A DNA stretch of 64,000 bases from a virus: positions 1 through 64,000 of the IMG/VR virus record IMGVR_UViG_3300021376_000037; one strand, written 5' to 3'. Position numbers and translations under genes: made by a program. Shown here piece after piece: positions 1 through 64,000 of this stretch; within the stretch, counting starts at the first letter, position 1; each line of letters starts with the position of its first letter. A model generated the notes under the pieces. It saw only the letters and a program-made list of their open reading frames with translations. It was not told the DNA's origin and ran no database searches.

Positions 1-1
1 C

Positions 2-343
2 ATGAAACTGACCGAATGTATTGAGTGTGGCGAGCAGTTCAATCTTTATTCCCCCGAGAAGCGCAAGGCAGGAGGCAAGGCAAATCATTGTCCGCTGTGT
101 GCAGAGGAGACTGCTGTTAAATATGCTGGAGTCTCAGCAGGTGAGGGCAAGATGGGCAGCGTGCAGGTTCTTAAGTTTAGCAGTAACAGTGACCGTGCTG
201 CTTATCTTTCATTCTGGAAGGCAACAAGCGGTATGAACACAGGCAAACAATGTCAGATGCAGTTTCGTGCAAAGGAACCAAACGTTAAGTTCAAGACTGT
301 TGCAACATTTACTGGTAATGTAAACCATAAAGGAAAGGCATAA
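2..343 (+). CDS. Small zinc-ribbon protein, function unknown
   Basis: 113 residues. The N-terminus has two CxxC pairs (CIEC near residue 7 and CPLC near residue 30), as in a treble-clef or zinc-ribbon finger. The remaining ~80 residues have no motif I recognise. The ATG is at the second base of the window, so an upstream start cannot be excluded. It is followed after one base by the next gene, so the two are probably co-transcribed. A nucleic-acid-binding role is only an inference from the zinc ribbon. Confidence 0.6.
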   Translation: MKLTECIECGEQFNLYSPEKRKAGGKANHCPLCAEETAVKYAGVSAGEGKMGSVQVLKFSSNSDRAAYLSFWKATSGMNTGKQCQMQFRAKEPNVKFKTVATFTGNVNHKGKA

Positions 344-344
344 T

Positions 345-707
345 ATGAATAACTCTCGTAAGGCGTATATCATTCGTGAAAAAAATATGCGGGCGAGCGG
401 CACAGCATTAAAGCACTATAAAAGTTTTATTGGTTCGTTGATGAAAACTACCCGCGATGGTATATATCCAAAAGGTACCTTCTTTCTCATCAAGGATGTA
501 AAGAGATATAAAGTTTTCTTACTTTCTTCGTCCTCGGAGTGGACTGACAGGCAAAGACAAGACACCAGAGTTGGTTATAAGTTTGTCATTGACATTCTTG
601 ATACAAAGGGTAATAAGACTTTGGATAGAGTTAATATCTGTAATGTAAATACGTGTCCAACGAACATCTTACCTTATTCAAAACAAGTCATAAATCTTTA
701 TCAGTAA
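345..707 (+). CDS. Hypothetical protein
   Basis: 120 residues, basic N-terminal half, no recognised domain. The start lies just after the previous stop and is preceded by AAAGGAAAGG. I see no signal peptide or membrane segment. Codon use and G+C fit the small early-type genes around it. Confidence 0.6.
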   Translation: MNNSRKAYIIREKNMRASGTALKHYKSFIGSLMKTTRDGIYPKGTFFLIKDVKRYKVFLLSSSSEWTDRQRQDTRVGYKFVIDILDTKGNKTLDRVNICNVNTCPTNILPYSKQVINLYQ

Positions 708-727
708 ATAAGAAAGGAGTTGATAAT

Positions 728-829
728 ATGCCACACCCACATAAGAACCGCCCACGCAAGGGACGCAGGAAGATTGGTAGCAAGAAGCGCAGGGCACAGC
801 GTATTAACCGTAAGGGCGGAAAGCAGTAA
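728..829 (+). CDS. 33-residue, extremely basic microprotein
   Basis: Begins MPHPHKNRPRKGRRK and ends KGGKQ. 15 of 33 residues are Lys or Arg and two more are His; there are no acidic residues. A strong AAAGGAG ribosome-binding site sits about 8 nt before the ATG, and the next gene follows after 11 nt, so it looks like a true operon member. The composition suggests binding to nucleic acid or to an acidic partner. No known family is recognised. Confidence 0.6.
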   Translation: MPHPHKNRPRKGRRKIGSKKRRAQRINRKGGKQ

Positions 830-840
830 GGAAATAAACT

Positions 841-1065
841 ATGACCCCCAACAAGTTCAAGCAGGGACAGCTTGTAGAGATTACAACCTCTAATCCGATA
901 ATTGCAGAGCAGCTGAAGAAAAAGAATATAACTGTTATCGGTACTGTGTTGAACTGTAGATATAAGAGCGATGTTTACTTTGTATACTCACCCAACAATC
1001 CCTTCGGTGGAACAGGGTCACATTGGTATACAGGTAATGACTTGCGACCCCTAGTACCTATGTAG
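841..1065 (+). CDS. Small barrel-like protein (GxLV family), function unknown
   Basis: 74 residues. The opening FKQGQLVEI followed by alternating hydrophobic strands (VIGTVLN, DVYFVYS, LRPL) resembles the ~75-residue SH3/KOW-like proteins found in tandem at 8.7-10.2 kb. AAGGAAAT before the ATG is the likely ribosome-binding site. It is the last gene before a strong terminator hairpin at 1122-1147. Role unknown. Confidence 0.6.
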   Translation: MTPNKFKQGQLVEITTSNPIIAEQLKKKNITVIGTVLNCRYKSDVYFVYSPNNPFGGTGSHWYTGNDLRPLVPM

Positions 1066-1121
1066 TAGGGGGGGAGGGGGTCATCAAAAATGTATTACAG
1101 GTATAATATATAAGTAGCCAG

Positions 1122-1158
1122 CCGCCTATATAGAGATATATAGGCGGTTTCTTATATG
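1122..1158 (+). terminator. Rho-independent terminator-like hairpin
   Basis: A perfect 11-bp stem (CCGCCTATATA, loop GAGA, TATATAGGCGG) spans 1122-1147 and is followed by a T-rich tail (TTTCTTATATGTT). It closes the operon ending at 1065, and the next promoter starts at 1190. Confidence 0.75.
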
Positions 1159-1189
1159 TTCTACTATTGCGGCGGCTAGTTCTTTTGTG

Positions 1190-1218
1190 TTGACGTACCA
1201 CCCCGGCAGGAGTATACT
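1190..1218 (+). promoter_or_regulatory. Sigma70-like promoter without operator
   Basis: -35 TTGACG (1190-1195), 17-bp spacer, -10 TATACT (1213-1218). It lies right after the terminator and before the gene at 1245. Unlike the ten promoters downstream it has no TGTCAC/GTGACA palindrome, and its transcript has a ~20-nt leader. Confidence 0.75.
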
Positions 1219-1244
1219 AGGAGGGGTCTAAAGAAAAAAAATCT

Positions 1245-1592
1245 ATGCCATTCTATCACTACAGACAAAGGCGCAGCGGAGGTAGTTTTAGAGCACCCGC
1301 CGTTAATGTTTATGTCGAAGCTGATGATATTGAGGAAGCAAACAAAATCTTTGTTACTATCGATGGGTGTTATTTTGACCCAGATTATGAAAAAGATTGT
1401 GAATGCTGTGGAACTAGATGGAATGAACCTTACGATGAAAAAGGTCATTCAAACATCTATGAGGTCTACAGGAAAATAGATAAAGATAATACGGTTTCCC
1501 AAACGTGGGGTTCGCTAAGAGAGTTAACTAATAGCGGCAAAGTAGCAGAATATCTTATCAGGGAAAAGAATGGACAAGTCAAACTATTCTGA
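1245..1592 (+). CDS. Conserved phage protein with CxCCGxRW motif (DUF7296-like)
   Basis: 115 residues. It begins FYHYRQRRSGGSF, has a strand-rich middle (VNVYVEADDIEEAN) and then a cysteine motif CECCGTRW near residue 52. From memory this arrangement matches a small conserved phage family (DUF7296-like); I could not check the accession. The cysteines may bind metal. The end overlaps the next gene by 23 nt, which suggests translational coupling. Function unknown. Confidence 0.65.
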   Translation: MPFYHYRQRRSGGSFRAPAVNVYVEADDIEEANKIFVTIDGCYFDPDYEKDCECCGTRWNEPYDEKGHSNIYEVYRKIDKDNTVSQTWGSLRELTNSGKVAEYLIREKNGQVKLF

Positions 1593-1800
1593 GGAACAAT
1601 GTGGGGCATACATTGGCAAGCTGTGCCATGACATGAATAACAAGAAGCATATGTTTATGGTGTATGATATGTATTGGAAGATAAACCATAAGGGCGGTAT
1701 GTCTCTAGCTTATAAGTATATTTCCCTGCCGACAGGACGCTTGGGAGAATCACCTGTTAGTCATTTCCACGGTGATACGGCATTTGTAAGGTGGCTTTAA
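1570..1800 (+). CDS. Hypothetical protein
   Basis: 76 residues beginning MDKSNYSEEQCGAYIGKL. The start lies inside the previous gene and is preceded by GGGAAAAG. No recognised domain, signal peptide or membrane segment. It is the last gene before a long gene-poor stretch. Confidence 0.55.
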   Translation: MDKSNYSEEQCGAYIGKLCHDMNNKKHMFMVYDMYWKINHKGGMSLAYKYISLPTGRLGESPVSHFHGDTAFVRWL

Positions 1801-2092
1801 CCATATACATATGGTCATTGTGTAAAGCACCTTTACAGGTTGGGGTAAACGGCACCCTGTCGGGTTCACCCGGTCATTCCTCGATCATAGGCACACAGTG
1901 TATCACGTCTTAACGTTTTCTTCAATGAAAGCTTTTGAGGCTCGTAACCTCGCGGAATCATTAAGGAAAAGACAGATCAGACAGGAAAGCGGCCCGCAAA
2001 GAGTAGCGATGTTTTACATTATCCCGGCCCCCGTTTTTAGCCCCCCTGCGGAAAAAGTCAACCCCCGGTGTAAAAGTGTCACCGGCACGTTA
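1801..2092 (+). other. Gene-poor stretch with hairpins, no gene supported
   Basis: A perfect hairpin, TGTAAAG-CAC-CTTTACA, lies at 1821-1837. A second possible helix pairs AATGA (about 1925) with TCATT (about 1958) around GAGG/CCTC. An open frame at 1898-2143 has no ribosome-binding site, unnatural composition, and would cover a terminator element and a promoter, so I do not call it. GGTTGGGGTAAACGGCACC looks faintly like a tRNA D-arm, but no acceptor or anticodon stem can be built. Confidence 0.5.
2001..2038 (+). terminator. Recurrent terminator-like element, copy 1
   Basis: GTAGCGATGTTTTAC followed by CCCGGCCCCCGTTTTT at 2023-2038. This is the most degenerate hairpin of a five-copy family (others near 3210, 4389, 5489 and 6611). 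Each copy sits just before an operator-promoter module. Confidence 0.5.
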
Positions 2093-2155
2093 CGTCACGC
2101 GAGGGTGACACCCGAAAACGGGCAGGTTGCCAAGCGGCGCTAGGTGTGAGAATAT
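2093..2155 (+). promoter_or_regulatory. Operator plus sigma70-like leaderless promoter R1
   Basis: Palindrome CGTCAC-N6-GTGACA (2093-2110), short A-run, -35 TTGCCA (2127-2132), 17-bp spacer, -10 GAATAT (2150-2155). The ATG at 2163 begins 7 nt after the -10, so the transcript should start at or one base before the start codon. Confidence 0.75.
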
Positions 2156-2162
2156 ATGCGGC

Positions 2163-2300
2163 ATGAACGAAATCAACGGAATGACGAAGCGGAAGGTTCT
2201 CACGATTGCCCTAGGGATTGCCATTGTCGAGATAGCTCTTAGGCTTGCGGTCGTCGCCGCTATCGTGGCGGTTGTCAAGTTTGTGTGGGTGTCACTCTAA
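2163..2300 (+). CDS. 45-residue single-pass membrane protein
   Basis: Starts MNEINGMTKRK and continues with about 28 hydrophobic residues (VLTIALGIAIVEIALRLAV and onward), so it should span the inner membrane once. No Shine-Dalgarno sequence exists; the ATG is 7 nt downstream of the R1 -10 box, predicting leaderless translation. Its stop codon lies inside the spacer of the next operator palindrome (R2). No family recognised. Confidence 0.6.
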   Translation: MNEINGMTKRKVLTIALGIAIVEIALRLAVVAAIVAVVKFVWVSL

Positions 2301-2351
2301 AGCGACACCTTGAAAAAGTAGTTTGACCCTAACCCTTTTTTCCTGTAGATT
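2290..2351 (+). promoter_or_regulatory. Operator plus promoter R2 (leadered)
   Basis: Palindrome TGTCAC-N6-GCGACA (2290-2307), A-tract, -35 TTGACC (2323-2328), 17 bp, -10 TAGATT (2346-2351). The leader that follows contains ACGAAAGG as ribosome-binding site. It is nearly identical to the R8 promoter and leader at 5712-5762, so this module class is duplicated. Confidence 0.75.
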
Positions 2352-2381
2352 ATCCGCACACTCTAACGAAAGGCAAACACA

Positions 2382-3035
2382 ATGAACCTCAACCTCAAGT
2401 GGACCATGGGTAATGCAAAGCTTGTCAAGACCAGCGGTGAGGCTTATCGCGTGCTTGGCTTTGGCATCCCCGCTGATATGTCTTTCGACGGTGGCAATAC
2501 TTGTCCCGGCGCTAATGCTTGTCGCGGTGTCTGCTATGCAAAGCAGGGACGTTATATCATGGCAGGGGTTAAGAACGCTCGGATGCATAACTTCAATGCC
2601 TCCCGTGATGCTGCTTCCTTTGTGTCGTCTGCTATTGCAGACCTGACCCGTTTGGTTAAGCGTTACAACGTGGTTCGCTTGCACGATAGCGGCGATTTTT
2701 ACTCTCAGGAATATCTGAACGCTTGGAAGGCTATTGCTAATGCTTTCCCTAATACTATCTTCTATGCCTACACGAAATCTCTGCACCTTGATATTGAAAG
2801 CGATAAGCCTGCAAACCTTCGCATTATTCAGTCTCTCGGTGGCAAGTATGATGAAAAGATTAATCTCTCGCTCCCTCACTCTCGCATCTTTTCGACTCAC
2901 GCAGACCGTATTGCAGAGGATTATATTGACGGGAATGTGAGTGATATTCCTGCCATTGAAGGCGAGATTAATATTGGTTTGGTTTATCACGGAAACCGGA
3001 AGCTTACGTCTGCACAGAATGAGTTTTTCCGGTAG
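2382..3035 (+). CDS. GP88-family protein
   Basis: 217 residues. It carries the cysteine cluster CPGANACRGVCYAKQGRY (residues ~41-58), a VRLHDSGDFYSQEYL block (~99-113) and a FYAYTKS block. This order matches the phage GP88 family (named for a mycobacteriophage gene product), whose biochemical role is unknown. Three cysteines within 11 residues suggest a metal or Fe-S site. GAAAGGC lies 8 nt before the ATG. It is the largest gene of the first 8.5 kb and is driven by R2. A hairpin terminator follows at 3045. Confidence 0.75.
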   Translation: MNLNLKWTMGNAKLVKTSGEAYRVLGFGIPADMSFDGGNTCPGANACRGVCYAKQGRYIMAGVKNARMHNFNASRDAASFVSSAIADLTRLVKRYNVVRLHDSGDFYSQEYLNAWKAIANAFPNTIFYAYTKSLHLDIESDKPANLRIIQSLGGKYDEKINLSLPHSRIFSTHADRIAEDYIDGNVSDIPAIEGEINIGLVYHGNRKLTSAQNEFFR

Positions 3036-3044
3036 TAACACCCG

Positions 3045-3078
3045 CTTGCCTAGTGCTAATCACTAGGCAAGTTTCTTT
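3045..3078 (+). terminator. Rho-independent terminator
   Basis: A perfect 11-bp stem CTTGCCTAGTG / CACTAGGCAAG with loop CTAAT (3045-3071), followed by TTTCTTT. It lies between the GP88-like gene and the small gene at 3098, so it may limit rather than abolish expression of the latter. Confidence 0.8.
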
Positions 3079-3097
3079 AACTAACGAAAGGATAATA

Positions 3098-3208
3098 ATG
3101 ATTGACATGATTAAGGACGATCCGTTTGGTTTCTTTTTGCTGTATCCTATTTTGTTGTGTAACTGTATTGGCTTTGGGATATTACTTTCCGTTGTGCTTA
3201 TGCCGTGA
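3098..3208 (+). CDS. 36-residue membrane peptide
   Basis: Starts MIDMIKDDPFGFFLLYP; a hydrophobic stretch fills residues ~11-35. ACGAAAGGA lies upstream as ribosome-binding site, echoing the R2/R8 leaders. One of several single-pass microproteins in this region; no family recognised. The stop is directly followed by a terminator element at 3210. Confidence 0.5.
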   Translation: MIDMIKDDPFGFFLLYPILLCNCIGFGILLSVVLMP

Positions 3209-3209
3209 G

Positions 3210-3245
3210 TGTAAAGGGGCGTTACAAACCCCGGCCCCCGTTTTT
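3210..3245 (+). terminator. Recurrent terminator-like element, copy 2
   Basis: TGTAA/TTACA can pair (3210-3226), or alternatively GGGG (3216-3219) with CCCC (3229-3232). The element ends GGCCCCCGTTTTT. The two stems exclude each other, as in an attenuator; this is an inference. Confidence 0.6.
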
Positions 3246-3299
3246 AGCAGCCAGCCCCCGGTTGTCAAGCTCCGCCTGCTCAGTGTCACACCGGGGATG

Positions 3300-3362
3300 C
3301 GTCACGCTGCGGTGACAGAAAAAAAGATGCAGGTTGCAAGGGAGCGCGAACCGTGAGAGTAT
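3300..3362 (+). promoter_or_regulatory. Operator plus leaderless promoter R3
   Basis: Palindrome CGTCAC-N6-GTGACA (3300-3317), seven-A tract, -35 TTGCAA (3334-3339), 17 bp, -10 GAGTAT (3357-3362). The ATG at 3370 begins 7 nt after the -10. Confidence 0.75.
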
Positions 3363-3369
3363 ACCCACC

Positions 3370-3573
3370 ATGAACAACGAACACGACCCCATGTGCGAGC
3401 GGTGCGGTGAGGAACCCGCGCGGTGGCTTATTGAGCACGCGACTTATGGTGAGGCGGTGTGCATTGGTTGCGTTAATGACCAGCATGAATGGGAAACGCG
3501 GAAGGCGCAGCAGGAGAGGGAGCAAGCTTTTATGTCGATGGTGACGGAACCCATGATGGCTTACGAGGACTGA
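3370..3573 (+). CDS. Small zinc-finger protein, leaderless
   Basis: 67 residues with CERC (residues 9-12) and CIGC (~31-34), a two-CxxC zinc knuckle followed by a charged helix. A longer frame opens at a TTG inside the -35 box at 3334, but transcription should begin near 3369, so 3370 is the true start. There is no Shine-Dalgarno sequence. The stop codon falls inside the left half of the next palindrome. DNA or RNA binding is possible but not shown. Confidence 0.65.
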   Translation: MNNEHDPMCERCGEEPARWLIEHATYGEAVCIGCVNDQHEWETRKAQQEREQAFMSMVTEPMMAYED

Positions 3574-3633
3574 AACGCACGGGTGACAGTAAAAAAATCG
3601 CTGCTTGCAGATAACCCGAAATCGTGAGAGAAT
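3571..3633 (+). promoter_or_regulatory. Operator plus leaderless promoter R4
   Basis: Degenerate left half TGAAAC, N6, GTGACA (3583-3588), seven-A tract, -35 TTGCAG (3605-3610), 17 bp, -10 GAGAAT (3628-3633). The ATG at 3641 begins 7 nt after the -10. It overlaps the end of the previous gene. Confidence 0.75.
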
Positions 3634-3640
3634 GACCGGC

Positions 3641-3874
3641 ATGAACGACCTGATTAAGTGGACGAACGAGGCGACGGCGAATGTGGCGAAGTGGATCGAT
3701 GCGGATCCCTGCTTTTACAATGTGGCGAAGAACTGCCAAAAGGGACGTAACCCTTTCCGTGCCACCCGTAGTTGCATGAAGCTGCTCGGCTTCCACAAGA
3801 CTCCTGATCAGGTTTCCTTTTGGGATCCGAACATTAACATGAAGCAAATTAACTCTTTCATCAAGGATCTCTAA
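3641..3874 (+). CDS. Hypothetical protein, leaderless operon leader gene
   Basis: 77 residues starting MNDLIKWTNEATANVAKW, rich in Trp, Asn and Lys, with no recognised domain. The start is fixed by the promoter: the ATG is 7 nt past the -10, and a longer frame from TTG 3605 would begin inside the -35. It ends in TAATG shared with the next gene. First gene of a four-gene operon. Confidence 0.6.
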   Translation: MNDLIKWTNEATANVAKWIDADPCFYNVAKNCQKGRNPFRATRSCMKLLGFHKTPDQVSFWDPNINMKQINSFIKDL

Positions 3875-3942
3875 TGTTTACTTTTATTGTGCTTTGCATT
3901 TACGTCACTATCTTTTCACTCATGCTGGGAGGCAAGAACTAA
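3874..3942 (+). CDS. 22-residue hydrophobic peptide
   Basis: MFTFIVLCIYVTIFSLML followed by GGKN, almost entirely one membrane segment. Its start overlaps the previous stop (TAATG) and its stop overlaps the next start (TAATG), so it is translationally coupled on both sides. That coupling is the main support. It may be a real micropeptide or only a coupling device. Confidence 0.45.
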   Translation: MFTFIVLCIYVTIFSLMLGGKN

Positions 3943-4139
3943 TGGAACTTTCACTCGCTGATTTTCGTAAGGAACTCGGTATCACCACGCAGAGCGACTT
4001 TTGGGATTTGTTGAGCGATTGGAGTGAGGCAGAGAAGGTGCCAGCACTTTGCCGCGAATTGTGTGAGGTTGGACAGGGCGAAAAGTGCCAGCATGGTTGC
4101 CCGTCTATTATTGTTCGCATGATGAGGGGAGACAACTAA
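3942..4139 (+). CDS. Hypothetical protein
   Basis: 65 residues starting MELSLADFRKELGITT, with three cysteines in the C-terminal half. GGGAGG lies 9 nt before the ATG, which favours this start over an upstream in-frame codon. No known family. It sits in a tight operon between 3641 and 4386. Confidence 0.55.
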   Translation: MELSLADFRKELGITTQSDFWDLLSDWSEAEKVPALCRELCEVGQGEKCQHGCPSIIVRMMRGDN

Positions 4140-4140
4140 C

Positions 4141-4386
4141 ATGGCTGTTGAAAAGATTGGCAATGGTGGTTTCATGGTCACTGGTGAGCATATCGAGGCT
4201 TATCGCTTGCTGTCTTTGCGTATGGCATTGAAGCTTGGGTGTAGCGGCTTGAAGGGTCGCGTTAATGCTGCTAATATTGTGCGCGATATTCTGACAAACG
4301 CAAACCATACAGCTCCACGAAATAAGGAAAAGCTGCGAATCATGTATGATTATTATTTGCAGCAACAAGGTTTGCTCCAGCTGTAG
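4141..4386 (+). CDS. Hypothetical protein
   Basis: 81 residues, largely helical in appearance (AYRLLSLRMALKLG, KEKLRIMYDYYLQQQ). No motif recognised. Last gene of the R4 operon; a terminator element begins three bases after the stop codon. Confidence 0.55.
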   Translation: MAVEKIGNGGFMVTGEHIEAYRLLSLRMALKLGCSGLKGRVNAANIVRDILTNANHTAPRNKEKLRIMYDYYLQQQGLLQL

Positions 4387-4388
4387 AA

Positions 4389-4422
4389 GTAAAGGCGCTT
4401 TACAGCGCCCGGCCCCGGTTTT
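4389..4422 (+). terminator. Recurrent terminator-like element, copy 3
   Basis: Best copy of the family. GTAAAG-GCG-CTTTAC (4389-4403) and GGCGC-TTTACA-GCGCC (4394-4409) are both perfect and mutually exclusive. CGGCCCCGGTTTT follows. The second stem plus the T-run looks like a terminator; the first could act as an anti-terminator. Confidence 0.65.
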
Positions 4423-4426
4423 GTCA

Positions 4427-4491
4427 AGTGTCACCCTATCGTGACACTCCCAAATGTGACAGTTGCCGTTGTCAGACCCCTGCGCTATATT
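4427..4491 (+). promoter_or_regulatory. Operator plus leaderless promoter R5
   Basis: Perfect palindrome AGTGTCAC-N6-GTGACACT (4427-4448), a second GTGACA at 4456, -35 TTGCCG (4463-4468), 17 bp, -10 TATATT (4486-4491). The ATG at 4499 begins 7 nt after the -10. This is the cleanest operator of the ten. Confidence 0.8.
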
Positions 4492-4498
4492 GCTCACC

Positions 4499-4714
4499 AT
4501 GAACGAAGAAAACAGCAAGTGCTTTGAGTGTAACTGTGACATTCCCGCTTTCCGAGGGATGCAGGAAACCCGGATTAGCCGTTGGACCGGTAAGACGTTC
4601 CGCGTTGACCTGTGCGACCCGTGCTGGTTCAAGGACGAACCGGAAGACGAAGAGGACTGTAACGCAAAGGTGACACTCCAAAAAATGCAGGTTGACCGTA
4701 ACCCGAAGGCATGA
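4499..4714 (+). CDS. Small cysteine-rich protein, leaderless
   Basis: 71 residues with CFECNC near the start and CDPC near residue 39, a likely zinc-binding pair. The start is set by the R5 -10 box; no Shine-Dalgarno is present. The C-terminal quarter is encoded by the whole R6 operator and part of its promoter, so these ~57 bp are both coding and regulatory. Function unknown; similar in layout to the gene at 3370. Confidence 0.6.
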   Translation: MNEENSKCFECNCDIPAFRGMQETRISRWTGKTFRVDLCDPCWFKDEPEDEEDCNAKVTLQKMQVDRNPKA

Positions 4715-4720
4715 GAGGAT
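4658..4720 (+). promoter_or_regulatory. Operator plus leaderless promoter R6
   Basis: TGTAAC-N6-GTGACA (4658-4675), six-A tract, -35 TTGACC (4692-4697), 17 bp, -10 GAGGAT (4715-4720). The ATG at 4728 begins 7 nt after the -10. It lies inside the 3' end of the preceding gene. Confidence 0.7.
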
Positions 4721-4727
4721 ACACAAC

Positions 4728-4982
4728 ATGAACAACGACAACGACAACATCAGCAAGCGGATCGCGGTTCTCAACGCATGGTGGTTCACGGTTGGTCACA
4801 AGCACAGCAGGGACCACAAGCGGGTTGTTAAGCTTGTCAAGCGGGAAATGAAGGCGTGCGGTTTCCCGGTTCCGAAGGGTGGACATATTGCCTTGCAGAA
4901 CGCTTATACGAAGTTTCTTAAGGCTAATAATGCTTGGATTACTTACGGTGTCGGTCCCGTTGGCATCTGCTGCACCTACTAA
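4728..4982 (+). CDS. Hypothetical basic protein, leaderless
   Basis: 84 residues starting MNNDNDNISKRIAVLN. The middle is basic (HKHSRDHKRVVKLVKREMK) and the end is small and hydrophobic. No family recognised. The 4728 start is chosen because transcription should begin at about 4727. First gene of a four-gene operon. Confidence 0.6.
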   Translation: MNNDNDNISKRIAVLNAWWFTVGHKHSRDHKRVVKLVKREMKACGFPVPKGGHIALQNAYTKFLKANNAWITYGVGPVGICCTY

Positions 4983-4998
4983 GGAAAGGGATAACATA

Positions 4999-5223
4999 AT
5001 GGAAAACACCTACAACGGTTGGGCAAACTACGAGACTTGGAACGTCGCGCTGTATATTCAGAATGAGGAACCGCTGTATAGGATTGCAACGCGGTGTGAT
5101 TCTTATTCCGACTTTCTTTTCAAGTCTCACCGCATCCGTGGCGTCACGACTCCTGATAATGTGCTGTGGCACTCTTCCATTCTTAATTGGGACGAACTCA
5201 ACGCTATGATCAGGGATCTCTGA
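4999..5223 (+). CDS. Conserved phage protein, DUF7249-like
   Basis: 74 residues beginning MENTYNGWANYETWNVAL. The GWxNYETWNV(A/S)L(Y/W)I block is a signature of a small, widespread phage family that I recall as DUF7249; its function is unknown. AAGGAAAGGG precedes the ATG. The stop overlaps the next start (TGATG). Confidence 0.7.
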   Translation: MENTYNGWANYETWNVALYIQNEEPLYRIATRCDSYSDFLFKSHRIRGVTTPDNVLWHSSILNWDELNAMIRDL

Positions 5224-5303
5224 TGATTCATAAAAGCAACACAATCTTTTTCCTTCCTTCGCTGTATATTCCTGTTGGCATTATCATTTACCTCTGGAGA
5301 TAA
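5223..5303 (+). CDS. 26-residue membrane peptide
   Basis: MIHKSNTIFFLPSLYIPVG then IIIYLWR, a single hydrophobic span. Coupled to the previous gene by TGATG, with the next gene six bases downstream. Supported by context rather than by similarity. Confidence 0.45.
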   Translation: MIHKSNTIFFLPSLYIPVGIIIYLWR

Positions 5304-5308
5304 TAAAC

Positions 5309-5485
5309 ATGAATAATCCTTGCATCGACGGTCACAAGTCTCAGGCATACTGGAAGTATGACGCACGCGGCATCCCGCTTGCTAAGGTGTGCAAGCATTG
5401 TGTTGCGTTTAAGCTGTCAAAGTTTCGTCCAGAGGTTATCAATGATGCTAACTATTGGGCAGACGAGGTTATTGATAGCGATTAA
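5309..5485 (+). CDS. Conserved small phage protein with YDARGI motif
   Basis: 58 residues. The order GHKSQAYWKYDARGIPLAKV, then CKHC, KLSKFRPEV and DANYWADE, resembles a small phage family in which YDARGI is followed by a Cys pair and a KYRPE segment. It probably binds a metal ion. GGAGATAATAA precedes the ATG. Last gene of the R6 operon; an element with two hairpins follows. Confidence 0.65.
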   Translation: MNNPCIDGHKSQAYWKYDARGIPLAKVCKHCVAFKLSKFRPEVINDANYWADEVIDSD

Positions 5486-5488
5486 AAT

Positions 5489-5528
5489 GTAAGGAGTTTT
5501 TACTTGCCCCGGCCCGCGTTTTAGCGGG
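5489..5528 (+). terminator. Recurrent terminator-like element, copy 4
   Basis: GTAA/TTAC can pair at 5489-5503. CCCCGGCCCGCGTTTT follows and forms a second hairpin CCCGC-GTTTTA-GCGGG (5513-5528). It ends the R6 operon. Confidence 0.55.
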
Positions 5529-5576
5529 TACAAGGGGAAAAGCAAGGGGAAGTTTCCGTGTGTCACGCTGCGGTTG

Positions 5577-5639
5577 CGTCACCTGAATGTGACACCCGAA
5601 AACAGGTTGCTTGCAGGCAAGGGCAAGGTGTGAGAATAT
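5577..5639 (+). promoter_or_regulatory. Operator plus promoter R7, no intact gene
   Basis: CGTCAC-N6-GTGACA (5577-5594), AAAA, -35 TTGCAG (5611-5616), 17 bp, -10 GAATAT (5634-5639). All spacings match the family, but at the position where the other cassettes have ATG there is GTT (5647). Confidence 0.7.
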
Positions 5640-5646
5640 ATGTCCC

Positions 5647-5679
5647 GTTGAAGCAAGCGGGGACGGCAAGCAGGACTGA
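5647..5679 (+). pseudogene. Remnant of a leaderless cassette gene
   Basis: Exactly 7 nt after the R7 -10 the sequence reads GTT GAA GCA AGC and runs only ten codons to a TGA that falls in the next operator, just as the stop codons of intact cassette genes do. I read this as a gene almost wholly deleted with its start codon lost. It could instead be an unusual 10-residue peptide or a short RNA. Confidence 0.4.
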
Positions 5680-5740
5680 AACCCAGCGGTGACAGGTAGA
5701 AAAAAGGTAGCTTGACGGTTCAGCGGTTTTCCTGTAGATT
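5677..5740 (+). promoter_or_regulatory. Operator plus promoter R8 (leadered)
   Basis: TGAAAC-N6-GTGACA (5677-5694), six-A tract, -35 TTGACG (5712-5717), 17 bp, -10 TAGATT (5735-5740). The leader with ACGAAAGGCAAA is close to that of R2. Confidence 0.7.
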
Positions 5741-5774
5741 ATCCCCACACTGAAACGAAAGGCAAAAACAAAAC

Positions 5775-5996
5775 GTGATTACCCGTCAGTTTGGCATTGT
5801 GATTGAGAATCAGAAGGATTGGACGCTGGACGCGCTGCTGAATCAGTCTTGCATGAACGCAACGCATTGCGTCAACGCAGAGGATCCGCACGGTGAGCCT
5901 GCTCGCGTTTGGGCAGAAGGTGAGGGTCACGCCGAGCGTATCGCGGCGTTTCTGAAGTCTTACGGTTACACCATCATTGACACGGAGGAGGTTTGA
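5775..5996 (+). CDS. Hypothetical protein (GTG start)
   Basis: 73 residues beginning MITRQFGIVIENQKDW; a short alpha/beta protein ending in IIDTEEV. GTG is the only plausible start, placed ~13 nt after the AAAGG of the R8 leader. No domain recognised. First gene of a four-gene operon. Confidence 0.55.
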   Translation: MITRQFGIVIENQKDWTLDALLNQSCMNATHCVNAEDPHGEPARVWAEGEGHAERIAAFLKSYGYTIIDTEEV

Positions 5997-5998
5997 TT

Positions 5999-6145
5999 AT
6001 GACGCCTGTTCTTGGACAGACTGTGCATGGTTTCAGCGGTGACCCTTTCATTTTCCTTGCAATCAATGACATTGATGATGTTGTGGTGCGTTGTCCTGTC
6101 ACGTTGAAGCTTTACACTTTCCCCCGTTTCTTTTTCGACTTCTAA
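5999..6145 (+). CDS. Hypothetical protein, 48 residues
   Basis: Starts MTPVLGQTVHGFSGDPF and ends TFPRFFFDF. GGAGGTTTGATT just before the ATG is a strong ribosome-binding site, which is the main support. It appears strand-rich; no family recognised. Confidence 0.55.
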   Translation: MTPVLGQTVHGFSGDPFIFLAINDIDDVVVRCPVTLKLYTFPRFFFDF

Positions 6146-6156
6146 AGGAAAACATA

Positions 6157-6420
6157 ATGTCCCGTGAACTTCGCAATAACGATACTGGCAAGGTTGTGAC
6201 CGTTTATGGTTGGGCTATCACCCGCCACGCTTGGGAGTATTTTTTCACTTCCTCCGCTCCATCTGCTGACGATATTGTGGAAGCGATTGTGTATGGGCAC
6301 GAGGTTGAGCGTGGGGATGTTTCCCTGTCAGAGATTCGACCTTATGTGTTGTCTCACACTGTTGACCTTGTGGATCTTGCTCCTCCCCCTAACTGGCATT
6401 GGGTAGACAATGAAAACTGA
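6157..6420 (+). CDS. Hypothetical protein
   Basis: 87 residues starting MSRELRNNDTGKVVTVYGW; AAAGGAAAA lies 8 nt upstream. The block ITRHAWEYFF recalls phage proteins of the ribonuclease-toxin-like or BrnT type, but the match is too weak to name. Overlaps the next gene by 11 nt. Confidence 0.55.
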   Translation: MSRELRNNDTGKVVTVYGWAITRHAWEYFFTSSAPSADDIVEAIVYGHEVERGDVSLSEIRPYVLSHTVDLVDLAPPPNWHWVDNEN

Positions 6421-6610
6421 AATCGAAATCATGGAAGATATTTCGTGGTTGCTGTATGAGGCAAATATGCAACCCAATCCCAGACATTATGCAATGGGCA
6501 AACATGGAACGGTGTACGCTTACATTCCAAACAATGGCATAGATAAGCGTCCAGATAAGGCAGCGATTGCCGATCGCATCCGATACATGGCGGACAAGGT
6601 TCTGCGATAA
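6410..6610 (+). CDS. Hypothetical protein
   Basis: 66 residues starting MKTEIEIMEDISWLLYEAN. Predicted mixed alpha/beta and mildly basic at the C-terminus. The start overlaps the previous gene. Last gene of the R8 operon; the stop is directly followed by a terminator element. Confidence 0.55.
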   Translation: MKTEIEIMEDISWLLYEANMQPNPRHYAMGKHGTVYAYIPNNGIDKRPDKAAIADRIRYMADKVLR

Positions 6611-6647
6611 TGTAAAGGGGTTTGACAGACCCCGGCCCCGCTTTTTT
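6611..6647 (+). terminator. Recurrent terminator-like element, copy 5
   Basis: GGGGT-TTGACAG-ACCCC (6617-6633) followed by GGCCCCGCTTTTTT. The outer TGTAAA/TTTGACA can pair partly, as in the other copies. Confidence 0.65.
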
Positions 6648-6649
6648 CA

Positions 6650-6715
6650 AGTGTCACCCTGCTGTGACGTAACGCGAAAGTTACAGTTGCCGTTTTCCCT
6701 GTCCTCACCTATATT
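6650..6715 (+). promoter_or_regulatory. Operator plus leaderless promoter R9
   Basis: AGTGTCAC-N6-GTGACG (6650-6669), -35 TTGCCG (6687-6692), 17 bp, -10 TATATT (6710-6715). The ATG at 6723 begins 7 nt after the -10. Closest relative of R5. Confidence 0.75.
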
Positions 6716-6722
6716 ACTCACC

Positions 6723-7046
6723 ATGAACAACACGAACAAGCGGACGGTCTATGTGGTTGGCAATGGCAAGCGGTTCCTTAAGGAAAAGCTGAACCTTGGT
6801 TCGTTCAAGGATGCCATCATTTACGATAGCGAATATGGTGCCGAGAAGGCAATGTATAAGATGATTAATAACCATGCCGACACAAGGGCACATCTCGCTG
6901 AGGTACTTAAGCGTGGTTATGTTGTTGAATACATCTATAACGATAGCGAATATGGGCAGAATCACATTGCCAACATGAAGAAATATATTCGCGGGCAGAA
7001 TCCCAAGGGACTGAAGGTTATGAAGGTGACTGTCACGCTTGGGTGA
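6723..7046 (+). CDS. Hypothetical protein, leaderless
   Basis: 107 residues starting MNNTNKRTVYVVGNGKRFL. A longer frame opens at 6567 but would cover a terminator element and the R9 promoter, so 6723 is the start. YDSEYGAEKAMYKM and YNDSEYGQNHIANM look like an internal repeat of a D/NDSEYG unit. Function unknown. The stop codon lies in the right half of the R10 palindrome. Confidence 0.6.
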   Translation: MNNTNKRTVYVVGNGKRFLKEKLNLGSFKDAIIYDSEYGAEKAMYKMINNHADTRAHLAEVLKRGYVVEYIYNDSEYGQNHIANMKKYIRGQNPKGLKVMKVTVTLG

Positions 7047-7093
7047 CACTAGAAAAAAGATTCCTTGACCTTAACCCGAACCTGTGAGATACT
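7031..7093 (+). promoter_or_regulatory. Operator plus promoter R10
   Basis: TGTCAC-N6-GTGACA (7031-7048), six-A tract, -35 TTGACC (7065-7070), 17 bp, -10 GATACT (7088-7093). The ATG at 7100 is 6 nt after the -10, again predicting a leaderless or 1-nt-leader mRNA. Confidence 0.75.
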
Positions 7094-7099
7094 AACGCC

Positions 7100-7507
7100 A
7101 TGACCAACGAAAACCCCTTGAACCTGTTTCCCTGCAAGGATGCTGTCAGCGACGGTTGCCCTAACACCACTGTTGCGCCTGATACCTACTGCTGTGATTG
7201 CCACCTTTTCTATGAGGAGATTGCCGAGTCTCAAAAGCTGCTGAATGATGAAAGCTGGAAGTCTCCTGCTGATTCTATTGCTGCCGTTGATGCTGCGCGG
7301 AGCGTTCTCCCGCATTTCGAGATTGTCGATATTCCTGAGCCGCAGCCTGAGCCTGTTAAGCCTGACCTTGACGGTGTTTGCTACACGATGAACGCTGCCG
7401 AGGTTGATTGTCAGGCTGCGCTGTTTGAGATTGCCGCTGTGCTGGCAAAGTATCAGGACACGCTTAAGCAGATTGACACGGTTCTCGCTTCCTACGAGGT
7501 TCACTAA
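7100..7507 (+). CDS. Hypothetical protein with N-terminal cysteine cluster
   Basis: 135 residues. Five cysteines lie in residues ~12-34 (FPCKDAVSDGC, CCDC), consistent with a metal-binding fold. A Pro/Glu linker (PEPQPEPVKP) and a C-terminal helical part follow. First gene of a six-gene operon with overlapping or abutting ORFs. No family recognised. Confidence 0.6.
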   Translation: MTNENPLNLFPCKDAVSDGCPNTTVAPDTYCCDCHLFYEEIAESQKLLNDESWKSPADSIAAVDAARSVLPHFEIVDIPEPQPEPVKPDLDGVCYTMNAAEVDCQAALFEIAAVLAKYQDTLKQIDTVLASYEVH

Positions 7508-7508
7508 T

Positions 7509-7697
7509 ATGGGCAAGGCAAAGGGTGTGAATATCCAAATCACGCAGCAGCAGGCAAATACAATGGTTGCCGCAATGGATGCTGTAAAGGAAGCGTTGGA
7601 CCGTACAATGCCAAAGGGCAAACTGTATCAGGAGAACCTTTATCAAGCGCAGAAGCTTATCACAGAACAGATTATGGGAAAGGGAAAACTAAACTAA
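7509..7697 (+). CDS. Hypothetical helical protein
   Basis: 62 residues starting MGKAKGVNIQITQQQANTM, almost entirely helical and amphipathic. The ATG follows the previous stop by one base. The longer frame from 7404 overlaps the upstream gene and is not used. The stop overlaps the next ATG. Confidence 0.55.
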   Translation: MGKAKGVNIQITQQQANTMVAAMDAVKEALDRTMPKGKLYQENLYQAQKLITEQIMGKGKLN

Positions 7698-7882
7698 TGC
7701 GCGAACGCAAGGTTCTCAGCGGTGAGGAGATAGACGCAATGGCTGAAAAGAATAGGCGCATCCTTATGACGCATTATAGCGTGGACGGAAAGCTGCCAGA
7801 TGACTTAGCCAATATTGCAGACCTTACCCGTATGTTGCTGTATAATCATAACTGTGCTATCCTTAAGGAAAGGGAAAACTAA
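7697..7882 (+). CDS. Hypothetical protein
   Basis: 61 residues starting MRERKVLSGEEIDAMAEKN. The start is coupled to the previous stop. Charged, probably helical; no family recognised. Confidence 0.55.
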   Translation: MRERKVLSGEEIDAMAEKNRRILMTHYSVDGKLPDDLANIADLTRMLLYNHNCAILKEREN

Positions 7883-7886
7883 ACTA

Positions 7887-8051
7887 ATGGACCATCTTAA
7901 ATATTTGCGTGAGTTAGACGAGAAGTGGGAGAAGCATCGTAAGGTGTTGCGTGAGATGGGGTGGGAGGATGATAAGATTGAGGAGTATCTAGACAAGGCA
8001 AAGACTCATATTCTCGCACACCAATCGCTGACGAAGCTGGGGGTACAATAA
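7887..8051 (+). CDS. Hypothetical charged helical protein
   Basis: 54 residues starting MDHLKYLRELDEKWEKHRK, a probable coiled coil. AAGGAAAGGGAAAAC precedes the ATG; the longer frame from 7815 lies inside the previous gene. Ends in TAATG shared with the next gene. Confidence 0.55.
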   Translation: MDHLKYLRELDEKWEKHRKVLREMGWEDDKIEEYLDKAKTHILAHQSLTKLGVQ

Positions 8052-8176
8052 TGAATAAGATAAAGGATATCGATTTGCAGGAGCTGAACTATATTGTGCA
8101 TGCAACTGGTATGGCAATCTTCTTTGTGGTTGGCACAGCTGCCCTGCTTTATTTTGGTTTGGCTGTGGGGTACTAA
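8051..8176 (+). CDS. 41-residue single-pass membrane protein
   Basis: A short charged N-terminus (MNKIKDIDLQEL) is followed by a hydrophobic span of about 22 residues (MAIFFVVGTAALLYFGLAV). Coupled on both sides by TAATG overlaps, which supports translation. Confidence 0.55.
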   Translation: MNKIKDIDLQELNYIVHATGMAIFFVVGTAALLYFGLAVGY

Positions 8177-8538
8177 TGAGAAAAGAACTACACCAAGCAA
8201 AGCTAACCCTTAGCAGACTGAATGACCTGTGGAGTTTCACCGGAAAGGAAATGACATATAAGGTTCCTCTCCTGTTGCGGTTAGACCCTGATGATCCTGT
8301 TGAGGCATTGCTCTGTGTCGTTACTGCTTATGGTTGTGTTGCTGCTCATGCTGGATTGGCAATCGAGGATGGGATTAAACCAGACGAGACATGGGATAGA
8401 TTGTTCAAGCAGGTAGGCCAAGCCGTCATGTTTGACTTGCCCAGCAGCCTTAAATACTTTCAAAAGAAAGAGTTTGAAAAGAAAAGCGCAAGGGCATTCA
8501 CCATCGGCTGGGGGGAGGACTCCCCCTCCCCCCCGTAG
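8176..8538 (+). CDS. Hypothetical protein
   Basis: 120 residues starting MRKELHQAKLTLSRLND. The hydrophobic middle (ALLCVVTAYGCVAAHAGLA) could be a buried helix. The C-terminal residues EDSPSPP are encoded by the GC-rich hairpin that ends the operon. No family recognised. Last gene of the G+C-rich region. Confidence 0.6.
   Translation: MRKELHQAKLTLSRLNDLWSFTGKEMTYKVPLLLRLDPDDPVEALLCVVTAYGCVAAHAGLAIEDGIKPDETWDRLFKQVGQAVMFDLPSSLKYFQKKEFEKKSARAFTIGWGEDSPSPP
8511..8532 (+). terminator. GC-rich hairpin at the end of the early-type region
   Basis: GGGGGAGG-ACTCCC-CCTCCCCC, an 8-bp G/C stem inside the last codons of the preceding gene. It has no T-tract, so it could slow rather than end transcription. 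It lies at the point where base composition changes. Confidence 0.4.
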
Positions 8539-8656
8539 TCCCTTTCAAAACACGGAAAGTATGTCTGCCATAGAATTAATGTATGCCATAAAACGCGCTA
8601 TGGTCGTGAATAAATTCCGGACCAAAAATGGGAATTTTTCGTTTTTTATATAGGGG

Positions 8657-8684
8657 TTGAAATGTCTAAAAAATGCGGTATACT
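8657..8684 (+). promoter_or_regulatory. Sigma70-like promoter
   Basis: -35 TTGAAA (8657-8662), 16-bp spacer, -10 TATACT (8679-8684), then a leader with CTCGGAG before the ATG at 8707. It has no palindrome upstream. It marks the first AT-rich operon. Confidence 0.6.
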
Positions 8685-8706
8685 AAAAAAATCCTCGGAG
8701 AAAAAA

Positions 8707-8937
8707 ATGGAAAATCTTCAAATTGGTGACCTTGTTATGTGTAGAGAAAAAATATATCCCGATATGGATAAAAGTGTGCATAACATGAAGTTAGTTATTG
8801 GTTGGATAACTGCAAAAGATTTAAACGGCTATTTCATTCATTGGAGCGATAAGGATTGTGCAGGGTTTGTTAATTGCGAAAGCGCATATTTAACACGAAA
8901 TCTTTTCCTAGAAAAGAGAAAGGAAATGGGAATCTAA
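8707..8937 (+). CDS. SH3/KOW-like small barrel protein, paralog 1
   Basis: 76 residues starting MENLQIGDLVMCRE. The pattern [IV]GDLV, then a GWI strand and a Y(F/L)xHWSDKD strand is shared with the next gene. An in-frame ATG at 8662 lies upstream of the predicted transcript start, so 8707 with GGAG is preferred. Role unknown. The first member of a tandem run ending at 10171. Confidence 0.65.
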   Translation: MENLQIGDLVMCREKIYPDMDKSVHNMKLVIGWITAKDLNGYFIHWSDKDCAGFVNCESAYLTRNLFLEKRKEMGI

Positions 8938-9194
8938 TGAAAATAGCTCCAAAATACAAGATTGGCGACCTGCTCATGTGCAAGTCATATATTAATCCAT
9001 ATGACGATGAAGACAGGGAGGACAACATTCGACCAATTATTGGTTGGATTGTCGAGGTAAGACCTTATATTTATTATCAAAATAAGCTTATTACATATTT
9101 GGTTCAATGGAGCGACCAAGACAAAGAAATGCTTATCAGCGAAGAAGATGCAGTAAAGTTACGCGATTACTATGAGGAAATCCGTAGCAAATAG
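8937..9194 (+). CDS. SH3/KOW-like small barrel protein, paralog 2
   Basis: 85 residues. KYKIGDLLMCKSYI, PIIGWIVEV and YLVQWSDQDKE align by eye with the previous protein, so the pair is a recent duplication. Start and stop overlap (TAATG) with the gene before. Confidence 0.65.
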   Translation: MKIAPKYKIGDLLMCKSYINPYDDEDREDNIRPIIGWIVEVRPYIYYQNKLITYLVQWSDQDKEMLISEEDAVKLRDYYEEIRSK

Positions 9195-9198
9195 CAAA

Positions 9199-9227
9199 TT
9201 GTCATTCCTGTTACTAATTAGTATAGA
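9199..9227 (+). promoter_or_regulatory. Weak sigma70-like promoter
   Basis: TTGTCA (9199-9204), 17 bp, TATAGA (9222-9227), in the only gap between the barrel-family genes. The -10 is poor, so this is tentative. Confidence 0.35.
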
Positions 9228-9297
9228 GGTAAAGCGTTAAAATGTTTTAGAAAGGCCGTAGATTTGATTATAAACAGTTTGTTGGGAAAACAATTGA

Positions 9298-9513
9298 GTG
9301 GCAGAGGCAGACGACAAGGACGTTCCTATTGGCTCCCTAGTGCGTATACATGTACGCAGTGTAAACTCATATCTTGGAATAGTATTAGAAAGAGTCTTTC
9401 ACGATAAAGCCGGTTCCATTTCTTACACGGTATACATAATGGATTTAGACACGCAAATACTCATGTTTCCTTATGAATTAGAGGTTTTAAGTGGAAAACA
9501 AGAATCTACATAA
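9298..9513 (+). CDS. SH3/KOW-like small barrel protein, paralog 3
   Basis: 71 residues. DVPIGSLVRIHV, LGIVLERVF, YTVYIMD and FPYELEVLSGK give the family strand order. The start is a GTG without a good ribosome-binding site, so the N-terminus is uncertain. It overlaps the next gene by 23 nt. Confidence 0.6.
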   Translation: MAEADDKDVPIGSLVRIHVRSVNSYLGIVLERVFHDKAGSISYTVYIMDLDTQILMFPYELEVLSGKQEST

Positions 9514-9736
9514 ACCTATTCCAATCGGTGCGCTCGTCATGGACCCATCCACAAAACGCCTTGCAATGATTCTTGATTATGTTCCAACTAGTGAGTGGGG
9601 TAGAGTTGACATGGACAATCCCAACCGAGCAGGAATAATTTATGGAATGTTATTTGTTGACGGGGTTGGACCACCAAAAACTTTCCGTTATGGGTATGAA
9701 ATAAAAGTATTGAGCGGAAAATATGATGACCCGTGA
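9491..9736 (+). CDS. SH3/KOW-like small barrel protein, paralog 4
   Basis: 81 residues. PIPIGALVMDPS, LAMILDYV and FRYGYEIKVLSGK match paralog 3, with an insertion of about ten residues in the middle. GTG start inside the previous gene. Both 3 and 4 end in VLSGK, supporting tandem duplication. Confidence 0.6.
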   Translation: MENKNLHKPIPIGALVMDPSTKRLAMILDYVPTSEWGRVDMDNPNRAGIIYGMLFVDGVGPPKTFRYGYEIKVLSGKYDDP

Positions 9737-9926
9737 GATGTTTCCTGATTTTAAAGTTGGTGATCTTGTACAAATTAGGATAGACAATGGTGATGGTGGG
9801 CTAGCAATAGTCCTAGAAGACTTGCAATACATAGATGAACAATGTTTTTATCTTGTTTATTCTATGCGGGAAAATAAAAACATTCCTGTGTTCCCTTATG
9901 AAATAATATTAGTCCCGAGAGACTAA
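9723..9926 (+). CDS. SH3/KOW-like small barrel protein, paralog 5
   Basis: 67 residues. DFKVGDLVQIRI, LAIVLEDLQ, FYLVYSM and FPYEIILV follow the family pattern. The start overlaps the previous gene by 14 nt; ATG 9726 is an equally possible start. Confidence 0.6.
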   Translation: MMTREMFPDFKVGDLVQIRIDNGDGGLAIVLEDLQYIDEQCFYLVYSMRENKNIPVFPYEIILVPRD

Positions 9927-9934
9927 TTATATTC

Positions 9935-10171
9935 ATGGGCTACAAAAAATCTGTTTTGGACAGTCTAAATATTCCAGTTGGTGCGCTTGTAAGAGTCGAT
10001 ATCATCAAGCGTCGGGAGGATTTAGCTGTTGTTGTAGATAAAAATCTTGGCTTACTTGAAAACTGTTGGTATATGGTTCATTCCCTTAATAGTGGGAAAG
10101 AATACATGGCGTACCCTCATGAATTACTTTGGTTGAATAAATCTTTCGCTGAAAGCGATGAAAACCTCTAA
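9935..10171 (+). CDS. SH3/KOW-like small barrel protein, paralog 6
   Basis: 78 residues. NIPVGALVRVDI, LAVVVDKN, WYMVHSLN and YPHELLWL repeat the pattern seen in paralogs 3-5. Last member of the tandem run. The family probably folds as a five-strand barrel; targets are unknown. Confidence 0.6.
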   Translation: MGYKKSVLDSLNIPVGALVRVDIIKRREDLAVVVDKNLGLLENCWYMVHSLNSGKEYMAYPHELLWLNKSFAESDENL

Positions 10172-10208
10172 TTATTATAAACGCCTGTATATTTCTAGAG
10201 GATTTTTC

Positions 10209-10742
10209 ATGAAATCTGTATCTCCTGTAAACAAATACTATAATTTGGTTGCCGAAATAGAAGAAGAATTTCCCGGTTTTCGTGTTATCGAAAAAGAGGG
10301 AAACCGCTTCATGCTCTTTCTTTATCACCTTTCACTTATGCGTTTTTGGAATCCCCATTTCATGACACGGTTTATAACAACCGCATTTGGTTGCGTCTAT
10401 ATGCCCCGTGACCTGATTGGAACCGACATAGGAGCGGATGTTCTGAGACATGAACGTGTCCATCTACGTCAAGCAGCAAGGTGGGGAATGCTTTTCTATT
10501 TATCTTATTTACTTTTGCCCCTGCCTGCTTTTTTCACCTTTCGTGCATATTGGGAGTTTGAAGCTTATTGTGAAAGTCTGCGTTGCGAAAAGGAACGTTA
10601 TGGAGTGGTTTATAGCGAAACATTCAATTATTTTGTGGACTTATTTGTTGGTCCTGCCTATTTATGGATGTGCCCATTCCGGGGATATGTGGAAAAAAAA
10701 TTTTTAGATTTCTTGAAAAATGAAGATATAAGGTTGGTATAA
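10209..10742 (+). CDS. Putative membrane-associated zinc metallopeptidase-like protein
   Basis: 177 residues. HERVH at residues ~81-85 matches HExxH, and FEAYCESLR about 40 residues later could supply a third ligand. Between them is a hydrophobic stretch (MLFYLSYLLLPLPAFF), so the active site would sit next to a membrane. The 10209 start has AGAGGA 7-8 nt upstream and is preferred over ATG 10158. Substrate unknown; catalytic activity is an inference. Confidence 0.6.
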   Translation: MKSVSPVNKYYNLVAEIEEEFPGFRVIEKEGNRFMLFLYHLSLMRFWNPHFMTRFITTAFGCVYMPRDLIGTDIGADVLRHERVHLRQAARWGMLFYLSYLLLPLPAFFTFRAYWEFEAYCESLRCEKERYGVVYSETFNYFVDLFVGPAYLWMCPFRGYVEKKFLDFLKNEDIRLV

Positions 10743-10743
10743 T
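10735..10743 (+). promoter_or_regulatory. Extended -10 promoter, near-leaderless
   Basis: TGGTATAAT, a consensus extended -10 overlapping the stop of the previous gene. The next ATG is 5 nt downstream (10749) and lacks a clear Shine-Dalgarno, so the mRNA may be leaderless. Confidence 0.5.
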
Positions 10744-10748
10744 ATATT

Positions 10749-11501
10749 ATGATCAAAGTACGTATACTTGGTGAGGTGGCAGCAACAAGACAAAACCCTG
10801 ATGCCGGTGGAACCGTGGCAGTTCCTATCGGTAGCCCCGAGGTAGCAAATTATTTAAAAGCTAAGATAGGCGATATTAGCGATCCTAATAAATACGATAC
10901 GTTACATTATGCTGCTGGCGGGCAGGAGGACATGCCAGTTAAGTTCAAAGTGAAACCTCCACAGGATCTTAAAGCAAGACTAGGGCAAATACAAAAAAAT
11001 TTAAATATTATAAAATTAACTTTTTTGAAAAAAACTGCTGCTACTACCCAAGATGCTGAAACAGTTGCCGATGATGAAGCAAAAATCTCTGTTGATATAC
11101 AAAAGCTAAATGATCTTAGAAAACAAAAAGGTAACCGTAAAAGTCAATATGAAGTTGGAAAAAACGCCTTTTTAGCTTTTCAAAATGGTCTACAAGAATT
11201 AATAAATTATTATATTACAAAAGAAAAAGAATATTTTGGTGATGTGCCGCAATGGTCTGAAATGGAAGAATCACAAAGTCCAACTGACTTTAAGCCACTA
11301 GTGGTAAATCAATTATTAAAACATGGTGGTTATGATGGCAAAAAAATTGTTAATTTTATTCATAGTATTGCATATTCCGCTTTAGCAGCTGAATTTAAAC
11401 AACAAAGACTTTTGGAACAATATTATAATAAAAAACAAATAAAACTAAAAGAAATAATAAATCAAGTATTGCAAGAAATGAAACAGGAAAATGAAAAATA
11501 G
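10749..11501 (+). CDS. Hypothetical protein, possible virion or scaffold component
   Basis: 250 residues. An N-terminal beta-like part (VRILGEVAATRQNPDAGG) is followed by long Lys/Gln-rich helices and a C-terminal IKLKEIINQVLQEMKQE. A short xxIxxxLxEM helix at a terminus also appears in 11568 and 18161. No named family. It overlaps a small gene at its 3' end. Confidence 0.55.
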   Translation: MIKVRILGEVAATRQNPDAGGTVAVPIGSPEVANYLKAKIGDISDPNKYDTLHYAAGGQEDMPVKFKVKPPQDLKARLGQIQKNLNIIKLTFLKKTAATTQDAETVADDEAKISVDIQKLNDLRKQKGNRKSQYEVGKNAFLAFQNGLQELINYYITKEKEYFGDVPQWSEMEESQSPTDFKPLVVNQLLKHGGYDGKKIVNFIHSIAYSALAAEFKQQRLLEQYYNKKQIKLKEIINQVLQEMKQENEK

Positions 11502-11571
11502 TTTTAAAGCTTTTATATTATTTTGTATGATATTACCATTTTGGATAGCGGAAAGGATAACTAGAAAATGA
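11491..11571 (+). CDS. 26-residue membrane peptide
   Basis: MKNSFKAFILFCMILPFWIA then ERITRK. It starts within the previous gene and ends in ATGA shared with the next start. AGGAAA lies immediately upstream. The hydrophobic stretch and double coupling support it; no homologue recognised. Confidence 0.4.
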   Translation: MKNSFKAFILFCMILPFWIAERITRK

Positions 11572-11849
11572 AATTAACAAAACAGTTTTTGCGCGGTTTG
11601 ATTCGTGAAAGTTTGCAGCAAATGTCTGAGGAAGAAAAAGAATATACTGGTGGTATGTCAGACGAAGAAATAAAAGCACAGCGAAGACGTTTACAAGCTA
11701 AAGCCGATGCTGTCACACCAGAAGAAATGATTAATGCTGGTATTAGAAGTATTATACATGATCGTGAAGGCAATCATAGTGGAGAATGGGGTTTATCTGA
11801 TTATGTTAAAAATCAATTAAAATATGCTGGCGGTGATATAAAAAAATAA
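11568..11849 (+). CDS. Small phage protein, zero-frame product of a likely frameshift gene
   Basis: 93 residues starting MKLTKQFLRGLIRESLQQM, an amphipathic N-terminal helix followed by a charged region. The zero frame stops at TAA directly after AAAAAA. The -1 frame stays open for 38 further codons to 11962 with similar composition (SVADAMKANAYSGE and IIAKHIDKLRT), so the intact protein is probably 131 residues. The A AAA AAA heptamer is in the correct phase for -1 slippage. Confidence 0.6.
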   Translation: MKLTKQFLRGLIRESLQQMSEEEKEYTGGMSDEEIKAQRRRLQAKADAVTPEEMINAGIRSIIHDREGNHSGEWGLSDYVKNQLKYAGGDIKK

Positions 11850-11962
11850 AAAGTGTGGCAGATGCTATGAAGGCTAATGCGTATAGTGGGGAAAAAAATC
11901 AAAAAGATGTAGACCGCGCCGTGCAAATTATAGCTAAACATATTGATAAATTAAGAACATAG
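11840..11962 (+). other. Slippery heptamer and -1 frame extension
   Basis: A AAA AAA at 11840-11846, phased as xxA AAA AAA in the zero frame, is immediately followed by TAA. The -1 frame reads on from ATA 11846 to TAG 11960-11962. Programmed -1 frameshifting, a true indel, or a homopolymer sequencing error would all produce this picture. Confidence 0.5.
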
Positions 11963-11994
11963 TAAAATAATTTAAGCTTCTTGGTAAATAAATT

Positions 11995-12019
11995 ACCCGC
12001 TATCAAAGGCGGGTTTTTT
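11995..12019 (+). terminator. Rho-independent terminator
   Basis: ACCCGC-TATCAAAG-GCGGGT (11995-12014) followed by TTTTTT. It ends the transcript of 11568 and its -1 extension. Confidence 0.75.
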
Positions 12020-12028
12020 GTTTATAAA

Positions 12029-12038
12029 CTATTTATAT
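12029..12038 (+). promoter_or_regulatory. CTATTTATAT promoter-like motif, copy 1
   Basis: The same 10-mer occurs at 25899 and 48640, each just upstream of a gene after a break in the operon. The ATG at 12042 follows within 3 nt of the motif and has no Shine-Dalgarno. Possible late or middle promoter; see findings. Confidence 0.45.
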
Positions 12039-12041
12039 ATT

Positions 12042-12245
12042 ATGCCTCTTCGTAGACCTTGTTATGTAAAAGTTGGCGATTTTGTACGTACCCGTGGGGA
12101 TTTAGATATCTATGGGTATGTTACTTTTATTGATGCAAATAACGAAACAGGAGATTATTACGTAGAAATCATATATGATGAAGATGCAGACCCGTTATAT
12201 TTCTATGATGATCAGCTGGAAGTATTAAGCGTAATAAAAGAATAA
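12042..12245 (+). CDS. SH3/KOW-like small barrel protein, paralog 7
   Basis: 67 residues. YVKVGDFVRTRGDL, YGYVTFIDA, YYVEIIY and YFYDDQLEVLSV repeat the pattern of the 8.7-10.2 kb family. An upstream TTG at 12018 lies in the promoter motif and is not used. The stop overlaps the next ATG. Confidence 0.6.
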   Translation: MPLRRPCYVKVGDFVRTRGDLDIYGYVTFIDANNETGDYYVEIIYDEDADPLYFYDDQLEVLSVIKE

Positions 12246-12472
12246 TGGAACATCAAATAGGCGATTTGCTGCTTGCACAAACTGTTGACGGTGGTATAAT
12301 GTTTGGACTAATAACAAACATTGTAGAATCGGAGCAAGACACATTTTTAAATTTGTATACAGTAACTTGGTTTAAAGGAGAGGATATAAAGGATACAAGA
12401 GATTATACGTATAATAACATTATTAGACTTAAAATGAACTTAAGCGACTATTTTAATGAAGATAAGGTATAA
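12245..12472 (+). CDS. SH3/KOW-like small barrel protein, paralog 8
   Basis: 75 residues. HQIGDLLLAQTV, MFGLITNIV, LYTVTWF and YNNIIRLK follow the family strand order. Coupled to paralog 7 by TAATG. Confidence 0.6.
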   Translation: MEHQIGDLLLAQTVDGGIMFGLITNIVESEQDTFLNLYTVTWFKGEDIKDTRDYTYNNIIRLKMNLSDYFNEDKV

Positions 12473-12474
12473 AC

Positions 12475-12648
12475 ATGAATTCTGAACAATTACAAGGTTT
12501 AATCAAATTATCAAAGCATTTTATAACAGTTTGCGTCACCGTATTATCTCTTTTTGTTATTTATAAAGTAGCTACGTCCTATTGGGTAAATCCACCAATA
12601 AAACAGGAGCCGCGTTATAAAAATACATTACAAAGAGACATAAATTAA
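12475..12648 (+). CDS. 57-residue single-pass membrane protein
   Basis: An N-terminal amphipathic part, a hydrophobic span FITVCVTVLSLFVIY, and then a basic Pro-containing tail. AAGGTATAAAC precedes the ATG. It lies directly before the signal-peptide transglycosylase gene, so a link to envelope passage or lysis is possible but unproven. Confidence 0.55.
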   Translation: MNSEQLQGLIKLSKHFITVCVTVLSLFVIYKVATSYWVNPPIKQEPRYKNTLQRDIN

Positions 12649-12649
12649 T

Positions 12650-13282
12650 ATGAAAAAAATAATAATTGCTTTAAGCTTTTTGTTTATGAGTGTTTCACCA
12701 GCACCAATTATGAAACCTCTGCTATGGGAACAAAAAAATCCAAAGCGAATTAAATGGAGTGAGCATACGTTTCAACAAATATATAGAAATTATGATTCAT
12801 TTGATAACGTAAAAGATATGCAATTCTTTTGCCCTAATTTTTATAATTTGAACCGTGATCAAAAAGTAAATGTATGGGGACAACTTATTGCAGCAATGTC
12901 TTGGTACGAAAGTGGTCATAATCCAAAAGCAAGGTTTCCACAACCAAGCTTAGGTATAGATCCAATAACAAATAAATATACCTGTGCAGAAGGTTTATTA
13001 CAATTAGGTTATGCAGATACAATGTGGCATTCCCAATGCGATTTTAATTGGACGCAAGATATACAGTTTGAAGAGAATGACAGTAGAAAAACTACATTTG
13101 ACCCATACATAAATTTAAAATGCGGAATAGGTATTTTAGCTAATCAAATACAAAGACATGGTAAAATTATCCTAAACCGTGGAGCATATTGGTCTGTATT
13201 AAAAGATGGACACAAAAATAGCAGATTAGAAGGCATAAGAAAGATAGTCATACAATACGACATGTGTAAAATAAATGAATAA
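12650..13282 (+). CDS. Secreted lytic transglycosylase (SLT-type lysozyme fold)
   Basis: 210 residues. A signal peptide (MKKIIIALSFLFMSVSPAP) is followed by an SLT-like core: AAMSWYESGHNPKA around Glu87, the expected catalytic acid, then AEGLLQLGYADT and a C-terminal helix region with CGIGILANQI. This order matches soluble lytic transglycosylases that cleave peptidoglycan glycan strands. Export by the host Sec pathway is predicted. It may act in lysis or in modifying the host wall. It overlaps the next gene by 8 nt. Confidence 0.75.
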   Translation: MKKIIIALSFLFMSVSPAPIMKPLLWEQKNPKRIKWSEHTFQQIYRNYDSFDNVKDMQFFCPNFYNLNRDQKVNVWGQLIAAMSWYESGHNPKARFPQPSLGIDPITNKYTCAEGLLQLGYADTMWHSQCDFNWTQDIQFEENDSRKTTFDPYINLKCGIGILANQIQRHGKIILNRGAYWSVLKDGHKNSRLEGIRKIVIQYDMCKINE

Positions 13283-13598
13283 TAACATAAAGATAGCAAT
13301 AGTGGCACTATGTCTGATTAGTAACGGAATATTTGCAGCATTTCTTTCCAAATCTATCCGTTCTGGAAATACCGAATGGTATTGGTCATATTTAACAAGT
13401 TTTATTAGTGCTTCTATATTTGCTTATCAACTAAAAGAAAGAATGTTGCCACTAACAGTAACTTCTGTATTCCAAACGTTTTTCTTTCATGCAGCTTGGT
13501 ATGCGACAGCATTTTTTATTATGTCTAACGAATTACATGGACATAAATTAATAGGACTTTTGCTTGCTTTTTGTGGTATGATAGTAATGAGTCTATAA
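13275..13598 (+). CDS. Four-helix membrane protein, SMR/EamA-half-like
   Basis: 107 residues with about four hydrophobic spans; it ends GLLLAFCGMIVMSL. It resembles the protein at 23197-23499 in length, span spacing and C-terminal motif, so the two are probable paralogs. The C-terminus recalls half of an EamA or small multidrug resistance transporter. Transport function is not shown. Confidence 0.55.
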   Translation: MNNNIKIAIVALCLISNGIFAAFLSKSIRSGNTEWYWSYLTSFISASIFAYQLKERMLPLTVTSVFQTFFFHAAWYATAFFIMSNELHGHKLIGLLLAFCGMIVMSL

Positions 13599-13607
13599 GG
13601 AGGCTTT

Positions 13608-13862
13608 ATGAGTTATTCACAAGCAGAAATACAAAACGCTGTAAATTATTCATGTGAAAGTTGTGACAACGAAACATTTAAGCAGGTATTTGTAATTAAA
13701 AGAATTTCAGCCCTAGTTTCAAAAGAAGGTAAAGATACATTTGTTCCAATTCCTATTTTTTCATGCGATATATGTGGTCATATAAATGAAATTTTTTCTA
13801 AAGATTTAAAAATCAACGATAAGTCCTCAGAAAAAGATTCAGTTTCTAACATACAATTATAA
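13608..13862 (+). CDS. Conserved phage zinc-ribbon protein
   Basis: 84 residues. CESCDNETFKQVF (CxxC), a FVIKRISALVS strand and CDICGHIN (CxxC) form a zinc ribbon typical of a small family in large myoviruses. AAGGAGG lies 8 nt before the ATG. Role unknown. Confidence 0.65.
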   Translation: MSYSQAEIQNAVNYSCESCDNETFKQVFVIKRISALVSKEGKDTFVPIPIFSCDICGHINEIFSKDLKINDKSSEKDSVSNIQL

Positions 13863-13867
13863 ACTAG

Positions 13868-13896
13868 TTGACTGTTAGTTCAAATAAATGTATGAT
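13868..13896 (+). promoter_or_regulatory. Sigma70-like promoter
   Basis: TTGACT (13868-13873), 17 bp, TATGAT (13891-13896), upstream of the HNH gene. ATG 13907 is 10 nt after the -10; ATG 13922 has GGAG upstream. Confidence 0.6.
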
Positions 13897-13921
13897 TGGC
13901 AGATAAATGGAGACTTTAAAT

Positions 13922-14446
13922 ATGAAAGTTCTTGCTTTATCTGCCAATTATGAACCTTTAGGAGTGGTAACTTGGGAGCGTGCTATTACGCTGGTTTACT
14001 CTAATAAGGCGTTTACTGTTGAAGAATATAATTGCACTGTCCGGTCGCCTTCTACAGAATTTAAAGTTCCGGCAGTTATAGTTTTTAAAAAAGGTTATAT
14101 TGGCAATAAACGAAATTCTGTAAGATTTTCTCGTAGAAACGTTTGGATTCGTGATGAAGGTAAATGCCAATACTGCCATTTACACGTTTCTCTTTCTACT
14201 TTTACAATCGATCACGTTATTCCAAAGAAAAACGGTGGACAAACAGTATGGGATAATGTTGTTGCCTGTTGTTATGCCTGCAATCAGAAAAAAGGCGATA
14301 AAACTGTAAAAGAAACCGGTTTCAAGCTATTTAAATTACCGAAGAAACCAAATAGACTTCCATATATTCAAGAAATAACTGATGGACAATATAATTTAGA
14401 AAAAAATATTCCTGAACAATGGAAGTTCTATTTAGAAAGATTTTAA
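13922..14446 (+). CDS. HNH endonuclease
   Basis: 174 residues. The N-terminus MKVLALSANYEPLGVVTW is typical of a free-standing HNH family of phages and bacteria. The HNH core has CQYC, the DH pair in FTIDHVIPKKNGG, a central Asn (VWDNVVACC) and CYAC, so all metal and catalytic positions are present. ATG 13907 would add five residues. It may nick DNA in packaging or recombination, or be a selfish endonuclease. Next to a DEDDh exonuclease. Confidence 0.75.
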   Translation: MKVLALSANYEPLGVVTWERAITLVYSNKAFTVEEYNCTVRSPSTEFKVPAVIVFKKGYIGNKRNSVRFSRRNVWIRDEGKCQYCHLHVSLSTFTIDHVIPKKNGGQTVWDNVVACCYACNQKKGDKTVKETGFKLFKLPKKPNRLPYIQEITDGQYNLEKNIPEQWKFYLERF

Positions 14447-15061
14447 ATGAGAATTACAGTTATTGATACCGAAACAACAGGTCTAGACTTGTCAAAGCAT
14501 GAAATTATTCAAATTGGAGTAGTGCAACTACAACAAGAAGATTTCGGAGATATAAAATCTCTAGCAGAATATGAATGTAATATTCGGCCATACAATATTA
14601 AATCTGCTAGTCCAGAAGCATTAAAAATTAATGGCTATACAGAAGAAAAATGGAAACATTCAATTAGTTTTAAAGATATGTTTAACCCATTAAATCATAT
14701 TTGGGAAAAAAGCGACCTACTTCTTGGACAAAATCTTATATTTGATTTACGATTTATTACTAAACATTATAAAAGATATGGCCTTGATAGACCAATGTTT
14801 CCTCGCTATTTAGACACTAAACACATGGGTTCTCAATTAGTTAACGAAGGAATTATGAAATCATCTTCAATGGACAGCATGTGCAAGCATTTTAATATAA
14901 AGTTTAAAGGCAGGGCACATACAGCGTTGACAGATTGCCAAAGGACTGTTACTCTATGGAGACAGTTGGGTAAGTACGCAGAAGCAAAGAAGTTTTCCTA
15001 CGAGGAGCCATACGATCCACATGCAAAAACGAATTCTAATGCCAGATCATCTAAGCAATAA
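14447..15061 (+). CDS. DnaQ-like DEDDh 3'-5' exonuclease
   Basis: 204 residues. DTETTG (Asp7, Glu9), FD at Asp100 and HTALTDC (His158, Asp163) give all four DEDDh positions. The length and single domain fit free-standing proofreading or RNase T-like exonucleases. It starts the base after the HNH stop, so the two nucleases are co-expressed. Substrate (DNA or RNA) is open. Confidence 0.8.
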   Translation: MRITVIDTETTGLDLSKHEIIQIGVVQLQQEDFGDIKSLAEYECNIRPYNIKSASPEALKINGYTEEKWKHSISFKDMFNPLNHIWEKSDLLLGQNLIFDLRFITKHYKRYGLDRPMFPRYLDTKHMGSQLVNEGIMKSSSMDSMCKHFNIKFKGRAHTALTDCQRTVTLWRQLGKYAEAKKFSYEEPYDPHAKTNSNARSSKQ

Positions 15062-15215
15062 AGATGTAGACAGTATAGTGTATGTTTTTTCTAAAATGTC
15101 TGTTGCTTCAAAACACGATTTCCTAGCAGCGTTGATGGTAGAACACCCAGAACACTTTCCAAAAATCACTGATGCCCTTGGAAACGATTACAAAAAATCT
15201 ATGGTGCTAGCATGA
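15021..15215 (+). CDS. Hypothetical protein
   Basis: 64 residues (58 if ATG 15039 is used). SIVYVFSKMSVASKHDFLAA and AALMVEHPEHFP look helical. It overlaps the exonuclease end by 41 nt and shares ATGA with the next gene. Function unknown; the start is uncertain. Confidence 0.5.
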   Translation: MQKRILMPDHLSNKDVDSIVYVFSKMSVASKHDFLAALMVEHPEHFPKITDALGNDYKKSMVLA

Positions 15216-15430
15216 AAGAGGGAGATTTAGTTAAAGTTGCTATTGACAATAAAAATGATAAAATGTTTGCATATGGCATATTAACTAATAATACCCCAGA
15301 AACTGGTCTTGATGGATATAAAGAAGTATGGTTGTTTAAATATCCAAATATATTTGGTGATATGCCTCCTCAAAAAAGCTTATACGTTAAAGAACGTATT
15401 ACCCACATCAAGACGTTTGAAGATTGGTAG
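15212..15430 (+). CDS. SH3/KOW-like small barrel protein, paralog 9
   Basis: 72 residues. MKEGDLVKVAIDN, FAYGILTNN, EVWLFKY and ERITHIKTF follow the barrel pattern of the 8.7-12.5 kb family, though more diverged. ATGA overlap with the previous gene. Confidence 0.55.
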   Translation: MKEGDLVKVAIDNKNDKMFAYGILTNNTPETGLDGYKEVWLFKYPNIFGDMPPQKSLYVKERITHIKTFEDW

Positions 15431-15473
15431 GACTAAATAATATATGGGTATTTATGCCCATAAGGAGTTTGAT

Positions 15474-15626
15474 ATGTTCCTCCCAGCCATAGCTGAAAAA
15501 CTAAAGAAAGAAAAAGATCTACCAATTGAAAAACATTTAGAATTGCCTATATATTACGAACAAATGCCGCAAAATAAACAAGAAAAACAATCAAATCAAA
15601 CAGTTATACATATTCAAATAATCTAA
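15474..15626 (+). CDS. Small acidic/polar protein
   Basis: 50 residues starting MFLPAIAEKLKKEKDLPIE and ending TVIHIQII. AAGGAG lies 9 nt before this ATG, so it is preferred over ATG 15444. Probably helical then extended. No family named. A strong terminator follows. Confidence 0.5.
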   Translation: MFLPAIAEKLKKEKDLPIEKHLELPIYYEQMPQNKQEKQSNQTVIHIQII

Positions 15627-15651
15627 TTAAAATAGAAATTTAAGATGTGAG

Positions 15652-15687
15652 AAACTACTTATGACATAGCGCATAAGTAGTTTTTTT
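15652..15687 (+). terminator. Strong Rho-independent terminator
   Basis: A perfect 12-bp stem AAACTACTTATG / CATAAGTAGTTT, loop ACATAGCG, ending in a seven-T run (15681-15687). It separates the nuclease operon from the gene at 15694. Confidence 0.85.
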
Positions 15688-15693
15688 CATTTT

Positions 15694-16515
15694 ATGAACC
15701 TATTACTAGAAAACATTAGTTACGACGATCTTAAAAAATATCTAAAAGAGTTCTATAATTATGCTAAAAAAGAACTTGTGTTAGATAGACCTCCGCGTTT
15801 ATTCTTAAAAGAAGATCAAGAAAACGCAAATGATTTATTAGGAAAAACAGGATATTACGATCCGCAAAAGGAAGAAATACATTTATTTATAACTGATAGA
15901 CACGGTAAAGATATAATTCGTTCTTTTTCACATGAACTAGTGCATCACTGTCAAAAATTACATGGTATGAACGATAATATCGATTTGTCAGCGACAAAAG
16001 ATCCTGCATATGCTTCTAAGAATCCGCAGTTAAGAGAAATGGAACGTGATGCTTTTGAGCGCGGAAATATGATTTTTAGAGATTGGACAGACATGAAAAA
16101 ATCGGAGAAAAACAAAATGTTAAATGAAAAGAAAAGTAAAGGTAAAAAACCAAAAACTTTTGCGGGTAAAGTAAAAAGAGTGCAACAAAAAAATCCTGAT
16201 CTTTCTAAATCTTCTGCTGAAAGAATTATAGGCGCTCAAGTTGCTGGTGAAAAAAAGAATGAAACAAAAAAACCATTAACTATTAAAGAAAAGGCAAAAT
16301 TACAAGCTAAAGAACATGTAAAAGCAGCTTTGGGAAGAGGAGATTATATGAAAGAAGAAAGTCCGCAAGAAATAAAAGAAGAATTAAAGCAAGAGCAAAA
16401 TAAAAATCCATATCCTCAATTATTTACTGAAAAAGAGCGTTTGCTAAAAGACGCCTTTAATAAAAGAGAAGATGTTATATATCAAGAATTAATTCGCAGA
16501 TTTATTAAAAAATAA
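15694..16515 (+). CDS. Metallopeptidase-like protein with long basic tail
   Basis: 273 residues. The N-terminal domain has HELVH at residues 80-84 and a downstream MERDAFERGN that could give the third zinc ligand. The second half (~130-270) is Lys/Glu-rich and low in complexity. Similar two-part proteins occur near structural genes of large myoviruses, so processing of virion proteins is a plausible but unproven role. Its ATG follows the terminator by only seven bases, with no obvious promoter. Confidence 0.55.
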   Translation: MNLLLENISYDDLKKYLKEFYNYAKKELVLDRPPRLFLKEDQENANDLLGKTGYYDPQKEEIHLFITDRHGKDIIRSFSHELVHHCQKLHGMNDNIDLSATKDPAYASKNPQLREMERDAFERGNMIFRDWTDMKKSEKNKMLNEKKSKGKKPKTFAGKVKRVQQKNPDLSKSSAERIIGAQVAGEKKNETKKPLTIKEKAKLQAKEHVKAALGRGDYMKEESPQEIKEELKQEQNKNPYPQLFTEKERLLKDAFNKREDVIYQELIRRFIKK

Positions 16516-16677
16516 ATGGCAAGAGATTTTACAATAAAAATTGATCCTAATGAATTAACTGGTAGTGTTAACGGTAATATTGTACAAGTGCCGTTTATTA
16601 GACACGTTAATAGTGTGCCGTCGCTTAAGCAAGATTCAGAAGCTTATACGGTTTATAATGGTGGAAAAAAGGTATAA
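16516..16677 (+). CDS. Hypothetical protein, 53 residues
   Basis: Starts MARDFTIKIDPNELTGSVNG, strand-rich and polar. It starts directly after the previous stop and ends three bases before the next gene, so it is a tight operon member. Function unknown. Confidence 0.5.
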   Translation: MARDFTIKIDPNELTGSVNGNIVQVPFIRHVNSVPSLKQDSEAYTVYNGGKKV

Positions 16678-16680
16678 CCC

Positions 16681-18159
16681 ATGTCACAAACTATTTTAGA
16701 GAGCGGTTTAGAAACTAAAAAAGAATTAACTTTTTCTAAAATAAAAGAAATTTTAACTTCCGCTTGCGATGTTAGTTTAAAAAAAACAAAAGAGCTATCA
16801 GGACAAAAAGTTTTTATTTCCTTTGTTGACGGCAAGGCAAGAACAATTATCAATTCATCAGATAAAAAAACTGGTGGTATTACAGCAGCTGAAATAGAAA
16901 ATAAAATATCTGATAAAGATAAAAGTTTGTCGTTGAAAAATGCAATTAATAGTTTTGAAAAAATAATAAATACATATATTAGTCATGAGCAACAAAAAGA
17001 ATTATTTGAAGAAACAGATACAGATAATTTACAACAAGAAGAAAAAAGATATATTTATTATTTTGGTTTTCAAATAATGGATCATAGTAACAATGAAATG
17101 ATAAATTATGATACAAAAACTTTTATTTTAAATCATAATGAATATAAAAAAATAGATTATGCAACAGGTAAAGAAATACCTGCTGATTCTTCCGATGTGT
17201 CTAAAAGATCTAATAAGTTAGAAAAAATTATCAACTCTGCCCAAGACGATAAGAATTCAGATTCTAATCACAATGAAATATCAGCTTTTAAAAAATTATC
17301 TTCTTTATCTGATAAGGTTCCTTTAAATACAGCGATAAATAAAATTGATTCTTTATTATCTGCTACTAACAGTTATATAAATAACGAAGAGTTATCTTTA
17401 ACAGACGAATCTTCTATAGATGATTTTATGTTAGCAAGAGTTATCGCTTATATAAACACTATTTTAAAACATAAAAAAATTAATGTAGACCCCATGTTAA
17501 AAGTTGCTATTGCTAAAACTGTTATGGGGGTCGGTGGAATATCTATAGTTGATATTTCTAAAAAATTAGAAGACAAAGATAAAAAATATATAAAAGAAAA
17601 TATAATTAACCCAAATAGTAAAAAAGCTATTATAAAAAAGTCTATCTATCCATTAGAGCTTATAATTAATAATTTTGCTGTAGATATGCTAAAAGGAATG
17701 AAAAGCTTATTTTTATTAACTAAAAATAAAGATTTAGTAAGTATTAGCAAAGATATTGATTCAGCTATTAAGAGTATAGGTAATATAACGGACGGTGATA
17801 CTAAAAACATTTTAAAGAACGAAATAAGAAATCTTAAAAAAGCGGACGCCCTAAGCTCTACTAATAATGGTTTTACATTTATTTTTGATAATATTGTATA
17901 TAAATTTAATGGTAGTTACGAGCCAGTTAGTAAATTATTAAGTTTGCTAAATTACAAATCAGAAATTGAGCAATTAAATGAAAATGTTTTTGATATAAAT
18001 GATATAATTAGTGAAGTTTTATCCTGTAAAAAAGAAAAGTATAATTTATTACGTAAAAAGAAGAAAGTAAAGGAAATGGCGGCGGCTGGTATGGGGGGCG
18101 CAATTACAGGATTTGGTGCTCCACTGATAGTTAAACGTAGAAGCTTAAGGAGATATTAA
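16681..18159 (+). CDS. Hypothetical protein, possible virion component
   Basis: 492 residues, Lys/Ser/Asn-rich. The N-terminal part (VFISFVDGKARTIIN) may be a small alpha/beta domain; the rest looks helical. The C-terminus has a Gly/Ala segment (EMAAAGMGGAITGFGAPL) then KRRSLRRY. Such EM(A/S)AAG-type tails recur in virion-region proteins of marine myoviruses and might mark processed or packaged proteins. That is inference. Confidence 0.5.
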   Translation: MSQTILESGLETKKELTFSKIKEILTSACDVSLKKTKELSGQKVFISFVDGKARTIINSSDKKTGGITAAEIENKISDKDKSLSLKNAINSFEKIINTYISHEQQKELFEETDTDNLQQEEKRYIYYFGFQIMDHSNNEMINYDTKTFILNHNEYKKIDYATGKEIPADSSDVSKRSNKLEKIINSAQDDKNSDSNHNEISAFKKLSSLSDKVPLNTAINKIDSLLSATNSYINNEELSLTDESSIDDFMLARVIAYINTILKHKKINVDPMLKVAIAKTVMGVGGISIVDISKKLEDKDKKYIKENIINPNSKKAIIKKSIYPLELIINNFAVDMLKGMKSLFLLTKNKDLVSISKDIDSAIKSIGNITDGDTKNILKNEIRNLKKADALSSTNNGFTFIFDNIVYKFNGSYEPVSKLLSLLNYKSEIEQLNENVFDINDIISEVLSCKKEKYNLLRKKKKVKEMAAAGMGGAITGFGAPLIVKRRSLRRY

Positions 18160-18160
18160 G

Positions 18161-18997
18161 ATGGAACATGTGCAAGTATTAAGAGAATATGTACGAAATG
18201 TTTTGAGACAGTTAAAATCTAAACAAAGAGAAGAACTACGTCTAGAAAATCAAAACTTTAGAAGATTACGTAGAGAAATTCGTAAAGTATTGCGAGAAAA
18301 ACAAGACACTACTCAACATAATTCTACAGGTCTTAATGCATTAGAGAAACTTTTAAATAGCATTGTTCCAATTCTAGAAGTCGGATATAAAGATTTAAAA
18401 ACAGACGTTTCACAACGCACATCCTTCAAAGCACACATAGTACGTGGTATACAAAATTTATTGTCTACAGCAGATTTATATTCTAGAGTAGACGACGAAA
18501 TAACGGGTGATGTTGCTCCACAGGAAGAACCACAAGAACAATTAGAAGAAGAAGATGGCGTAGACGTAAAATTAACTCCTGAAAAGAATCCTAAGTTTAT
18601 TGATATTGACAAGGATAAAAAAGATAAAGAACAGCAGCAACAAAATGATCCAATGAATGCATTTCAACCAGTAGAAGGAGAAGACTTAACTGGTAGAAAC
18701 TTTGCCTTGGAAACATTCAAGAAAATTCAAAAACAAATTTTAGAAACATTTTCACTCCTTTCAGACGAAAAAGATAGAGATATTTTCTACAGATATTTAA
18801 TAACAAATGTTAAATTGTACTTTGACAAGTTTGAAACTGAATTACAAGCTACCCCGGAGGAACCCACAACTCCTGAATATGAAGCCGAGAAAGCAAAACT
18901 AGATGCAGAGTTACAAGCATCAGCACCACCGACTGGTGGAGAAATGGCAGCGCCACCGGAACCGGGATTAGAACAACCAATTGAAGAGCCAGCATAA
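18161..18997 (+). CDS. Acidic coiled-coil protein, possible scaffold/prohead core component
   Basis: 278 residues. A basic helical N-terminus (LREYVRNVLRQLKSK) leads into a conserved-looking helix bundle (~50-100). An acidic Glu/Gln/Pro linker, another helical domain (~185-235) and a Pro/Glu/Ala tail follow. A very charged coiled-coil layout fits a scaffold or internal head protein. CTTAAGGAGAT gives a strong ribosome-binding site. No capsid gene is present nearby to confirm this. Confidence 0.5.
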   Translation: MEHVQVLREYVRNVLRQLKSKQREELRLENQNFRRLRREIRKVLREKQDTTQHNSTGLNALEKLLNSIVPILEVGYKDLKTDVSQRTSFKAHIVRGIQNLLSTADLYSRVDDEITGDVAPQEEPQEQLEEEDGVDVKLTPEKNPKFIDIDKDKKDKEQQQQNDPMNAFQPVEGEDLTGRNFALETFKKIQKQILETFSLLSDEKDRDIFYRYLITNVKLYFDKFETELQATPEEPTTPEYEAEKAKLDAELQASAPPTGGEMAAPPEPGLEQPIEEPA

Positions 18998-19066
18998 TAA
19001 GCATAACCAGAAAGTACAACAACAAAAATTTGTAGTTAAATCTAAATATTAAAAAGGAATATAAAC

Positions 19067-19306
19067 ATGAATCCTGCAAAACGTAAAAAATTATACAGAC
19101 AAAGTTTAGCTCAACAAAAACAACAAGTTGCTGTTCAAGTTAAACCAGTTGAAAAATCAGTTGAAAAAAAAGAAGTAGTCGTTGAAAGCGTTGTTCAGCA
19201 AGCTGTTTCTACAGAATCTTCAAATGTGGAGCTAGGTTTAAAAGTGACTGAGACTACAGAAGACAAAAAAGATAAGAAAAAGAAAACTGCTACACAAGAA
19301 GCTTAA
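19067..19306 (+). CDS. Low-complexity Lys/Val/Glu-rich protein
   Basis: 79 residues with repeated VEKSVEKKEVVVESVV-type segments and a KKDKKKK tail. Probably disordered. AAAAAGGAAT precedes the ATG. It could be an internal head or DNA-binding protein; no family recognised. Confidence 0.5.
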   Translation: MNPAKRKKLYRQSLAQQKQQVAVQVKPVEKSVEKKEVVVESVVQQAVSTESSNVELGLKVTETTEDKKDKKKKTATQEA

Positions 19307-19309
19307 TTG

Positions 19310-19318
19310 TGTTATAGT
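19310..19318 (+). promoter_or_regulatory. Extended -10 promoter, near-leaderless
   Basis: TGTTATAGT, an extended -10. The ATG at 19327 is 8 nt after it and lacks a Shine-Dalgarno, so transcription and translation should start almost together. Confidence 0.5.
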
Positions 19319-19326
19319 GGTTAGTT

Positions 19327-19608
19327 ATGAGCCACAAAACATATAAGCTAATTGGTGAAGAAATAGGCAGTTTAGTAGATGAAAAAAATGCTGCATACGG
19401 TAGTTCGTTTGCTGAATCTTATAAAATCTTGAGCGTCTTATATCCAGATGGTATTAAACCACATCAATATACAGACGCTCTTGCTATTATAAGAGTAATA
19501 GATAAATTATTTAGAATAGCCAACAAAAAAGATGCATTTGGTGAATCTCCTTGGAGAGATATAGCAGGATATGCTATATTAGGAGTTGCCAATAATGAAA
19601 AAGAATAA
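19327..19608 (+). CDS. DUF1599-like (nucleotide-modification-associated) protein
   Basis: 93 residues. KNAAYGSSFAESYKIL, YPDGIKPHQYTDAL, RVIDKLFRIANKKDAFGE and SPWRDIAGYAI match the DUF1599 signature as I recall it. The family is linked by context to phage DNA-base modification, but its reaction is unknown. No other modification gene is seen in the window, so a role here is unproven. Confidence 0.75.
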   Translation: MSHKTYKLIGEEIGSLVDEKNAAYGSSFAESYKILSVLYPDGIKPHQYTDALAIIRVIDKLFRIANKKDAFGESPWRDIAGYAILGVANNEKE

Positions 19609-19993
19609 TTATAAAAATACTTGTAAAGATTATAGTATTAGTAAAGTATTAAGAGAAGAAAAAAGAAGTAATGAATACTTTGAAATAATGTTAAATAATT
19701 TAACTTTAGAAGAATTAATAGCTTTAAAGTTAGAATTAGGATATAAAGCTATTGGATTTCCTTTACATGGGTTTCCTGTTTGGAGAAGTACTAATTATAT
19801 AGTAAAAGACGCATTATTAAAATATGCTGTTTCAGCTACACAAACTAAAAGAGAGGCAATGAGATTTTTAGGTTTAGAATCAAAAAGATTCTTTAGATTA
19901 TTGAAAAAATTTAATATCAATGCCTATTTCACCAAACAGGAAAAACAAACAGATGAATATAACAAAAGATCAGTTGAAGAAAATATATCCTAA
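19595..19993 (+). CDS. Putative Fis-like helix-turn-helix protein
   Basis: 132 residues. The C-terminal segment SATQTKREAMRFLGLESKRF, then FRLLKKF, follows the Fis/NtrC C-terminal HTH pattern (TKxxAxxxLGIxxxxxxRxLKK). GGAG lies 8 nt before ATG 19595, which is preferred over ATG 19586. Probably a DNA-binding regulator; it is one candidate to act on phage operators. It overlaps the endolysin start. Confidence 0.6.
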   Translation: MKKNNYKNTCKDYSISKVLREEKRSNEYFEIMLNNLTLEELIALKLELGYKAIGFPLHGFPVWRSTNYIVKDALLKYAVSATQTKREAMRFLGLESKRFFRLLKKFNINAYFTKQEKQTDEYNKRSVEENIS

Positions 19994-20528
19994 TATAAGA
20001 CCTGAAAAACTAGAGGTATATACAAATGCTTTTAATAAAGTTTTTCCTTCTTATTGTATCGATACCCCTAGACGGATTGCTGCATTTCTTGGACAAGTCG
20101 GCGTCGAAAGCGGAGAACTCAGATACGACAAAGAACTAGGCTCTAAATGGAACAAGAGAGATGTCGGTAATCGATTTGAACCTGTTGGTACTCTTTATGA
20201 AGGACGCAAGAATTTAGGTAATACTCAAGTTGGCGATGGTCCTAAATTTATTGGTCGCGGCATTCTTCAGTTGACAGGTAGAGCAAACTATACTAATATG
20301 TCTAAGAAATTAGGAGTTGATTTAGTAAACAATCCTGAATTAGCATGTGATCCAGAAATAAGTACTAAAATTGCTTGTGAATATTTTAAAGAACGTGGTT
20401 TATTAGATTTATCTGATAAATGGAATTTAGAAGAAATAACACGTAGAGTAAATGGTAATGCTAAACTTCATCATGATTTGCGTGTACAATACAGCGAAAG
20501 AGCATTAAAAACTTTAAATCCATTTTAG
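19953..20528 (+). CDS. GH19 chitinase-like endolysin
   Basis: 191 residues. FLGQVGVESGELRYDKELG supplies the catalytic Glu52 and a second Glu61. GDGPKFIGRGILQLTGRANY is the GH19 core block. Length and lack of signal peptide fit a cytoplasmic endolysin that would need a holin. AGGAAAAAC precedes ATG 19953; the longer frame from 19920 lies in the previous gene. No holin is identified with certainty. Confidence 0.85.
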   Translation: MNITKDQLKKIYPNIRPEKLEVYTNAFNKVFPSYCIDTPRRIAAFLGQVGVESGELRYDKELGSKWNKRDVGNRFEPVGTLYEGRKNLGNTQVGDGPKFIGRGILQLTGRANYTNMSKKLGVDLVNNPELACDPEISTKIACEYFKERGLLDLSDKWNLEEITRRVNGNAKLHHDLRVQYSERALKTLNPF

Positions 20529-20529
20529 T

Positions 20530-20730
20530 ATGAATAATTATAAATTTTCCTGTGATGAATGTGGATGGCATAATGCTCCTAATATGATGGCTGTTGCACA
20601 TATCGGTTTTAAGTGGTATTGTAGTAGGTGTTTAGATAAATTCTTAAAAGAAGAAAAACGTAAACAAAAAGAAAAGCAACAAAGATTAGCAGAACAACAA
20701 TTAAATATTAGTGGCAGTAAGCCTGTATAG
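20530..20730 (+). CDS. Small zinc-ribbon protein ending inside tRNA-Thr
   Basis: 66 residues. CDECG and CSRC form a two-knuckle zinc ribbon, followed by a long charged helix (KEEKRKQKEKQQRLAEQ). Its last codons and its TAG stop lie within the 5' end of the tRNA-Thr gene, so ten bases are shared. Confidence 0.6.
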   Translation: MNNYKFSCDECGWHNAPNMMAVAHIGFKWYCSRCLDKFLKEEKRKQKEKQQRLAEQQLNISGSKPV

Positions 20731-20792
20731 CACAGCGGTAGTGCAATAGTTTTGTAAACTATAGGTCGGGGGTTCAAATCCCTCTACAGGCT
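20721..20792 (+). tRNA. tRNA-Thr (UGU)
   Basis: 72 nt. Acceptor GCCTGTA/TACAGGC, anticodon loop TTGTAAA (TGT), T-loop TTCAAAT, discriminator T. 3' CCA is not encoded. Reads ACA, a codon frequent in the AT-rich genes. Confidence 0.9.
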
Positions 20793-20798
20793 CAAAAT

Positions 20799-20872
20799 GC
20801 GAATATAGCTCAGTTGGTTAGAGCAGACGCTTGATAAGCGTCAGGTCAGTGGTTCAAATCCACTTATTCGCA
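20799..20872 (+). tRNA. tRNA-Ile (GAU)
   Basis: 74 nt. Acceptor GCGAATA/TATTCGC, anticodon stem GACGC/GCGTC with loop TTGATAA (GAT), T-loop TTCAAAT, discriminator A. CCA not encoded. Confidence 0.92.
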
Positions 20873-20876
20873 CTAT

Positions 20877-20960
20877 GCCCGTGTGGTGTAATGGTAGCCA
20901 CGGCAGATTCAAAATCTGCTGCCCCTTAAAGGCGTACTGGTTCAAGTCCGGTCACGGGTA
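20877..20960 (+). tRNA. tRNA-Leu (CAA)
   Basis: 84 nt. Acceptor GCCCGTG/CACGGGT (first pair G-U), anticodon stem GCAGA/TCTGC with loop TTCAAAA (CAA), a long variable arm as expected for Leu, discriminator A. Reads UUG. Confidence 0.9.
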
Positions 20961-20963
20961 TTT

Positions 20964-21035
20964 GCAGGAATAGCTCAGTGGTAGAGCATCACGTTGCCAA
21001 CGTGACGGTCGTGGGTTCAAATCCCATTTCCTGCT
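20964..21035 (+). tRNA. tRNA-Gly (GCC)
   Basis: 72 nt. Acceptor GCAGGAA/TTCCTGC, anticodon stem TCACG/CGTGA with loop TTGCCAA (GCC), discriminator T. The first base of the adjoining structured RNA coincides with its last base. Confidence 0.9.
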
Positions 21036-21352
21036 TGTTGATAGTAGGTAGTAGGCTTACAAGTAGCCATCTTTAATGAGTGAGACAAAATCCTTATAGC
21101 AGATATAATTCCGTTAACAGCGGGGAGCGTTGCGAAATATTGCCCGAAGAAAGCACAACGAAACCCGAAGTCAGTTGTGTAGACACATCGTTGGTAGGAA
21201 AGCTCCTATATATCATTAGTCTTGAAGGTTGGGTAATGGGCAGAAAGTCAGGAAACTGATTGGACCGTAATCAACGATAAGATAATACTGAAAATATTAT
21301 TCTGTTGGTTGCCACCATCTCTTTAGTGTAGTAACACGTCTACTATTAACAA
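21035..21352 (+). ncRNA. Candidate structured non-coding RNA, unknown class
   Basis: 318 nt with no ORF. The ends pair over 13 bp with one G-U: TTGTTGATAGTAG (21035-21047) with CTACTATTAACAA (21340-21352). Inside are CGGG-3nt-CGTTG (21121-21132) with CAACG-3nt-CCCG (21156-21167); TGTG-TAGA-CACA (21176-21187); AGTCAG-GAAA-CTGATT, a GNRA-capped hairpin (21246-21261); AATCAAC/GTTGGTT extended by GATAATA/TATTATT (21269-21310); and GTGT-AGTA-ACAC (21326-21337). It joins the tRNA cluster and is probably cut from the same transcript. It does not match RNase P, tmRNA or group I cores as I remember them. Confidence 0.65.
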
Positions 21353-21367
21353 CTTGAAAGGAAATAT

Positions 21368-21667
21368 ATGGCTAAGAAAAAAGAAACATATTGGAATTAT
21401 AGATTATATGAAAAAGAATTTTGTAGTTCCGCTGGAGAAAAATGGACTGAATGTGGTATAATTGAAGTGTATTATGAAGGACAAAAGATTAAAGGTTATA
21501 CAGATAGTTTTATGTTCCCCTATGGTGAATCAGCTGCGGAAGCAAAAGAAGATTTCTTATTAATGAGTAAGGCTTTTGAAAAACCAGTTCTAACAATAAA
21601 AGATTTAGAACCTAAAAAAACAAAAGCTAAGAAAGTGAAAAAGAAAAATGAGAAAAGCAAGCGTTAA
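21368..21667 (+). CDS. WNYR-family protein, copy A
   Basis: 99 residues. YWNYRLYEKEF, IIEVYYEGQKIKGYTD and KAFEKPVLTIKDLE are matched in the next gene. The C-terminus is very basic (KKTKAKKVKKKNEKSKR). AAAGGAAAT precedes the ATG, 15 nt after the structured RNA. Function unknown. Confidence 0.65.
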   Translation: MAKKKETYWNYRLYEKEFCSSAGEKWTECGIIEVYYEGQKIKGYTDSFMFPYGESAAEAKEDFLLMSKAFEKPVLTIKDLEPKKTKAKKVKKKNEKSKR

Positions 21668-21956
21668 AGATTGGAATTATAGAGTATTTAAATCTGGTGA
21701 TTTTTTTGGTATAGTAGAAGTATATTATGATGTTAGCGGAAATCCTGTTGGCTTTAGTGATTATAATTATCCGTTTGGTTATACTGAGGGAGAATTAAAA
21801 TTAGATATATCCAGCATGCTAAAAGCTTGCAGATTACCTGTATTAACAAAAGAAGATTTTGAAAAAAAATCTGTACGTAAGAGTAAAATTGTTGTACCAT
21901 CAGTAAAGAATCCTCCACCTAAAGAGGTCATGGCTAAAGGAGATAATAATGTCTAA
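21648..21956 (+). CDS. WNYR-family protein, copy B
   Basis: 102 residues. DWNYRVFKSGDFF, IVEVYYDVSGNPVGFSD and KACRLPVLTKEDFE align with copy A, so this is a tandem duplication. It overlaps A by 20 nt and the next gene by 8 nt. Function unknown. Confidence 0.65.
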   Translation: MRKASVKDWNYRVFKSGDFFGIVEVYYDVSGNPVGFSDYNYPFGYTEGELKLDISSMLKACRLPVLTKEDFEKKSVRKSKIVVPSVKNPPPKEVMAKGDNNV

Positions 21957-22197
21957 TTCTTGGAAAGTAGAAAATGTTTTTATTTCTTATGAAAATGCAA
22001 AAAATTTTAAAAATGAGTTGCAAAGATCTCCAAGAGGTGCTACATTACAAGTTAAGATTCATCGTTATGCTGCAACCGATAAAGTAAATACACAAACATT
22101 TGTTGTTAAAAGTAGAACTGACCCAAGTTTAGTCGCTACAATACAAGAAATAGAAGAACAATTGTTAATTAATAAGAGTAAAACTAAAAAGAAATAG
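21949..22197 (+). CDS. Hypothetical protein
   Basis: 82 residues starting MSNSWKVENVFISYENAKN, predicted alpha/beta with a Lys-rich end. AAAGGAGATAAT precedes the ATG. It lies immediately upstream of clpP; no family recognised. Confidence 0.55.
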   Translation: MSNSWKVENVFISYENAKNFKNELQRSPRGATLQVKIHRYAATDKVNTQTFVVKSRTDPSLVATIQEIEEQLLINKSKTKKK

Positions 22198-22204
22198 GTG
22201 ATAT

Positions 22205-22831
22205 ATGATCTTCGGTAAAACACTCAACGACGATAAGGATAAGCAGAAGGAAGCTGCGCCACAACGTAAGTCTAGAGAAAAAGACGAAGATATTCTTGAG
22301 GTAGAACATGAAGATGGACGTATTTATTTTTATACTGAAGTTAACAAAGGTTCTATTTTAGATCTCAATAAGGCTATTCGTGCAAGCGAAGCAGATATGC
22401 TTCATACTGCTAATGTTTTAGATATTGCTCCACCGCATATTAAATTGCATATTAATAGTCCCGGTGGCAGTTTATTTGACGGTCTTGCAGCAGTTGATTA
22501 TGTACGCAAGTGTAAAGTACCTGTTCATTCTATTATTGAAGGTATGGCAGCGTCTGCTGCTACACTTATTTCTGTAATGGCCCATAAACGTTCCATCAAT
22601 AAACATTCTTATATGCTTATTCATCAACTTTCTTCTGGATTAGTAGGAAAGTATGAAGAGTTAGTGGATGATATGGAAAACAATAAAACTTTAATGAAAG
22701 CCATTAAGCAAATTTATCTGGAACGTACAAAAATCCCAGAAAACCTGTTGAAAGATATTCTTAAAAAAGATATCTATTTTGATGCAAAGCAGTGTTTGAA
22801 ATACGGTTTAGTAGACCATATTATTGAATAA
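22205..22831 (+). CDS. clpP: ClpP-like serine protease
   Basis: 208 residues. HINSPGGSLFDG is the substrate-binding turn, GMAASAATL holds the nucleophile Ser117, LIHQL holds His140, and KKDIYFDA supplies the expected Asp (Asp189). The size matches the ClpP subunit with a ~40-residue N-terminal extension. No Clp ATPase is in the window, so it may work with a host unfoldase or act in virion protein processing. AATAGGTG precedes the ATG. Confidence 0.88.
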   Translation: MIFGKTLNDDKDKQKEAAPQRKSREKDEDILEVEHEDGRIYFYTEVNKGSILDLNKAIRASEADMLHTANVLDIAPPHIKLHINSPGGSLFDGLAAVDYVRKCKVPVHSIIEGMAASAATLISVMAHKRSINKHSYMLIHQLSSGLVGKYEELVDDMENNKTLMKAIKQIYLERTKIPENLLKDILKKDIYFDAKQCLKYGLVDHIIE

Positions 22832-22844
22832 AGGAAAATATACA

Positions 22845-23117
22845 ATGAAGACTATCGTTATGACAGCAGTAGCAGCAGCTATGTTTGTAGGCTGTACCAG
22901 TAAGACTTCTACACCAGTAACAGGCACAACTACGACCACTACACCTGTTGTTGAAGTAACTGCTCCCGCTGTATCTACACAAACAACCCCTACTGTAGCC
23001 GCTCCAGTTGCTCCACAAACCGCTGTAGTGGCCCCATCCGTAGATGGAAGCTCCTCTGCCGTTCCATCGACAGGTAGCGTTTCTGACAGTTCTACAAACA
23101 CAGTAGAAAAGAAGTAG
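22845..23117 (+). CDS. Thr/Pro-rich lipoprotein
   Basis: 90 residues. A signal peptide ending AAAMFVGC places a lipidated Cys near residue 17; the mature part is Thr/Pro/Val/Ala-rich and probably extended (TGTTTTTTPVVEV). Pro-rich small lipoproteins include o-spanins and superinfection-exclusion proteins, so both are possible. AAAGGAAAA precedes this ATG, preferred over 22824. It is 1 of 2 lipobox proteins in the window. Confidence 0.65.
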   Translation: MKTIVMTAVAAAMFVGCTSKTSTPVTGTTTTTTPVVEVTAPAVSTQTTPTVAAPVAPQTAVVAPSVDGSSSAVPSTGSVSDSSTNTVEKK

Positions 23118-23196
23118 TTTGCATAATCCCACAGGTGACGGCATGGGGAGTTCGCTTTATTAACGAACAAAAAGATGTCGTCTTTCTATTTATTAT
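23118..23196 (+). other. Intergenic hairpin and promoter-like motif
   Basis: GTTCG-N9-CGAAC hairpin (23150-23168) is followed by an A-run, then CTATTTATTAT (23186-23196), a variant of the CTATTTATAT motif, directly before the GTG start at 23197. Confidence 0.35.
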
Positions 23197-23499
23197 GTGC
23201 TTCCTATAATAATAATTATAGTGGTTGGATTAATAAATAGTTATGCTTCATTAAAGTCATTTAATGGTGGGAGTTTTTTGTGGCCTTTATTAACTGGACA
23301 ATTATCAGTAATAACATGGACATACATAACAAAACAATCTTTTTCTCCTTGGATGGCTGCTATACTATTTGATGGTTTATATTGTATTAGTTGGTATACT
23401 GGTGCTGTGTTACAGGGACAAAAAGTTAATTTATTTCATATAATAGGTGCGCTTTTCGTAATCTGCGGTATAATTATAACAAGTGTAGGTAGTAAATAG
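23197..23499 (+). CDS. Four-helix membrane protein, SMR/EamA-half-like
   Basis: 100 residues, GTG start without a Shine-Dalgarno. Four hydrophobic spans; it ends NLFHIIGALFVICGIIITSV, which parallels the end of the 13275 protein. Small DMT-type transporters have this layout, but no charged transport residue stands out. The TAG stop shares its last base with tRNA-Ala. Confidence 0.5.
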   Translation: MLPIIIIIVVGLINSYASLKSFNGGSFLWPLLTGQLSVITWTYITKQSFSPWMAAILFDGLYCISWYTGAVLQGQKVNLFHIIGALFVICGIIITSVGSK

Positions 23500-23569
23500 G
23501 GCGATTAGTTAAACGGGATAACAACGGCTTTGCAAGCCGTGATTGACAGTTCGATTCTGTCATCGTCCA
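23499..23569 (+). tRNA. tRNA-Ala (UGC)
   Basis: 71 nt. Acceptor GGGCGAT/ATCGTCC with one G-U pair, anticodon stem ACGGC/GCCGT with loop TTTGCAA (TGC), T-loop TTCGATT, discriminator A. It begins on the last base of the previous stop codon. CCA not encoded. Confidence 0.88.
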
Positions 23570-23570
23570 T

Positions 23571-23762
23571 ATGAAAAAAAATAACAATAGCAGCACAGTT
23601 TGGTTAAGAATAATGGTAATAATAAACACACTTGCTGTTGCTAGTTATATTTTTTATGGTGAATGGGAAAAGAAACAACCACGGATGGTAAAACATGTTT
23701 GCCAAACCGTGGCTGCTGATCAAGAAAAAGGTTTGATCGCCCTTACCTGCTTAGAAGATTAA
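23571..23762 (+). CDS. 63-residue single-pass membrane protein
   Basis: An N-terminal hydrophobic span (LRIMVIINTLAVASYIFY) is followed by a polar domain with two Cys (VCQTV, LTCLED). The ATG is one base after tRNA-Ala, with no Shine-Dalgarno, so its translation signal is unusual. It converges with the minus-strand protease and overlaps it by 4 nt. Confidence 0.5.
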   Translation: MKKNNNSSTVWLRIMVIINTLAVASYIFYGEWEKKQPRMVKHVCQTVAADQEKGLIALTCLED

Positions 23763-24577
23763 GCGCTTTCTAGTTGCCACAATCCCTCTGCAAGTGCCAA
23801 TAATGTCTTAGCATTTTCTAAGCTAACACATATTGATATATGTTCATAAGCTATTGTACGTTTGCTTAATAAACCAATTACTTTACCTTTGTAAAAGATA
23901 CCTGAACCGCTATGACCGGGAGCAGAAGGAAGAGTAACTATTTCTTCGTTATTTTCATCTAATCCCATATATCTACCATCAGTTACGATGAAGATGTTTT
24001 TTGGATGATAGCCAAGAGCAGCACCAGATATTAACACACTTGCTCCAACTGGTGGTGTATTGTCAGCTAATTCTGCTGCTTCTCCTGCTATGCAAGCACT
24101 TTTAATAACTGACAAATCTTTTTTTCCATCGCCAGCCATAGGATATGCTGCACATTTTTCACCATCTAATCTTTCAACCATCATTTCTATTGTATCTATT
24201 TTGAAGAAATAAAAACCACTTTCATCAAATTCTAATGTTACCTTTTCTGGATGTGTTACGTGGGCAACACTTAATATCAAACTTTCTTTTTTGTTGTAGT
24301 TATTTCTGACAACCACGCCAGAACCTGTCCAACTTTTGCTTTCGCTTTTTTCTTTTGTTTCTGGTGGAACTGAAGCATTAACACCTAATAAACTAGCTAA
24401 ATTGGTTCTATGACCAGAGATTTTAGTATATATTTTAACGGTGCTGCTCATTGCTTCACGGGCATCATAACCTTCTTCTTTAAACATTCCGCAACGTTTA
24501 AAACAACCGCTCATCATTACTAACATCATTGTTGCTGCTATTAATTTATGTTTAATCCATGTATTATTTCCTTTCAT
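23759..24577 (-). CDS. Lipid-anchored trypsin-like serine protease
   Basis: 272 residues, the only minus-strand gene in the window. The signal peptide ends MMLVMMSGC (lipobox, Cys25). The trypsin/DegP-like domain shows TGSGVVV, SVAHV with His106, KKDLSVIK with Asp154, and SAPGHSGSG with Ser223, so the triad is complete. No PDZ domain is present. GGGAGGAGAA lies ~10 nt before the ATG. It should act on the outer face of a membrane, and may alter host surface or periplasmic proteins during infection or block superinfection. It sits between tRNA-Ala and tRNA-Ser like an acquired cargo gene. Confidence 0.8.
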   Translation of the reverse strand: MKGNNTWIKHKLIAATMMLVMMSGCFKRCGMFKEEGYDAREAMSSTVKIYTKISGHRTNLASLLGVNASVPPETKEKSESKSWTGSGVVVRNNYNKKESLILSVAHVTHPEKVTLEFDESGFYFFKIDTIEMMVERLDGEKCAAYPMAGDGKKDLSVIKSACIAGEAAELADNTPPVGASVLISGAALGYHPKNIFIVTDGRYMGLDENNEEIVTLPSAPGHSGSGIFYKGKVIGLLSKRTIAYEHISICVSLENAKTLLALAEGLWQLESA

Positions 24578-24726
24578 AACGCATTCTCCTCCCTATGAAG
24601 TAGGGTGTGGTATATTATTAACTAGTGACCAAAAAAATCTTCGGCATTTTGCTACTTTTTGACTATTTACTTCTTAACCTTTTTTCTTTACATAAGCACA
24701 CAGACATGAGACACTGTTTATGTATT

Positions 24727-24813
24727 GGAGAGTTGGCCGAGTGGTCGAAGGCACCTCACTGCTAACGAGGCATACTTTAAAAGGTATCGAAAGTTCGAAT
24801 CTTTCACTCTCCG
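24727..24813 (+). tRNA. tRNA-Ser (GCU)
   Basis: 87 nt. Acceptor GGAGAGT/ACTCTCC, D-arm GGCCGAGTGGTCGAAGGC typical of Ser, anticodon loop CTGCTAA (GCT), long variable arm, T-loop TTCGAAT, discriminator G. A CTTTTTT run just after could end transcription. Confidence 0.9.
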
Positions 24814-24850
24814 CTGCTTTTTTGATTACTAGTTATTTTAGGAGGAATAT

Positions 24851-25069
24851 ATGGATATAAAAGGATTGGGAACTCTTAAAGTATTAGAAGTAGTAGATAA
24901 TCCAGATGGTACTGCAACTATTCATTTTGATGTTAGTGAAGATTTTCAAGCCAATCTTGTTAGAGAAATGGGTTGGAGTGAATGGTCACAAGAAAAGTTT
25001 GAAAAGCTTGTTTTAGAGGCATTAGAAAGAGCAGTAGCTACAAAATTAGTTGACCGTATAGAGGATTAA
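24851..25069 (+). CDS. Hypothetical conserved phage protein
   Basis: 72 residues. GTATIHFDVSEDFQANL, MGWSEWSQEKFEKLVLEAL and a C-terminal helix. AGGAGGAAT is an excellent ribosome-binding site. Function unknown; the strand-strand-helix layout is compatible with a small adaptor. Confidence 0.6.
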   Translation: MDIKGLGTLKVLEVVDNPDGTATIHFDVSEDFQANLVREMGWSEWSQEKFEKLVLEALERAVATKLVDRIED

Positions 25070-25073
25070 ATAA

Positions 25074-25274
25074 TTGATTTTACAATTAAATCCAATGCTT
25101 CCTATTTACAGCTGTAAACATAATATGGAAGGTTATGCTTTTATAGTCATAGATTATTCTCAGGAACATGATTTATATTTTGTTGTTGCTTTAAAAAATG
25201 GAGAAATTTGGACTTTAAACAATAAAGATGTTAAATTTCAAAATAATATTACTTTAGATAGAATAAAAAAATAG
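25074..25274 (+). CDS. SH3/KOW-like small barrel protein, paralog 10 (diverged)
   Basis: 66 residues. GYAFIVIDY, DLYFVVALKN and EIWTLNNKDVKF follow the barrel strand order, although the GDLV turn is not conserved. TTG start with GAGGA upstream; ATG 25095 is an alternative. It ends just before a promoter. Confidence 0.45.
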   Translation: MILQLNPMLPIYSCKHNMEGYAFIVIDYSQEHDLYFVVALKNGEIWTLNNKDVKFQNNITLDRIKK

Positions 25275-25303
25275 TTGACTCATAATAGTTTTACTAGTAT
25301 AGT
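25275..25303 (+). promoter_or_regulatory. Consensus sigma70-like promoter, near-leaderless
   Basis: TTGACT (25275-25280), 17 bp, TATAGT (25298-25303). The ATG at 25313 is 9 nt beyond and has no Shine-Dalgarno, so the predicted leader is ~3 nt. Confidence 0.7.
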
Positions 25304-25312
25304 GTTTTTACT

Positions 25313-25894
25313 ATGCAAATCACCACTATAAACAATAACTCTAATGATAATCGTAACATCGTTGATCGGTATAAGCATGATCGTTTGGTTAAATGGACTA
25401 CGGAAATGATAAAGACTGATCTTCAACAAAAGTCTTTTCCATTTGCAGTTATGATGGAAAACTTTGTTGGAGATTTTAATCTTTCTTCTGTTCTACGTTC
25501 TTGTAATGCCATGAATGGTCGTGAAATGTTCTATTTGGGTCGTAAACAATATGACCGTCGTGGAACTGTTGGAACACATCACTACACTGATTTGATTAAC
25601 GTAAAGACCCGTGAGGAGCTTTTAAAGCTAAAGGAACGATATACTTTCGTTGCACTTGAAAATAGCGTACCGCAAGCAGAATCTATTTATGATTTTATGT
25701 GGCCCGAAAATCCACTTATTATTATTGGTGAAGAGGGAGTAGGGATTACACCAGAAACTCTTGAACTCTGTGACCGTTATGTATTCATTAATCAATACGG
25801 CTCAGTGCGCTCAATGAATGCAGCAGTAGCGGGAAGTATTGCAATGAATGACTTTGTAATGAAATATGTAAAAAATAAAGACAAGATGCGCTAG
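25313..25894 (+). CDS. SpoU/TrmH-family RNA 2'-O-methyltransferase
   Basis: 193 residues. The three SPOUT motifs are present in order: NFVGDFNLSSVLRSCNAM (motif 1 with the key Arg), PLIIIGEEGVGIT (motif 2) and FINQYGSVRSMNAAVAGSIA (motif 3). The knotted fold methylates a ribose in tRNA or rRNA using SAM. Its position after six tRNA genes suggests a tRNA target, such as the phage tRNAs; this is inference. It has no extra RNA-binding domain. Near-leaderless start. Confidence 0.85.
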   Translation: MQITTINNNSNDNRNIVDRYKHDRLVKWTTEMIKTDLQQKSFPFAVMMENFVGDFNLSSVLRSCNAMNGREMFYLGRKQYDRRGTVGTHHYTDLINVKTREELLKLKERYTFVALENSVPQAESIYDFMWPENPLIIIGEEGVGITPETLELCDRYVFINQYGSVRSMNAAVAGSIAMNDFVMKYVKNKDKMR

Positions 25895-25898
25895 AATA

Positions 25899-25927
25899 CT
25901 ATTTATATCGTGCCGATTTATTGCACG
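25899..25927 (+). promoter_or_regulatory. CTATTTATAT motif (copy 2) and leader hairpin
   Basis: CTATTTATAT at 25899-25908 is followed by the hairpin CGTGC-N9-GCACG (25909-25927), which ends one to two bases before the GAAGGAA ribosome-binding site of phoH. The hairpin could modulate translation. Confidence 0.45.
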
Positions 25928-25939
25928 AAGGAATACATA

Positions 25940-27253
25940 ATGTCAAAAAAATACTATGTTCTAGATACAAACGTGTATCTAAGTGACTGTGACGCAATCT
26001 TTGCTTATAAGAATCATAACGTAGCAATCCCTTTAAAAGTATTAGAAGAAGTAGATAAGCACAAGAAACGTCAAGATGGTGTTGGAGCTAACGCAAGACA
26101 ATTTATAAGAACCCTAGATGCCCTTAGAGAAAAAGGAAGTTTAGATGACGGGGCAAAGCTAGGTAAGGGCAAAGGAATTGCCTCAGTTATTCCTTGCGAT
26201 TTGTCACTACTTCCTACTGGATTTGAAAAAGATAATGCCGACAACCAAATTATTGCTGCTGCCCTAACTCTTATTCGTGAAATAGGAGATAATAAAAATG
26301 TATTCTTAGTGTCTCAAGATATCAACATGAGAGTCAAGTGTGACTCCCTTGGTATCAATACAGAAGATTATATTCCTAATCAAATAGTAGAACGTGCAGA
26401 AGAAGTATTTACAGGATTTACACAATATCTTGTTGATGATGCTTTAATTGATCGTTTCTATGCTGGCGAAAAGATCATGTTTGAAGAAAAAGATATTAAG
26501 TTATGTCCAAATCAATTTGTAATGCTTGTATCCAATGCAAATGATAAAAAGACAGCACTAGCTCGTTTCCGTGCTTATAATAAGCCAATTACAAAAGTTC
26601 GGGAATATAAAGACGGTGTTTGGGGTATCTATGCAAAGAATAAAGAACAACAATTTGCATTAGAATTACTTATGGACCCGGAAGTTAAAATTGTTTCTAT
26701 TATTGGTCGTGCTGGTGGTGGTAAAACACTCAATGCATTGGCGGCTGGCTTACAACAAATTCTAGATGACAAGGTTTATAAAAAGCTTATTGTATCCCGC
26801 CCCGTCCAGCCAATGGGTAAAGATATCGGTTATTTGCCGGGAACATTAGAAGAAAAAATGTCTCCTTGGCTAGCGCCTGTACAAGACAATTTAGAGTTTC
26901 TTATGGGTGATGATAAAGCACATTTACAAATGTTAATGGAAGCTGGAACAATTGAAATGGAAGCTTTAACATATATCCGTGGTCGTTCTATTGCTAATGC
27001 TTTTATCATCATCGATGAATCGCAAAATTTAACTTCTCACGAATTAAAGACTATAATTACTCGGGTAGGCGAAGGAACAAAAATAGTATTAACCGGAGAT
27101 ATTGAACAAATAGATAATGCATATGTAGATGCTACAACAAACGGTCTTACTTATGCTGTAGAAAAGTTAAAAGATTACGAAATTTCTGGTCACATTACAT
27201 TAAAGAAAGGTGAGCGTTCCGCTGTAGCTACTCTAGCCGCTCAAGTATTATAA
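25940..27253 (+). CDS. phoH: PIN-PhoH ATPase (PhoH2-like)
   Basis: 437 residues. An N-terminal PIN nuclease domain (YVLDTNVYL, LEEVDKHK, then DNQIIAAA, ending near residue 140) is fused to a PhoH ATPase with Walker A GRAGGGKT (~256-264) and Walker B AFIIIDESQNL (~357). PIN-PhoH proteins are RNA helicase/nucleases. The gene is common in large phages; its role in infection is not settled. ATG 25940 with GAAGGAA is preferred over GTG 25910. Confidence 0.88.
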   Translation: MSKKYYVLDTNVYLSDCDAIFAYKNHNVAIPLKVLEEVDKHKKRQDGVGANARQFIRTLDALREKGSLDDGAKLGKGKGIASVIPCDLSLLPTGFEKDNADNQIIAAALTLIREIGDNKNVFLVSQDINMRVKCDSLGINTEDYIPNQIVERAEEVFTGFTQYLVDDALIDRFYAGEKIMFEEKDIKLCPNQFVMLVSNANDKKTALARFRAYNKPITKVREYKDGVWGIYAKNKEQQFALELLMDPEVKIVSIIGRAGGGKTLNALAAGLQQILDDKVYKKLIVSRPVQPMGKDIGYLPGTLEEKMSPWLAPVQDNLEFLMGDDKAHLQMLMEAGTIEMEALTYIRGRSIANAFIIIDESQNLTSHELKTIITRVGEGTKIVLTGDIEQIDNAYVDATTNGLTYAVEKLKDYEISGHITLKKGERSAVATLAAQVL

Positions 27254-27525
27254 TGGAAATATTTAATCAAGATTTATTGAAGATTGTTGAAAAAGAAAAT
27301 CCAATGAAAGAATGGCTTGTAGATTATGTAGGAAACAAAAGCAAACCAGAAAATGGCGAAGTAACTGTTGAGATGATAGTTACTGAGATGATGAAAGAGT
27401 TTCCAGAATTTCTAATGGTTATTGCAGAGGAGAACTTTATTCGTGGATATCAGCAAGCTTTTGCTGATTTAGAAAATAGTGAACAAATTACACAAACAGC
27501 ACCAGAAGAACAAAAAAATGAGTAG
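27253..27525 (+). CDS. Conserved phage protein
   Basis: 90 residues. WLVDYVGNKSKPENGEVTVE and MMKEFPEFLMVIAEENF, then RGYQQAFADLE, form a helical signature that recurs in large T4-like phages next to phoH, as I remember it. Coupled to phoH by TAATGG. Function unknown. Confidence 0.6.
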   Translation: MEIFNQDLLKIVEKENPMKEWLVDYVGNKSKPENGEVTVEMIVTEMMKEFPEFLMVIAEENFIRGYQQAFADLENSEQITQTAPEEQKNE

Positions 27526-28204
27526 TGAATCATATATTAGAGAATCTTCCAAAAAAGCTAAAAAAGCATTAAAAGAGTATACTCTATTTGATGAAATAAT
27601 GGTAGTAATAAAAGATGCTGTAGGAGAAGACATAAATCTTGATTTTATATTTAAAACAGTTAATAAAAGAATTCCACAGCATTTAGCAAGAGAAATAGAT
27701 ATTGTATATATTGGGCAATTTCCTCAATTAAAAGCAAGAAATGTTGAATCTGCGTATTTAAATGGTGCTATATTTTTATCTAATTTAATAGTTGACGATG
27801 ATACATTTATTAAAAGTATAATACATGAACTGGCTCATAACGTAGAAAAAATATATGGTCGTGAAGTATATGGAGATCAAAGAATTATAGATGAATTTAT
27901 AGAAAAACGTAAAAGACTAAGAGACACATTAGAAAACAAAGATTTATTTTGTGATCCTCGTTTATATATCCAGTTTGACTATAATAAAATATTTGATGAC
28001 TTTTTATACAAGACAGTAGGTTATGACAGATTAGCTATATTAACTACTAATTTATTTGTTTCACCGTATGCTGCTACAAGCTTAAGAGAATATTTTGCTA
28101 ATGGTTTTGAGCATTATTTTGTCGATGAAAATCCAAAATTCTTAAAATCTCTATCTCCACAATTATACCTAAAGATTAATTCTTTGACAAGAATGCAAGA
28201 TTAG
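27518..28204 (+). CDS. HExxH zinc metallopeptidase-like protein
   Basis: 228 residues. IIHELAHNVEK carries HELAH at residues 103-107, and REYFANGFEHYF about 100 residues later provides Tyr and Glu as in the lethal-factor-like (ATLF) clan. All expected ligand types are present. No signal peptide, so it would act in the cytoplasm or virion. ATG 27518 is preferred over 27479. Its 3' end holds the promoter for the next gene. Confidence 0.65.
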   Translation: MSSESYIRESSKKAKKALKEYTLFDEIMVVIKDAVGEDINLDFIFKTVNKRIPQHLAREIDIVYIGQFPQLKARNVESAYLNGAIFLSNLIVDDDTFIKSIIHELAHNVEKIYGREVYGDQRIIDEFIEKRKRLRDTLENKDLFCDPRLYIQFDYNKIFDDFLYKTVGYDRLAILTTNLFVSPYAATSLREYFANGFEHYFVDENPKFLKSLSPQLYLKINSLTRMQD

Positions 28205-28212
28205 TGTATACT
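28184..28212 (+). promoter_or_regulatory. Consensus sigma70-like promoter
   Basis: TTGACA (28184-28189), 17 bp, TATACT (28207-28212), the best match to consensus in the window. It overlaps the end of the preceding gene and starts the nuclease-carbohydrate operon. Confidence 0.8.
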
Positions 28213-28234
28213 CATATTAGAAAGTGAGTATATA

Positions 28235-29005
28235 ATGTCTAAACATATTTCTTATTCGTCTTTAAAGACTTGGAATGAGTGTCCGTTTAAGTATAAGCTT
28301 GTTTACGTAGATGGATTAGGAAAGTACACTGGCAGTGAATATACTGCTTTCGGCACTGCTTTGCATGAAGCGTGCGAAAAGAAACTGCTGAATAACAGCG
28401 AGGATGAAGTAAAGATCTTTACTGAATCTTTTGAAGATGAAATTAAGAAACTTACTTCTCAAAAAACTCCTGACGAAAAATTAATCACTGAAATGCGTGA
28501 ACAGGGAAAAACGCTAGCTAAACTAGTTCTTCCTGCCGTCTTAAAGCAATTTGGTAATTTTACTGTGCTTGCTGCTGAAGAAGATATTTATCTAAAAATT
28601 GCTGATTTTGCTGATTGGAACTTTAAAGGTTTTATTGATCTTATAATTAAAACTGAAGATGGTAAAATTCACATTCTTGATTGGAAAAGTTGTGCATGGG
28701 GTTGGGATGCTAAGAAAAAAAGTGATGCAATTACTACTTATCAATTAACGTTATATAAGCATTTTTATTGCTTAAAGCACAACATAGAAACATCTATGGT
28801 TGAAACACATTTTGCTCTGCTTAAACGAACTGCTAAGGAAGATAATGTAGAAATATTTCGCGTTACAAGTGGCGATAAAAAAACAGAAAATGCTCTTAAT
28901 TTAATGAAAAAAGCATTGTATAGTATTGATAAAAGTTTTTTTCCAAAAAATCGCTTGAGTTGTAAAAATTGCGAGTTTAATAATACTAAGGAATGTCCTA
29001 AATGA
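28235..29005 (+). CDS. Cas4/RecB-like PD-(D/E)XK nuclease with Fe-S cysteines
   Basis: 256 residues. ISYSSLKTWNECPFKYKL (first Cys, residue 16), GTALHE (His44), FKGFIDLII and HILDWKS (active-site Asp and DxK), QLTLYKHFY, and C-terminal CKNCEFNNTKEC. The Cys/three-Cys arrangement is that of the 4Fe-4S AddB/Cas4 class. It should cut or resect DNA during replication or recombination. It overlaps the next gene by 4 nt. Confidence 0.8.
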   Translation: MSKHISYSSLKTWNECPFKYKLVYVDGLGKYTGSEYTAFGTALHEACEKKLLNNSEDEVKIFTESFEDEIKKLTSQKTPDEKLITEMREQGKTLAKLVLPAVLKQFGNFTVLAAEEDIYLKIADFADWNFKGFIDLIIKTEDGKIHILDWKSCAWGWDAKKKSDAITTYQLTLYKHFYCLKHNIETSMVETHFALLKRTAKEDNVEIFRVTSGDKKTENALNLMKKALYSIDKSFFPKNRLSCKNCEFNNTKECPK

Positions 29006-29982
29006 AAACTGCTGTTGTAACTGGAATAACCGGACAGGATGGTAGTTATCTTGCGGAGTTGTTATTAGAAAAAAATTATAAAGTTATTGGTTTAGTTCGT
29101 AGAAGTTCTATGGAAGATAAAAAACTGTATAACATACAGCATATATTAAATAATCCTAATTTAACTTTAGAAAATGGTGATTTAACAGATGCCCCTTCGT
29201 TGTGGAGAATAATAGGAACTTATCAGCCTCATGAATTTTATAATCTCGCTGCACAAAGTCATGTTGGCGCGTCCTTCACATCACCTGAAAGTACATTTCA
29301 AATAAATGCTACGGGCGTTGTAAACTGTTTAGAGGCAATTAGAACGCTATGCCCTACTACTCGCTTTTATCAAGCGTCTACAAGTGAAATGTTTGGCGAT
29401 AATGTGGCTGCTCCTCAAAACGAGCAATCGTTTTTATCTCCTGTCTCACCATATGCCTGCGCTAAAGTCGCTGCTCATAATATAGTTATTAACTACCGTA
29501 AGGCATATAACCTTTTTGCCTGCTCTGGTATTTTGTTCAATCACGAATCTCCTAGACGTGGTGAACAATTTGTTACTAGAAAGATTACTAAAGCCGCCGC
29601 CCGTATTAAACTTGGATTACAAAAGGAATTACGTCTTGGTAATCTTGATGCACAAAGAGATTGGGGTTACGCAAAAGAATATGTAGAAGGTATGTGGTTA
29701 ATGATGCAGCACAGCATACCTGACGATTATGTTTTAGGTACTGGTAAAACTAGAACAATATTACATTTTATTAATTGCGTATCAGAAATTGCTGGTTATA
29801 ATTTAATGCAACATGTAATTGTTGATGATAAGTATAAGCGACCAAGCGAAGTTCCTTTACTATTAGCGGATGCATCAAAAGCTAAAAGAGTTTTAGGTTG
29901 GGAGCCAAAAACAAATCTAAAGCAATTAGCTGAATTGATGTATAATTCGGATTTAGAAAAGGAAAAAGAAAATGTCAAATAA
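29002..29982 (+). CDS. gmd: GDP-mannose 4,6-dehydratase
   Basis: 326 residues. The Rossmann motif GITGQDGSYLAELL, catalytic ASTSEMFG (Thr127) and SPYACAKVA (Tyr151, Lys155), and the NHESPRRGEQFVTRKI block are diagnostic. The enzyme makes GDP-4-keto-6-deoxy-mannose, precursor of fucose, rhamnose or perosamine-type sugars. No matching reductase is seen in the window. First gene of the carbohydrate cluster. Confidence 0.9.
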   Translation: MKTAVVTGITGQDGSYLAELLLEKNYKVIGLVRRSSMEDKKLYNIQHILNNPNLTLENGDLTDAPSLWRIIGTYQPHEFYNLAAQSHVGASFTSPESTFQINATGVVNCLEAIRTLCPTTRFYQASTSEMFGDNVAAPQNEQSFLSPVSPYACAKVAAHNIVINYRKAYNLFACSGILFNHESPRRGEQFVTRKITKAAARIKLGLQKELRLGNLDAQRDWGYAKEYVEGMWLMMQHSIPDDYVLGTGKTRTILHFINCVSEIAGYNLMQHVIVDDKYKRPSEVPLLLADASKAKRVLGWEPKTNLKQLAELMYNSDLEKEKENVK

Positions 29983-31213
29983 GAAAATTAAAATCCTAAC
30001 CATGAGTGATGATCCAAGATCTCCTAGTGGCGTTGGTACACAAACAAGCTATATATTGCACAGCTTAATGAAAACTGGTAAATATAAGATTATCTCTCTT
30101 GGCGGTGCTATTAAACATTCTGATTATCGACACGCTAAATTTGAAGAATATGGTGATGATTTTGTCATTATTCCTGTAGATGGGTATGGAATCCCAGATC
30201 TTATTAGAGGTATATTAGCAAAAGAAAAACCAGATATTATCTGGATGATGACTGATCCAAGATTTTATACTTGGTTTTGGAATATGGAGCAAGAAGTCAG
30301 AGCTAATGTTCCTATAGTATACTATCATGTATGGGATAACTATCCGTACCCTAAATTTAATCGTCCATATTATTTATCAAACGATAAAATTGTTACGATT
30401 TCAAAACTTACTAGCGATATTGTAAAAACTGTTGCTCCAGAAGTAGAAGAACAGTATGTCCCCCATGCAGTAAACCCTGATATATTCAAGATTTTAGATG
30501 AAAAAGAATATGCACAGTTTAGGATGAAAAACAAAACGCTTTTCTTTTGGACTAACAGAAACGCTAGAAGAAAGCTAAGTGGAACACTTATTTACTGGTA
30601 TAAAAAGTTCTTGGACGTTGTAGGACACGATAAGGCATTTTTATTGATGCATACGGACCCTAATGATCCAAACGGTCAACCATTACATGTATTAGCAGAA
30701 GAAAATGGCTTAACTAGAGATAATTTTGCTATTTCTGTTAATAAAATACATCCACAAGAAATGGCTAAGTTTTACAACGCTGCCGATTGCACTATAAATA
30801 TTAGCGATGCGGAAGGTTTTGGTCTTTCTTGTTTAGAAAGTTTGTCTTGCGGAACACCAGTAATTGGTAATAAAACTGGCGGTATTCAAGACCAGCTAAC
30901 AGATGGAAAAGAACAATTTGGTGTATTAGTAGAACCTGCTAGCAGAATCATAGTAGGTAGCCAAGATGTACCTTGGATTTATGAAGATCGTGTAAGTGAA
31001 CAAGGTATAGTAGATGCTATGGTCAAAATTCATAACATGACTAGAGAACAAAGAAAAGAACTGGGTTTGAAAGGTAAACAGCATGTAGAAAATTGTTTTA
31101 ATTTTAACAATTTTTGTCAATCATGGGATAAAATCATGACTGATATTCATGACAAACATGGTTCTTGGGAAACTAGAAAAAATCATACATCTTGGAGCGT
31201 AAAGGAATACTAG
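29972..31213 (+). CDS. GT4-like glycosyltransferase 1
   Basis: 413 residues. It opens with a GT-B N-terminal motif (DDPRSPSGVGTQTSYI) and has the C-terminal block DAEGFGLSCLESLSCGTPVI with the Glu that binds the donor nucleotide. The acceptor is unknown. It overlaps gmd by 11 nt. Confidence 0.8.
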   Translation: MSNKKIKILTMSDDPRSPSGVGTQTSYILHSLMKTGKYKIISLGGAIKHSDYRHAKFEEYGDDFVIIPVDGYGIPDLIRGILAKEKPDIIWMMTDPRFYTWFWNMEQEVRANVPIVYYHVWDNYPYPKFNRPYYLSNDKIVTISKLTSDIVKTVAPEVEEQYVPHAVNPDIFKILDEKEYAQFRMKNKTLFFWTNRNARRKLSGTLIYWYKKFLDVVGHDKAFLLMHTDPNDPNGQPLHVLAEENGLTRDNFAISVNKIHPQEMAKFYNAADCTINISDAEGFGLSCLESLSCGTPVIGNKTGGIQDQLTDGKEQFGVLVEPASRIIVGSQDVPWIYEDRVSEQGIVDAMVKIHNMTREQRKELGLKGKQHVENCFNFNNFCQSWDKIMTDIHDKHGSWETRKNHTSWSVKEY

Positions 31214-31214
31214 A

Positions 31215-32432
31215 ATGAAAAAAATATTAATAAGTGGTCCTGTATTATCTAGAAGCGGTTATGGAGAAATGGCTAGATTTGCATTACGATCTTTAAAAGA
31301 TAGACAAGATGTTGATCTTTATATTTTACCCACTAATTGGGGCAATACTGGGTGGCTTCATGAACTTAATGAAGAAAGAAAATACATAGATAATATTGTT
31401 TCTAAAACTCAAGTTTTATTGCAGCAAACAAATAATCAACCTCAATTTGACGTTTCTATTCAAGTAACTATCCCTAATGAATGGAAGAAACTAGCTGCCG
31501 TTAATATTGGATACACCGCTGGAATAGAAACTAATTTAATATCTCCTGCTTGGTTGCAGAATTCACAATTAATGGATAAAATCATCGTTATTAGTGAACA
31601 CGCTAAGTCTGGTTTTGTAAATACCATTTTTGGTAATCCTCAAGGACAACAATTCAAAGTATCAACGCCTGTCGAAGTTGTACATTTACCATTCAGAGAT
31701 TTACAAAAGGTAGATTTAGATTTAAAACTAAAGTATGATTTTAACTTTTTAGCTGTTTGCCAATGGGGTCCAAGAAAGAATTTAGAACAAACAATTGTTG
31801 GATTTTTAGAAGAATTTAAAAATGAAGAAGTTGGTTTGGTGTTAAAAACAAATACAGCTAATGACTCTATAATCGACAAGTTTCATACAGATAAACGTTT
31901 AAGTGCCATATTAGCTAACTATAAAGATCGTAAATGTTCTATAACCTTGCTGCATGGTCATTTAAGCGATGAACAAATGGCATCATTGTATACCCATCCA
32001 AAAATTAAAGCAATCGTTTCTACAACTCATGGAGAAGGTTTTGGCTTACCATTGTTAGAAGCAGCCGCAAACGCTTTGCCGGTTATTGCAACTGATTGGA
32101 GTGGTCATACAGATTTTTTATATGTTAATGATAATGATTCTAAAAAGCGTATGTTTGGTAAAGTGGATTACGAATTAAAACCAATTAGCAAAGAACATGT
32201 GTGGAAAGGTGTTTTAGAAGAAGGAACAAGCTGGGCTTATCCTATAATGTCTAGTTATAAAAATAAATTAAGAGATTGTTTTAAAGACTACGGTAGATAC
32301 AAGTCTCAAGCTAAAAAACTTGCTCCTTGGATTAAACAAACATTTGAACAAGTAAAATTACATGAAAAGTTCTCTTCTTCTGTTTTTCAACTATCTGGAA
32401 TAGTACAACAACAGTTAATATCCTTAGAATAA
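31215..32432 (+). CDS. GT4-like glycosyltransferase 2
   Basis: 405 residues. SGPVLSRSGYGEMARFAL at the N-terminus and THGEGFGLPLLEAAANALPV at the C-terminus are GT-B/GT4 features. It is probably related to gene 1. The base after the previous stop starts it, so it is co-translated. Confidence 0.8.
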   Translation: MKKILISGPVLSRSGYGEMARFALRSLKDRQDVDLYILPTNWGNTGWLHELNEERKYIDNIVSKTQVLLQQTNNQPQFDVSIQVTIPNEWKKLAAVNIGYTAGIETNLISPAWLQNSQLMDKIIVISEHAKSGFVNTIFGNPQGQQFKVSTPVEVVHLPFRDLQKVDLDLKLKYDFNFLAVCQWGPRKNLEQTIVGFLEEFKNEEVGLVLKTNTANDSIIDKFHTDKRLSAILANYKDRKCSITLLHGHLSDEQMASLYTHPKIKAIVSTTHGEGFGLPLLEAAANALPVIATDWSGHTDFLYVNDNDSKKRMFGKVDYELKPISKEHVWKGVLEEGTSWAYPIMSSYKNKLRDCFKDYGRYKSQAKKLAPWIKQTFEQVKLHEKFSSSVFQLSGIVQQQLISLE

Positions 32433-32433
32433 T

Positions 32434-33489
32434 ATGAAAAAAATATGCTTTGTGGTTCCAAGATATCATCCTATAGTTGGTGGAACAGAAAAATTATGTG
32501 AAGAAGTTTTATCTTCTTTAGCAGACGATTATAATGTTTCTGTTATAACAACACCAAGCTTGCAAAGAGATAAAACTTTATATAAATATAAAATTTTCGA
32601 TTGTTCTTTTGAGCAGTTTCCTTTAATGAAAGAGCATTTTGAAATTTTTAATTATGATTTAGTGCTATTTTTTGCCGATTTGCATACTCCTTATTTATCT
32701 CTATACGACACAACATGGGGTAAAAAAAATGTCTGTGTTTTAAATTTAGATGAAAGAACTTATAGCTGGAAAGATAACTTTCGTAATGCTACTGAAAATT
32801 TAAAAAAATTTGACATGGTGGTTACTTTTACAAAAAATGGAATAGCAAATAAATATTTACAAGAAAATAATATAAAAAATGTATATATTCCAAATTTTTC
32901 TAGAGATGTATTAGAAACAGTATTAGAACAAGATTTTATTTCTAAAGTAGGATTAGAAAAAAATAAAAAAACAATTCTTTATAATGCCGCTTATGAAGAA
33001 AGAAAAAATCAATTAAAAATTATTGAATATATAAAATCTTCTAAAAATTTACAACAATACAACTGGTTATTTATTGGCTCGGTTGCAAATGAAGAATATC
33101 TAAGAAAGTGCATATTATTTTCTTCTGATATAAAAAATATTAAATTTATAAAGGCAACTGCGAATACCAAAATTGTAGATCAAATTTATCAACAATGTGA
33201 TTGCTTATTGTTAGCCTCAATAGCCGAAGGAATGCCATTAGTATTATTAGAAGCAATGTCAGCTAATAAACCAATTATTAGCACGCCTGTAGGTGGTATT
33301 GAAGGAGTATTAAAAAACGAATGCGATATACAGATATTACCAAATATTGAGTTTTCGGTTTCTGATTTAGAAAATTGTATTTTAAAACAATTAAATAACA
33401 AATTTAATTTTAGAGAAGTTTGGAGTAGAATGTTTAACAAAAAAGATATTTGTAATAAATATAAGGAATTATTTAAGGATCTAATATGA
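32434..33489 (+). CDS. GT4-like glycosyltransferase 3
   Basis: 351 residues. VVPRYHPIVGGTEKLCEEVL and SIAEGMPLVLLEAMSANKPI, then STPVGGI, are classical GT4 donor and acceptor domain motifs. It overlaps the next gene by 4 nt. Very AT-rich codon use, unlike the first two transferases by eye. Confidence 0.85.
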   Translation: MKKICFVVPRYHPIVGGTEKLCEEVLSSLADDYNVSVITTPSLQRDKTLYKYKIFDCSFEQFPLMKEHFEIFNYDLVLFFADLHTPYLSLYDTTWGKKNVCVLNLDERTYSWKDNFRNATENLKKFDMVVTFTKNGIANKYLQENNIKNVYIPNFSRDVLETVLEQDFISKVGLEKNKKTILYNAAYEERKNQLKIIEYIKSSKNLQQYNWLFIGSVANEEYLRKCILFSSDIKNIKFIKATANTKIVDQIYQQCDCLLLASIAEGMPLVLLEAMSANKPIISTPVGGIEGVLKNECDIQILPNIEFSVSDLENCILKQLNNKFNFREVWSRMFNKKDICNKYKELFKDLI

Positions 33490-34430
33490 AATTAGCTTTT
33501 ATATGCGCGGGAGATATACAGGTGCCACCCCCAGCATGGGGAGCTGTAGAAATATTAGTTTGGGAGTATTATAATAACCTATTAGATCTTGGCATTCATC
33601 CTCATATATATAATTCTAAAAATTTATCTTGGGTTAAAAGTGAAATTGAAAAAAACAATTTTGACTTAGTACATTTACAACATGAAGATTTATTGCCTTA
33701 CTTGCATGACGTAAAGACAAAAAAATTAGCTGTCACTTCTCATTGTGGTTGGGCAGAAAACTACGAACATTACTATCCTTATTATTGGAAAACTTTTAAA
33801 CATATATTAAATGGTAATCATTATATTTTTGCTTTATCGGAACAAATAAAAAATAATTACCTTAATTTTGGCTTTGATAGTAACAAGGCATTTATAACTA
33901 AAAATGGTGTTAATACACAAAATTACAGAGTAACTAATACTCCTAAATATCATGATAGAAGCCTATATTTAGGTAAAATAGAGTTTAGAAAAAGACAATA
34001 TTTAGTTTCTGATAAAAACCTAAATATAGATTTTGCTGGCTTTGGCGATACTTTAAATCTTTCTTCAACAAATAAATTGCTAGGACAATGGACTAAAGAT
34101 AAGGTATACAATGAAACAACAGAATATGCTAATCTTATTCTCTTGTCTATTTCTGAAGCTCATGCACTAGTTTGTATGGAGGCTTTAGCTAGCGGATTAG
34201 GTTTAGTAATATCAGAAAAAAGTACAGCTAATTTAGATTTAACTAAAAAATTTATTACTGTAATTCCCGAAGAAAAAATAAATGATTTACAGTACTTAAA
34301 AGAAAAAATAGAATCTAATAGAGAATATTCAATTAATAATCGTAAAGAAATAGTTGAGTATGCTAAATCTTTTGATTGGAAAATAGTAACGAAAGAGTAT
34401 TTAGAAACTGTTCAAAAGGTAATAAATTAA
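33486..34430 (+). CDS. GT4-like glycosyltransferase 4
   Basis: 314 residues. PPPAWGAVEILVWEYYNNL is the GT4 N-terminal glycine-rich/acidic signature. LILLSISEAHALVCMEALAS replaces the usual EGFGL block with EAHAL, so donor choice may differ. Ends in TAATG shared with the next gene. Confidence 0.75.
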   Translation: MKLAFICAGDIQVPPPAWGAVEILVWEYYNNLLDLGIHPHIYNSKNLSWVKSEIEKNNFDLVHLQHEDLLPYLHDVKTKKLAVTSHCGWAENYEHYYPYYWKTFKHILNGNHYIFALSEQIKNNYLNFGFDSNKAFITKNGVNTQNYRVTNTPKYHDRSLYLGKIEFRKRQYLVSDKNLNIDFAGFGDTLNLSSTNKLLGQWTKDKVYNETTEYANLILLSISEAHALVCMEALASGLGLVISEKSTANLDLTKKFITVIPEEKINDLQYLKEKIESNREYSINNRKEIVEYAKSFDWKIVTKEYLETVQKVIN

Positions 34431-35113
34431 TGAAAATACAAGCTATTATGATGATGAAGAATGATATCAATAGAGCTGATTTTGTTCTTCATAATTTTTT
34501 TAAATGGAATCCTGATATTCCTGTTTTAGTATATAATTGCGGCGGTAAATCTCCTAAACAAGTAATAGATAAATATTCTAACGCAAAGTTAATCGATTAT
34601 GACGATATTTGGCATAAAGGAACACATGATGGAGCCGGTTCTTTTGATCCAAGATGGTTCAAGCTTATGTTTGAATATGGTTTAAATGATGATTTTACAC
34701 ACACTTTGTTTTTAGAAACAGATGTATTAACTACTAAAAAGATTTGTATTGAACCAAAATATGATATGTCTGGAATTTTAAATTTTTGTGGTTCAAAAGA
34801 AAATATTTTGTATAAATATTTTAATATTTCTTACGGACCACATTCCAGTTGCGGTTCTACTATCTTTAAAACCGATTTTTTTAAAAAAAGTTTTTCTAAT
34901 CTTTATTTGATCGATAAAGCTTTTAAAGAAAAGCAGCAAAATTTTTACGCTGATTTATTAATGACTATTCTAGGAAGAATATCTGGTTGTTCTTATGGAT
35001 ATTGGGAAGAATGTTCTGATTTAAGAGGTTACCATGTACCAATAGACGGAAAATTAGTTTTTGTACCTTCATCAGATTATTCTACTACTTTTGTTCATTC
35101 ACTAAAGGTATAA
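34430..35113 (+). CDS. Putative GT-A-type glycosyltransferase
   Basis: 227 residues. LETDVLTTKK near the middle could be a DXD-like metal site, and the N-terminus (AIMMMKNDINRADF) resembles nucleotide-diphosphosugar transferases. Assignment rests on context and this motif. The 34430 start is coupled to the previous stop. Confidence 0.5.
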   Translation: MKIQAIMMMKNDINRADFVLHNFFKWNPDIPVLVYNCGGKSPKQVIDKYSNAKLIDYDDIWHKGTHDGAGSFDPRWFKLMFEYGLNDDFTHTLFLETDVLTTKKICIEPKYDMSGILNFCGSKENILYKYFNISYGPHSSCGSTIFKTDFFKKSFSNLYLIDKAFKEKQQNFYADLLMTILGRISGCSYGYWEECSDLRGYHVPIDGKLVFVPSSDYSTTFVHSLKV

Positions 35114-35115
35114 AT

Positions 35116-35916
35116 ATGTACGGATTAATTAACATTGTCAAGGAAGGAAAAAATCTGAAAGTTAAAAACTATGGCGGTTATGAATCAAGAAATCAAAGCT
35201 CTATAAAGTTAGCTTCTCAAATGTTAAAATCGCTTGATAAAGACATAGAATTCAATATTTACACTGAAGATAGGCCAATAAAAAATATAAATAATATTAA
35301 AACTTTTTCTTATTCTACCATAGATGATGATTATTCTTGTACATGTCCTGATTTTATTTTTGAAAATTGGAGAGAAGTTGGTATAAATAATTATAATGAA
35401 ACCTGTGATTTAAATTATAAAAGTGGTTTAGAATCTTATCAAACTTGTAAAATTGGCTGGATAGGAAGTTTTACTAACAATCTTAGAAAAGAATTTTATA
35501 ATTTTTCTTTAAATAATAACGATATTTTAGATGTTAGAATTACTAATTTTAGCAAAAATGTAGATGGTTCTGTTACATCTAATAATTTTCTAACTATGCA
35601 GCAACAAATAAAATTATGGAAATATCTTATTGACATAGAAGGAAATGGTTATTCAGGTAGAATGAAGTTATTGATGCATTCCGGTAGGCCACTGTTTTTG
35701 GTTGAAAGGCCATATAAAGAATATTTTTATCAATTTTTAATTCCTTGGAAACATTATATTCCTGTTAAAAGAGATTTTAGTGATTTAAAGAGTAATTTAA
35801 ATATTTTAGAAAAAGATACTTCTTTGTATGATATTATTAGTAAAGAAAGTATAAATTTTGCTAAAAAATATCTTTCTAAAGAATATGCTTTAGAATATTG
35901 GAAAAATAATTTATAG
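35116..35916 (+). CDS. GT90/CAP10-like glycosyltransferase
   Basis: 266 residues. KYLIDIEGNGYSGRMKLLMH and PWKHYIPVKRDFSDLKSNL are the core of the GT90 (CAP10/rumi/LpsA) domain, which adds glucose, xylose or galactose to proteins, capsules or LPS. The length is short for the family, so only the catalytic core is kept. Unusual in phages in my recollection. Confidence 0.75.
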   Translation: MYGLINIVKEGKNLKVKNYGGYESRNQSSIKLASQMLKSLDKDIEFNIYTEDRPIKNINNIKTFSYSTIDDDYSCTCPDFIFENWREVGINNYNETCDLNYKSGLESYQTCKIGWIGSFTNNLRKEFYNFSLNNNDILDVRITNFSKNVDGSVTSNNFLTMQQQIKLWKYLIDIEGNGYSGRMKLLMHSGRPLFLVERPYKEYFYQFLIPWKHYIPVKRDFSDLKSNLNILEKDTSLYDIISKESINFAKKYLSKEYALEYWKNNL

Positions 35917-35927
35917 GATTATAATAT

Positions 35928-36518
35928 ATGGATAAAAATAAATTTTTAGAAATTTTAAAAAATTTACAAGCTTTTAAATCGCAAGAAGAAATAATGCTTC
36001 ATTACTTGCATAATAGCCCTCCACATGATTTAAATTTAGAATTTGGCGTTTTTGAAGGAAAAACTATTAATTTATGTTCAAGTATGTACAAAGATAGACA
36101 ATTTTATGGATTTGATACTTTTGAAGGATTACCGGAAGATTGGAGAGATGGCTTTCCTAAAGGTTTTTTTAACTTAAATGGTAACTTACCAAAAATTAAT
36201 CAAAATGTAACCTTAATAAAAGGACTATTTTCAAATACTTTACAAGATTTTATTAATTTAAATAACAAGAAAATATCTTTTTTACATATTGATTGTGATT
36301 TATATTCTTCTACCAAGTATGTTTTAGAAACTTTAAAAAATAGTCTTCAAATAGGAACAATTATTTTATTTGATGAATTTTATAATTATCATGGTTGGGA
36401 AAATGGAGAATTTAAAGCTTGGAATGAATTTGTAGACAAAAACAGTAACATTCAATATGAATTTATAGGCTACAATATGTTTCATGAACAAGTAGGAGTA
36501 AAGATTACAAATGTATGA
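35928..36518 (+). CDS. TylF/MycF-like O-methyltransferase
   Basis: 196 residues. LEFGVFEGKTINL (SAM binding), GFDTFEGLPEDW, FLHIDCDLYSSTKYVLE and ILFDEFYNY form the TylF/MycF pattern. These enzymes methylate sugar hydroxyls. AGGATTATAAT precedes the ATG. It overlaps the next gene by 8 nt. It likely caps or decorates the glycan made by this cluster. Confidence 0.8.
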   Translation: MDKNKFLEILKNLQAFKSQEEIMLHYLHNSPPHDLNLEFGVFEGKTINLCSSMYKDRQFYGFDTFEGLPEDWRDGFPKGFFNLNGNLPKINQNVTLIKGLFSNTLQDFINLNNKKISFLHIDCDLYSSTKYVLETLKNSLQIGTIILFDEFYNYHGWENGEFKAWNEFVDKNSNIQYEFIGYNMFHEQVGVKITNV

Positions 36519-37599
36519 TTATATAATTGTAGGATCTGGTTTATTTGGCTCTATATTTGCTCATGAGACAAAAAAAAGAAATAAAAAAGTTCTTGTTTTA
36601 GAAAAAAGAAGTCATATTGGCGGCAATTGTTATACGGAAAAAATTGAAGATATAAATGTTCATAAATATGGACCTCATATATTTCATACTAATGATGAAG
36701 ATATCTGGAAATACATAAATCAATTTGCTCAATTTAATAATTATGTTAATAGACCTAAAGTAAATTTTAGTAATAATATTTACTCTTTTCCTATTAATTT
36801 ATTTACTTTATATCAATTATGGGGAGTCCGAACTCCTTCTGAAGCGCAAAATAAACTACAATCTGTTAGAATAAAAAATGACAATCCTCAAAATTTAGAA
36901 GAATGGATTCTGTCTCAAGTAGGTCAAGAGATATATGAAAAATTTATAAAAGGATATACAATAAAACAATGGGGTAGAACTCCTGATAAATTACCAGCTT
37001 CTATTATTAAAAGATTGCCTATTAGATTAACATTTGATGATAATTATTTTTTTGATAAATATCAAGGTATTCCTATTGGTGGCTATACTCAAATTTTTGA
37101 TAAATTATTAAATGGCGTAGAGGTAAAACTACAAACTGATTTTTTTGAAAACAAAACATATTGGGAATCAATAAGCAAGTACATAGTTTATACCGGTAAA
37201 ATTGATGAACTATATGATTACCAGTTTGGTAAATTAGAATATCGAAGTTTACGCTTTGAGAATGAAATTCATGATGGCGACTATCAAGGAAACGCTATTA
37301 TGAATTATACAAACGCAGAAATACCTTATACTAGAATTACTGAACATAAACATTTTGAATTCGGTAAACAAGAAAAATCTTTTATTACAAAAGAATATCC
37401 GGATAATTATGATGATGGCAAAGTACCCTATTATCCAATAGGTGATGAAAAAAATAACGAAATATATAAAAAATATAGAAGTTTAAATCATAATGAAAAA
37501 TATATATTTGGCGGAAGATTGGCAGAGTATAAATATTATGATATGCATCAAATAATTGGATCTGCCTTATCAAAAGTTAAAAAACATTTTGGAGAATAG
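36511..37599 (+). CDS. glf: UDP-galactopyranose mutase
   Basis: 362 residues. FAD-binding GSGLFGSIFA and VLEKRSHIGGNCYTE, plus HKYGPHIFHTND, WGRTPDKLPASI and PIGGYTQIFDKLL are the UGM landmarks. It converts UDP-Galp to UDP-Galf. A Galf-containing glycan is therefore expected. Full length for the bacterial family. Confidence 0.92.
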   Translation: MYDYIIVGSGLFGSIFAHETKKRNKKVLVLEKRSHIGGNCYTEKIEDINVHKYGPHIFHTNDEDIWKYINQFAQFNNYVNRPKVNFSNNIYSFPINLFTLYQLWGVRTPSEAQNKLQSVRIKNDNPQNLEEWILSQVGQEIYEKFIKGYTIKQWGRTPDKLPASIIKRLPIRLTFDDNYFFDKYQGIPIGGYTQIFDKLLNGVEVKLQTDFFENKTYWESISKYIVYTGKIDELYDYQFGKLEYRSLRFENEIHDGDYQGNAIMNYTNAEIPYTRITEHKHFEFGKQEKSFITKEYPDNYDDGKVPYYPIGDEKNNEIYKKYRSLNHNEKYIFGGRLAEYKYYDMHQIIGSALSKVKKHFGE

Positions 37600-37600
37600 T

Positions 37601-38452
37601 ATGAAAGTATTAGTTACTGGTCATAAAGGTTATATTGGTTCTAAAATATATGAAAGATGTTTATCATCAGGATGGGAAACAAGAGGAATAGATTTAAAAG
37701 AAAAACGAGATGTGGTAGAAATATCTGAATATAAAGAATATATTGATTTCAAGCCAGAAATTATTTTTCATCTTGCAGCTAATCCGCGAGTGCAAATGAG
37801 TGTTGATAATCCTTTAGAAACCGCTTATCACAACACGCTTGGTACAACATCTATTTTAAATTATGCTAAAAAATGTGGTACTAGAAGAGTTGTATTTTCT
37901 AGTTCTTCTGCCATATATGGTAACGGAAATGGCCCAGTTAATCCTTATGGCCTACAAAAGCTTCAAGGAGAATTAGAATGTCAGTTATATTCGCGCATAT
38001 TTAATGTTGATACTGTATGTTTAAGATATTTTAACGTGTATTCAGAAGATCAAAAATCAACTGATGTTTATCCAACTGTTATAGCTGCTTGGATGGAAAA
38101 GCTTAGAGCTGATAAGGAATTGTTAGTATATGGCGACGGAAGCCATAAAAGAGATTATATACATGTTAATGATATAGTGGATTGTAATATATTTATTTCT
38201 AAACAAGATTGTAAATTTAATGGTGCCGTATATGATGTGGGAACAGGAAAAAACTATGATTTAAATTATATTAAATCTTATATTTTAACCATAAAATCAA
38301 ATGCGATATTTAATCATCTACCCGCCCGCCCAACTGATCCATTATCCACCTTATCCGATACATATAATTTAAATAATTTAGGATGGTCTGCTAAAATAAG
38401 CTTTTTAGATGGGTTAAAAAAATGTTTTAATGAACAAAATTTAAAAGGATAA
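37601..38452 (+). CDS. NAD-dependent sugar epimerase/dehydratase
   Basis: 283 residues. GHKGYIGSKIYE (NAD binding), HLAANPRVQMSVDN, SSSAIYG and NPYGLQK (Tyr116, Lys120), RYFNVY and HVNDIV. Closest in pattern to UDP-glucose/UDP-GlcNAc 4-epimerases, which would feed UDP-Gal to the mutase upstream. GGAG precedes ATG 37601, preferred over 37556. Last gene of the cluster. Confidence 0.85.
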   Translation: MKVLVTGHKGYIGSKIYERCLSSGWETRGIDLKEKRDVVEISEYKEYIDFKPEIIFHLAANPRVQMSVDNPLETAYHNTLGTTSILNYAKKCGTRRVVFSSSSAIYGNGNGPVNPYGLQKLQGELECQLYSRIFNVDTVCLRYFNVYSEDQKSTDVYPTVIAAWMEKLRADKELLVYGDGSHKRDYIHVNDIVDCNIFISKQDCKFNGAVYDVGTGKNYDLNYIKSYILTIKSNAIFNHLPARPTDPLSTLSDTYNLNNLGWSAKISFLDGLKKCFNEQNLKG

Positions 38453-38455
38453 CAT

Positions 38456-38632
38456 ATGAAACTTTCAGATCAAGCTTTAACATGTGTAATGGTAGCACTT
38501 CAAAAGAGTATCATGGAGCAAACAGATATTGTTCCTGTATTAAAAGGCTTTCAACTAGTACAGGAAGGGGAAGAGTTGTTAGTAACTAATCCTCCTACTA
38601 CCATGACTGCCAATCTTGTAGAGGGAAAGTAA
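38456..38632 (+). CDS. Small conserved phage protein
   Basis: 58 residues starting MKLSDQALTCVMVALQKSI. AAAGGATAAC precedes the ATG. The helix followed by LVQEGEELLVTNPP is typical of short proteins before baseplate genes in large myoviruses. Coupled to the next gene by TAATG. Function unknown. Confidence 0.6.
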   Translation: MKLSDQALTCVMVALQKSIMEQTDIVPVLKGFQLVQEGEELLVTNPPTTMTANLVEGK

Positions 38633-38886
38633 TGCCAACCTATATTTATAAGTGTGATAAATGCGAAAATACCTTTAAAGCATTTCATGGTATGAGCGAT
38701 ACTCTTAATGAATGCCTTGATTGCCATGAAACCGGCACAGTTCATAAACTACCTACGCTTTTAACCTCTTTACCTGAACGTGACAAACAAAAAGAGGCGG
38801 CTGGGCAGAGGGTAAAAGAAGCCATAGAAGATAATAGGCAATTATTATTAGACAGTAAACAGGAATACTTAAATAGAAAGCTATAA
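38632..38886 (+). CDS. FmdB-like zinc-ribbon protein
   Basis: 84 residues. MPTYIYKCDKCENTFKAFHG and CLDCHE match the FmdB-type zinc ribbon (CxxC..CxxC); a charged helix follows. Common in phages; possibly a transcription-linked protein, which would suit its place near the sigma factor. Confidence 0.7.
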   Translation: MPTYIYKCDKCENTFKAFHGMSDTLNECLDCHETGTVHKLPTLLTSLPERDKQKEAAGQRVKEAIEDNRQLLLDSKQEYLNRKL

Positions 38887-38887
38887 T

Positions 38888-39265
38888 ATGACTACACTAT
38901 TTGCTTCATTATTAGCTGTTTCCTTTGTTATTAACTGTATTTTAATATGGTATGTTAGAAAATTAGTTCAAAACATGTCTTATGCTATTTACAACGTAGA
39001 CGAAATGCAAAAAATGCTTAATGAATATGCCGTTCTATTACAGCCGTTAGCCACTATGGAAAATTATTATAATGATCCTGCACTAACTTCTGCTATAAAC
39101 AATACGCTTCTCGTCGTTGATGCGTGTAAGGTTTTCAAAAAAACGATGATTGTGAGTGGCGATGAAGAAAATCAAGAACAAGAAACCAAAGAAAACAGTC
39201 AAACAGACGACAAAGAACAAAAAGCCCCATTCAGAGGCGCAACCATCGGCTCAGTTGGCAGCTAA
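38888..39265 (+). CDS. Small membrane-anchored protein
   Basis: 125 residues. An N-terminal span (LFASLLAVSFVINCILIWYV), a helical domain (YNVDEMQKMLNEYAVLL) and an acidic tail that overlaps the next gene for 104 nt in another frame. Function unknown. Confidence 0.6.
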   Translation: MTTLFASLLAVSFVINCILIWYVRKLVQNMSYAIYNVDEMQKMLNEYAVLLQPLATMENYYNDPALTSAINNTLLVVDACKVFKKTMIVSGDEENQEQETKENSQTDDKEQKAPFRGATIGSVGS

Positions 39266-40046
39266 ACGTCCTAAACGAGCTTATAAAAAGACCTTACCAG
39301 CAACCCCGGTAAAGTCTGTTGTCATTTCTGCAAAACCCGTAGAAGCCAAAAATCAATATTTTACGAAGTTACATGAGGATGCTATTTTAGAATATGCATC
39401 TATTCTAGACAACAATCGTAAAACAGAATTATATATATCTTTAATACAACCTGCATTTAATGAAATGGTTGAAAAGATAGTATATACATATAAATTCAAC
39501 AACTTACCTAATATAGATGATTTAAAAAACGAATGTAAAACGTTTTTAACTACTATATTAGACAAATATGATACTTCCCGTGGTTCTAAGGCATTTTCTT
39601 ACTTTTCAGTTATTACTAAAAATTGGTTTATACATAAAGTAAAAAAGAATAATAATAAAAAAGAAGTTTATATAGAAGATATTAAAGATTCTCCTCAAGA
39701 AGAAGAATTAGTATATGAAGATTCATATGTTCATAGTAGAGAAAAAGAGGAGTTTTGGGCTGCTTTAGAAGCAGAAATGCATGGTTGGTTTGATAAACGT
39801 TTAAAAGAAAACGAATTAAGAGTATATAAAGCAATCCTTGTTCTTTTTAAAGAAAGTGAAAATATAGAAATTTTTAATAAGAAGGCTATTTATTTATACA
39901 TGAGAGAAATTACAGGCTTAAATACTAAGCAGGTAGTTAATAACTTAAAGAAGTTTAGAAAAAAGTATGAAGATTTTAGAAATAAATGGCAAAATGGACA
40001 AATTTCTCATATAAAAACAAGGATTTACAAAAATGAGTTCTTATAA
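39162..40046 (+). CDS. Candidate late-transcription sigma factor (T4 gp55-type)
   Basis: 294 residues (ATG 39162; GTG 39156 also possible). The block LDKYDTSRGSKAFSYFSVIT, then KNWFIHKVKK, resembles the sigma region 2-like core of phage late sigma factors. A basic disordered N-terminus precedes it. The first 104 nt overlap the upstream gene. A phage sigma would redirect host RNA polymerase to late promoters; the CTATTTATAT motifs are candidates. T4 gp55 is shorter, so the homology is distant. Confidence 0.5.
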   Translation: MKKIKNKKPKKTVKQTTKNKKPHSEAQPSAQLAAKRPKRAYKKTLPATPVKSVVISAKPVEAKNQYFTKLHEDAILEYASILDNNRKTELYISLIQPAFNEMVEKIVYTYKFNNLPNIDDLKNECKTFLTTILDKYDTSRGSKAFSYFSVITKNWFIHKVKKNNNKKEVYIEDIKDSPQEEELVYEDSYVHSREKEEFWAALEAEMHGWFDKRLKENELRVYKAILVLFKESENIEIFNKKAIYLYMREITGLNTKQVVNNLKKFRKKYEDFRNKWQNGQISHIKTRIYKNEFL

Positions 40047-40332
40047 AACATTAGAAGAATACATCGATGAAGCGACTAAAAATATAGAAAATGATCGCGC
40101 CGTAACTAGTAAGCTTTTATTAGACTTAGTAGACCACATGAATAAACATTCCGAAGATAAGTATACTCATAAAAACTTTGGTGAAATCGCTGCCATGTAT
40201 CTTGAAACTTTACAAAGATCTAATGAGCAATTAGTTAAAGTAGCCGCCATTATTCAACGTCAAGAAGGCGGAAAAGATGGTATGAGTAAGAAAGAGAAGG
40301 ATGTGCTATTTGACTTAATACGCGAGGGATAG
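40033..40332 (+). CDS. Conserved phage protein, possible sigma co-factor
   Basis: 99 residues, all-helical in appearance: LEEYIDEATKNIENDRAVTS, ETLQRSNEQLVKVAAII and KEKDVLFDLI. Overlaps the sigma candidate by 14 nt. In T4 a small protein (gp33) works with gp55; the location fits, but no sequence match can be claimed. Confidence 0.55.
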   Translation: MSSYKTLEEYIDEATKNIENDRAVTSKLLLDLVDHMNKHSEDKYTHKNFGEIAAMYLETLQRSNEQLVKVAAIIQRQEGGKDGMSKKEKDVLFDLIREG

Positions 40333-40335
40333 CAT

Positions 40336-41637
40336 ATGTCTAATCCAAAAGATAGAGATACGCCAGTTGTTGGACCTGACAAAAACGCTCGTTTAAGACC
40401 CCGCGTAGATGACCAGTTAACAACTAAAAAAGCTGTTGATGATTGGACATCTATCAACGGTCCATTAAGACCAAATTCTGAAGAAGGAATTAATACAAGA
40501 TTTGCAAAAGTAGTAGGAGTTGAAAAAGATCCTGCTAATTTTGATATGAATCATCATGCTGAAATGGTTGATGCTTTATCAGGACAACCTCCAATTAGAT
40601 ATAAGCTTTTACCACAGGGTGCAGCAGGGCAAATTTTTGTGCCACCTGAAGGTTTTGGTGGCAATACACCTGAAGATAAAATTGTAAATGAGTCACTTCC
40701 TGATTTTGGTTTAAATGATGCAAAAATTCCTGCTTTAAACGTAGGAGACACGGTTGCTGTAGATTATGCTAATAGTTCTACTAAACAGGGTGGTTTTATA
40801 ACTTCTAAAGTTTCTAAATATTCTGATGGTTCTGGAACATTGAGAGAAAAAAGAAAAAAAATTACTAGTCCAAGCACCAACTTTTCAGACAAAAAGCCTG
40901 TAACTAATGCAAAAGCTAAAGCTCAAGTTAAAAAACCTAATTCTAGTAAACCTCCTCCAACTCCAAAAACAGAATATAATCCCGTTTTTTTGAGTTTTAA
41001 TATTTTACAGAAAATTTTTAATAAAACACCGGCAAATATACTTAAAGTTTATTCATCTTCTATCACTCAAAATTTAAAGACTTATAAGTATAATTCAACA
41101 GTAAAAGATTATAATTTTAATACTTATGGAAGTACAGCATTAGTCTTAGCAGCCGTGAAAACAGTAACAGGAGACTTACAAGTTATTTACTCCCAACGAG
41201 AAGCTGAAAACGTTAACTCGGTTGGTGCTTTATTTGGTTCTAATAAAAGATTTTATGGGAGAGGATTTATGTGGCCTTTTGTTAGAGGAGAAACGGAATA
41301 CAAAACTTTATCTAATAATTTAGGTATTGATTTAATACAAGATCAAAAAAACGATGGGTTCTTTAAAGGTGTTGGTAAAGTTTTACAGGCTCCGTGGGCT
41401 GCTGTACTTGGTCAAAAAACAGCAGCTGATTTTTTAGTTTCAACTCCCTTTTTAACAGTTGTTTCTGGATATGACTATTTATCAAGAAAAAATTTTAAAA
41501 TTTATGGCGACACCTTTAATAGAGAGGCGGCTGCTTCTGTTTTAAAACTTCAAAAAAACGAATATAACTACTATATAAGTGAATGTAAAAGAATATATGA
41601 TATAATGGTAGAAAATGATAATATTTTAACATATTAA
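40336..41637 (+). CDS. Putative baseplate hub or spike-region protein
   Basis: 433 residues. The segment LNVGDTVAVDYANSSTKQGG (around residue 137) is OB-fold-like, as in gp5/VgrG hub proteins. A Lys/Pro linker then leads to a C-terminal domain of ~230 residues. Its place before further baseplate genes supports a structural role. No lysozyme motif is visible. Confidence 0.5.
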   Translation: MSNPKDRDTPVVGPDKNARLRPRVDDQLTTKKAVDDWTSINGPLRPNSEEGINTRFAKVVGVEKDPANFDMNHHAEMVDALSGQPPIRYKLLPQGAAGQIFVPPEGFGGNTPEDKIVNESLPDFGLNDAKIPALNVGDTVAVDYANSSTKQGGFITSKVSKYSDGSGTLREKRKKITSPSTNFSDKKPVTNAKAKAQVKKPNSSKPPPTPKTEYNPVFLSFNILQKIFNKTPANILKVYSSSITQNLKTYKYNSTVKDYNFNTYGSTALVLAAVKTVTGDLQVIYSQREAENVNSVGALFGSNKRFYGRGFMWPFVRGETEYKTLSNNLGIDLIQDQKNDGFFKGVGKVLQAPWAAVLGQKTAADFLVSTPFLTVVSGYDYLSRKNFKIYGDTFNREAAASVLKLQKNEYNYYISECKRIYDIMVENDNILTY

Positions 41638-41645
41638 GAATTTTT

Positions 41646-42563
41646 ATGGCACCTATAAGAAGAAATAAATTAAATCAAATTATTGATGATCTTTACGGCT
41701 TGTTCAAGAATGAAACTAGCCCTAATGCTGAAGAGGGCTTTGCTAGAAGTACAATGTATGAACCCAATAATATTCGTCATTTAAATACTACTGATGCCGA
41801 TGAAACAATAGAAGGTCAGAATAATCAAGCTATTTGGTTTAGAAGAGATGGCTTTAATGATCATACAGATGGTTTGGGTGGTGCCGGTCATGCTAAATGT
41901 GGCGCTATAGATATATGTGTTGGTTTTTCTTCCATTCTTGATCATGAGGATATTCCCGGTCCTGTTAATCCAAGTACCGGTGCTGACGCAGCCAGAGTGT
42001 ATTTAAGTCAAAAATCTCTTGTTGATCAGTATTTCGGAATTAAATTACCAATGTTTGGTGAAAGCCCACCTCGTTCCGCAGTGGCAATAAAAGCAGATGA
42101 TGTTCGTTTGATAGCTAGAAATAGCTTTAAAATTGTAACCAACACAGACAACGTATTATCTATAAATGCACCTAGTATGAACGGTACTGGTGTTCAACTT
42201 ATAGCTAATAATGAAAGCCCAGACGTTTTACAACCTATGATAAAAGGTCAAAACCTAATAGAAGGGTTAACAGAGTTATCTGAGAAAATAGACGCTATAA
42301 ATAGCACTCTTCTAAGTTTTATACAGGCACAAAAAAGTCTTAATGAAGAATTACGTACACACGTTCATCAAGTACCTTTTTACGATGATGCAGTAACCTT
42401 TTATTCTACTAGTGTTTTTCAACTGGGTTTAAACGTAAACACATTTCTTGATTCTTTACAAGAAAAAAATAAAATGGAATCTATTAATTTAGGTTCTTGG
42501 AGAAATAAGTTTTTGGATCATGGCGAAAAGCATATAGCTAGTTCTTATCATTTATTAAATTAA
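41646..42563 (+). CDS. Virion structural protein, baseplate/spike family
   Basis: 305 residues. HAKCGAIDICVG, ARVYLSQKSLVDQYFGI, SAVAIKADDVRLIARNSFKI and THVHQVPFYDDAV form an order I recall from structural proteins of marine T4-like phages. The middle looks like a beta-helix or OB spike with a His pair near the end. The exact position in the tail is unknown. Confidence 0.6.
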   Translation: MAPIRRNKLNQIIDDLYGLFKNETSPNAEEGFARSTMYEPNNIRHLNTTDADETIEGQNNQAIWFRRDGFNDHTDGLGGAGHAKCGAIDICVGFSSILDHEDIPGPVNPSTGADAARVYLSQKSLVDQYFGIKLPMFGESPPRSAVAIKADDVRLIARNSFKIVTNTDNVLSINAPSMNGTGVQLIANNESPDVLQPMIKGQNLIEGLTELSEKIDAINSTLLSFIQAQKSLNEELRTHVHQVPFYDDAVTFYSTSVFQLGLNVNTFLDSLQEKNKMESINLGSWRNKFLDHGEKHIASSYHLLN

Positions 42564-42564
42564 T

Positions 42565-45500
42565 ATGTTTAATGTAAATTCTAAAAAGTATCCTGTTTAT
42601 AAAGATTTTAATACTCATACTTTATCCAGTAATTCAGGCGATGTATTAAAACATTTTTTCGCTATTCAAGAATTGCCGCCTTCAACTCCTATTCCTGTTA
42701 ACTATGAGCTTTTGGACGATAATACTCCTATTATATTGTTAGAAGAAAAAATAGGCTATAAGGGTTTATGGAATAGGATAAAAGTAAAAGATGGCGATAA
42801 CTATAAAATTGGTTACGTTAAAAGCGTTTTAAAGCCAATTAGTGGGTCTTTACCTTTTCATCCTGTTAATTTAGCTATTGAAAATTTGCCAAATTATTCA
42901 GCTGCACAAATTGATTGGATTAATCAACCTCCCGGTGTCGTATACGACGATGTACATAACGCATGTTATGCTGTGCATTATGAATTAGAAGATGTAACAA
43001 GTGTAGAAGATAGAAACACTTTTAATAATAGTTTAAGAAGAGCTTATTTAGAGGGTTCAAAATTAATTTTAGAAGAAAAAGGATTCTCTTCTAATGAAAT
43101 AGATAATTTACTAAATAATTATTACATTTTTTCTAGAGCAGAAGAATGGTATATAAATCCTAGACCGTGCTCCACATTAAGAGTTTTAGTGGCTATTCCA
43201 AAAAAATATGTCAATTATTATTTGAATAGAAACGTTATTAATAAAATTTCTAATTTCAAACCAAAAAGTCCTACTAAAAAATACAAAACTAAAACATTTA
43301 ATAATTATTTTGAATATAAAGAATTTTTTGATAGTTTGACAACAACTCTTAAACATTATAATACGGGCTTAGTGGGAAGAACATGGGAATTAGACCCAGA
43401 TTACATGACCTTTAATCTAGCAGTAGAGGCTGAAAATGTAATGAAACTAGAAGAAAAAATAATTCTTTTTCTAAAGCAAAATATTCCTTCTGCCTTCGTA
43501 AATACTCAGCGTGATTTATTATTTACTTCTAAAGAAATATGGCTAGGAAGTTTAGAATTAGTTTTTGATGAACTATGCATTACAGAAATAAAATTTAAAA
43601 CATTCAACAATAATAAATTAAATAGTTTATATGAAATAGTTAAAAATAGATCATATGAAGATTTGAAAAATAACTATATAAATGATTTGCCTGATACAGA
43701 TGCAGTGTTCAATACTGGTGTTACGTCTTTTTTAAAAGACGCAGCTGTTTTAGATAAAACTAATGTCTATTATTTGCTTAATTTTAATCCTTCTGACGAT
43801 TCCGTAGCTATTATTGACAATTTATTAGATGTTAACTATGAAAAAAAGATAGAGACTTTTTTGGTGGAAAAGCATTATCCAAGCATTTTTAAATTTGAAT
43901 TTAAACCATTAAATTTAATTCAATGTTCTGTAGATAACGCTATGCGTTTAAATAATTTAGCTCAATATAAGTTACCTAGTGAAATAGAAAAATTTAAAAG
44001 AGTTCGCCAAAGAGCAGTTGATAATCAAATAAAAAATGAAGGTGATCCGTTCTCAAGCGCTTTTGTTGATTTAAACACGGTAGTTGATCCTAATATGAGA
44101 GTTTTATTAGGATTAGATTTACCGCGTGGTAAAACGGCTAAAGAAAAATTAATGAATTATATCATTGTAGCCAAGCGTATAGATTGGGGAAAATTTTTAG
44201 CTATCTCTTCAGCGTGCATGGCTAAATATCTATCTCCTGAAGAATATAGACAATTATTAGATAGTTATCAAAACGCTAAAAAATATCTTGATACTTTAGC
44301 AGCAAATAGTATTTGTAATCCATATTTAACTAATGCTTTAAAGACAATAAATATGGTTGGAATACCAGAATTTCCTGTAATAAGTCAAAATGCTTCTTTA
44401 GTTAAACAAATAGAAAATGCAATTATTCAGATGGTGATGGATTTATTACAGCAAACGATTAAATCTGCTTTAATTAATGCTGCAAAAGCGTGCTTATCTG
44501 ATCCAAACGCTGACTATACAGATAATAGTCCTCAATCGGCTGATGAAGTAGGTGATTTTTTAAATAATAATTCTAATAACAATGTTAACAATTTATTAAA
44601 TGATTTAGGTGATTCTTCTTTATCGCCTGATAAAGTAAAAAACGATTTAATAAGTCTAATTGATGATCTTTCATCTTGCTTGACTCCAAAAGAGATGTGC
44701 AAATTATTTAGTAACACTACCCTAAATGACGATGTTATGCAGATAATCATAACACTAGTCAAGAGAAAATATCCTGAATATTCAAATAAACTAAACGATA
44801 AAAAATCTATTTCTAACTTATTCCTTACTCTTGGAAATAATATAGATTTAACTATCTGTAGGGATTTAATAAATTCTGACACTCCTTCCTCTGCTGATTC
44901 TACAAGCGTAATTTGTGACGGAGAAAAAATAAATAACATAAGAGAGGCTTTATTAAAAGATAAAGGCTTGGATCAAGAATTAATAGATGATCTGCTTAAT
45001 CAAATAAAACAAAAAGAAAAGAAAAATTTAGAAGACGTTTTTAAATTGCTAAGTTCTGATAAACCTTTTGATATTTCTTTAGCTCCTAATGTTTTGTGCA
45101 ATATGTTACCTGATGAAGCGCTCGGAACTTTTGATCAAGACCAGAAAAACAGTATAGACTCTATTTTTAACTCGATGTATAGCATATTTGATGAAGAAGC
45201 GTTAGAGTGGCACAAGATAACTTATTCAACAAAAAAGCAAAATAAAACAATAATTGAATGGGACTCTAACAATCAAACATTCAAAATTCCGCCTCCAGAT
45301 TCTAATGCGTTCAAGCAACAAGGTGATGAAATAAAAAAACTTAATGATCCCGACAAAAGTAAGGATATTAATATTGCTTTACTCGATAGTTCTGTAAACG
45401 ATAAAAAAATACCTTTTTATTTATTTAAATATGGTTTACGTAATTCTTCTTATGAGGTTTATGATGATAAAAATAATTTCTATTTATACAATAAAATAGA

Positions 45501-48225
45501 TGGCGATCTGGAGCAGAGACTAAATTATGAGTTTAAATTTACTGGTGGCGATGATTTAAACAACTTAAGACAAAACGTATTAAATTTAAATTCTAACTCA
45601 ACAAACCAAACAGAAGGAATTATTCCTATTATTCATGAAACTTTTAAATATGTAGATGATTATTTGCGCGATAATAATATTACATTACAACAATTTTATG
45701 AAATTAAAGGAAATATTATCGATAAAGTATTATTACTATTTGATGGTTATATAAATGACAATACATATGATTTTTATGAAAATAGAAAAAAATATCCTAC
45801 ATTATATAAATATTTAAATATTTCTAGGTCTAATATTGCTAATTCTTTCTTTTTTAATTTTGAAGGTATATCTACACTTTCTGCTATAAGTGAATTATTG
45901 GATTCAAACGATACTTTGAAAGATTTTTTCTTTTTCTCTGTTGGTGGCAAGAGAACTTTATTTGTTAATTCTTTCTTTACAGCAGAAAAATACTATAATA
46001 CAATTTATTCCAATCTAGCCACTTATAACGTTTATGAAACACAATATTTAAATTCTTTACAAGAAAATTTAATTTTAAAGAAAAATAATAAAAATTTTAT
46101 TAATATAAAAAACACTGAACCTATAGATCAAAATATACAAAATTATATTTTTAATGATTTAAATCTGTCACTTAGCAATTTAAATAAACAGGATGTTTTT
46201 GTTAAGTTTATAAATAACAAAAAAAGTGTTTATCCTGTTTCCGGCGAACAAATAGATACTTCTTCTAGCCCCGACTTAAAACAGACATTTAAGTATTTTA
46301 ATGATTCAATTATTGAAAATTTATTGTCGGTAGAAAACAAATTTTGTTATTTAAAAGAACAATCTAAGTTAAATACTTCTTCTCCTGATTCTCAAACTAT
46401 CTTTTTGTCTGATGAAGGCTATGGTCGTCCTTATACTAAGTTATTAAAATTAGTAATTAATCAAACAATGGATGAAAAAAGCTGTGATATTAAGCCAAAT
46501 TATTTAGACATAGATCTAATCAAAAAAGACGCTTTAAGTAATAAAAATAATTGTTCTTTTTTTGAAGTGCCTAAGTACGAAGAGGTATCAAGCGCACCAG
46601 AAGCAGTTTTAAATTATAATTTTAATTATATTTTGAAGCCGGATGAAATATATGATATACCGCAAAATAGTAAGCAAAAAAATATATTAAATTCATTATA
46701 TACTTTATTTATTAGAACATATGTTCATGAGGCAATTTTAAAAGCTGCTTCGCTTTTTAGCTTTTATGATCCACAAAGTTTTAAAAATAATAATTTCTTT
46801 TATCAATTATTAACTGATTTGGTAGAAAACGAAATGCGTTTTAATGATAATAAAACTTTTGAATTAATGATGAATTTTTACGGTAAAAATAATACGCTAG
46901 AACAAAGAAGAGGAATTTTAAAACAAAAAATTGTTTTTGAATTAAATAATTATGTTTTACCAAAAATTACAAAAAGAGTCGATCAAGATACAAATAACGC
47001 AATCATGTCTGAGCCAAATGAAGTGCCAATATCTTTAGTTGACTTTGAAGAAAACATAAAAAATAATAAATGTATTGAATTAGATTCAAATTGTGTTTAT
47101 TTAATATATTATTCAAATAATATAAAAACAAAACAAAAAATTTATCAAACTTCGGACAGTAACGTATGGAATAGTTTTAAAAATTCAAATGAATATAAAT
47201 TATTATTTAACTTTTTAATTCCTCATAAGCATATATTAGCATATTTCTTTGCTCTTTCTTATGTCAGCATTAACGCCAATAAAAACAATACTAAACCTTT
47301 TATTAACACAAAAAGAGCACTTTCTAGAACAGTAAAAAATATAGTAACAAAAGGTTTTAGAATCGCGTCAGATCCACTAGACGCTCAAGATACTGTTCTT
47401 AGTGATGCTAATTTAGATTTAATTAAGTTTATTTTAAAAAGTATGATAACCACACCAATTAAAATTTTAAAAGGCGTGGCAGAAACTACAGAGCCAAATT
47501 TATCATTAGTATCAAAACTTTACTTAGGTGCTAAAACGCTTAATCCTGATTTATCTTCGGTTTTCATTCCTGCGGTTTCTATACCTTTGGGCTTACCTAC
47601 GCCCGTCAGTCCTCCAATACTTCCTTTTGTTAATCTACCTTTAGCTTTAGCGTATTTTGGAAGTTTAGCTTGGTTTTCTGATGATATAAGTTTTAATCTT
47701 GATTCCTCTAAAGAAGCCGCAAATAATGCATTAAATAAAAATGTAAATGGAATTAATTGTGAACAAAAAATTTTATCCAATAGAGATAGTACATATTTCA
47801 AATCGTATACTACAAAAAATAATTCAGTATATTCTAATTATAAAATAAATAATATTTTAAATGAAACTTTACTACAGTATGTAAACAGAAAATATACTTC
47901 TTTAGATAAAATGTTTAGCAAGGAAGCTTATTCAGCGGATAAAAAACCTCCTAACGCCATTTGGTCCGACTCTCCGTATAGTATTGAATTTAAGAAAATT
48001 GAATCCTTAATCGATGTTTATAGTAATACGGGTATAGGGCTTTTATGGCTAGATCTTGATATGCCTTATCCGGTAGACGGTCCAGAAGGATTCAAGAGTT
48101 TTGTAGAATTAGCTTTTAATAATTCTGGTGAAACTGATTTTAATAAATGGGTTCTTAAAGAAGACGTGTTTGGGTTATCCCCAGCAGTTAAAGTAGATTT
48201 CTCAATACTAGCCGCAAATAAATAA
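42565..48225 (+). CDS. Giant virion protein, baseplate region
   Basis: 1886 residues. A small SH3-like N-terminus (ILLEEKIGYKGLWNRIKV) and a segment SLRRAYLEGSKLILEEKG are followed by very long Asn/Leu/Asp-rich regions without clear repeats. A Pro/Gly/hydrophobic stretch (VSIPLGLPTPVSPPILPFV, ~1670-1690) could be membrane-active. It lies between spike-like genes and gp25, where a baseplate or hub-associated structure is expected. A tape measure is less likely because long coiled coils are missing. Confidence 0.5.
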   Translation: MFNVNSKKYPVYKDFNTHTLSSNSGDVLKHFFAIQELPPSTPIPVNYELLDDNTPIILLEEKIGYKGLWNRIKVKDGDNYKIGYVKSVLKPISGSLPFHPVNLAIENLPNYSAAQIDWINQPPGVVYDDVHNACYAVHYELEDVTSVEDRNTFNNSLRRAYLEGSKLILEEKGFSSNEIDNLLNNYYIFSRAEEWYINPRPCSTLRVLVAIPKKYVNYYLNRNVINKISNFKPKSPTKKYKTKTFNNYFEYKEFFDSLTTTLKHYNTGLVGRTWELDPDYMTFNLAVEAENVMKLEEKIILFLKQNIPSAFVNTQRDLLFTSKEIWLGSLELVFDELCITEIKFKTFNNNKLNSLYEIVKNRSYEDLKNNYINDLPDTDAVFNTGVTSFLKDAAVLDKTNVYYLLNFNPSDDSVAIIDNLLDVNYEKKIETFLVEKHYPSIFKFEFKPLNLIQCSVDNAMRLNNLAQYKLPSEIEKFKRVRQRAVDNQIKNEGDPFSSAFVDLNTVVDPNMRVLLGLDLPRGKTAKEKLMNYIIVAKRIDWGKFLAISSACMAKYLSPEEYRQLLDSYQNAKKYLDTLAANSICNPYLTNALKTINMVGIPEFPVISQNASLVKQIENAIIQMVMDLLQQTIKSALINAAKACLSDPNADYTDNSPQSADEVGDFLNNNSNNNVNNLLNDLGDSSLSPDKVKNDLISLIDDLSSCLTPKEMCKLFSNTTLNDDVMQIIITLVKRKYPEYSNKLNDKKSISNLFLTLGNNIDLTICRDLINSDTPSSADSTSVICDGEKINNIREALLKDKGLDQELIDDLLNQIKQKEKKNLEDVFKLLSSDKPFDISLAPNVLCNMLPDEALGTFDQDQKNSIDSIFNSMYSIFDEEALEWHKITYSTKKQNKTIIEWDSNNQTFKIPPPDSNAFKQQGDEIKKLNDPDKSKDINIALLDSSVNDKKIPFYLFKYGLRNSSYEVYDDKNNFYLYNKIDGDLEQRLNYEFKFTGGDDLNNLRQNVLNLNSNSTNQTEGIIPIIHETFKYVDDYLRDNNITLQQFYEIKGNIIDKVLLLFDGYINDNTYDFYENRKKYPTLYKYLNISRSNIANSFFFNFEGISTLSAISELLDSNDTLKDFFFFSVGGKRTLFVNSFFTAEKYYNTIYSNLATYNVYETQYLNSLQENLILKKNNKNFINIKNTEPIDQNIQNYIFNDLNLSLSNLNKQDVFVKFINNKKSVYPVSGEQIDTSSSPDLKQTFKYFNDSIIENLLSVENKFCYLKEQSKLNTSSPDSQTIFLSDEGYGRPYTKLLKLVINQTMDEKSCDIKPNYLDIDLIKKDALSNKNNCSFFEVPKYEEVSSAPEAVLNYNFNYILKPDEIYDIPQNSKQKNILNSLYTLFIRTYVHEAILKAASLFSFYDPQSFKNNNFFYQLLTDLVENEMRFNDNKTFELMMNFYGKNNTLEQRRGILKQKIVFELNNYVLPKITKRVDQDTNNAIMSEPNEVPISLVDFEENIKNNKCIELDSNCVYLIYYSNNIKTKQKIYQTSDSNVWNSFKNSNEYKLLFNFLIPHKHILAYFFALSYVSINANKNNTKPFINTKRALSRTVKNIVTKGFRIASDPLDAQDTVLSDANLDLIKFILKSMITTPIKILKGVAETTEPNLSLVSKLYLGAKTLNPDLSSVFIPAVSIPLGLPTPVSPPILPFVNLPLALAYFGSLAWFSDDISFNLDSSKEAANNALNKNVNGINCEQKILSNRDSTYFKSYTTKNNSVYSNYKINNILNETLLQYVNRKYTSLDKMFSKEAYSADKKPPNAIWSDSPYSIEFKKIESLIDVYSNTGIGLLWLDLDMPYPVDGPEGFKSFVELAFNNSGETDFNKWVLKEDVFGLSPAVKVDFSILAANK

Positions 48226-48251
48226 ATATTTAATAATAGGAAATAAAAAAT

Positions 48252-48626
48252 ATGCAAGGATATTCACCTAAACTTCCGTTACTAAAAGATTCTATAGACG
48301 GTTGCTATGGACTAAATAAAACAATTGTTGATACTATAAAACAAAACTTTAAAATGCTTATTCTTACTAATCCGGGTGAGAGGGTTATGATACCTGATTT
48401 TGGTGTTGGAATTAGAAGATTTCTGTTTGACCAAGATACCGATGCGGTTAGAGCTAGCATTACAACAAGAATTAGACAACAGGTAAGTCAATATATGAGT
48501 TTTTTAACTATAGACGATATAGCTATATCAAAACCAGAATCAAACGATGAAAATACGGTTTTTATACAAATAAAATATTCAATAACCAATTTAAATGTAA
48601 AAGATATACTAAATATTGAAGTATAA
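48252..48626 (+). CDS. gp25-like baseplate wedge protein
   Basis: 124 residues. KQNFKMLILTNPGERVMIPD, then FGVGIRRFLFDQ, is the GPW/gp25 family signature. Full length compared with T4 gp25 (~130). It forms part of the baseplate wedge core. AGGAAATAAAAA precedes the ATG. Confidence 0.9.
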   Translation: MQGYSPKLPLLKDSIDGCYGLNKTIVDTIKQNFKMLILTNPGERVMIPDFGVGIRRFLFDQDTDAVRASITTRIRQQVSQYMSFLTIDDIAISKPESNDENTVFIQIKYSITNLNVKDILNIEV

Positions 48627-48639
48627 CTTGTATAACATG

Positions 48640-48649
48640 CTATTTATAT
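48640..48649 (+). promoter_or_regulatory. CTATTTATAT promoter-like motif, copy 3
   Basis: It lies in the 39-nt gap between gp25 and gp6-like genes, 16 nt before ATG 48666, which has GAGGAAAG. Same 10-mer as at 12029 and 25899. Confidence 0.45.
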
Positions 48650-48665
48650 ACTGAGGAAAGCATAA

Positions 48666-50468
48666 ATGGCTAAAAAAATAATACCTATTAAATACACAAG
48701 TCGTGATTTTCAGAGCATAAAAGACGATTTAATAGAACATGCTAAGAGATATTATAAAGATTCTTATAAGGATTTTAACGAAGCGTCGTTCGGCTCTTTA
48801 ATGCTAGATTCTGTAGCATATATAGGCGATATGTTATCTTTCTATATTGATTATCAGGCAAATGAAAGCTTTCTTGATAATGCGGTAGAGTATGAAAATA
48901 TTATAAAAATAGGTAGACAATTAGGATATAAATTTACTAATTCTGTTTCTTCAACAGGGGTGGCTAGTTTTTATATTTCTCTTCCGGCTATAGCTGGTGG
49001 TTTAACACCTAATTTTGATTATGCGCCCGTATTAAAAAGAGGTAGTACTTTTAAAACAGTCAACGGAGTATCGTTTATATTAAACGAAGATGTAAGATTT
49101 GATAATCCAAACAATGAAATAAGGGTAAGTACAGTAGACGAAGACGGATCACCGACTTTTTATGCTGTAAAGGCGGTAGGAACTGTAGTTTCTGGCTTGA
49201 CAACATCAGAAACTGTATCTGTCGGCGCATATGAGAGATTTAAGAAAATTAATTTAAATCAGTTAGATATTGTTGAAATATTATCTGTTGTAGACTCAGA
49301 GGGTAATGAATATTTTGAAGTTGATTATTTATCTCAAAATGTTATTTATAAATCTTATACTAATAAAAATCCTACTGATGCCGTATTGGCAAAAGAAATA
49401 TTAAAACCATTTGTTGTTCCAAGAAGATTTGTGGTTGATAGAAACTTAAGAACTACCTCATTACAATTCGGTGCTTCAACTAATATAGAGCTAGATAATT
49501 CTAATAATATCAGTTTTGAGCCTACCAATGTAGTATTGGATATCTATGGAAAAGATTATATTTCCAGCGACTCTTTTGACCCTTCAAGACTATTAAATAA
49601 TGATAAATTTGGTATTTGTCCTTCAAATACCACTCTTACTGTCACATATAGATATAACGATTCTTCTAATGGCGTTAACTTTGCAGTTAACTCTTTAAAT
49701 TCTGTTTCAAATGCAAAGTTTGACTTTATGAATGAACAAGATTTAGACCCTGATTTAGTAGATGCTGTACAGGAAAGTTTAGAAATAAACAACGATGTTC
49801 CATTACTTGGTGATGTTACTGTAATAGATTCTGAGGAGTTAAAGAGAAGAATTGAAAATAGCTTTTCTGCTCAGAATAGAGCTGTAACGCAGCAAGATTA
49901 TAAATCTTTAGTATATGCTATGCCATCCAAATTTGGAGCTATTAAAAGAGTAAATATTATAAGAGATGATAATTCCTTAAAGAGAAATTTAAATCTTTAT
50001 ATCTTATGTGAAGACGCAGATGAAAAACTAACCATCGCTAATCAAAGCGTAAAATCAAACATAAAAACGTGGCTAAGTCGCAATAAAATGATTAATGATT
50101 CTATAGATATATTAGATGGAAAAATTATTAATTATGCTATTACGTTTGTAGCTTTAGGTACAAATGAAAAGGCAAAAAGCGATATTTTAATTGATGCCCT
50201 AAATCAACTCAAGTCTGATTTTTCGAGACTTCCTGATTTTGGAGAAACATTTAATATTATTGATATCTATTCTAGCTTGAAAAAAGTTCCATCTATTATT
50301 GATGTTGTTTCTGTTAAAGTGGAGCCAAGAGTTGGAAATAATTACTCTAATTCACAAATGGATTTTAAACAAAATACAACTGCTGATGGAAGGTTTATAA
50401 GTGTACCTCTCAATGTTGTAATGGAATTAAAATATCCGGATAGTGATATAAAAGGAACAATTTTATAA
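48666..50468 (+). CDS. gp6/baseplate-J-like wedge protein
   Basis: 600 residues. The N-terminus IPIKYTSRDFQSIKDDLIEH, then SFGSLMLDSVAYIGDMLSFY and DYQANESFLDNAV, is typical of T4 gp6 and baseplate J. The C-terminal part has the expected alternating beta/alpha pattern (AVTQQDYKSLVYAMPSKFGA). It pairs with gp25 in the wedge. Ends in TAATG with the next gene. Confidence 0.85.
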   Translation: MAKKIIPIKYTSRDFQSIKDDLIEHAKRYYKDSYKDFNEASFGSLMLDSVAYIGDMLSFYIDYQANESFLDNAVEYENIIKIGRQLGYKFTNSVSSTGVASFYISLPAIAGGLTPNFDYAPVLKRGSTFKTVNGVSFILNEDVRFDNPNNEIRVSTVDEDGSPTFYAVKAVGTVVSGLTTSETVSVGAYERFKKINLNQLDIVEILSVVDSEGNEYFEVDYLSQNVIYKSYTNKNPTDAVLAKEILKPFVVPRRFVVDRNLRTTSLQFGASTNIELDNSNNISFEPTNVVLDIYGKDYISSDSFDPSRLLNNDKFGICPSNTTLTVTYRYNDSSNGVNFAVNSLNSVSNAKFDFMNEQDLDPDLVDAVQESLEINNDVPLLGDVTVIDSEELKRRIENSFSAQNRAVTQQDYKSLVYAMPSKFGAIKRVNIIRDDNSLKRNLNLYILCEDADEKLTIANQSVKSNIKTWLSRNKMINDSIDILDGKIINYAITFVALGTNEKAKSDILIDALNQLKSDFSRLPDFGETFNIIDIYSSLKKVPSIIDVVSVKVEPRVGNNYSNSQMDFKQNTTADGRFISVPLNVVMELKYPDSDIKGTIL

Positions 50469-51898
50469 TGTCTATTAAAAAATTTATTGCTTCTAAAGAT
50501 ACTACTATTACCGATGCTTATAAAGAAGATTATAGGTCACGCGCTATAAATTCGAATATTGGGGCGGCAGATTCTTTAGAAGTTTTTTCAATTTATGGTC
50601 AAGTTACTACTTCTTCTTTGGAAAAAAGCAGAATTTTAGTTGAATTTCCAATATCGCAAATTTTATCCGATAGACAATCCGGTAAATTACCAGCTAGTGG
50701 TAGTGTAAATTATTTTTTAAAGTTAACAAACGTTGTACATCCTTTCAGTGTTCCTAGACAATTTAAAATGACCATAAATCCAATAACAAAGTATTGGGAA
50801 GAAGGTTATGGCTTAGACATGGAAGGCTATACCGATGACGGCTTTAAAGAAAATATAGGCGGTAACGGTGCAACATGGGTTATGGCTTCTAGTGGGACTT
50901 ATTGGGATACTCAAGGAGGCGACTATTTAACATCATCGCAGTATACTTTAACTAGTAGTTTTGAAACAGGGTTAGAAAATATAGAATTAGATATTACAGA
51001 AATAACTGAAAGATGGTTATCTAGCGTAATACCAAATTATGGTTTTATTATCAAACTTTCTTCATCTTATGAAGATGGTTCAACATTACAGAGTTTTTAT
51101 ACTAAAAAATTTTCTGCCAGAGGATCGCAGTTTTTTTATAGTAGACCTGCCATAGAAGCTAGATGGAATCCGGCTGTAACTGATGATAGAAATAGTTTTT
51201 ATGCCTCTAGCAGTTTGCTTTCTGCTGATGACAATAAAATGAATTTGTATTTTTACAATAAAGTAAATGGAGCATCTAAAAATATAGTTAATAATCCAAC
51301 AGCTACTGTTAAATTTTACTCCAATTCTTCTTTGTCTAATGAAATAATCCCTTCTTATTTATCAGTAACCAATCCTTTTCCCGGCGTATATAAAGCCCAA
51401 GTAGCTATAAACACTACGGCTAGTATTTTGTATGATAAATGGGTTGATGCATCTAATATTACTGATAAATTTTTCTCTTCCTCTTTTGACGTTCTACAAA
51501 GAGAAAACGATATTGTAAGTGATGTACCGCAATATATTATAAACATAACAAATATGAAATCTTCATATTTTCAAAATGAAAACACCAGATTTAATATTTT
51601 TGTTCGTGAGCGTGATTGGCAACCTAATATCTATACAGTAGCTTATAATAATATAGAAAATATTATAATTCCCAATTTATATTATAAAATTTTTAGATTT
51701 AACGATAATTATACTGTAATTGATTATTCAACTGGATCGTTAGCTTATACTAAAACTTCTTACGATTCAAATGGTAATTATTTTGACTTGGACATGAATA
51801 TTCTTGAAAAAGATTATGGTTATGCTATAAAATTAGCTACTTGGGATGGAGTTCAATTACAAGAATTCAAAGATATATTTAAATTTAGGGTAGAATAA
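50468..51898 (+). CDS. Tail/baseplate protein with DNRLRE-like beta-sandwich
   Basis: 476 residues. TSSLEKSRILVEFPISQIL and a segment ENIELDITEITERWLSSVIP, then NYGFIIKLS, resemble the DNRLRE/CBM-like fold, which often places carbohydrate-binding domains on virions. Coupled to the gp6-like gene. Probably a baseplate periphery or fibre-attachment protein. Confidence 0.6.
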   Translation: MSIKKFIASKDTTITDAYKEDYRSRAINSNIGAADSLEVFSIYGQVTTSSLEKSRILVEFPISQILSDRQSGKLPASGSVNYFLKLTNVVHPFSVPRQFKMTINPITKYWEEGYGLDMEGYTDDGFKENIGGNGATWVMASSGTYWDTQGGDYLTSSQYTLTSSFETGLENIELDITEITERWLSSVIPNYGFIIKLSSSYEDGSTLQSFYTKKFSARGSQFFYSRPAIEARWNPAVTDDRNSFYASSSLLSADDNKMNLYFYNKVNGASKNIVNNPTATVKFYSNSSLSNEIIPSYLSVTNPFPGVYKAQVAINTTASILYDKWVDASNITDKFFSSSFDVLQRENDIVSDVPQYIINITNMKSSYFQNENTRFNIFVRERDWQPNIYTVAYNNIENIIIPNLYYKIFRFNDNYTVIDYSTGSLAYTKTSYDSNGNYFDLDMNILEKDYGYAIKLATWDGVQLQEFKDIFKFRVE

Positions 51899-51900
51899 TA

Positions 51901-54900
51901 ATGTCTTTAAAAAATCTATTTGGTAAAACTTCTGAAAACATCATTAGTAATAAAGAATTACAAAAAATTTACGATGATTCAGAATCTCAACAATATGTTG
52001 AACAGGTTATAGAAGAAAAAAATAAATTCATTCCTGTTGTTGATTTTACGTCGGCTTCTAATTTTGCTAGATACGGTTCAGCAGAAAGATATTATGTTGA
52101 TGCATTAACCAACATATATCAAAACTATCCATATGATGGCTCTAAGAAAGAAAAATTAGAATGGAGAAATCGCAGTACTCCTTTTGATTTATATGTTTTT
52201 GACAATTTATATCCTAAAACAACTGGTTATGTAAATTTATCTGCTAATATAACACTAAGTTCACAAATAGTAGATTTAGTTTCTTATCGTTCTTCTTCTG
52301 CGCCGCAGTATATAACTGTTAAAGGTGGTCCAAATCCGGCTATAGATGGTAAATTTGAAAATTCTAATATATATGATTTAAAAACTAACAGGGAATGTAA
52401 TTTAGGTATTACTCAACAAGGTAATACAGTAGAATTTTGGTTTAAAGATGAATATTCTTCTACCGGTTCTTTAACTAATTCCAGATATGCCTTATTTGAC
52501 TTATGGAATGGTAAAGCGAAATCTGATAATTCTTATTCTAGACTTTTAATTGAAAATTTAAACGGTACTAGTTTTGGCGTTACATACATGTCTGGTTCTT
52601 CTGGAGCAGACCGCGTATCTATTGAACATTCTATAGATAAAAATAAGTGGCATCATTATGCCTTTACTTTTAAAAATAACAGTCAAAATAATAATAATTT
52701 AGACATAAGTTTATATGTAGATGGTGATTTGGTTAAAAAAATAACTACTACTGCAACAGGGAAAATTAATTTAGCTAATAATTCCGGCATGATAGCTAAT
52801 ATTGGCGCTTATAGAACTAATATAGATGCTAATAACAACGCATGGAATGGATTTGGTGTTTCTTATGGAAGCTATGATGAATTAAGATTTTGGAAAGTCG
52901 CTAGAAACTCTAAGCAAATTTTCAATAGCTGGCACCGTTCTTCCGGTGGCGGCACAAATAAAGATACAGCTAATACAAATCTAGGTATATATTTTAAATT
53001 TAATGAAGGCGTAATAGATGAAAATAACATTAATGATTTAGATAAGATATGCCTTGATTATTCTGGACGCTTATCTAATGGCGTTATAGTTAATTATACG
53101 GCTGGTTGTAAAAATACTAGTTCTGCTATAAATGAATATTTTTCTAAAATAATAGAAGAAAAAGAGCCAATTATATTTTCTTCTAATCCCTTAGTGCAAC
53201 AAGTGATTGATGAATATTCTATTTTAGGTTTTCAATACGATCAGACTAATCCAACATCTTTTTATAAATCTGTTCCTTCTTGGATAGTAGACGAAACGGA
53301 AAATAAAGATTATCAAGATTTAAATTATTTAATACAAATTATTTCAAGTTATTTTGATTCTTTGCATCTTTATATTGAAAAATTGCCAAGAATAAAAGAT
53401 GTAGAATATTTAAAATCTGTTGATAAACAAAAAACTTTTACTAAAAATTTATTGACTTCTCATGGATTTGAATTTAGCGATATCTTTTCTGACGCTTCAT
53501 TATATGAGGAATTATTTTCATCAACTGAAAAAGAAGATTTTTCAGATAAACTTTATAATGTAAAAAATGCTATATATCAAAATATATACAACAACTTAAC
53601 TTTTATTTATAAGTCCAAAGGAACTGAAAAGTCATTAAGAAATTTAATTCGTTGCTTTGGTGTAGATGATGAATTAGTTAAAATTAATTTGTATGCTGAT
53701 AATATAACATATGACTTAAAAGACAGATATGTACCAACAGCAATAAAGAAAAAATATATAAATTTTAATAACACAGATAAAATAACCGGTTTTATTTATC
53801 AAAAGCAAACACCGGGAAATCCTACCTCAAAAGGTTTTATTACCGGCTCTACGGATGAAAAGTTAAAATTTATACCATTAACTTTTGAAACAGAAGTTAT
53901 ATTTCCAAAAAGAAATGATGTCTATTCTATAGACTATTTCAGCGCTCAGTATACTGATGTTTCTCTTTTTGGCGTTCATACCGCTAAAGATGACGAAAAT
54001 GATTTATCTTGGGGCAGTGATAAATTTAATTTTTATGTTTACGCCACTAAGATAGCAAACGACAGTCCAGATGTATACTTTAGCTTGTCTGGATCCTTTA
54101 ACGGGCAGCAAATATACGTCACAAGTAGCGTATATAAAAATACTTATAATAACGAAAAATGGAATTTGTCTGTTAGATTATACCCAGATAAACTTAATAA
54201 TATAAATTTAACTTCCGGCTCTGATGAAATAACAAAATATTATTTAGATTTTGTTGGTTATAATGTTTTAGGTGATGACGTTAATAACAACTTTATTGTT
54301 AGTGCTAATATATTATCTGGTAATTACGAAGAGGCTATAAAGCAAAATAAAAGATTATATGTTGGTGCCCATTATGAAAATTTTGACGGTACAACTATAA
54401 AAGCTTATTCTGATGTAAAAATATCAAATTTAAGATTATGGTTTGATTATCTTAATAATGACGAGCTATTATCACATGCTTTAGAAGTTAATACACATGG
54501 TAGACAATACCCAAACTGGAATCCAAACTATTTAAACTCTATCGTTAATACTTTTACGTCAAGTTATATTATAAGCAGTCAAGATACTCTAGTTTTAGAT
54601 TGGACTTTTGAAGATGTAACCTCTTCTGATAATAATGGACAATTTTACGTTAAAGACTTTTCTTCTGGCAGTTTAGATGCAAATTATAATTACGGCTTAG
54701 GATGGTTAGCGGATTATTTAACTAATGAATATACAGCTTTTGGTGATAAATTCTTTCCCAATGATTTATCGACCGTAGAAAATCAGTACATTTACTCTCT
54801 AAAAAAGCAACAACCAGAAACTTTGAATAGTAATGACTTAATAGATATTTCTCCTATTGACGATTTTACTAGAACAAAACAATCAAAACCATATACATAT

Positions 54901-57900
54901 TTTATTGCTATAGAAAAAAGTATGGCTCAAGTTATAAATGATGAAATACTTGATTGGTTTGCTACTATAAAAGATTTTAATAACTTAATCGGAGATCCCT
55001 CAGAGAGATATCGTATTGAATATAACGGTCTTGCACACTTAAGAAAATTATTTTTCAGTAGAGTAAATAATGAACCAAGTTATGAAAAGTTTTTAGAATT
55101 TTATAAATGGATTGATTCTTCTATAACTGTTTTAATAAATCAAATATTACCAGCTAGTGCAAATATAACAGACAAAATTAGAAACGTAGTCGAAAGTCAC
55201 ATATTAGAAAGAAATAAATACGAAAATAAATTACCAACCTTAGAATTTAAAGGAAAAGTTAAGTCATATCCCGTTCAATCACATTTAGAATATAATTATG
55301 TGGAACAAGCAGCAGAATTATCTAGCTTATCTGAACAATTAAAAGTCAGCAGATACTATAATTTTAAGCCTATATGGTTAAAGAATAGGGTGGAAAGAAA
55401 CAACACCTTAGTTGATACGGATCTTTTACCACAAAATGATATAGATAGAGAAGTTCTAAGACAAATTATAAACAATAAAAATCTAGATTCTCCACCGACA
55501 GTATACTTGCCAAATGATATTACTGGTTATGAACATGATACATACAAAATTAGAACATTATCTAAAACATATAAATTAAATACAGATAAGTTAATAATTT
55601 GTGAAGATATAATAAAACCAATAAATATAGAAAATACAAAATTTACAGGACAGATACAATTTGCAGAAGACTTAGAAAATTCTGCTAGTTCTGATGTACT
55701 ACCTAAATCCTATAAGAAACAAGGAAATTTCTTAAATAATTATGAATACTTACAGACTTCTGGAAGAACTGAAAACAATAAATCATTTGTTTCTGCATCT
55801 GGAATTTTAACCAGTACTTCTTCTGTTAATGAACTAGGATATGCTGATAAAAGTTTAATACAAAGAGCTGCAAAAAAGAATGTATTTGTTGAAAGATTTA
55901 GTGCTCCCGGTGGCGCAGAAGTAAATAGTAGAGGTGCATTAGATAGAGATGCGGAAGAATATTCTGCTTACAATAACTTAAATTATAGAAATTTTAGAGT
56001 TAGAAAACAACTACATGCTTGGTTGGCGGAAAGCATGAGTATAAATCCAGTAAATCCTTCTTATCATAAAGTAAATAGAAACTTTGGTTATCTACCGGGA
56101 GAACCATATTATGAATATGTTGGAGGAAATTCTGGTAATGGACCAATTCCTACATATACTTTATCTTCGTCTGCTTATACATTAAATAATTTCATGGGTA
56201 TCCTTTATGATACAGGAGGTGTAGATCAAGATTATTTAATTTCAGAGCAAAAATATGTATTTATTGAACCACCGGGAGGTATAACTAAATTTACTATTAA
56301 TTCTTTCTCTACTGCTGATTTTAATGATAAATTAAAAATTTATTACAATCCCAATCCAGAAATAGAAGTTGAATTACCAAAGCCTCATGGCGCAGGCGGC
56401 AGCCAAGGTTGGTCTGATATTTCATTAGGATTAAATAATAACGCTCTTGCATTAGCTAAAATAGATAATAAAATATATGTTGCTGGCGATTTTGCGTTTA
56501 ATGGTAGCGAAGCAGTTAATTTAAATTCTATTGCTGTTTGGGAATCAGGTAGTAATTTAATGCCTCTAAGCGGTGGCGGTGTAGACACTGACGGAGGTGA
56601 AGAAATAAATTGCTTATATGTAAGTGGCACCGATATATACGTTGGAGGAAATTTTTATACAGTCGGTGTTGACCCATTAATTACAATCCAGCAGCCTTTA
56701 ACTGATTGGACCATTTTAACAGCTTCAACGGTATTTTCAGTAGAATATCCATATAAAATATTTTCTGTAAATGATACTTTATATGTTGCTGGATATTGTG
56801 ATACAACTTCTAAAAATGGTATTTCCTATTATAATGAAACATCCGGATGGCAAATTTTAACTTCTAGTGATGGATACTATATAAGCGGTACAATACACGC
56901 TATAGTAGTTAAAGATAATTATATTTATTATGCCGGTAACATAAGAAATGTTAATAATACATCTGATATCTTAGCTCAATCAAATATTGGTAGATATGAT
57001 CTGACAACTAATACTTATGAAACTCTAGGTACGCCACATATAGATATTACAGATTTTTCTTCTGGTTCTTATGTAAACTGCATGACCATTTCTGGTTCTG
57101 ATGTATATGTTGGATTATGGGATGCAAAAAATTATATAGTATGGAAATGGGATGGCTCTTCTTGGTCGGGCGTGGGAGATCAAATACTAAACTTTGTTCC
57201 TACCTATGCAAATGATATTCAATTTAGCGGTAGTGATATTTATCTTGGTGTAACATTTGAGGCTGGTTTATGGACTCTTTCTTCAAGTATTTGGATTCCA
57301 GTAGCAAATTATGACGGCTCATATGTTAAGCAAAATAATATAAACCCTAATTACAATAGTTCAACGGGTTTAGAAGCGTTAAAGGGTGAAAGTGGAGTAT
57401 CAACCGTAAGAAAAATTATTGTCAATGATGATGGAACTATAGATATATTTGGCGGTTTCAATAAATTAGCTGATAATAATGGAAATGCAATTTTAGAATT
57501 AAGCGGCGCAGCTAAAATATCATTTGATGTAACTGGTAGTATAGTTTTTAGTCAAATCGGTGATGGTTTGTTGGTATATGGTAGTCCCACATATGATACA
57601 AGATATGTACAACAAATACACGCGGCTCATTACAGTGGCAGTGACTTATATGTTGCAGGAGCATTTGACGATTATACAAGTTATAAGGTCTATAAATTAG
57701 TCGGAACGGCTTGGATACCACAACTTTCCAGTGATTATTCTTCTGGCGAAGGAGTAATTTATGATTTTACCTTTTTAGGAGAAAAAACTTATTTTGTCGG
57801 TAATGACTTATTAGATTCCATTAATAGTAATTACAATAACGTATTACAAACTGGTGGAACCATAACAGTTCCAACGCCAACTACATCAGTAAACAACATA

Positions 57901-60018
57901 GCTAAATACGATACTTTAACTGATGCTTGGTCTTCTTTGGGAGATGGATTACCAGATACGGTTTGGACAATTACTAAATTTAATGGTGAGATATATGCCG
58001 GATACGATGGAGAAGACGCATTAAGTGGTAATTATATATCTAAATTTAATGGAACATCTTGGGAACCTGTTGGCGTTGGAGATGAAATAAGTACATCTGT
58101 TTATGCTTTAGCGTCTTCAGGAAGTGACTTATATATTGGAGGTAATTTTTTCTTCCCCAAACCGGATGGAGATGAAAGAATAGCTGTATGGAATGGTACT
58201 TCTTGGAGAGGTTTTTTTGAAGGAGTTACATATCCTACTTCTTCCTATGTCTGGTATCACAACGGCGCTATAAGCGCTTTAGAAGTTTATGAAAATAAAT
58301 TATATATTGGTGGCGATTTCACCAATATGCGTACAGGCATCGGTGGAGAAGAGGTTTATAACCATATATGCGTTTTTGATACTGAAACCGGAATTGTATC
58401 TGCTTTAGGAAATGGTTTAAATGATATAGTGAAAACCATATTTGTTTCTGATAGCAATAATGTATATGCCGGTGGTTCTTTTACTGTCACTGGTAATTTT
58501 ATTTCTAAATGGAATGGAACAAATTGGTCACAGCTTGGAAATGATTTAATAACATCTGGCGGTAATTATGTAACTGATATTTTAGTTAGTGGTAATTGTA
58601 TATTTGTAGTTGGCGATTATACAACCAGTAGTTTATATAGCGCTTATGAACATGGCGTTGGTAGATATTGTGAAGTTCCAACATACACTTTATTAGCCGA
58701 ATTATCTGGTTCTGAGGGTCTAGATTATAGCTCTTCTTCTATTCAAACCATAAATACATTCCCGTATGATATAACGATACCAGAAGAAAATGGTAAATTT
58801 TTAATTTCTTGGGTTACAGATGAAGAGGATACAAATTCTGGTTTCTCTATTACTTGGAATGAAGATCAATATATAGCTCCCGTTCCACCAACACTAGTTT
58901 TAACTGCGGTAGCAAAATCAATAAAACACGATAACGAATATGTTGTACATCAAATACCAAGAAATGATATTCAATATGCTTGGATGACGGCATCCGCCGT
59001 TCCATCGTTATTGCCTTATGGATTTATCAACGGATATGCTAATCAATATTTTTCTACAATAAGCTTTTTATCAGGTAACCTTTCTGGCTCTCATATAATA
59101 GATTATGTTGGATTAAACAACGTTATATTTAAAAACGTTAACACCTCTTCTAATACGATATCACCAGATGGTAATGTTATTGACGTAAACGCATATATTT
59201 CTAATATCTATGGCCCTTATCAGGGTGCTTCTTGGAAGCAAATTAGAGGAACAGAAAATAAATTAGTAAATATTTCTAGAAAAAATAACCATATCCTAGT
59301 ACAAGATGTTCCTAAGATTAGAACTATAGTAAATAATGATCGTACTAAAACGACTACCATAGATAGCAGAAGCACAAATTTCACTTCCTATAAAGAACCG
59401 GCTGTTGACTATAATTATCCTATGGAACATAAGGTAATGATTAGTAGTTCATTGGACGGAATACAAAATATTAATATTGTTAACAGTTATGATAACAATA
59501 AAAATTTACTATCTAATATAGATTTAAGCTTAAGATTATCTGTATCGGAAAGACAGGAATTACAAACACACGATTTACTAAATAATTTATCTAAAGATAA
59601 CACTTATGATCCAAGTCCGGTTATAAATGAAGCTTCTTATATACAACAAGTATTTCCATCTAGAGAAACTGTAACTATTAAAGAAATAAGAGTAAAAGAT
59701 AATTATGATGATAATTTAGTTAATTCCTCCAGCGTGGCACATGTAAAAACATATTGGAAGGAAAACTATATTGACCGTAGAAGAATAGATGGAAGCAGTG
59801 ATCTATTTAGCTCTATAAGCTCATCTTATACCGCGTTAACTAATTTTACATCCTCTATTTTAGGAAAGTGTCCGGTTATTCATAATGTATCCGGAACACA
59901 CTATGCGTCTATTTATTCAATTGATAATTTAACTGGTTCTTTTAATGAATATAATAGTAATATTAGCGGTTCAATTGCAAGACCAATAATTCCGTGGGCA
60001 AGACGTTTTATTTTATAA
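51901..60018 (+). CDS. Giant fibre protein with LamG-like and beta-propeller domains
   Basis: 2705 residues. An N-terminal attachment-type region is followed by a concanavalin/LamG-like domain (~170-335: GNTVEFWFKDEYSS, NKWHHYAFTFKNN, ISLYVDGDLVKK). Long unclassified regions follow, then ~1495-2265 with repeated WNGTSW and LYIGGNF units of a Kelch-like beta-propeller. Both domain types bind carbohydrate or protein, so this is a receptor-binding candidate. The domain order is fibre-like; chaperone and trimer motifs were not seen. Confidence 0.65.
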   Translation: MSLKNLFGKTSENIISNKELQKIYDDSESQQYVEQVIEEKNKFIPVVDFTSASNFARYGSAERYYVDALTNIYQNYPYDGSKKEKLEWRNRSTPFDLYVFDNLYPKTTGYVNLSANITLSSQIVDLVSYRSSSAPQYITVKGGPNPAIDGKFENSNIYDLKTNRECNLGITQQGNTVEFWFKDEYSSTGSLTNSRYALFDLWNGKAKSDNSYSRLLIENLNGTSFGVTYMSGSSGADRVSIEHSIDKNKWHHYAFTFKNNSQNNNNLDISLYVDGDLVKKITTTATGKINLANNSGMIANIGAYRTNIDANNNAWNGFGVSYGSYDELRFWKVARNSKQIFNSWHRSSGGGTNKDTANTNLGIYFKFNEGVIDENNINDLDKICLDYSGRLSNGVIVNYTAGCKNTSSAINEYFSKIIEEKEPIIFSSNPLVQQVIDEYSILGFQYDQTNPTSFYKSVPSWIVDETENKDYQDLNYLIQIISSYFDSLHLYIEKLPRIKDVEYLKSVDKQKTFTKNLLTSHGFEFSDIFSDASLYEELFSSTEKEDFSDKLYNVKNAIYQNIYNNLTFIYKSKGTEKSLRNLIRCFGVDDELVKINLYADNITYDLKDRYVPTAIKKKYINFNNTDKITGFIYQKQTPGNPTSKGFITGSTDEKLKFIPLTFETEVIFPKRNDVYSIDYFSAQYTDVSLFGVHTAKDDENDLSWGSDKFNFYVYATKIANDSPDVYFSLSGSFNGQQIYVTSSVYKNTYNNEKWNLSVRLYPDKLNNINLTSGSDEITKYYLDFVGYNVLGDDVNNNFIVSANILSGNYEEAIKQNKRLYVGAHYENFDGTTIKAYSDVKISNLRLWFDYLNNDELLSHALEVNTHGRQYPNWNPNYLNSIVNTFTSSYIISSQDTLVLDWTFEDVTSSDNNGQFYVKDFSSGSLDANYNYGLGWLADYLTNEYTAFGDKFFPNDLSTVENQYIYSLKKQQPETLNSNDLIDISPIDDFTRTKQSKPYTYFIAIEKSMAQVINDEILDWFATIKDFNNLIGDPSERYRIEYNGLAHLRKLFFSRVNNEPSYEKFLEFYKWIDSSITVLINQILPASANITDKIRNVVESHILERNKYENKLPTLEFKGKVKSYPVQSHLEYNYVEQAAELSSLSEQLKVSRYYNFKPIWLKNRVERNNTLVDTDLLPQNDIDREVLRQIINNKNLDSPPTVYLPNDITGYEHDTYKIRTLSKTYKLNTDKLIICEDIIKPINIENTKFTGQIQFAEDLENSASSDVLPKSYKKQGNFLNNYEYLQTSGRTENNKSFVSASGILTSTSSVNELGYADKSLIQRAAKKNVFVERFSAPGGAEVNSRGALDRDAEEYSAYNNLNYRNFRVRKQLHAWLAESMSINPVNPSYHKVNRNFGYLPGEPYYEYVGGNSGNGPIPTYTLSSSAYTLNNFMGILYDTGGVDQDYLISEQKYVFIEPPGGITKFTINSFSTADFNDKLKIYYNPNPEIEVELPKPHGAGGSQGWSDISLGLNNNALALAKIDNKIYVAGDFAFNGSEAVNLNSIAVWESGSNLMPLSGGGVDTDGGEEINCLYVSGTDIYVGGNFYTVGVDPLITIQQPLTDWTILTASTVFSVEYPYKIFSVNDTLYVAGYCDTTSKNGISYYNETSGWQILTSSDGYYISGTIHAIVVKDNYIYYAGNIRNVNNTSDILAQSNIGRYDLTTNTYETLGTPHIDITDFSSGSYVNCMTISGSDVYVGLWDAKNYIVWKWDGSSWSGVGDQILNFVPTYANDIQFSGSDIYLGVTFEAGLWTLSSSIWIPVANYDGSYVKQNNINPNYNSSTGLEALKGESGVSTVRKIIVNDDGTIDIFGGFNKLADNNGNAILELSGAAKISFDVTGSIVFSQIGDGLLVYGSPTYDTRYVQQIHAAHYSGSDLYVAGAFDDYTSYKVYKLVGTAWIPQLSSDYSSGEGVIYDFTFLGEKTYFVGNDLLDSINSNYNNVLQTGGTITVPTPTTSVNNIAKYDTLTDAWSSLGDGLPDTVWTITKFNGEIYAGYDGEDALSGNYISKFNGTSWEPVGVGDEISTSVYALASSGSDLYIGGNFFFPKPDGDERIAVWNGTSWRGFFEGVTYPTSSYVWYHNGAISALEVYENKLYIGGDFTNMRTGIGGEEVYNHICVFDTETGIVSALGNGLNDIVKTIFVSDSNNVYAGGSFTVTGNFISKWNGTNWSQLGNDLITSGGNYVTDILVSGNCIFVVGDYTTSSLYSAYEHGVGRYCEVPTYTLLAELSGSEGLDYSSSSIQTINTFPYDITIPEENGKFLISWVTDEEDTNSGFSITWNEDQYIAPVPPTLVLTAVAKSIKHDNEYVVHQIPRNDIQYAWMTASAVPSLLPYGFINGYANQYFSTISFLSGNLSGSHIIDYVGLNNVIFKNVNTSSNTISPDGNVIDVNAYISNIYGPYQGASWKQIRGTENKLVNISRKNNHILVQDVPKIRTIVNNDRTKTTTIDSRSTNFTSYKEPAVDYNYPMEHKVMISSSLDGIQNINIVNSYDNNKNLLSNIDLSLRLSVSERQELQTHDLLNNLSKDNTYDPSPVINEASYIQQVFPSRETVTIKEIRVKDNYDDNLVNSSSVAHVKTYWKENYIDRRRIDGSSDLFSSISSSYTALTNFTSSILGKCPVIHNVSGTHYASIYSIDNLTGSFNEYNSNISGSIARPIIPWARRFIL
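56390..58690 (+). repeat. Beta-propeller repeat array (protein level)
   Basis: At least a dozen irregular copies of a unit with VAG/VGGNF, WNGTSW-like and GLYIGG-type strands. Copies differ at DNA level, so they are old or under diversifying selection. A matching array lies in the next gene at about 60500-61370. Confidence 0.65.
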
Positions 60019-60031
60019 AATTTAACTTTTT

Positions 60032-60040
60032 TGATATAAT
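60032..60040 (+). promoter_or_regulatory. Extended -10 promoter
   Basis: TGATATAAT (60032-60040), a consensus extended -10, in the 40-nt gap before the last gene. TGGAG lies 8 nt before the ATG at 60059. Confidence 0.5.
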
Positions 60041-60058
60041 ATACTTTGGAGTTTAATA

Positions 60059-63000
60059 ATGCCATTATTTGATTTTAATTTTGATTTTGTTTATTCGAAT
60101 GATAATTTAAACATGACTATGAGTTATGGCGGCACGCAAAAAGGTGCCATATCTCCATATTCATTAGCAGAACACCGCTACTTTATAATGGAACCGCAAG
60201 ATTTTGGAAATGTTTCTTTAGAAATGGCGGCAAAATATGATGGTTCAAAAATTAGTAAGTATTCTCCAACTATTATCAATTATTATCCGGAAAGACAGTC
60301 TAACTTTACTGGCAGTAGTATAACAATTAATAATAGTATTTATATTGGATATAGTTTTAAATGGAATATGTTTGGATTACCCGGCTCATTACCTCCTTAT
60401 TATCATAAGTTTGCTTTTATTTCTGATTCTAGTTATAGTTTTATAAAATATAACTTTTTATTTAATAGTGGCGATTTTGATAATTGTAATATAAATAAAA
60501 TTATAGTATATAATAATACTATTTATGCATTTGGAGATTTTAATAAAGCCTCTTCTAGCTCCAGCTCTTTACCTCCTAATTATACGGCTTTAAATTCAAC
60601 GGCTACTAATGCTAGATACGCAGTAAAGAATAATATTAATGGAGGTTCATGGACGGAACTTAGCGGCGGCACTAATGCAGCCGTAAAAGATGCAGTGCTT
60701 ATTAACAATGAAGACTTATATATAGTAGGCAATTTTACACAAACGGGTCCAAATATAAATAATGCACGTTATATTGCTAAATATAATATTTCTTCCTCTG
60801 CTTGGATAAATATGTCTGGTGGTTTGAGTGGTGTTACTAATTGTATAATTGCAGCAGGAAATGATCTATATGTTGGTGGCTTGTTTGTTACTGGCTCTAG
60901 CTCTTTAGGAGGTGAAATTACTCTTAATAATATAGCTAAATGGAACACCATTTCTAAAACTTGGTCTTCTTTAGGCAATGGTTTAAATAATGAAGTAAAA
61001 TGTTTGTTTTATGATTCAGATACTACAAGATTGTATGCTGGTGGCAGTTTTACTACAGCCAGTTACGGTACAGCTAGTGTATTAGTAAATTATGTTGGCT
61101 ATTATTATAATAATGAATGGTATGCATTAGACGAAAATAAGTTATTAAATAATGAAGTTTTGAGCATAACTAAATTTGATGAAGATATATATTTAGGTGG
61201 TAATTTTACAAATACAATAAATTCAGACTATAATATTCCTTATTTAGCAAAATATACTGACAATTATTTATATGCCGTTGGAAAATCGGTAAATAATTCT
61301 GTTTATTCTTTCGCTACTGGCTCTAATAATCTTTATTTAGTTGGCGATTTTACTTCTACTTTTTTTGGTAAACAAACAATAACCACCAAAGATATTTATA
61401 TACCTTTTGAAGCTGCTAATTATGATTCTTATAGACTTGCTCCACGACCTCAATATGTATTTAATAATCATTTGCCAAGTTCAACTGGTTCTAGTAATTT
61501 TGGTGGTATGAAAATATTTGATTTAAATCCTAATAATCCATTAATACCAACTAAAACTTATAAATCAGAACCAGAAGCAATATTTGTTTTAAACGATGGT
61601 TATATTTATGAAACTGATAAATTATCAGGTAAAAAACCATTTTTTAATTCTTACGATGAATATTTTGAAGACTTAAAACCATTATCACAAAAATACTCAA
61701 TTATTCCTGAATTTCGTATGGAAAATGTAATTGATTATTATCTTAAAGAAAAAAATGGCGATTTTACTGCCGGTTTAACATCTAGTTATCTAAGTTTAGA
61801 TTCCAATGTTGATAATTTAGATGATATAAATTCCAACATAAATTTAACCAATCCTATTAAGACTTTTATTGAAGATGTAAATATACCATCTAGAGTTTCT
61901 AATTTGTCTATTACCGTTAACGGTTTAAAAAAATTATTACCTTATAATGGTTTCTATCCTCAACAAAGAGTAGCACAATTAGCTGATAAATTCATAAATT
62001 CTTTTATAGATACGACTAGTAAGTATTTATCAAACGATGGAATAGAGTACGACACAAATTTATCAAACGGAACTCCTAGAGATCAACAAATACTTACTTT
62101 ATTACAGCCGTTATTTGCTCCCGGCATATTAATGAACAGTATCAAATCGTCTATTGCGGTTGATTGGCCTGCATTTATTGGTAACTATGGCGCTTATAGC
62201 GGCTCAAAGCCTAATTTTTATGAAACTTATAATTTAACTTTAGCAGAAAATTCACCGTTCACGAATGGGTATAATACTTCTTATTGTTTATCTGCTGACA
62301 AATTTGATTTTAGATTCCCATTCGAATCTTTATTAGAATTTGACAAAATAATACCATCACAATTTAAGACAGGAAGTAATAATTTATATTACTTAGATCC
62401 CACGTACTATTCTACTGATGTAGTATCGGGCAGTGATAGACAGTATTTAAGGTATCCTTGCTATAACTTATCTACTGGATCATTAAAACCATTTAATTTT
62501 ATAAATAATACATATAAATTAAGTATGCATAATTTTTTAGCTGAAGTTCCCAATTTTTTCTTACAAAATGGATTAAATAATTTTATTTCTGAAAAAATAG
62601 ATACAGTTACCCCTTTATCTGGCGTGGCTTATATTTTAGATGTAAAACTATCAAGAAACCCTTCAGAATATAAAGAGTTTATTCAACATCCTTTATATGA
62701 ATCATTAAGAAATCTTTCTGATACTTTTATTTCTGGTACTTATTTACCTCCCGGTGCTGATTCTTTGTATGGACCACCTTGTAGATTTTTCCTAGATTTT
62801 TCTGCTATTGCTTCTGTAGCTCCAATAAATGAAATGATAAAATATAGTTTAGCAAATTATGAACTTAAATACTTAGATTCTCCTGCTTATGCTCCATATG
62901 TTCCTCCTTATTATTATGGAGAATCTGTGGCAAGAATAGTATTCTTACCTGACGAAAATAGACCATATACTTTACAAGAAATTCAGGAAAACGCAAAAAA

Positions 63001-64000
63001 GTATACATATTTTTTCAATACCGGCTCAGACACATTGTTTGATTATAAAAACTCTCTTTTTGGTTCTGAAAATCCGTCATCTAAATATAATACACTAGCT
63101 TATAAAGAAAGGATGAATTTATCTGCAAGTGTTAATCTTTTTTCAGAAACAGAAATACAAGATGTATCAATTGATGTGTCAACCGGAATACCAAAAGAAT
63201 CACTTAGCCCTAATAATAAAAAATATAGCTGGGTAATTCAAACTAAATTTGAAACTCCTTCTATTAACTTCGCTAAAGTAGGCAACTATAATAATTTAGG
63301 AATGAATTTTCTAGGTGGCACAAAATCAGATTATGTAGAAGGTATATATTCTAATTTATATAAAGGGCTTTGGACTTCTTACGGCAAACCTGTAACTGAA
63401 GATGAAGGAATAAAGTTATCTATTCTTCCTTTTGACTTTAATTTATATGTAAATGACGTTCCGACAGCTGCTCAAGCAGGAGCTACTGATGTGGCACATT
63501 TAACTGACTTAATAAACTTTGCAGATATAGCTGGCAATAATACAAGAACAATTGGTTTAATAGCAAATAAAAAAATAATTAAAGAAGGCGTTGTTGTTAT
63601 ACCATATATTATGACCGATCCTACTTACAATGAATCAGAATTTGCTTCATTAGCGCAGCCAATATTTGGAGAAAATGGTAATTACGTTAATTTATTTCCC
63701 TACAATACTCCTAGATATTTTAAAATAGATAAAAAAATAATATCTGATGCTTTAGGTTTAGGTAAGGCATTTGAAACTGCTACTTTTGAAGAAATCAAAA
63801 AGCAAGTTAATTCTAATAAGGTAAATCCAAACAACTCAATTATTAAAACGATAAAAGCAATGACAGAATTTGTCATTCCTCCACATTTAAATTGGGTAAA
63901 AAATACAAATCTAGAACCCTTTGTAATGTATATTTTTCCATTTTCTTCAGAACTAGATACTGACGATTTATCAGATATTTGGCAAGGAGTAATGCCAAAG
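60059..64000 (+). CDS. Giant virion protein with beta-propeller, 3' end beyond window
   Basis: 1314 codons without a stop, running off the window. It starts MPLFDFNFDFVYSNDNLNM. Residues ~150-437 carry propeller units (LYIVGNFTQTG, LYVGGLFVTG, LYAGGSFTTAS, IYLGGNFTN, LYLVGDFTST) like those of the preceding gene. The later part (IPSRVSNLSITVNGLKKLLP, FEFVIPPHLN-type segments, VMYIFPFSSELD) looks like a long virion protein conserved in large myoviruses. The C-terminus cannot be judged. Confidence 0.75.
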   Translation, partial: MPLFDFNFDFVYSNDNLNMTMSYGGTQKGAISPYSLAEHRYFIMEPQDFGNVSLEMAAKYDGSKISKYSPTIINYYPERQSNFTGSSITINNSIYIGYSFKWNMFGLPGSLPPYYHKFAFISDSSYSFIKYNFLFNSGDFDNCNINKIIVYNNTIYAFGDFNKASSSSSSLPPNYTALNSTATNARYAVKNNINGGSWTELSGGTNAAVKDAVLINNEDLYIVGNFTQTGPNINNARYIAKYNISSSAWINMSGGLSGVTNCIIAAGNDLYVGGLFVTGSSSLGGEITLNNIAKWNTISKTWSSLGNGLNNEVKCLFYDSDTTRLYAGGSFTTASYGTASVLVNYVGYYYNNEWYALDENKLLNNEVLSITKFDEDIYLGGNFTNTINSDYNIPYLAKYTDNYLYAVGKSVNNSVYSFATGSNNLYLVGDFTSTFFGKQTITTKDIYIPFEAANYDSYRLAPRPQYVFNNHLPSSTGSSNFGGMKIFDLNPNNPLIPTKTYKSEPEAIFVLNDGYIYETDKLSGKKPFFNSYDEYFEDLKPLSQKYSIIPEFRMENVIDYYLKEKNGDFTAGLTSSYLSLDSNVDNLDDINSNINLTNPIKTFIEDVNIPSRVSNLSITVNGLKKLLPYNGFYPQQRVAQLADKFINSFIDTTSKYLSNDGIEYDTNLSNGTPRDQQILTLLQPLFAPGILMNSIKSSIAVDWPAFIGNYGAYSGSKPNFYETYNLTLAENSPFTNGYNTSYCLSADKFDFRFPFESLLEFDKIIPSQFKTGSNNLYYLDPTYYSTDVVSGSDRQYLRYPCYNLSTGSLKPFNFINNTYKLSMHNFLAEVPNFFLQNGLNNFISEKIDTVTPLSGVAYILDVKLSRNPSEYKEFIQHPLYESLRNLSDTFISGTYLPPGADSLYGPPCRFFLDFSAIASVAPINEMIKYSLANYELKYLDSPAYAPYVPPYYYGESVARIVFLPDENRPYTLQEIQENAKKYTYFFNTGSDTLFDYKNSLFGSENPSSKYNTLAYKERMNLSASVNLFSETEIQDVSIDVSTGIPKESLSPNNKKYSWVIQTKFETPSINFAKVGNYNNLGMNFLGGTKSDYVEGIYSNLYKGLWTSYGKPVTEDEGIKLSILPFDFNLYVNDVPTAAQAGATDVAHLTDLINFADIAGNNTRTIGLIANKKIIKEGVVVIPYIMTDPTYNESEFASLAQPIFGENGNYVNLFPYNTPRYFKIDKKIISDALGLGKAFETATFEEIKKQVNSNKVNPNNSIIKTIKAMTEFVIPPHLNWVKNTNLEPFVMYIFPFSSELDTDDLSDIWQGVMPK
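60500..61370 (+). repeat. Second beta-propeller array (protein level)
   Basis: About six units with the Ixx(Y)xGG/VGNF signature. Sharing with 56390-58690 suggests exchange or duplication of a fibre module between adjacent genes. Confidence 0.6.

Follow-up and report, generated by a model that had tools for sequence, protein, structure and literature searches.

Repeated dyad-promoter cassettes in an uncultured, apparently freshwater T4-like phage: a possible variant of promoter-early stem-loop cassettes

Why would one regulatory frame recur beside a series of unrelated small genes? We examined this question in a 64,000-nucleotide stretch of viral DNA (the window; IMG/VR record IMGVR_UViG_3300021376_000037, positions 1 to 64,000). 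The phage is uncultured, T4-like and apparently of freshwater origin: its baseplate wedge protein was 29–30% identical to those of T4-like phages across 98–99% of the length, and this match together with a PhoH-like gene and long tail genes places it with the T4-like myoviruses. A five-fold recurring layout had been proposed here and was borne out, with five units and ten dyad-promoter modules between 2,001 and 7,100, far above chance (Table 1). The shared motif is an 18-bp dyad, TGTCAC-N6-GTGACA. This interval contained 11 dyads matching at 10 or more of the 12 positions, where 300 dinucleotide shuffles gave 0.23 and at most 2. Eight dyads matched at 11 or more positions (0.02 in the shuffles), and the rest of the window had none of that quality. 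The layout had been thought to extend over 2001–8538, but dyad modules reached only ~7093, and 7100–8538 holds the last operon alone.

Each unit contains one upstream and one downstream dyad-promoter, giving ten predicted starts in the window. The regulatory frames had been described as the same; the layout was indeed shared, but the first promoter usually carries two tandem dyads (offset 16 nt) and the second only one. As proposed, the first-position ORFs (45, 67, 71 and 107 aa) are unrelated, with no mutual similarity (tblastn, E ≤ 1e-3). Such an ORF was found in units 1, 2, 3 and 5 but not in unit 4, where ~35 nt separates promoter 4a from the next dyad-promoter; unit 4 of the close relative L001 likewise lacks one. 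The claim that the single gene ends within the second operator held for units 1, 2 and 5, where stops at 2300, 3573 and 7046 fall within dyads 2290–2307, 3571–3588 and 7031–7048 (the 2b dyad opening with the TGA stop of the 67-aa ORF), and failed for units 3 and 4. The unit 3 ORF continues across the dyad and –35 to its stop at 4714.

Table 1. Features of the five repeated units (window coordinates; promoters are predicted from motifs).
Feature	Position	Strand	Details
CCCGGCCCCCG-TTTTT element, unit 1	2023–2041	+	no convincing hairpin
tandem 18-bp dyads 1a	2077–2110	+	2077–2094, 2093–2110; offset 16
promoter 1a	2127–2155	+	TTGCCA / GAATAT region (TGTGAGAATAT)
45-aa hydrophobic peptide ORF	2163–2300	+	L001 without ORF at corresponding place
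module 1b	2290–2351	+	dyad 2290–2307; –35 TTGACC 2323; –10 TAGATT, end 2351
Gp88-family gene	2382–3035	+	PF17338, E 6e-42; L001 94% identical
CCCGGCCC element, unit 2	3210–3248	+	
module 2a	3284–3362	+	distal dyad 3284 degenerate; proximal 3300–3317; –35 TTGCAA 3334; –10 GAGTAT
67-aa CxxC protein	3370–3573	+	DUF7685 match weak, below cutoff
module 2b	3571–3633	+	dyad 3571–3588; –35 TTGCAG; –10 GAGAAT
unit 2 operon	3641–4386	+	phrog_871-type gene, 65-aa gene, 81-aa gene
CCCGGCCC element, unit 3	4388–4423	+	
module 3a	4429–4491	+	dyad 4429–4446; –35 TTGCCG 4463; –10 TATATT
71-aa Cys-rich ORF	4499–4714	+	crosses next dyad; stop directly before –10
module 3b	4658–4720	+	dyad 4658–4675; –35 TTGACC 4692; –10 GAGGAT
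unit 3 operon	4728–5485	+	84-aa gene; DUF7249 gene 4999–5223; 58-aa gene 5309–5485
CCCGGCCC element, unit 4	5488–5525	+	
module 4a	5561–5639	+	tandem dyads 5561, 5577; –35 TTGCAG 5611; TGTGAGAATAT; no ORF after
module 4b	5677–5740	+	dyad 5677–5694; –35 TTGACG 5712; –10 TAGATT
unit 4 operon	5775–6610	+	73-, 48-, 87-, 66-aa genes
CCCGGCCC element, unit 5	6611–6647	+	
module 5a	6652–6715	+	dyads 6652, 6668; –35 TTGCCG 6687; –10 TATATT
107-aa gene	6723–7046	+	ortholog: L001 61%, G008 40%
module 5b	7031–7093	+	dyad 7031–7048; –35 TTGACC 7065; –10 GATACT
unit 5 operon	7100–8538	+	135-, 62-, 61-, 54-, 41-, 120-aa genes

At the motif level, every cassette has a sigma70-like promoter (ten in the window, 27 modules in three genomes). 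Across these 27 dyad-promoter modules, the gap from dyad to –35 was mostly 16 nt (range 12–17) and the dyad centre lay at –57.5 to –61.5, exactly at –60.5 in 15 of them. An A-tract usually occupied the space between dyad and –35, and none of the 27 proximal dyads overlapped the core promoter. Dyad promoters had TTGC and TTGA at a ratio of 14:3, compared to 5:29 for dyad-less promoters of the same phages (Fisher p 4e-6, on counts from a loose motif scan that include chance hits). Tandem dyads are offset by 16 in the units of the window; the four L001 units of the gp88 region all have an offset of 17. Although the dyads had been labelled operators, this class-I geometry and the weak TTGC –35 box mean that they are better read as predicted activator-type sites than as repressor operators.

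Searches for the cognate protein gave no Ogr match at E ≤ 1 in the partial records G000, G001 and G002, and a Pfam scan of 73 local ORFs, again from partial records, found no HTH domain. In other viruses, matches to the dyad pattern were single and scattered; GTGACA repeats were also seen in L036, in a different layout. A host regulon motif was rejected as the source of the dyad, as an exact module search of bacterial genomes returned 2 unrelated matches compared to an estimated ~2 expected.

The CCCGGCCC sequence occurs exactly five times in the 64-kb window (2023, 3230, 4408, 5508 and 6631), where 0.14 copies would be expected and shuffles of the region give 0.05. It had been taken for a terminator, which we found unconvincing in the window: RNA folding z was ~0 or above for four of the five elements (–1.8 in unit 4), and a terminator scan gave a forward terminator-like match at none of the five. 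Hairpins of L001 had folding z of –2.1 to –4.4, and those of G007, G008 and G010 –2.2 to –3.4; the GC-rich or stem-loop element is probably a terminator by origin. Two further RNA structures were considered and rejected, the dyad as a hairpin terminator, since an A-run rather than a T-run follows it, and a conserved RNA in the hairpin that follows promoter 4a, whose folding z was near 0. Rfam gave no match besides tRNAs.

Two independent genomes served as close relatives, one of them without the gp88 region. The other, L001, shares the frames and differs by whole cassettes, as a frame with exchangeable cargo had led one to expect: it lacks the membrane-peptide cassette of unit 1 and all of unit 3, and in unit 4 has an extra dyad-promoter and 99-aa gene ahead of the shared 73-aa gene. 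Two module comparisons (W, window; L, L001), on short sequences of about 70–130 bp, placed paralogs above orthologs, with W3a–W5a at 73% compared to 49% for W5a–L5a, and L2a–L5a at 74% compared to 49% for W2a–L2a. This indicates that the first-position modules of units 2 and 5 were apparently homogenised or exchanged. Homogenisation is not general, since modules 2b (72%), 4a (76%) and 5b (71%) kept ortholog-level similarity. Within the window, the likeness reaches spacers and flanks (W1b–W4b, 80% over 70 nt; W3–W5, 77–82% over 52–57 nt).

At larger distance we found the very outcome that the original prediction had named as contrary to it, the same genes with unrelated flanks. In G007, G008, G010 and L044, several of the shared genes lie behind unrelated repeated elements, and dyads are absent; their gp88 is 57–71% identical, and the DUF7249, 73-, 58-, 65- and 87-aa genes each occur in at least one of them. 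Their repeated elements consist of a hairpin and a promoter and are private to each genome: GGCCGG[CT]CCC occurs 9 times in L044 only, a 25-nt hairpin 3 times in G007 only, and G008 has long repeats, just as CCCGGCCC is confined to the window. Four genomes have both gp88 and the 120-aa gene, and they differ in the order and content of the genes between the two. The cargo is thus a shared but shuffled gene set of the lineage, and the regulatory frame is its faster-changing part. The distant relative L049 has the 194-aa gene, with no repeated frames in the stretch upstream. A DNA search of phage isolates gave a single 37-bp match, in the DUF7249 gene, and searches with the 84- and 73-aa proteins gave no match or L001 only. 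The proposed modular gene-insertion scaffold is supported by L001, with the same frames and cassette differences, but not by the distant relatives, which keep many cargo genes, reordered, and not the frame.

We consider it fairly probable that the T4-like phage shuffles genes here, in a hyperplastic region made up of repeated cassettes of an early promoter and an activator site. The best reading is a variant of promoter-early stem-loop (PeSL) cassettes with a private activator-like site. In each cassette, a sequence-specific activator would have its site upstream of a sigma70-type early promoter. Bound to the TGT-N12-ACA dyad near –60, it may contact the alpha C-terminal domain of RNA polymerase, seated on the A-tract between dyad and –35, and this contact would compensate for the weak TTGC –35 box. 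The GC-rich or stem-loop element would set off the preceding operon, and the overlap of stop codon and dyad would keep modules compact. With short, near-identical stretches of homology that all point the same way, the cassettes could recombine with one another, duplicating, deleting, swapping or homogenising modules; single genes would be gained or lost in the process.

Would these dyads instead be operators, distal sites at which a repressor of phage or prophage origin silences every early promoter, as with the stoperators of mycobacteriophage L5? The many similar dyads, the tandem sites and a single regulon would suit this, as would the second half or full site abutting –35 in units 3 and 5 (W5a, 6668–6685). 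We nevertheless regard it as unlikely, since a repressor site would be expected to overlap –35, –10 or +1, whereas all 27 proximal dyads stand upstream of the core promoter at a near-constant distance, mostly beside an A-tract and with a weak –35; moreover, we saw neither a repressor nor an integrase, and the genome has T4-like virion genes. Somewhat less probable again is plain vertical inheritance of duplicated promoters that selection for one regulator keeps similar, while genes turn over independently and no cassettes are exchanged. Selection on a common binding site could explain the dyad and core hexamers, and modules 2b, 4a and 5b are indeed ortholog-like, but it does not readily account for likeness in spacers and flanks (W1b–W4b, W3–W5) or for a tandem offset and GC-rich element uniform within each genome.

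That gains and losses are located at the frames could also reflect site-specific insertion, with the dyad or GC-rich element as target of an element-encoded recombinase or transposase in place of homologous recombination. We hold this to be very improbable: no recombinase was found among the scanned ORFs, the modules are 25–50% diverged and contain a normal promoter, and the HNH genes, located elsewhere, are of the homing type. We tentatively raise a further idea that we ourselves doubt, a private early regulon for each phage of the lineage, in which one type of activator site or stem-loop is copied onto the early cassettes, homogenised within that genome, and exchanged as a whole between lineages without displacing the genes. 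If true, a phage would leave the early genes of a co-infecting relative silent, and own-type cassettes would be favoured in recombination. The genomes compared here, with the same small genes in different cassette families, form a natural series for directly testing whole-regulon turnover and the gain and loss of small early genes.

Among known systems, P2 has Ogr sites centred near –55 at late genes, whereas the dyads here lie at about –60.5, before apparently early genes. Class-I activator promoters share the site distance: the E. coli CRP site is at –61.5, and the TyrR box, TGTAAA-N6-TTTACA, has the same 6-6-6 dyad layout. They also share the weak –35 and the space for alpha-CTD before it, but the half-site sequence differs, and no CRP- or TyrR-like protein was found in the partial phage records. 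The stoperators and start-associated sequences of mycobacteriophage L5 are asymmetric or translation-start motifs; they resemble this region in that one regulatory motif recurs many times beside small genes, but the motifs here are dyads at a fixed promoter distance. PeSLs reportedly occur in the T4-like phages RB49 and phi1, with recombination between copies and encapsidated mini-circles among their reported traits. P2-type late promoters are activated by the zinc-finger protein Ogr at TGT-N12-ACA (PMC3931495), and here too such dyads lie upstream of sigma70 core promoters, several per genome. Each PeSL joins a promoter and a stem-loop in one cassette, repeated within the hyperplastic early region of the T4-like myovirus (PMC4503421). 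The present region likewise holds several near-identical copies of a promoter-containing cassette, and relatives gain, lose and shuffle genes at cassette boundaries (units 1, 3 and 4 compared to L001). It differs in that one or two (tandem) activator-like 18-bp dyads lie upstream, in having two promoters per unit, in a degenerate stem-loop replaced by CCCGGCCC, and in cassette sequences private to each genome. We believe that it carries the range of recombining promoter cassettes beyond enteric T4-like phages into an uncultured lineage, apparently of freshwater origin, and adds to them an activator-like site at a precise spacing.

The repeated layout in the putative early region of the window proved real: the GC-rich element CCCGGCCC was confined to five sites (0.14 expected), and a repeat search recovered frames of 36-85 nt surrounding its copies. 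This region is also compositionally distinct, with 48% GC compared to 31% in the window beyond 10.5 kb. Parts of the original prediction had to be revised. The GC-rich element had been taken for a terminator, but four of its five copies folded no better than shuffled sequence and a terminator scan gave no forward hit at any of the five. A first small ORF had been ascribed to every unit, and unit 4 lacks one. The placement of the first gene's stop inside the second dyad held for units 1, 2 and 5 and failed for unit 3, where the ORF crosses the dyad. In the close relative L001 (IMGVR_UViG_3300034200_001896, part of record G001), three corresponding first genes likewise stop within the second dyad. 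A TGA is present within both TGAAAC and GTGACA, where stop codon and dyad overlap.

At the heart of the frame lies an 18-bp dyad, TGTCAC-N6-GTGACA. Eight copies matching at 11 or more of the 12 positions fell within 2001-7100, compared to 0.02 in shuffled sequence, and none in the rest of the window. We collected all dyads followed by a predicted promoter in the window, the L001 and L013 loci of G001, and L045 of a second close relative, G002 (n = 27 modules). The gap between dyad and -35 was 16 nt in 17 of the 27 (12-17 nt across all), the promoter spacer was usually 17, and the dyad centre lay at -60.5 in 15 and within -57.5 to -61.5 in all, by the usual numbering. Most modules carried an A-run of at least four in the gap, and the promoter-proximal half-site was the better conserved. 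Upstream of a unit's first promoter, a second dyad usually followed 16 or 17 nt further out; this tandem offset was 16 in the window units and 17 in all four gp88-region units of L001 (gp88 being the unit 1 gene). The -35 began with TTGC in most of the 27 modules. In a scan of the module regions, TTGC:TTGA was 14:3 at promoter-like sites with a dyad and 5:29 at those without (Fisher p = 4e-6).

Class-I activation of a weak core promoter is established for E. coli CRP, and the module geometry bears the marks of an activator of this class. A repressor reading fits the dyads poorly, because a repressor site should overlap the core promoter.

L001, whose gp88 is 94% identical to that of the window, keeps the frame order without CCCGGCCC. 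As anticipated for a scaffold carrying different cargo, the two differ by whole cassettes, in units 1, 3 and 4. In L001, a single promoter directly precedes gp88, without a membrane-peptide cassette; the whole of unit 3 is lacking, with its DUF7249 gene placed in the unit 2 operon; and unit 4 has an extra dyad-promoter and 99-aa gene ahead of the shared 73-aa gene. In G002, dyad modules surround a region with a MoxR-type ATPase that it has in common with G001, and its contig ends before gp88. Close genomes numbered two, and all genomes compared are fragments or of unknown completeness.

Several further features of these relatives were observed. A MoxR-type AAA ATPase paired with a DUF2201 VWA protein lies behind dyad promoters; relatives of the ATPase occur in 249 viral stretches. 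The first gene after a G001 module, also present in G002, encodes a CCHC zinc-knuckle-like repeat protein, unusual for a phage. In one L001 small-gene run, the final codons of every gene contain the -35 and -10 boxes for the gene after it (CTTGACTTCCGCAACAAGTAGGGTATAGT). By inspection, G001 genes read as IMP dehydrogenase, a GroEL-like chaperonin and adenylosuccinate synthetase.

Modules are labelled here by genome (W, window; L, L001), unit, and first (a) or second (b) promoter. First-position modules of unit 2 (in L001) and unit 5 (in both genomes) were matched best by a paralog from their own genome. W3a-W5a and L2a-L5a were 73% and 74% identical, compared to 49% for the ortholog pairs W2a-L2a and W5a-L5a. 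Such similarity suggests signs of exchange. W1a was closest to L4a (77%) and W1b to W4b (73%), as though a module pair of the unit-4 type had been passed to unit 1. Modules 2b, 4a and 5b stayed ortholog-like (71-76%). Module trees are weak because the modules are short.

A MoxR-protein search yielded 80 loci, among which repeated dyads (at least 11 of 12 matches) occurred only in those of G001 and G002. The more distant G007, G008 and G010 encode gp88 at 71%, 61% and 59% identity, and their early regions hold many of the window's small genes in changed order (G007: gp88, 58-aa, 67-aa, 65-aa, DUF7249, 81-aa, 73-aa, 87-aa, 120-aa; G008: gp88, 87-aa, 65-aa, DUF7249, 81-aa, 48-aa, 58-aa, 107-aa, Cys protein, 120-aa). 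The 18-bp dyad was not found in these early regions. Each distant genome has a different repeated element: an exact 25-nt hairpin in three copies inside a 113-nt repeat (G007), repeat copies up to 85 nt (G008), and GGCCGG[CT]CCC nine times (L044). Hairpin folding z was -2.2 to -3.4 in G007, G008 and G010.

In several relatives a leftward sigma70-like promoter (e.g. TTGACT-17-TATAAT) adjoins the stem-loop and would transcribe into the hairpin; the window version is degenerate (TTGACA with TAAAAA or TGTAAA). In G008, a rightward predicted promoter starting from the stop codon (TAGTTGACA..TAGAAT) could yield a ~70-nt hairpin RNA, its two copies being 75% alike. Within a few bases of the -35, on its upstream side, G007 promoters carry a different dyad-like sequence (TTTCATGCTGAAAG), as if under another regulator.

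Positions of the features described, by locus
Feature	Locus	Position
CCCGGCCC element, units 1-5	window	2023, 3230, 4408, 5508, 6631
End of unit 3 ORF crossing the second dyad	window	4714
Nucleotide-sugar and glycosyltransferase-like block	window	29002-38452
600-aa protein	window	48666-50468
First-gene stops within second dyad	L001	11037, 12478, 13789
Small-gene run	L001	6780-7260
MoxR-type ATPase and DUF2201 pair	L001	54-1121
MoxR-type ATPase and DUF2201 pair	L013	18049-19098
CCHC zinc-knuckle-like protein	L013	17338-17928
IMP dehydrogenase-, GroEL- and adenylosuccinate synthetase-like genes	L014 (G001); L013	2322-3350, 10368-11960; 9582-10577
Predicted leftward promoter beside stem-loop	L139 (G008)	9202, 9955, 10739, 12013
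Predicted leftward promoter beside stem-loop	L140	7017, 8111, 9565, 5245
Predicted leftward promoter beside stem-loop	L013	~17150-17237
Predicted leftward promoter beside stem-loop	L001	~1170-1265
Predicted rightward promoter just 5' of hairpin	L139 (G008)	9119-9199, 10661-10741
Predicted promoters with dyad-like motif	L138 (G007), reverse strand	~5195-5260, 6790-6830

The window covers 64,000 of the 76,997 bases of its IMG/VR virus record. Its 600-aa protein has matches in Flavobacterium phage immuto (baseplate wedge proteins) and in a Microcystis phage, at 29-30% identity over 98-99% of its length, and judged by sequence the virion genes are T4-like. A search of phage isolate DNA found no isolate of similar DNA; from the look of the relatives, a freshwater origin is our guess. 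By inspection, the phage record also contains a nucleotide-sugar and glycosyltransferase-like block (epimerase/dehydratase, several glycosyltransferases, UDP-galactopyranose mutase-like).

The dyad has the TGT-N12-ACA format of P2 late promoters under Ogr control (PMC3931495). Its position differs, and no Ogr homolog was found in the partial records G000, G001 and G002 (E ≤ 1), so we did not class the window modules with these promoters. The best-supported reading is that the units form a set of cassettes resembling promoter-early stem-loops (PeSLs), promoter and stem-loop cassettes described as mediating gene shuffling in RB49/phi1 and other T4-like phages (PMC4503421). Both belong to a T4-like phage, with promoter cassettes repeated in a plastic region and differences bounded by the cassettes. 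In contrast to PeSLs, the window has an activator-like dyad and two predicted promoters per unit, its stem-loop appears degenerate, and its cassettes are uniform per genome.
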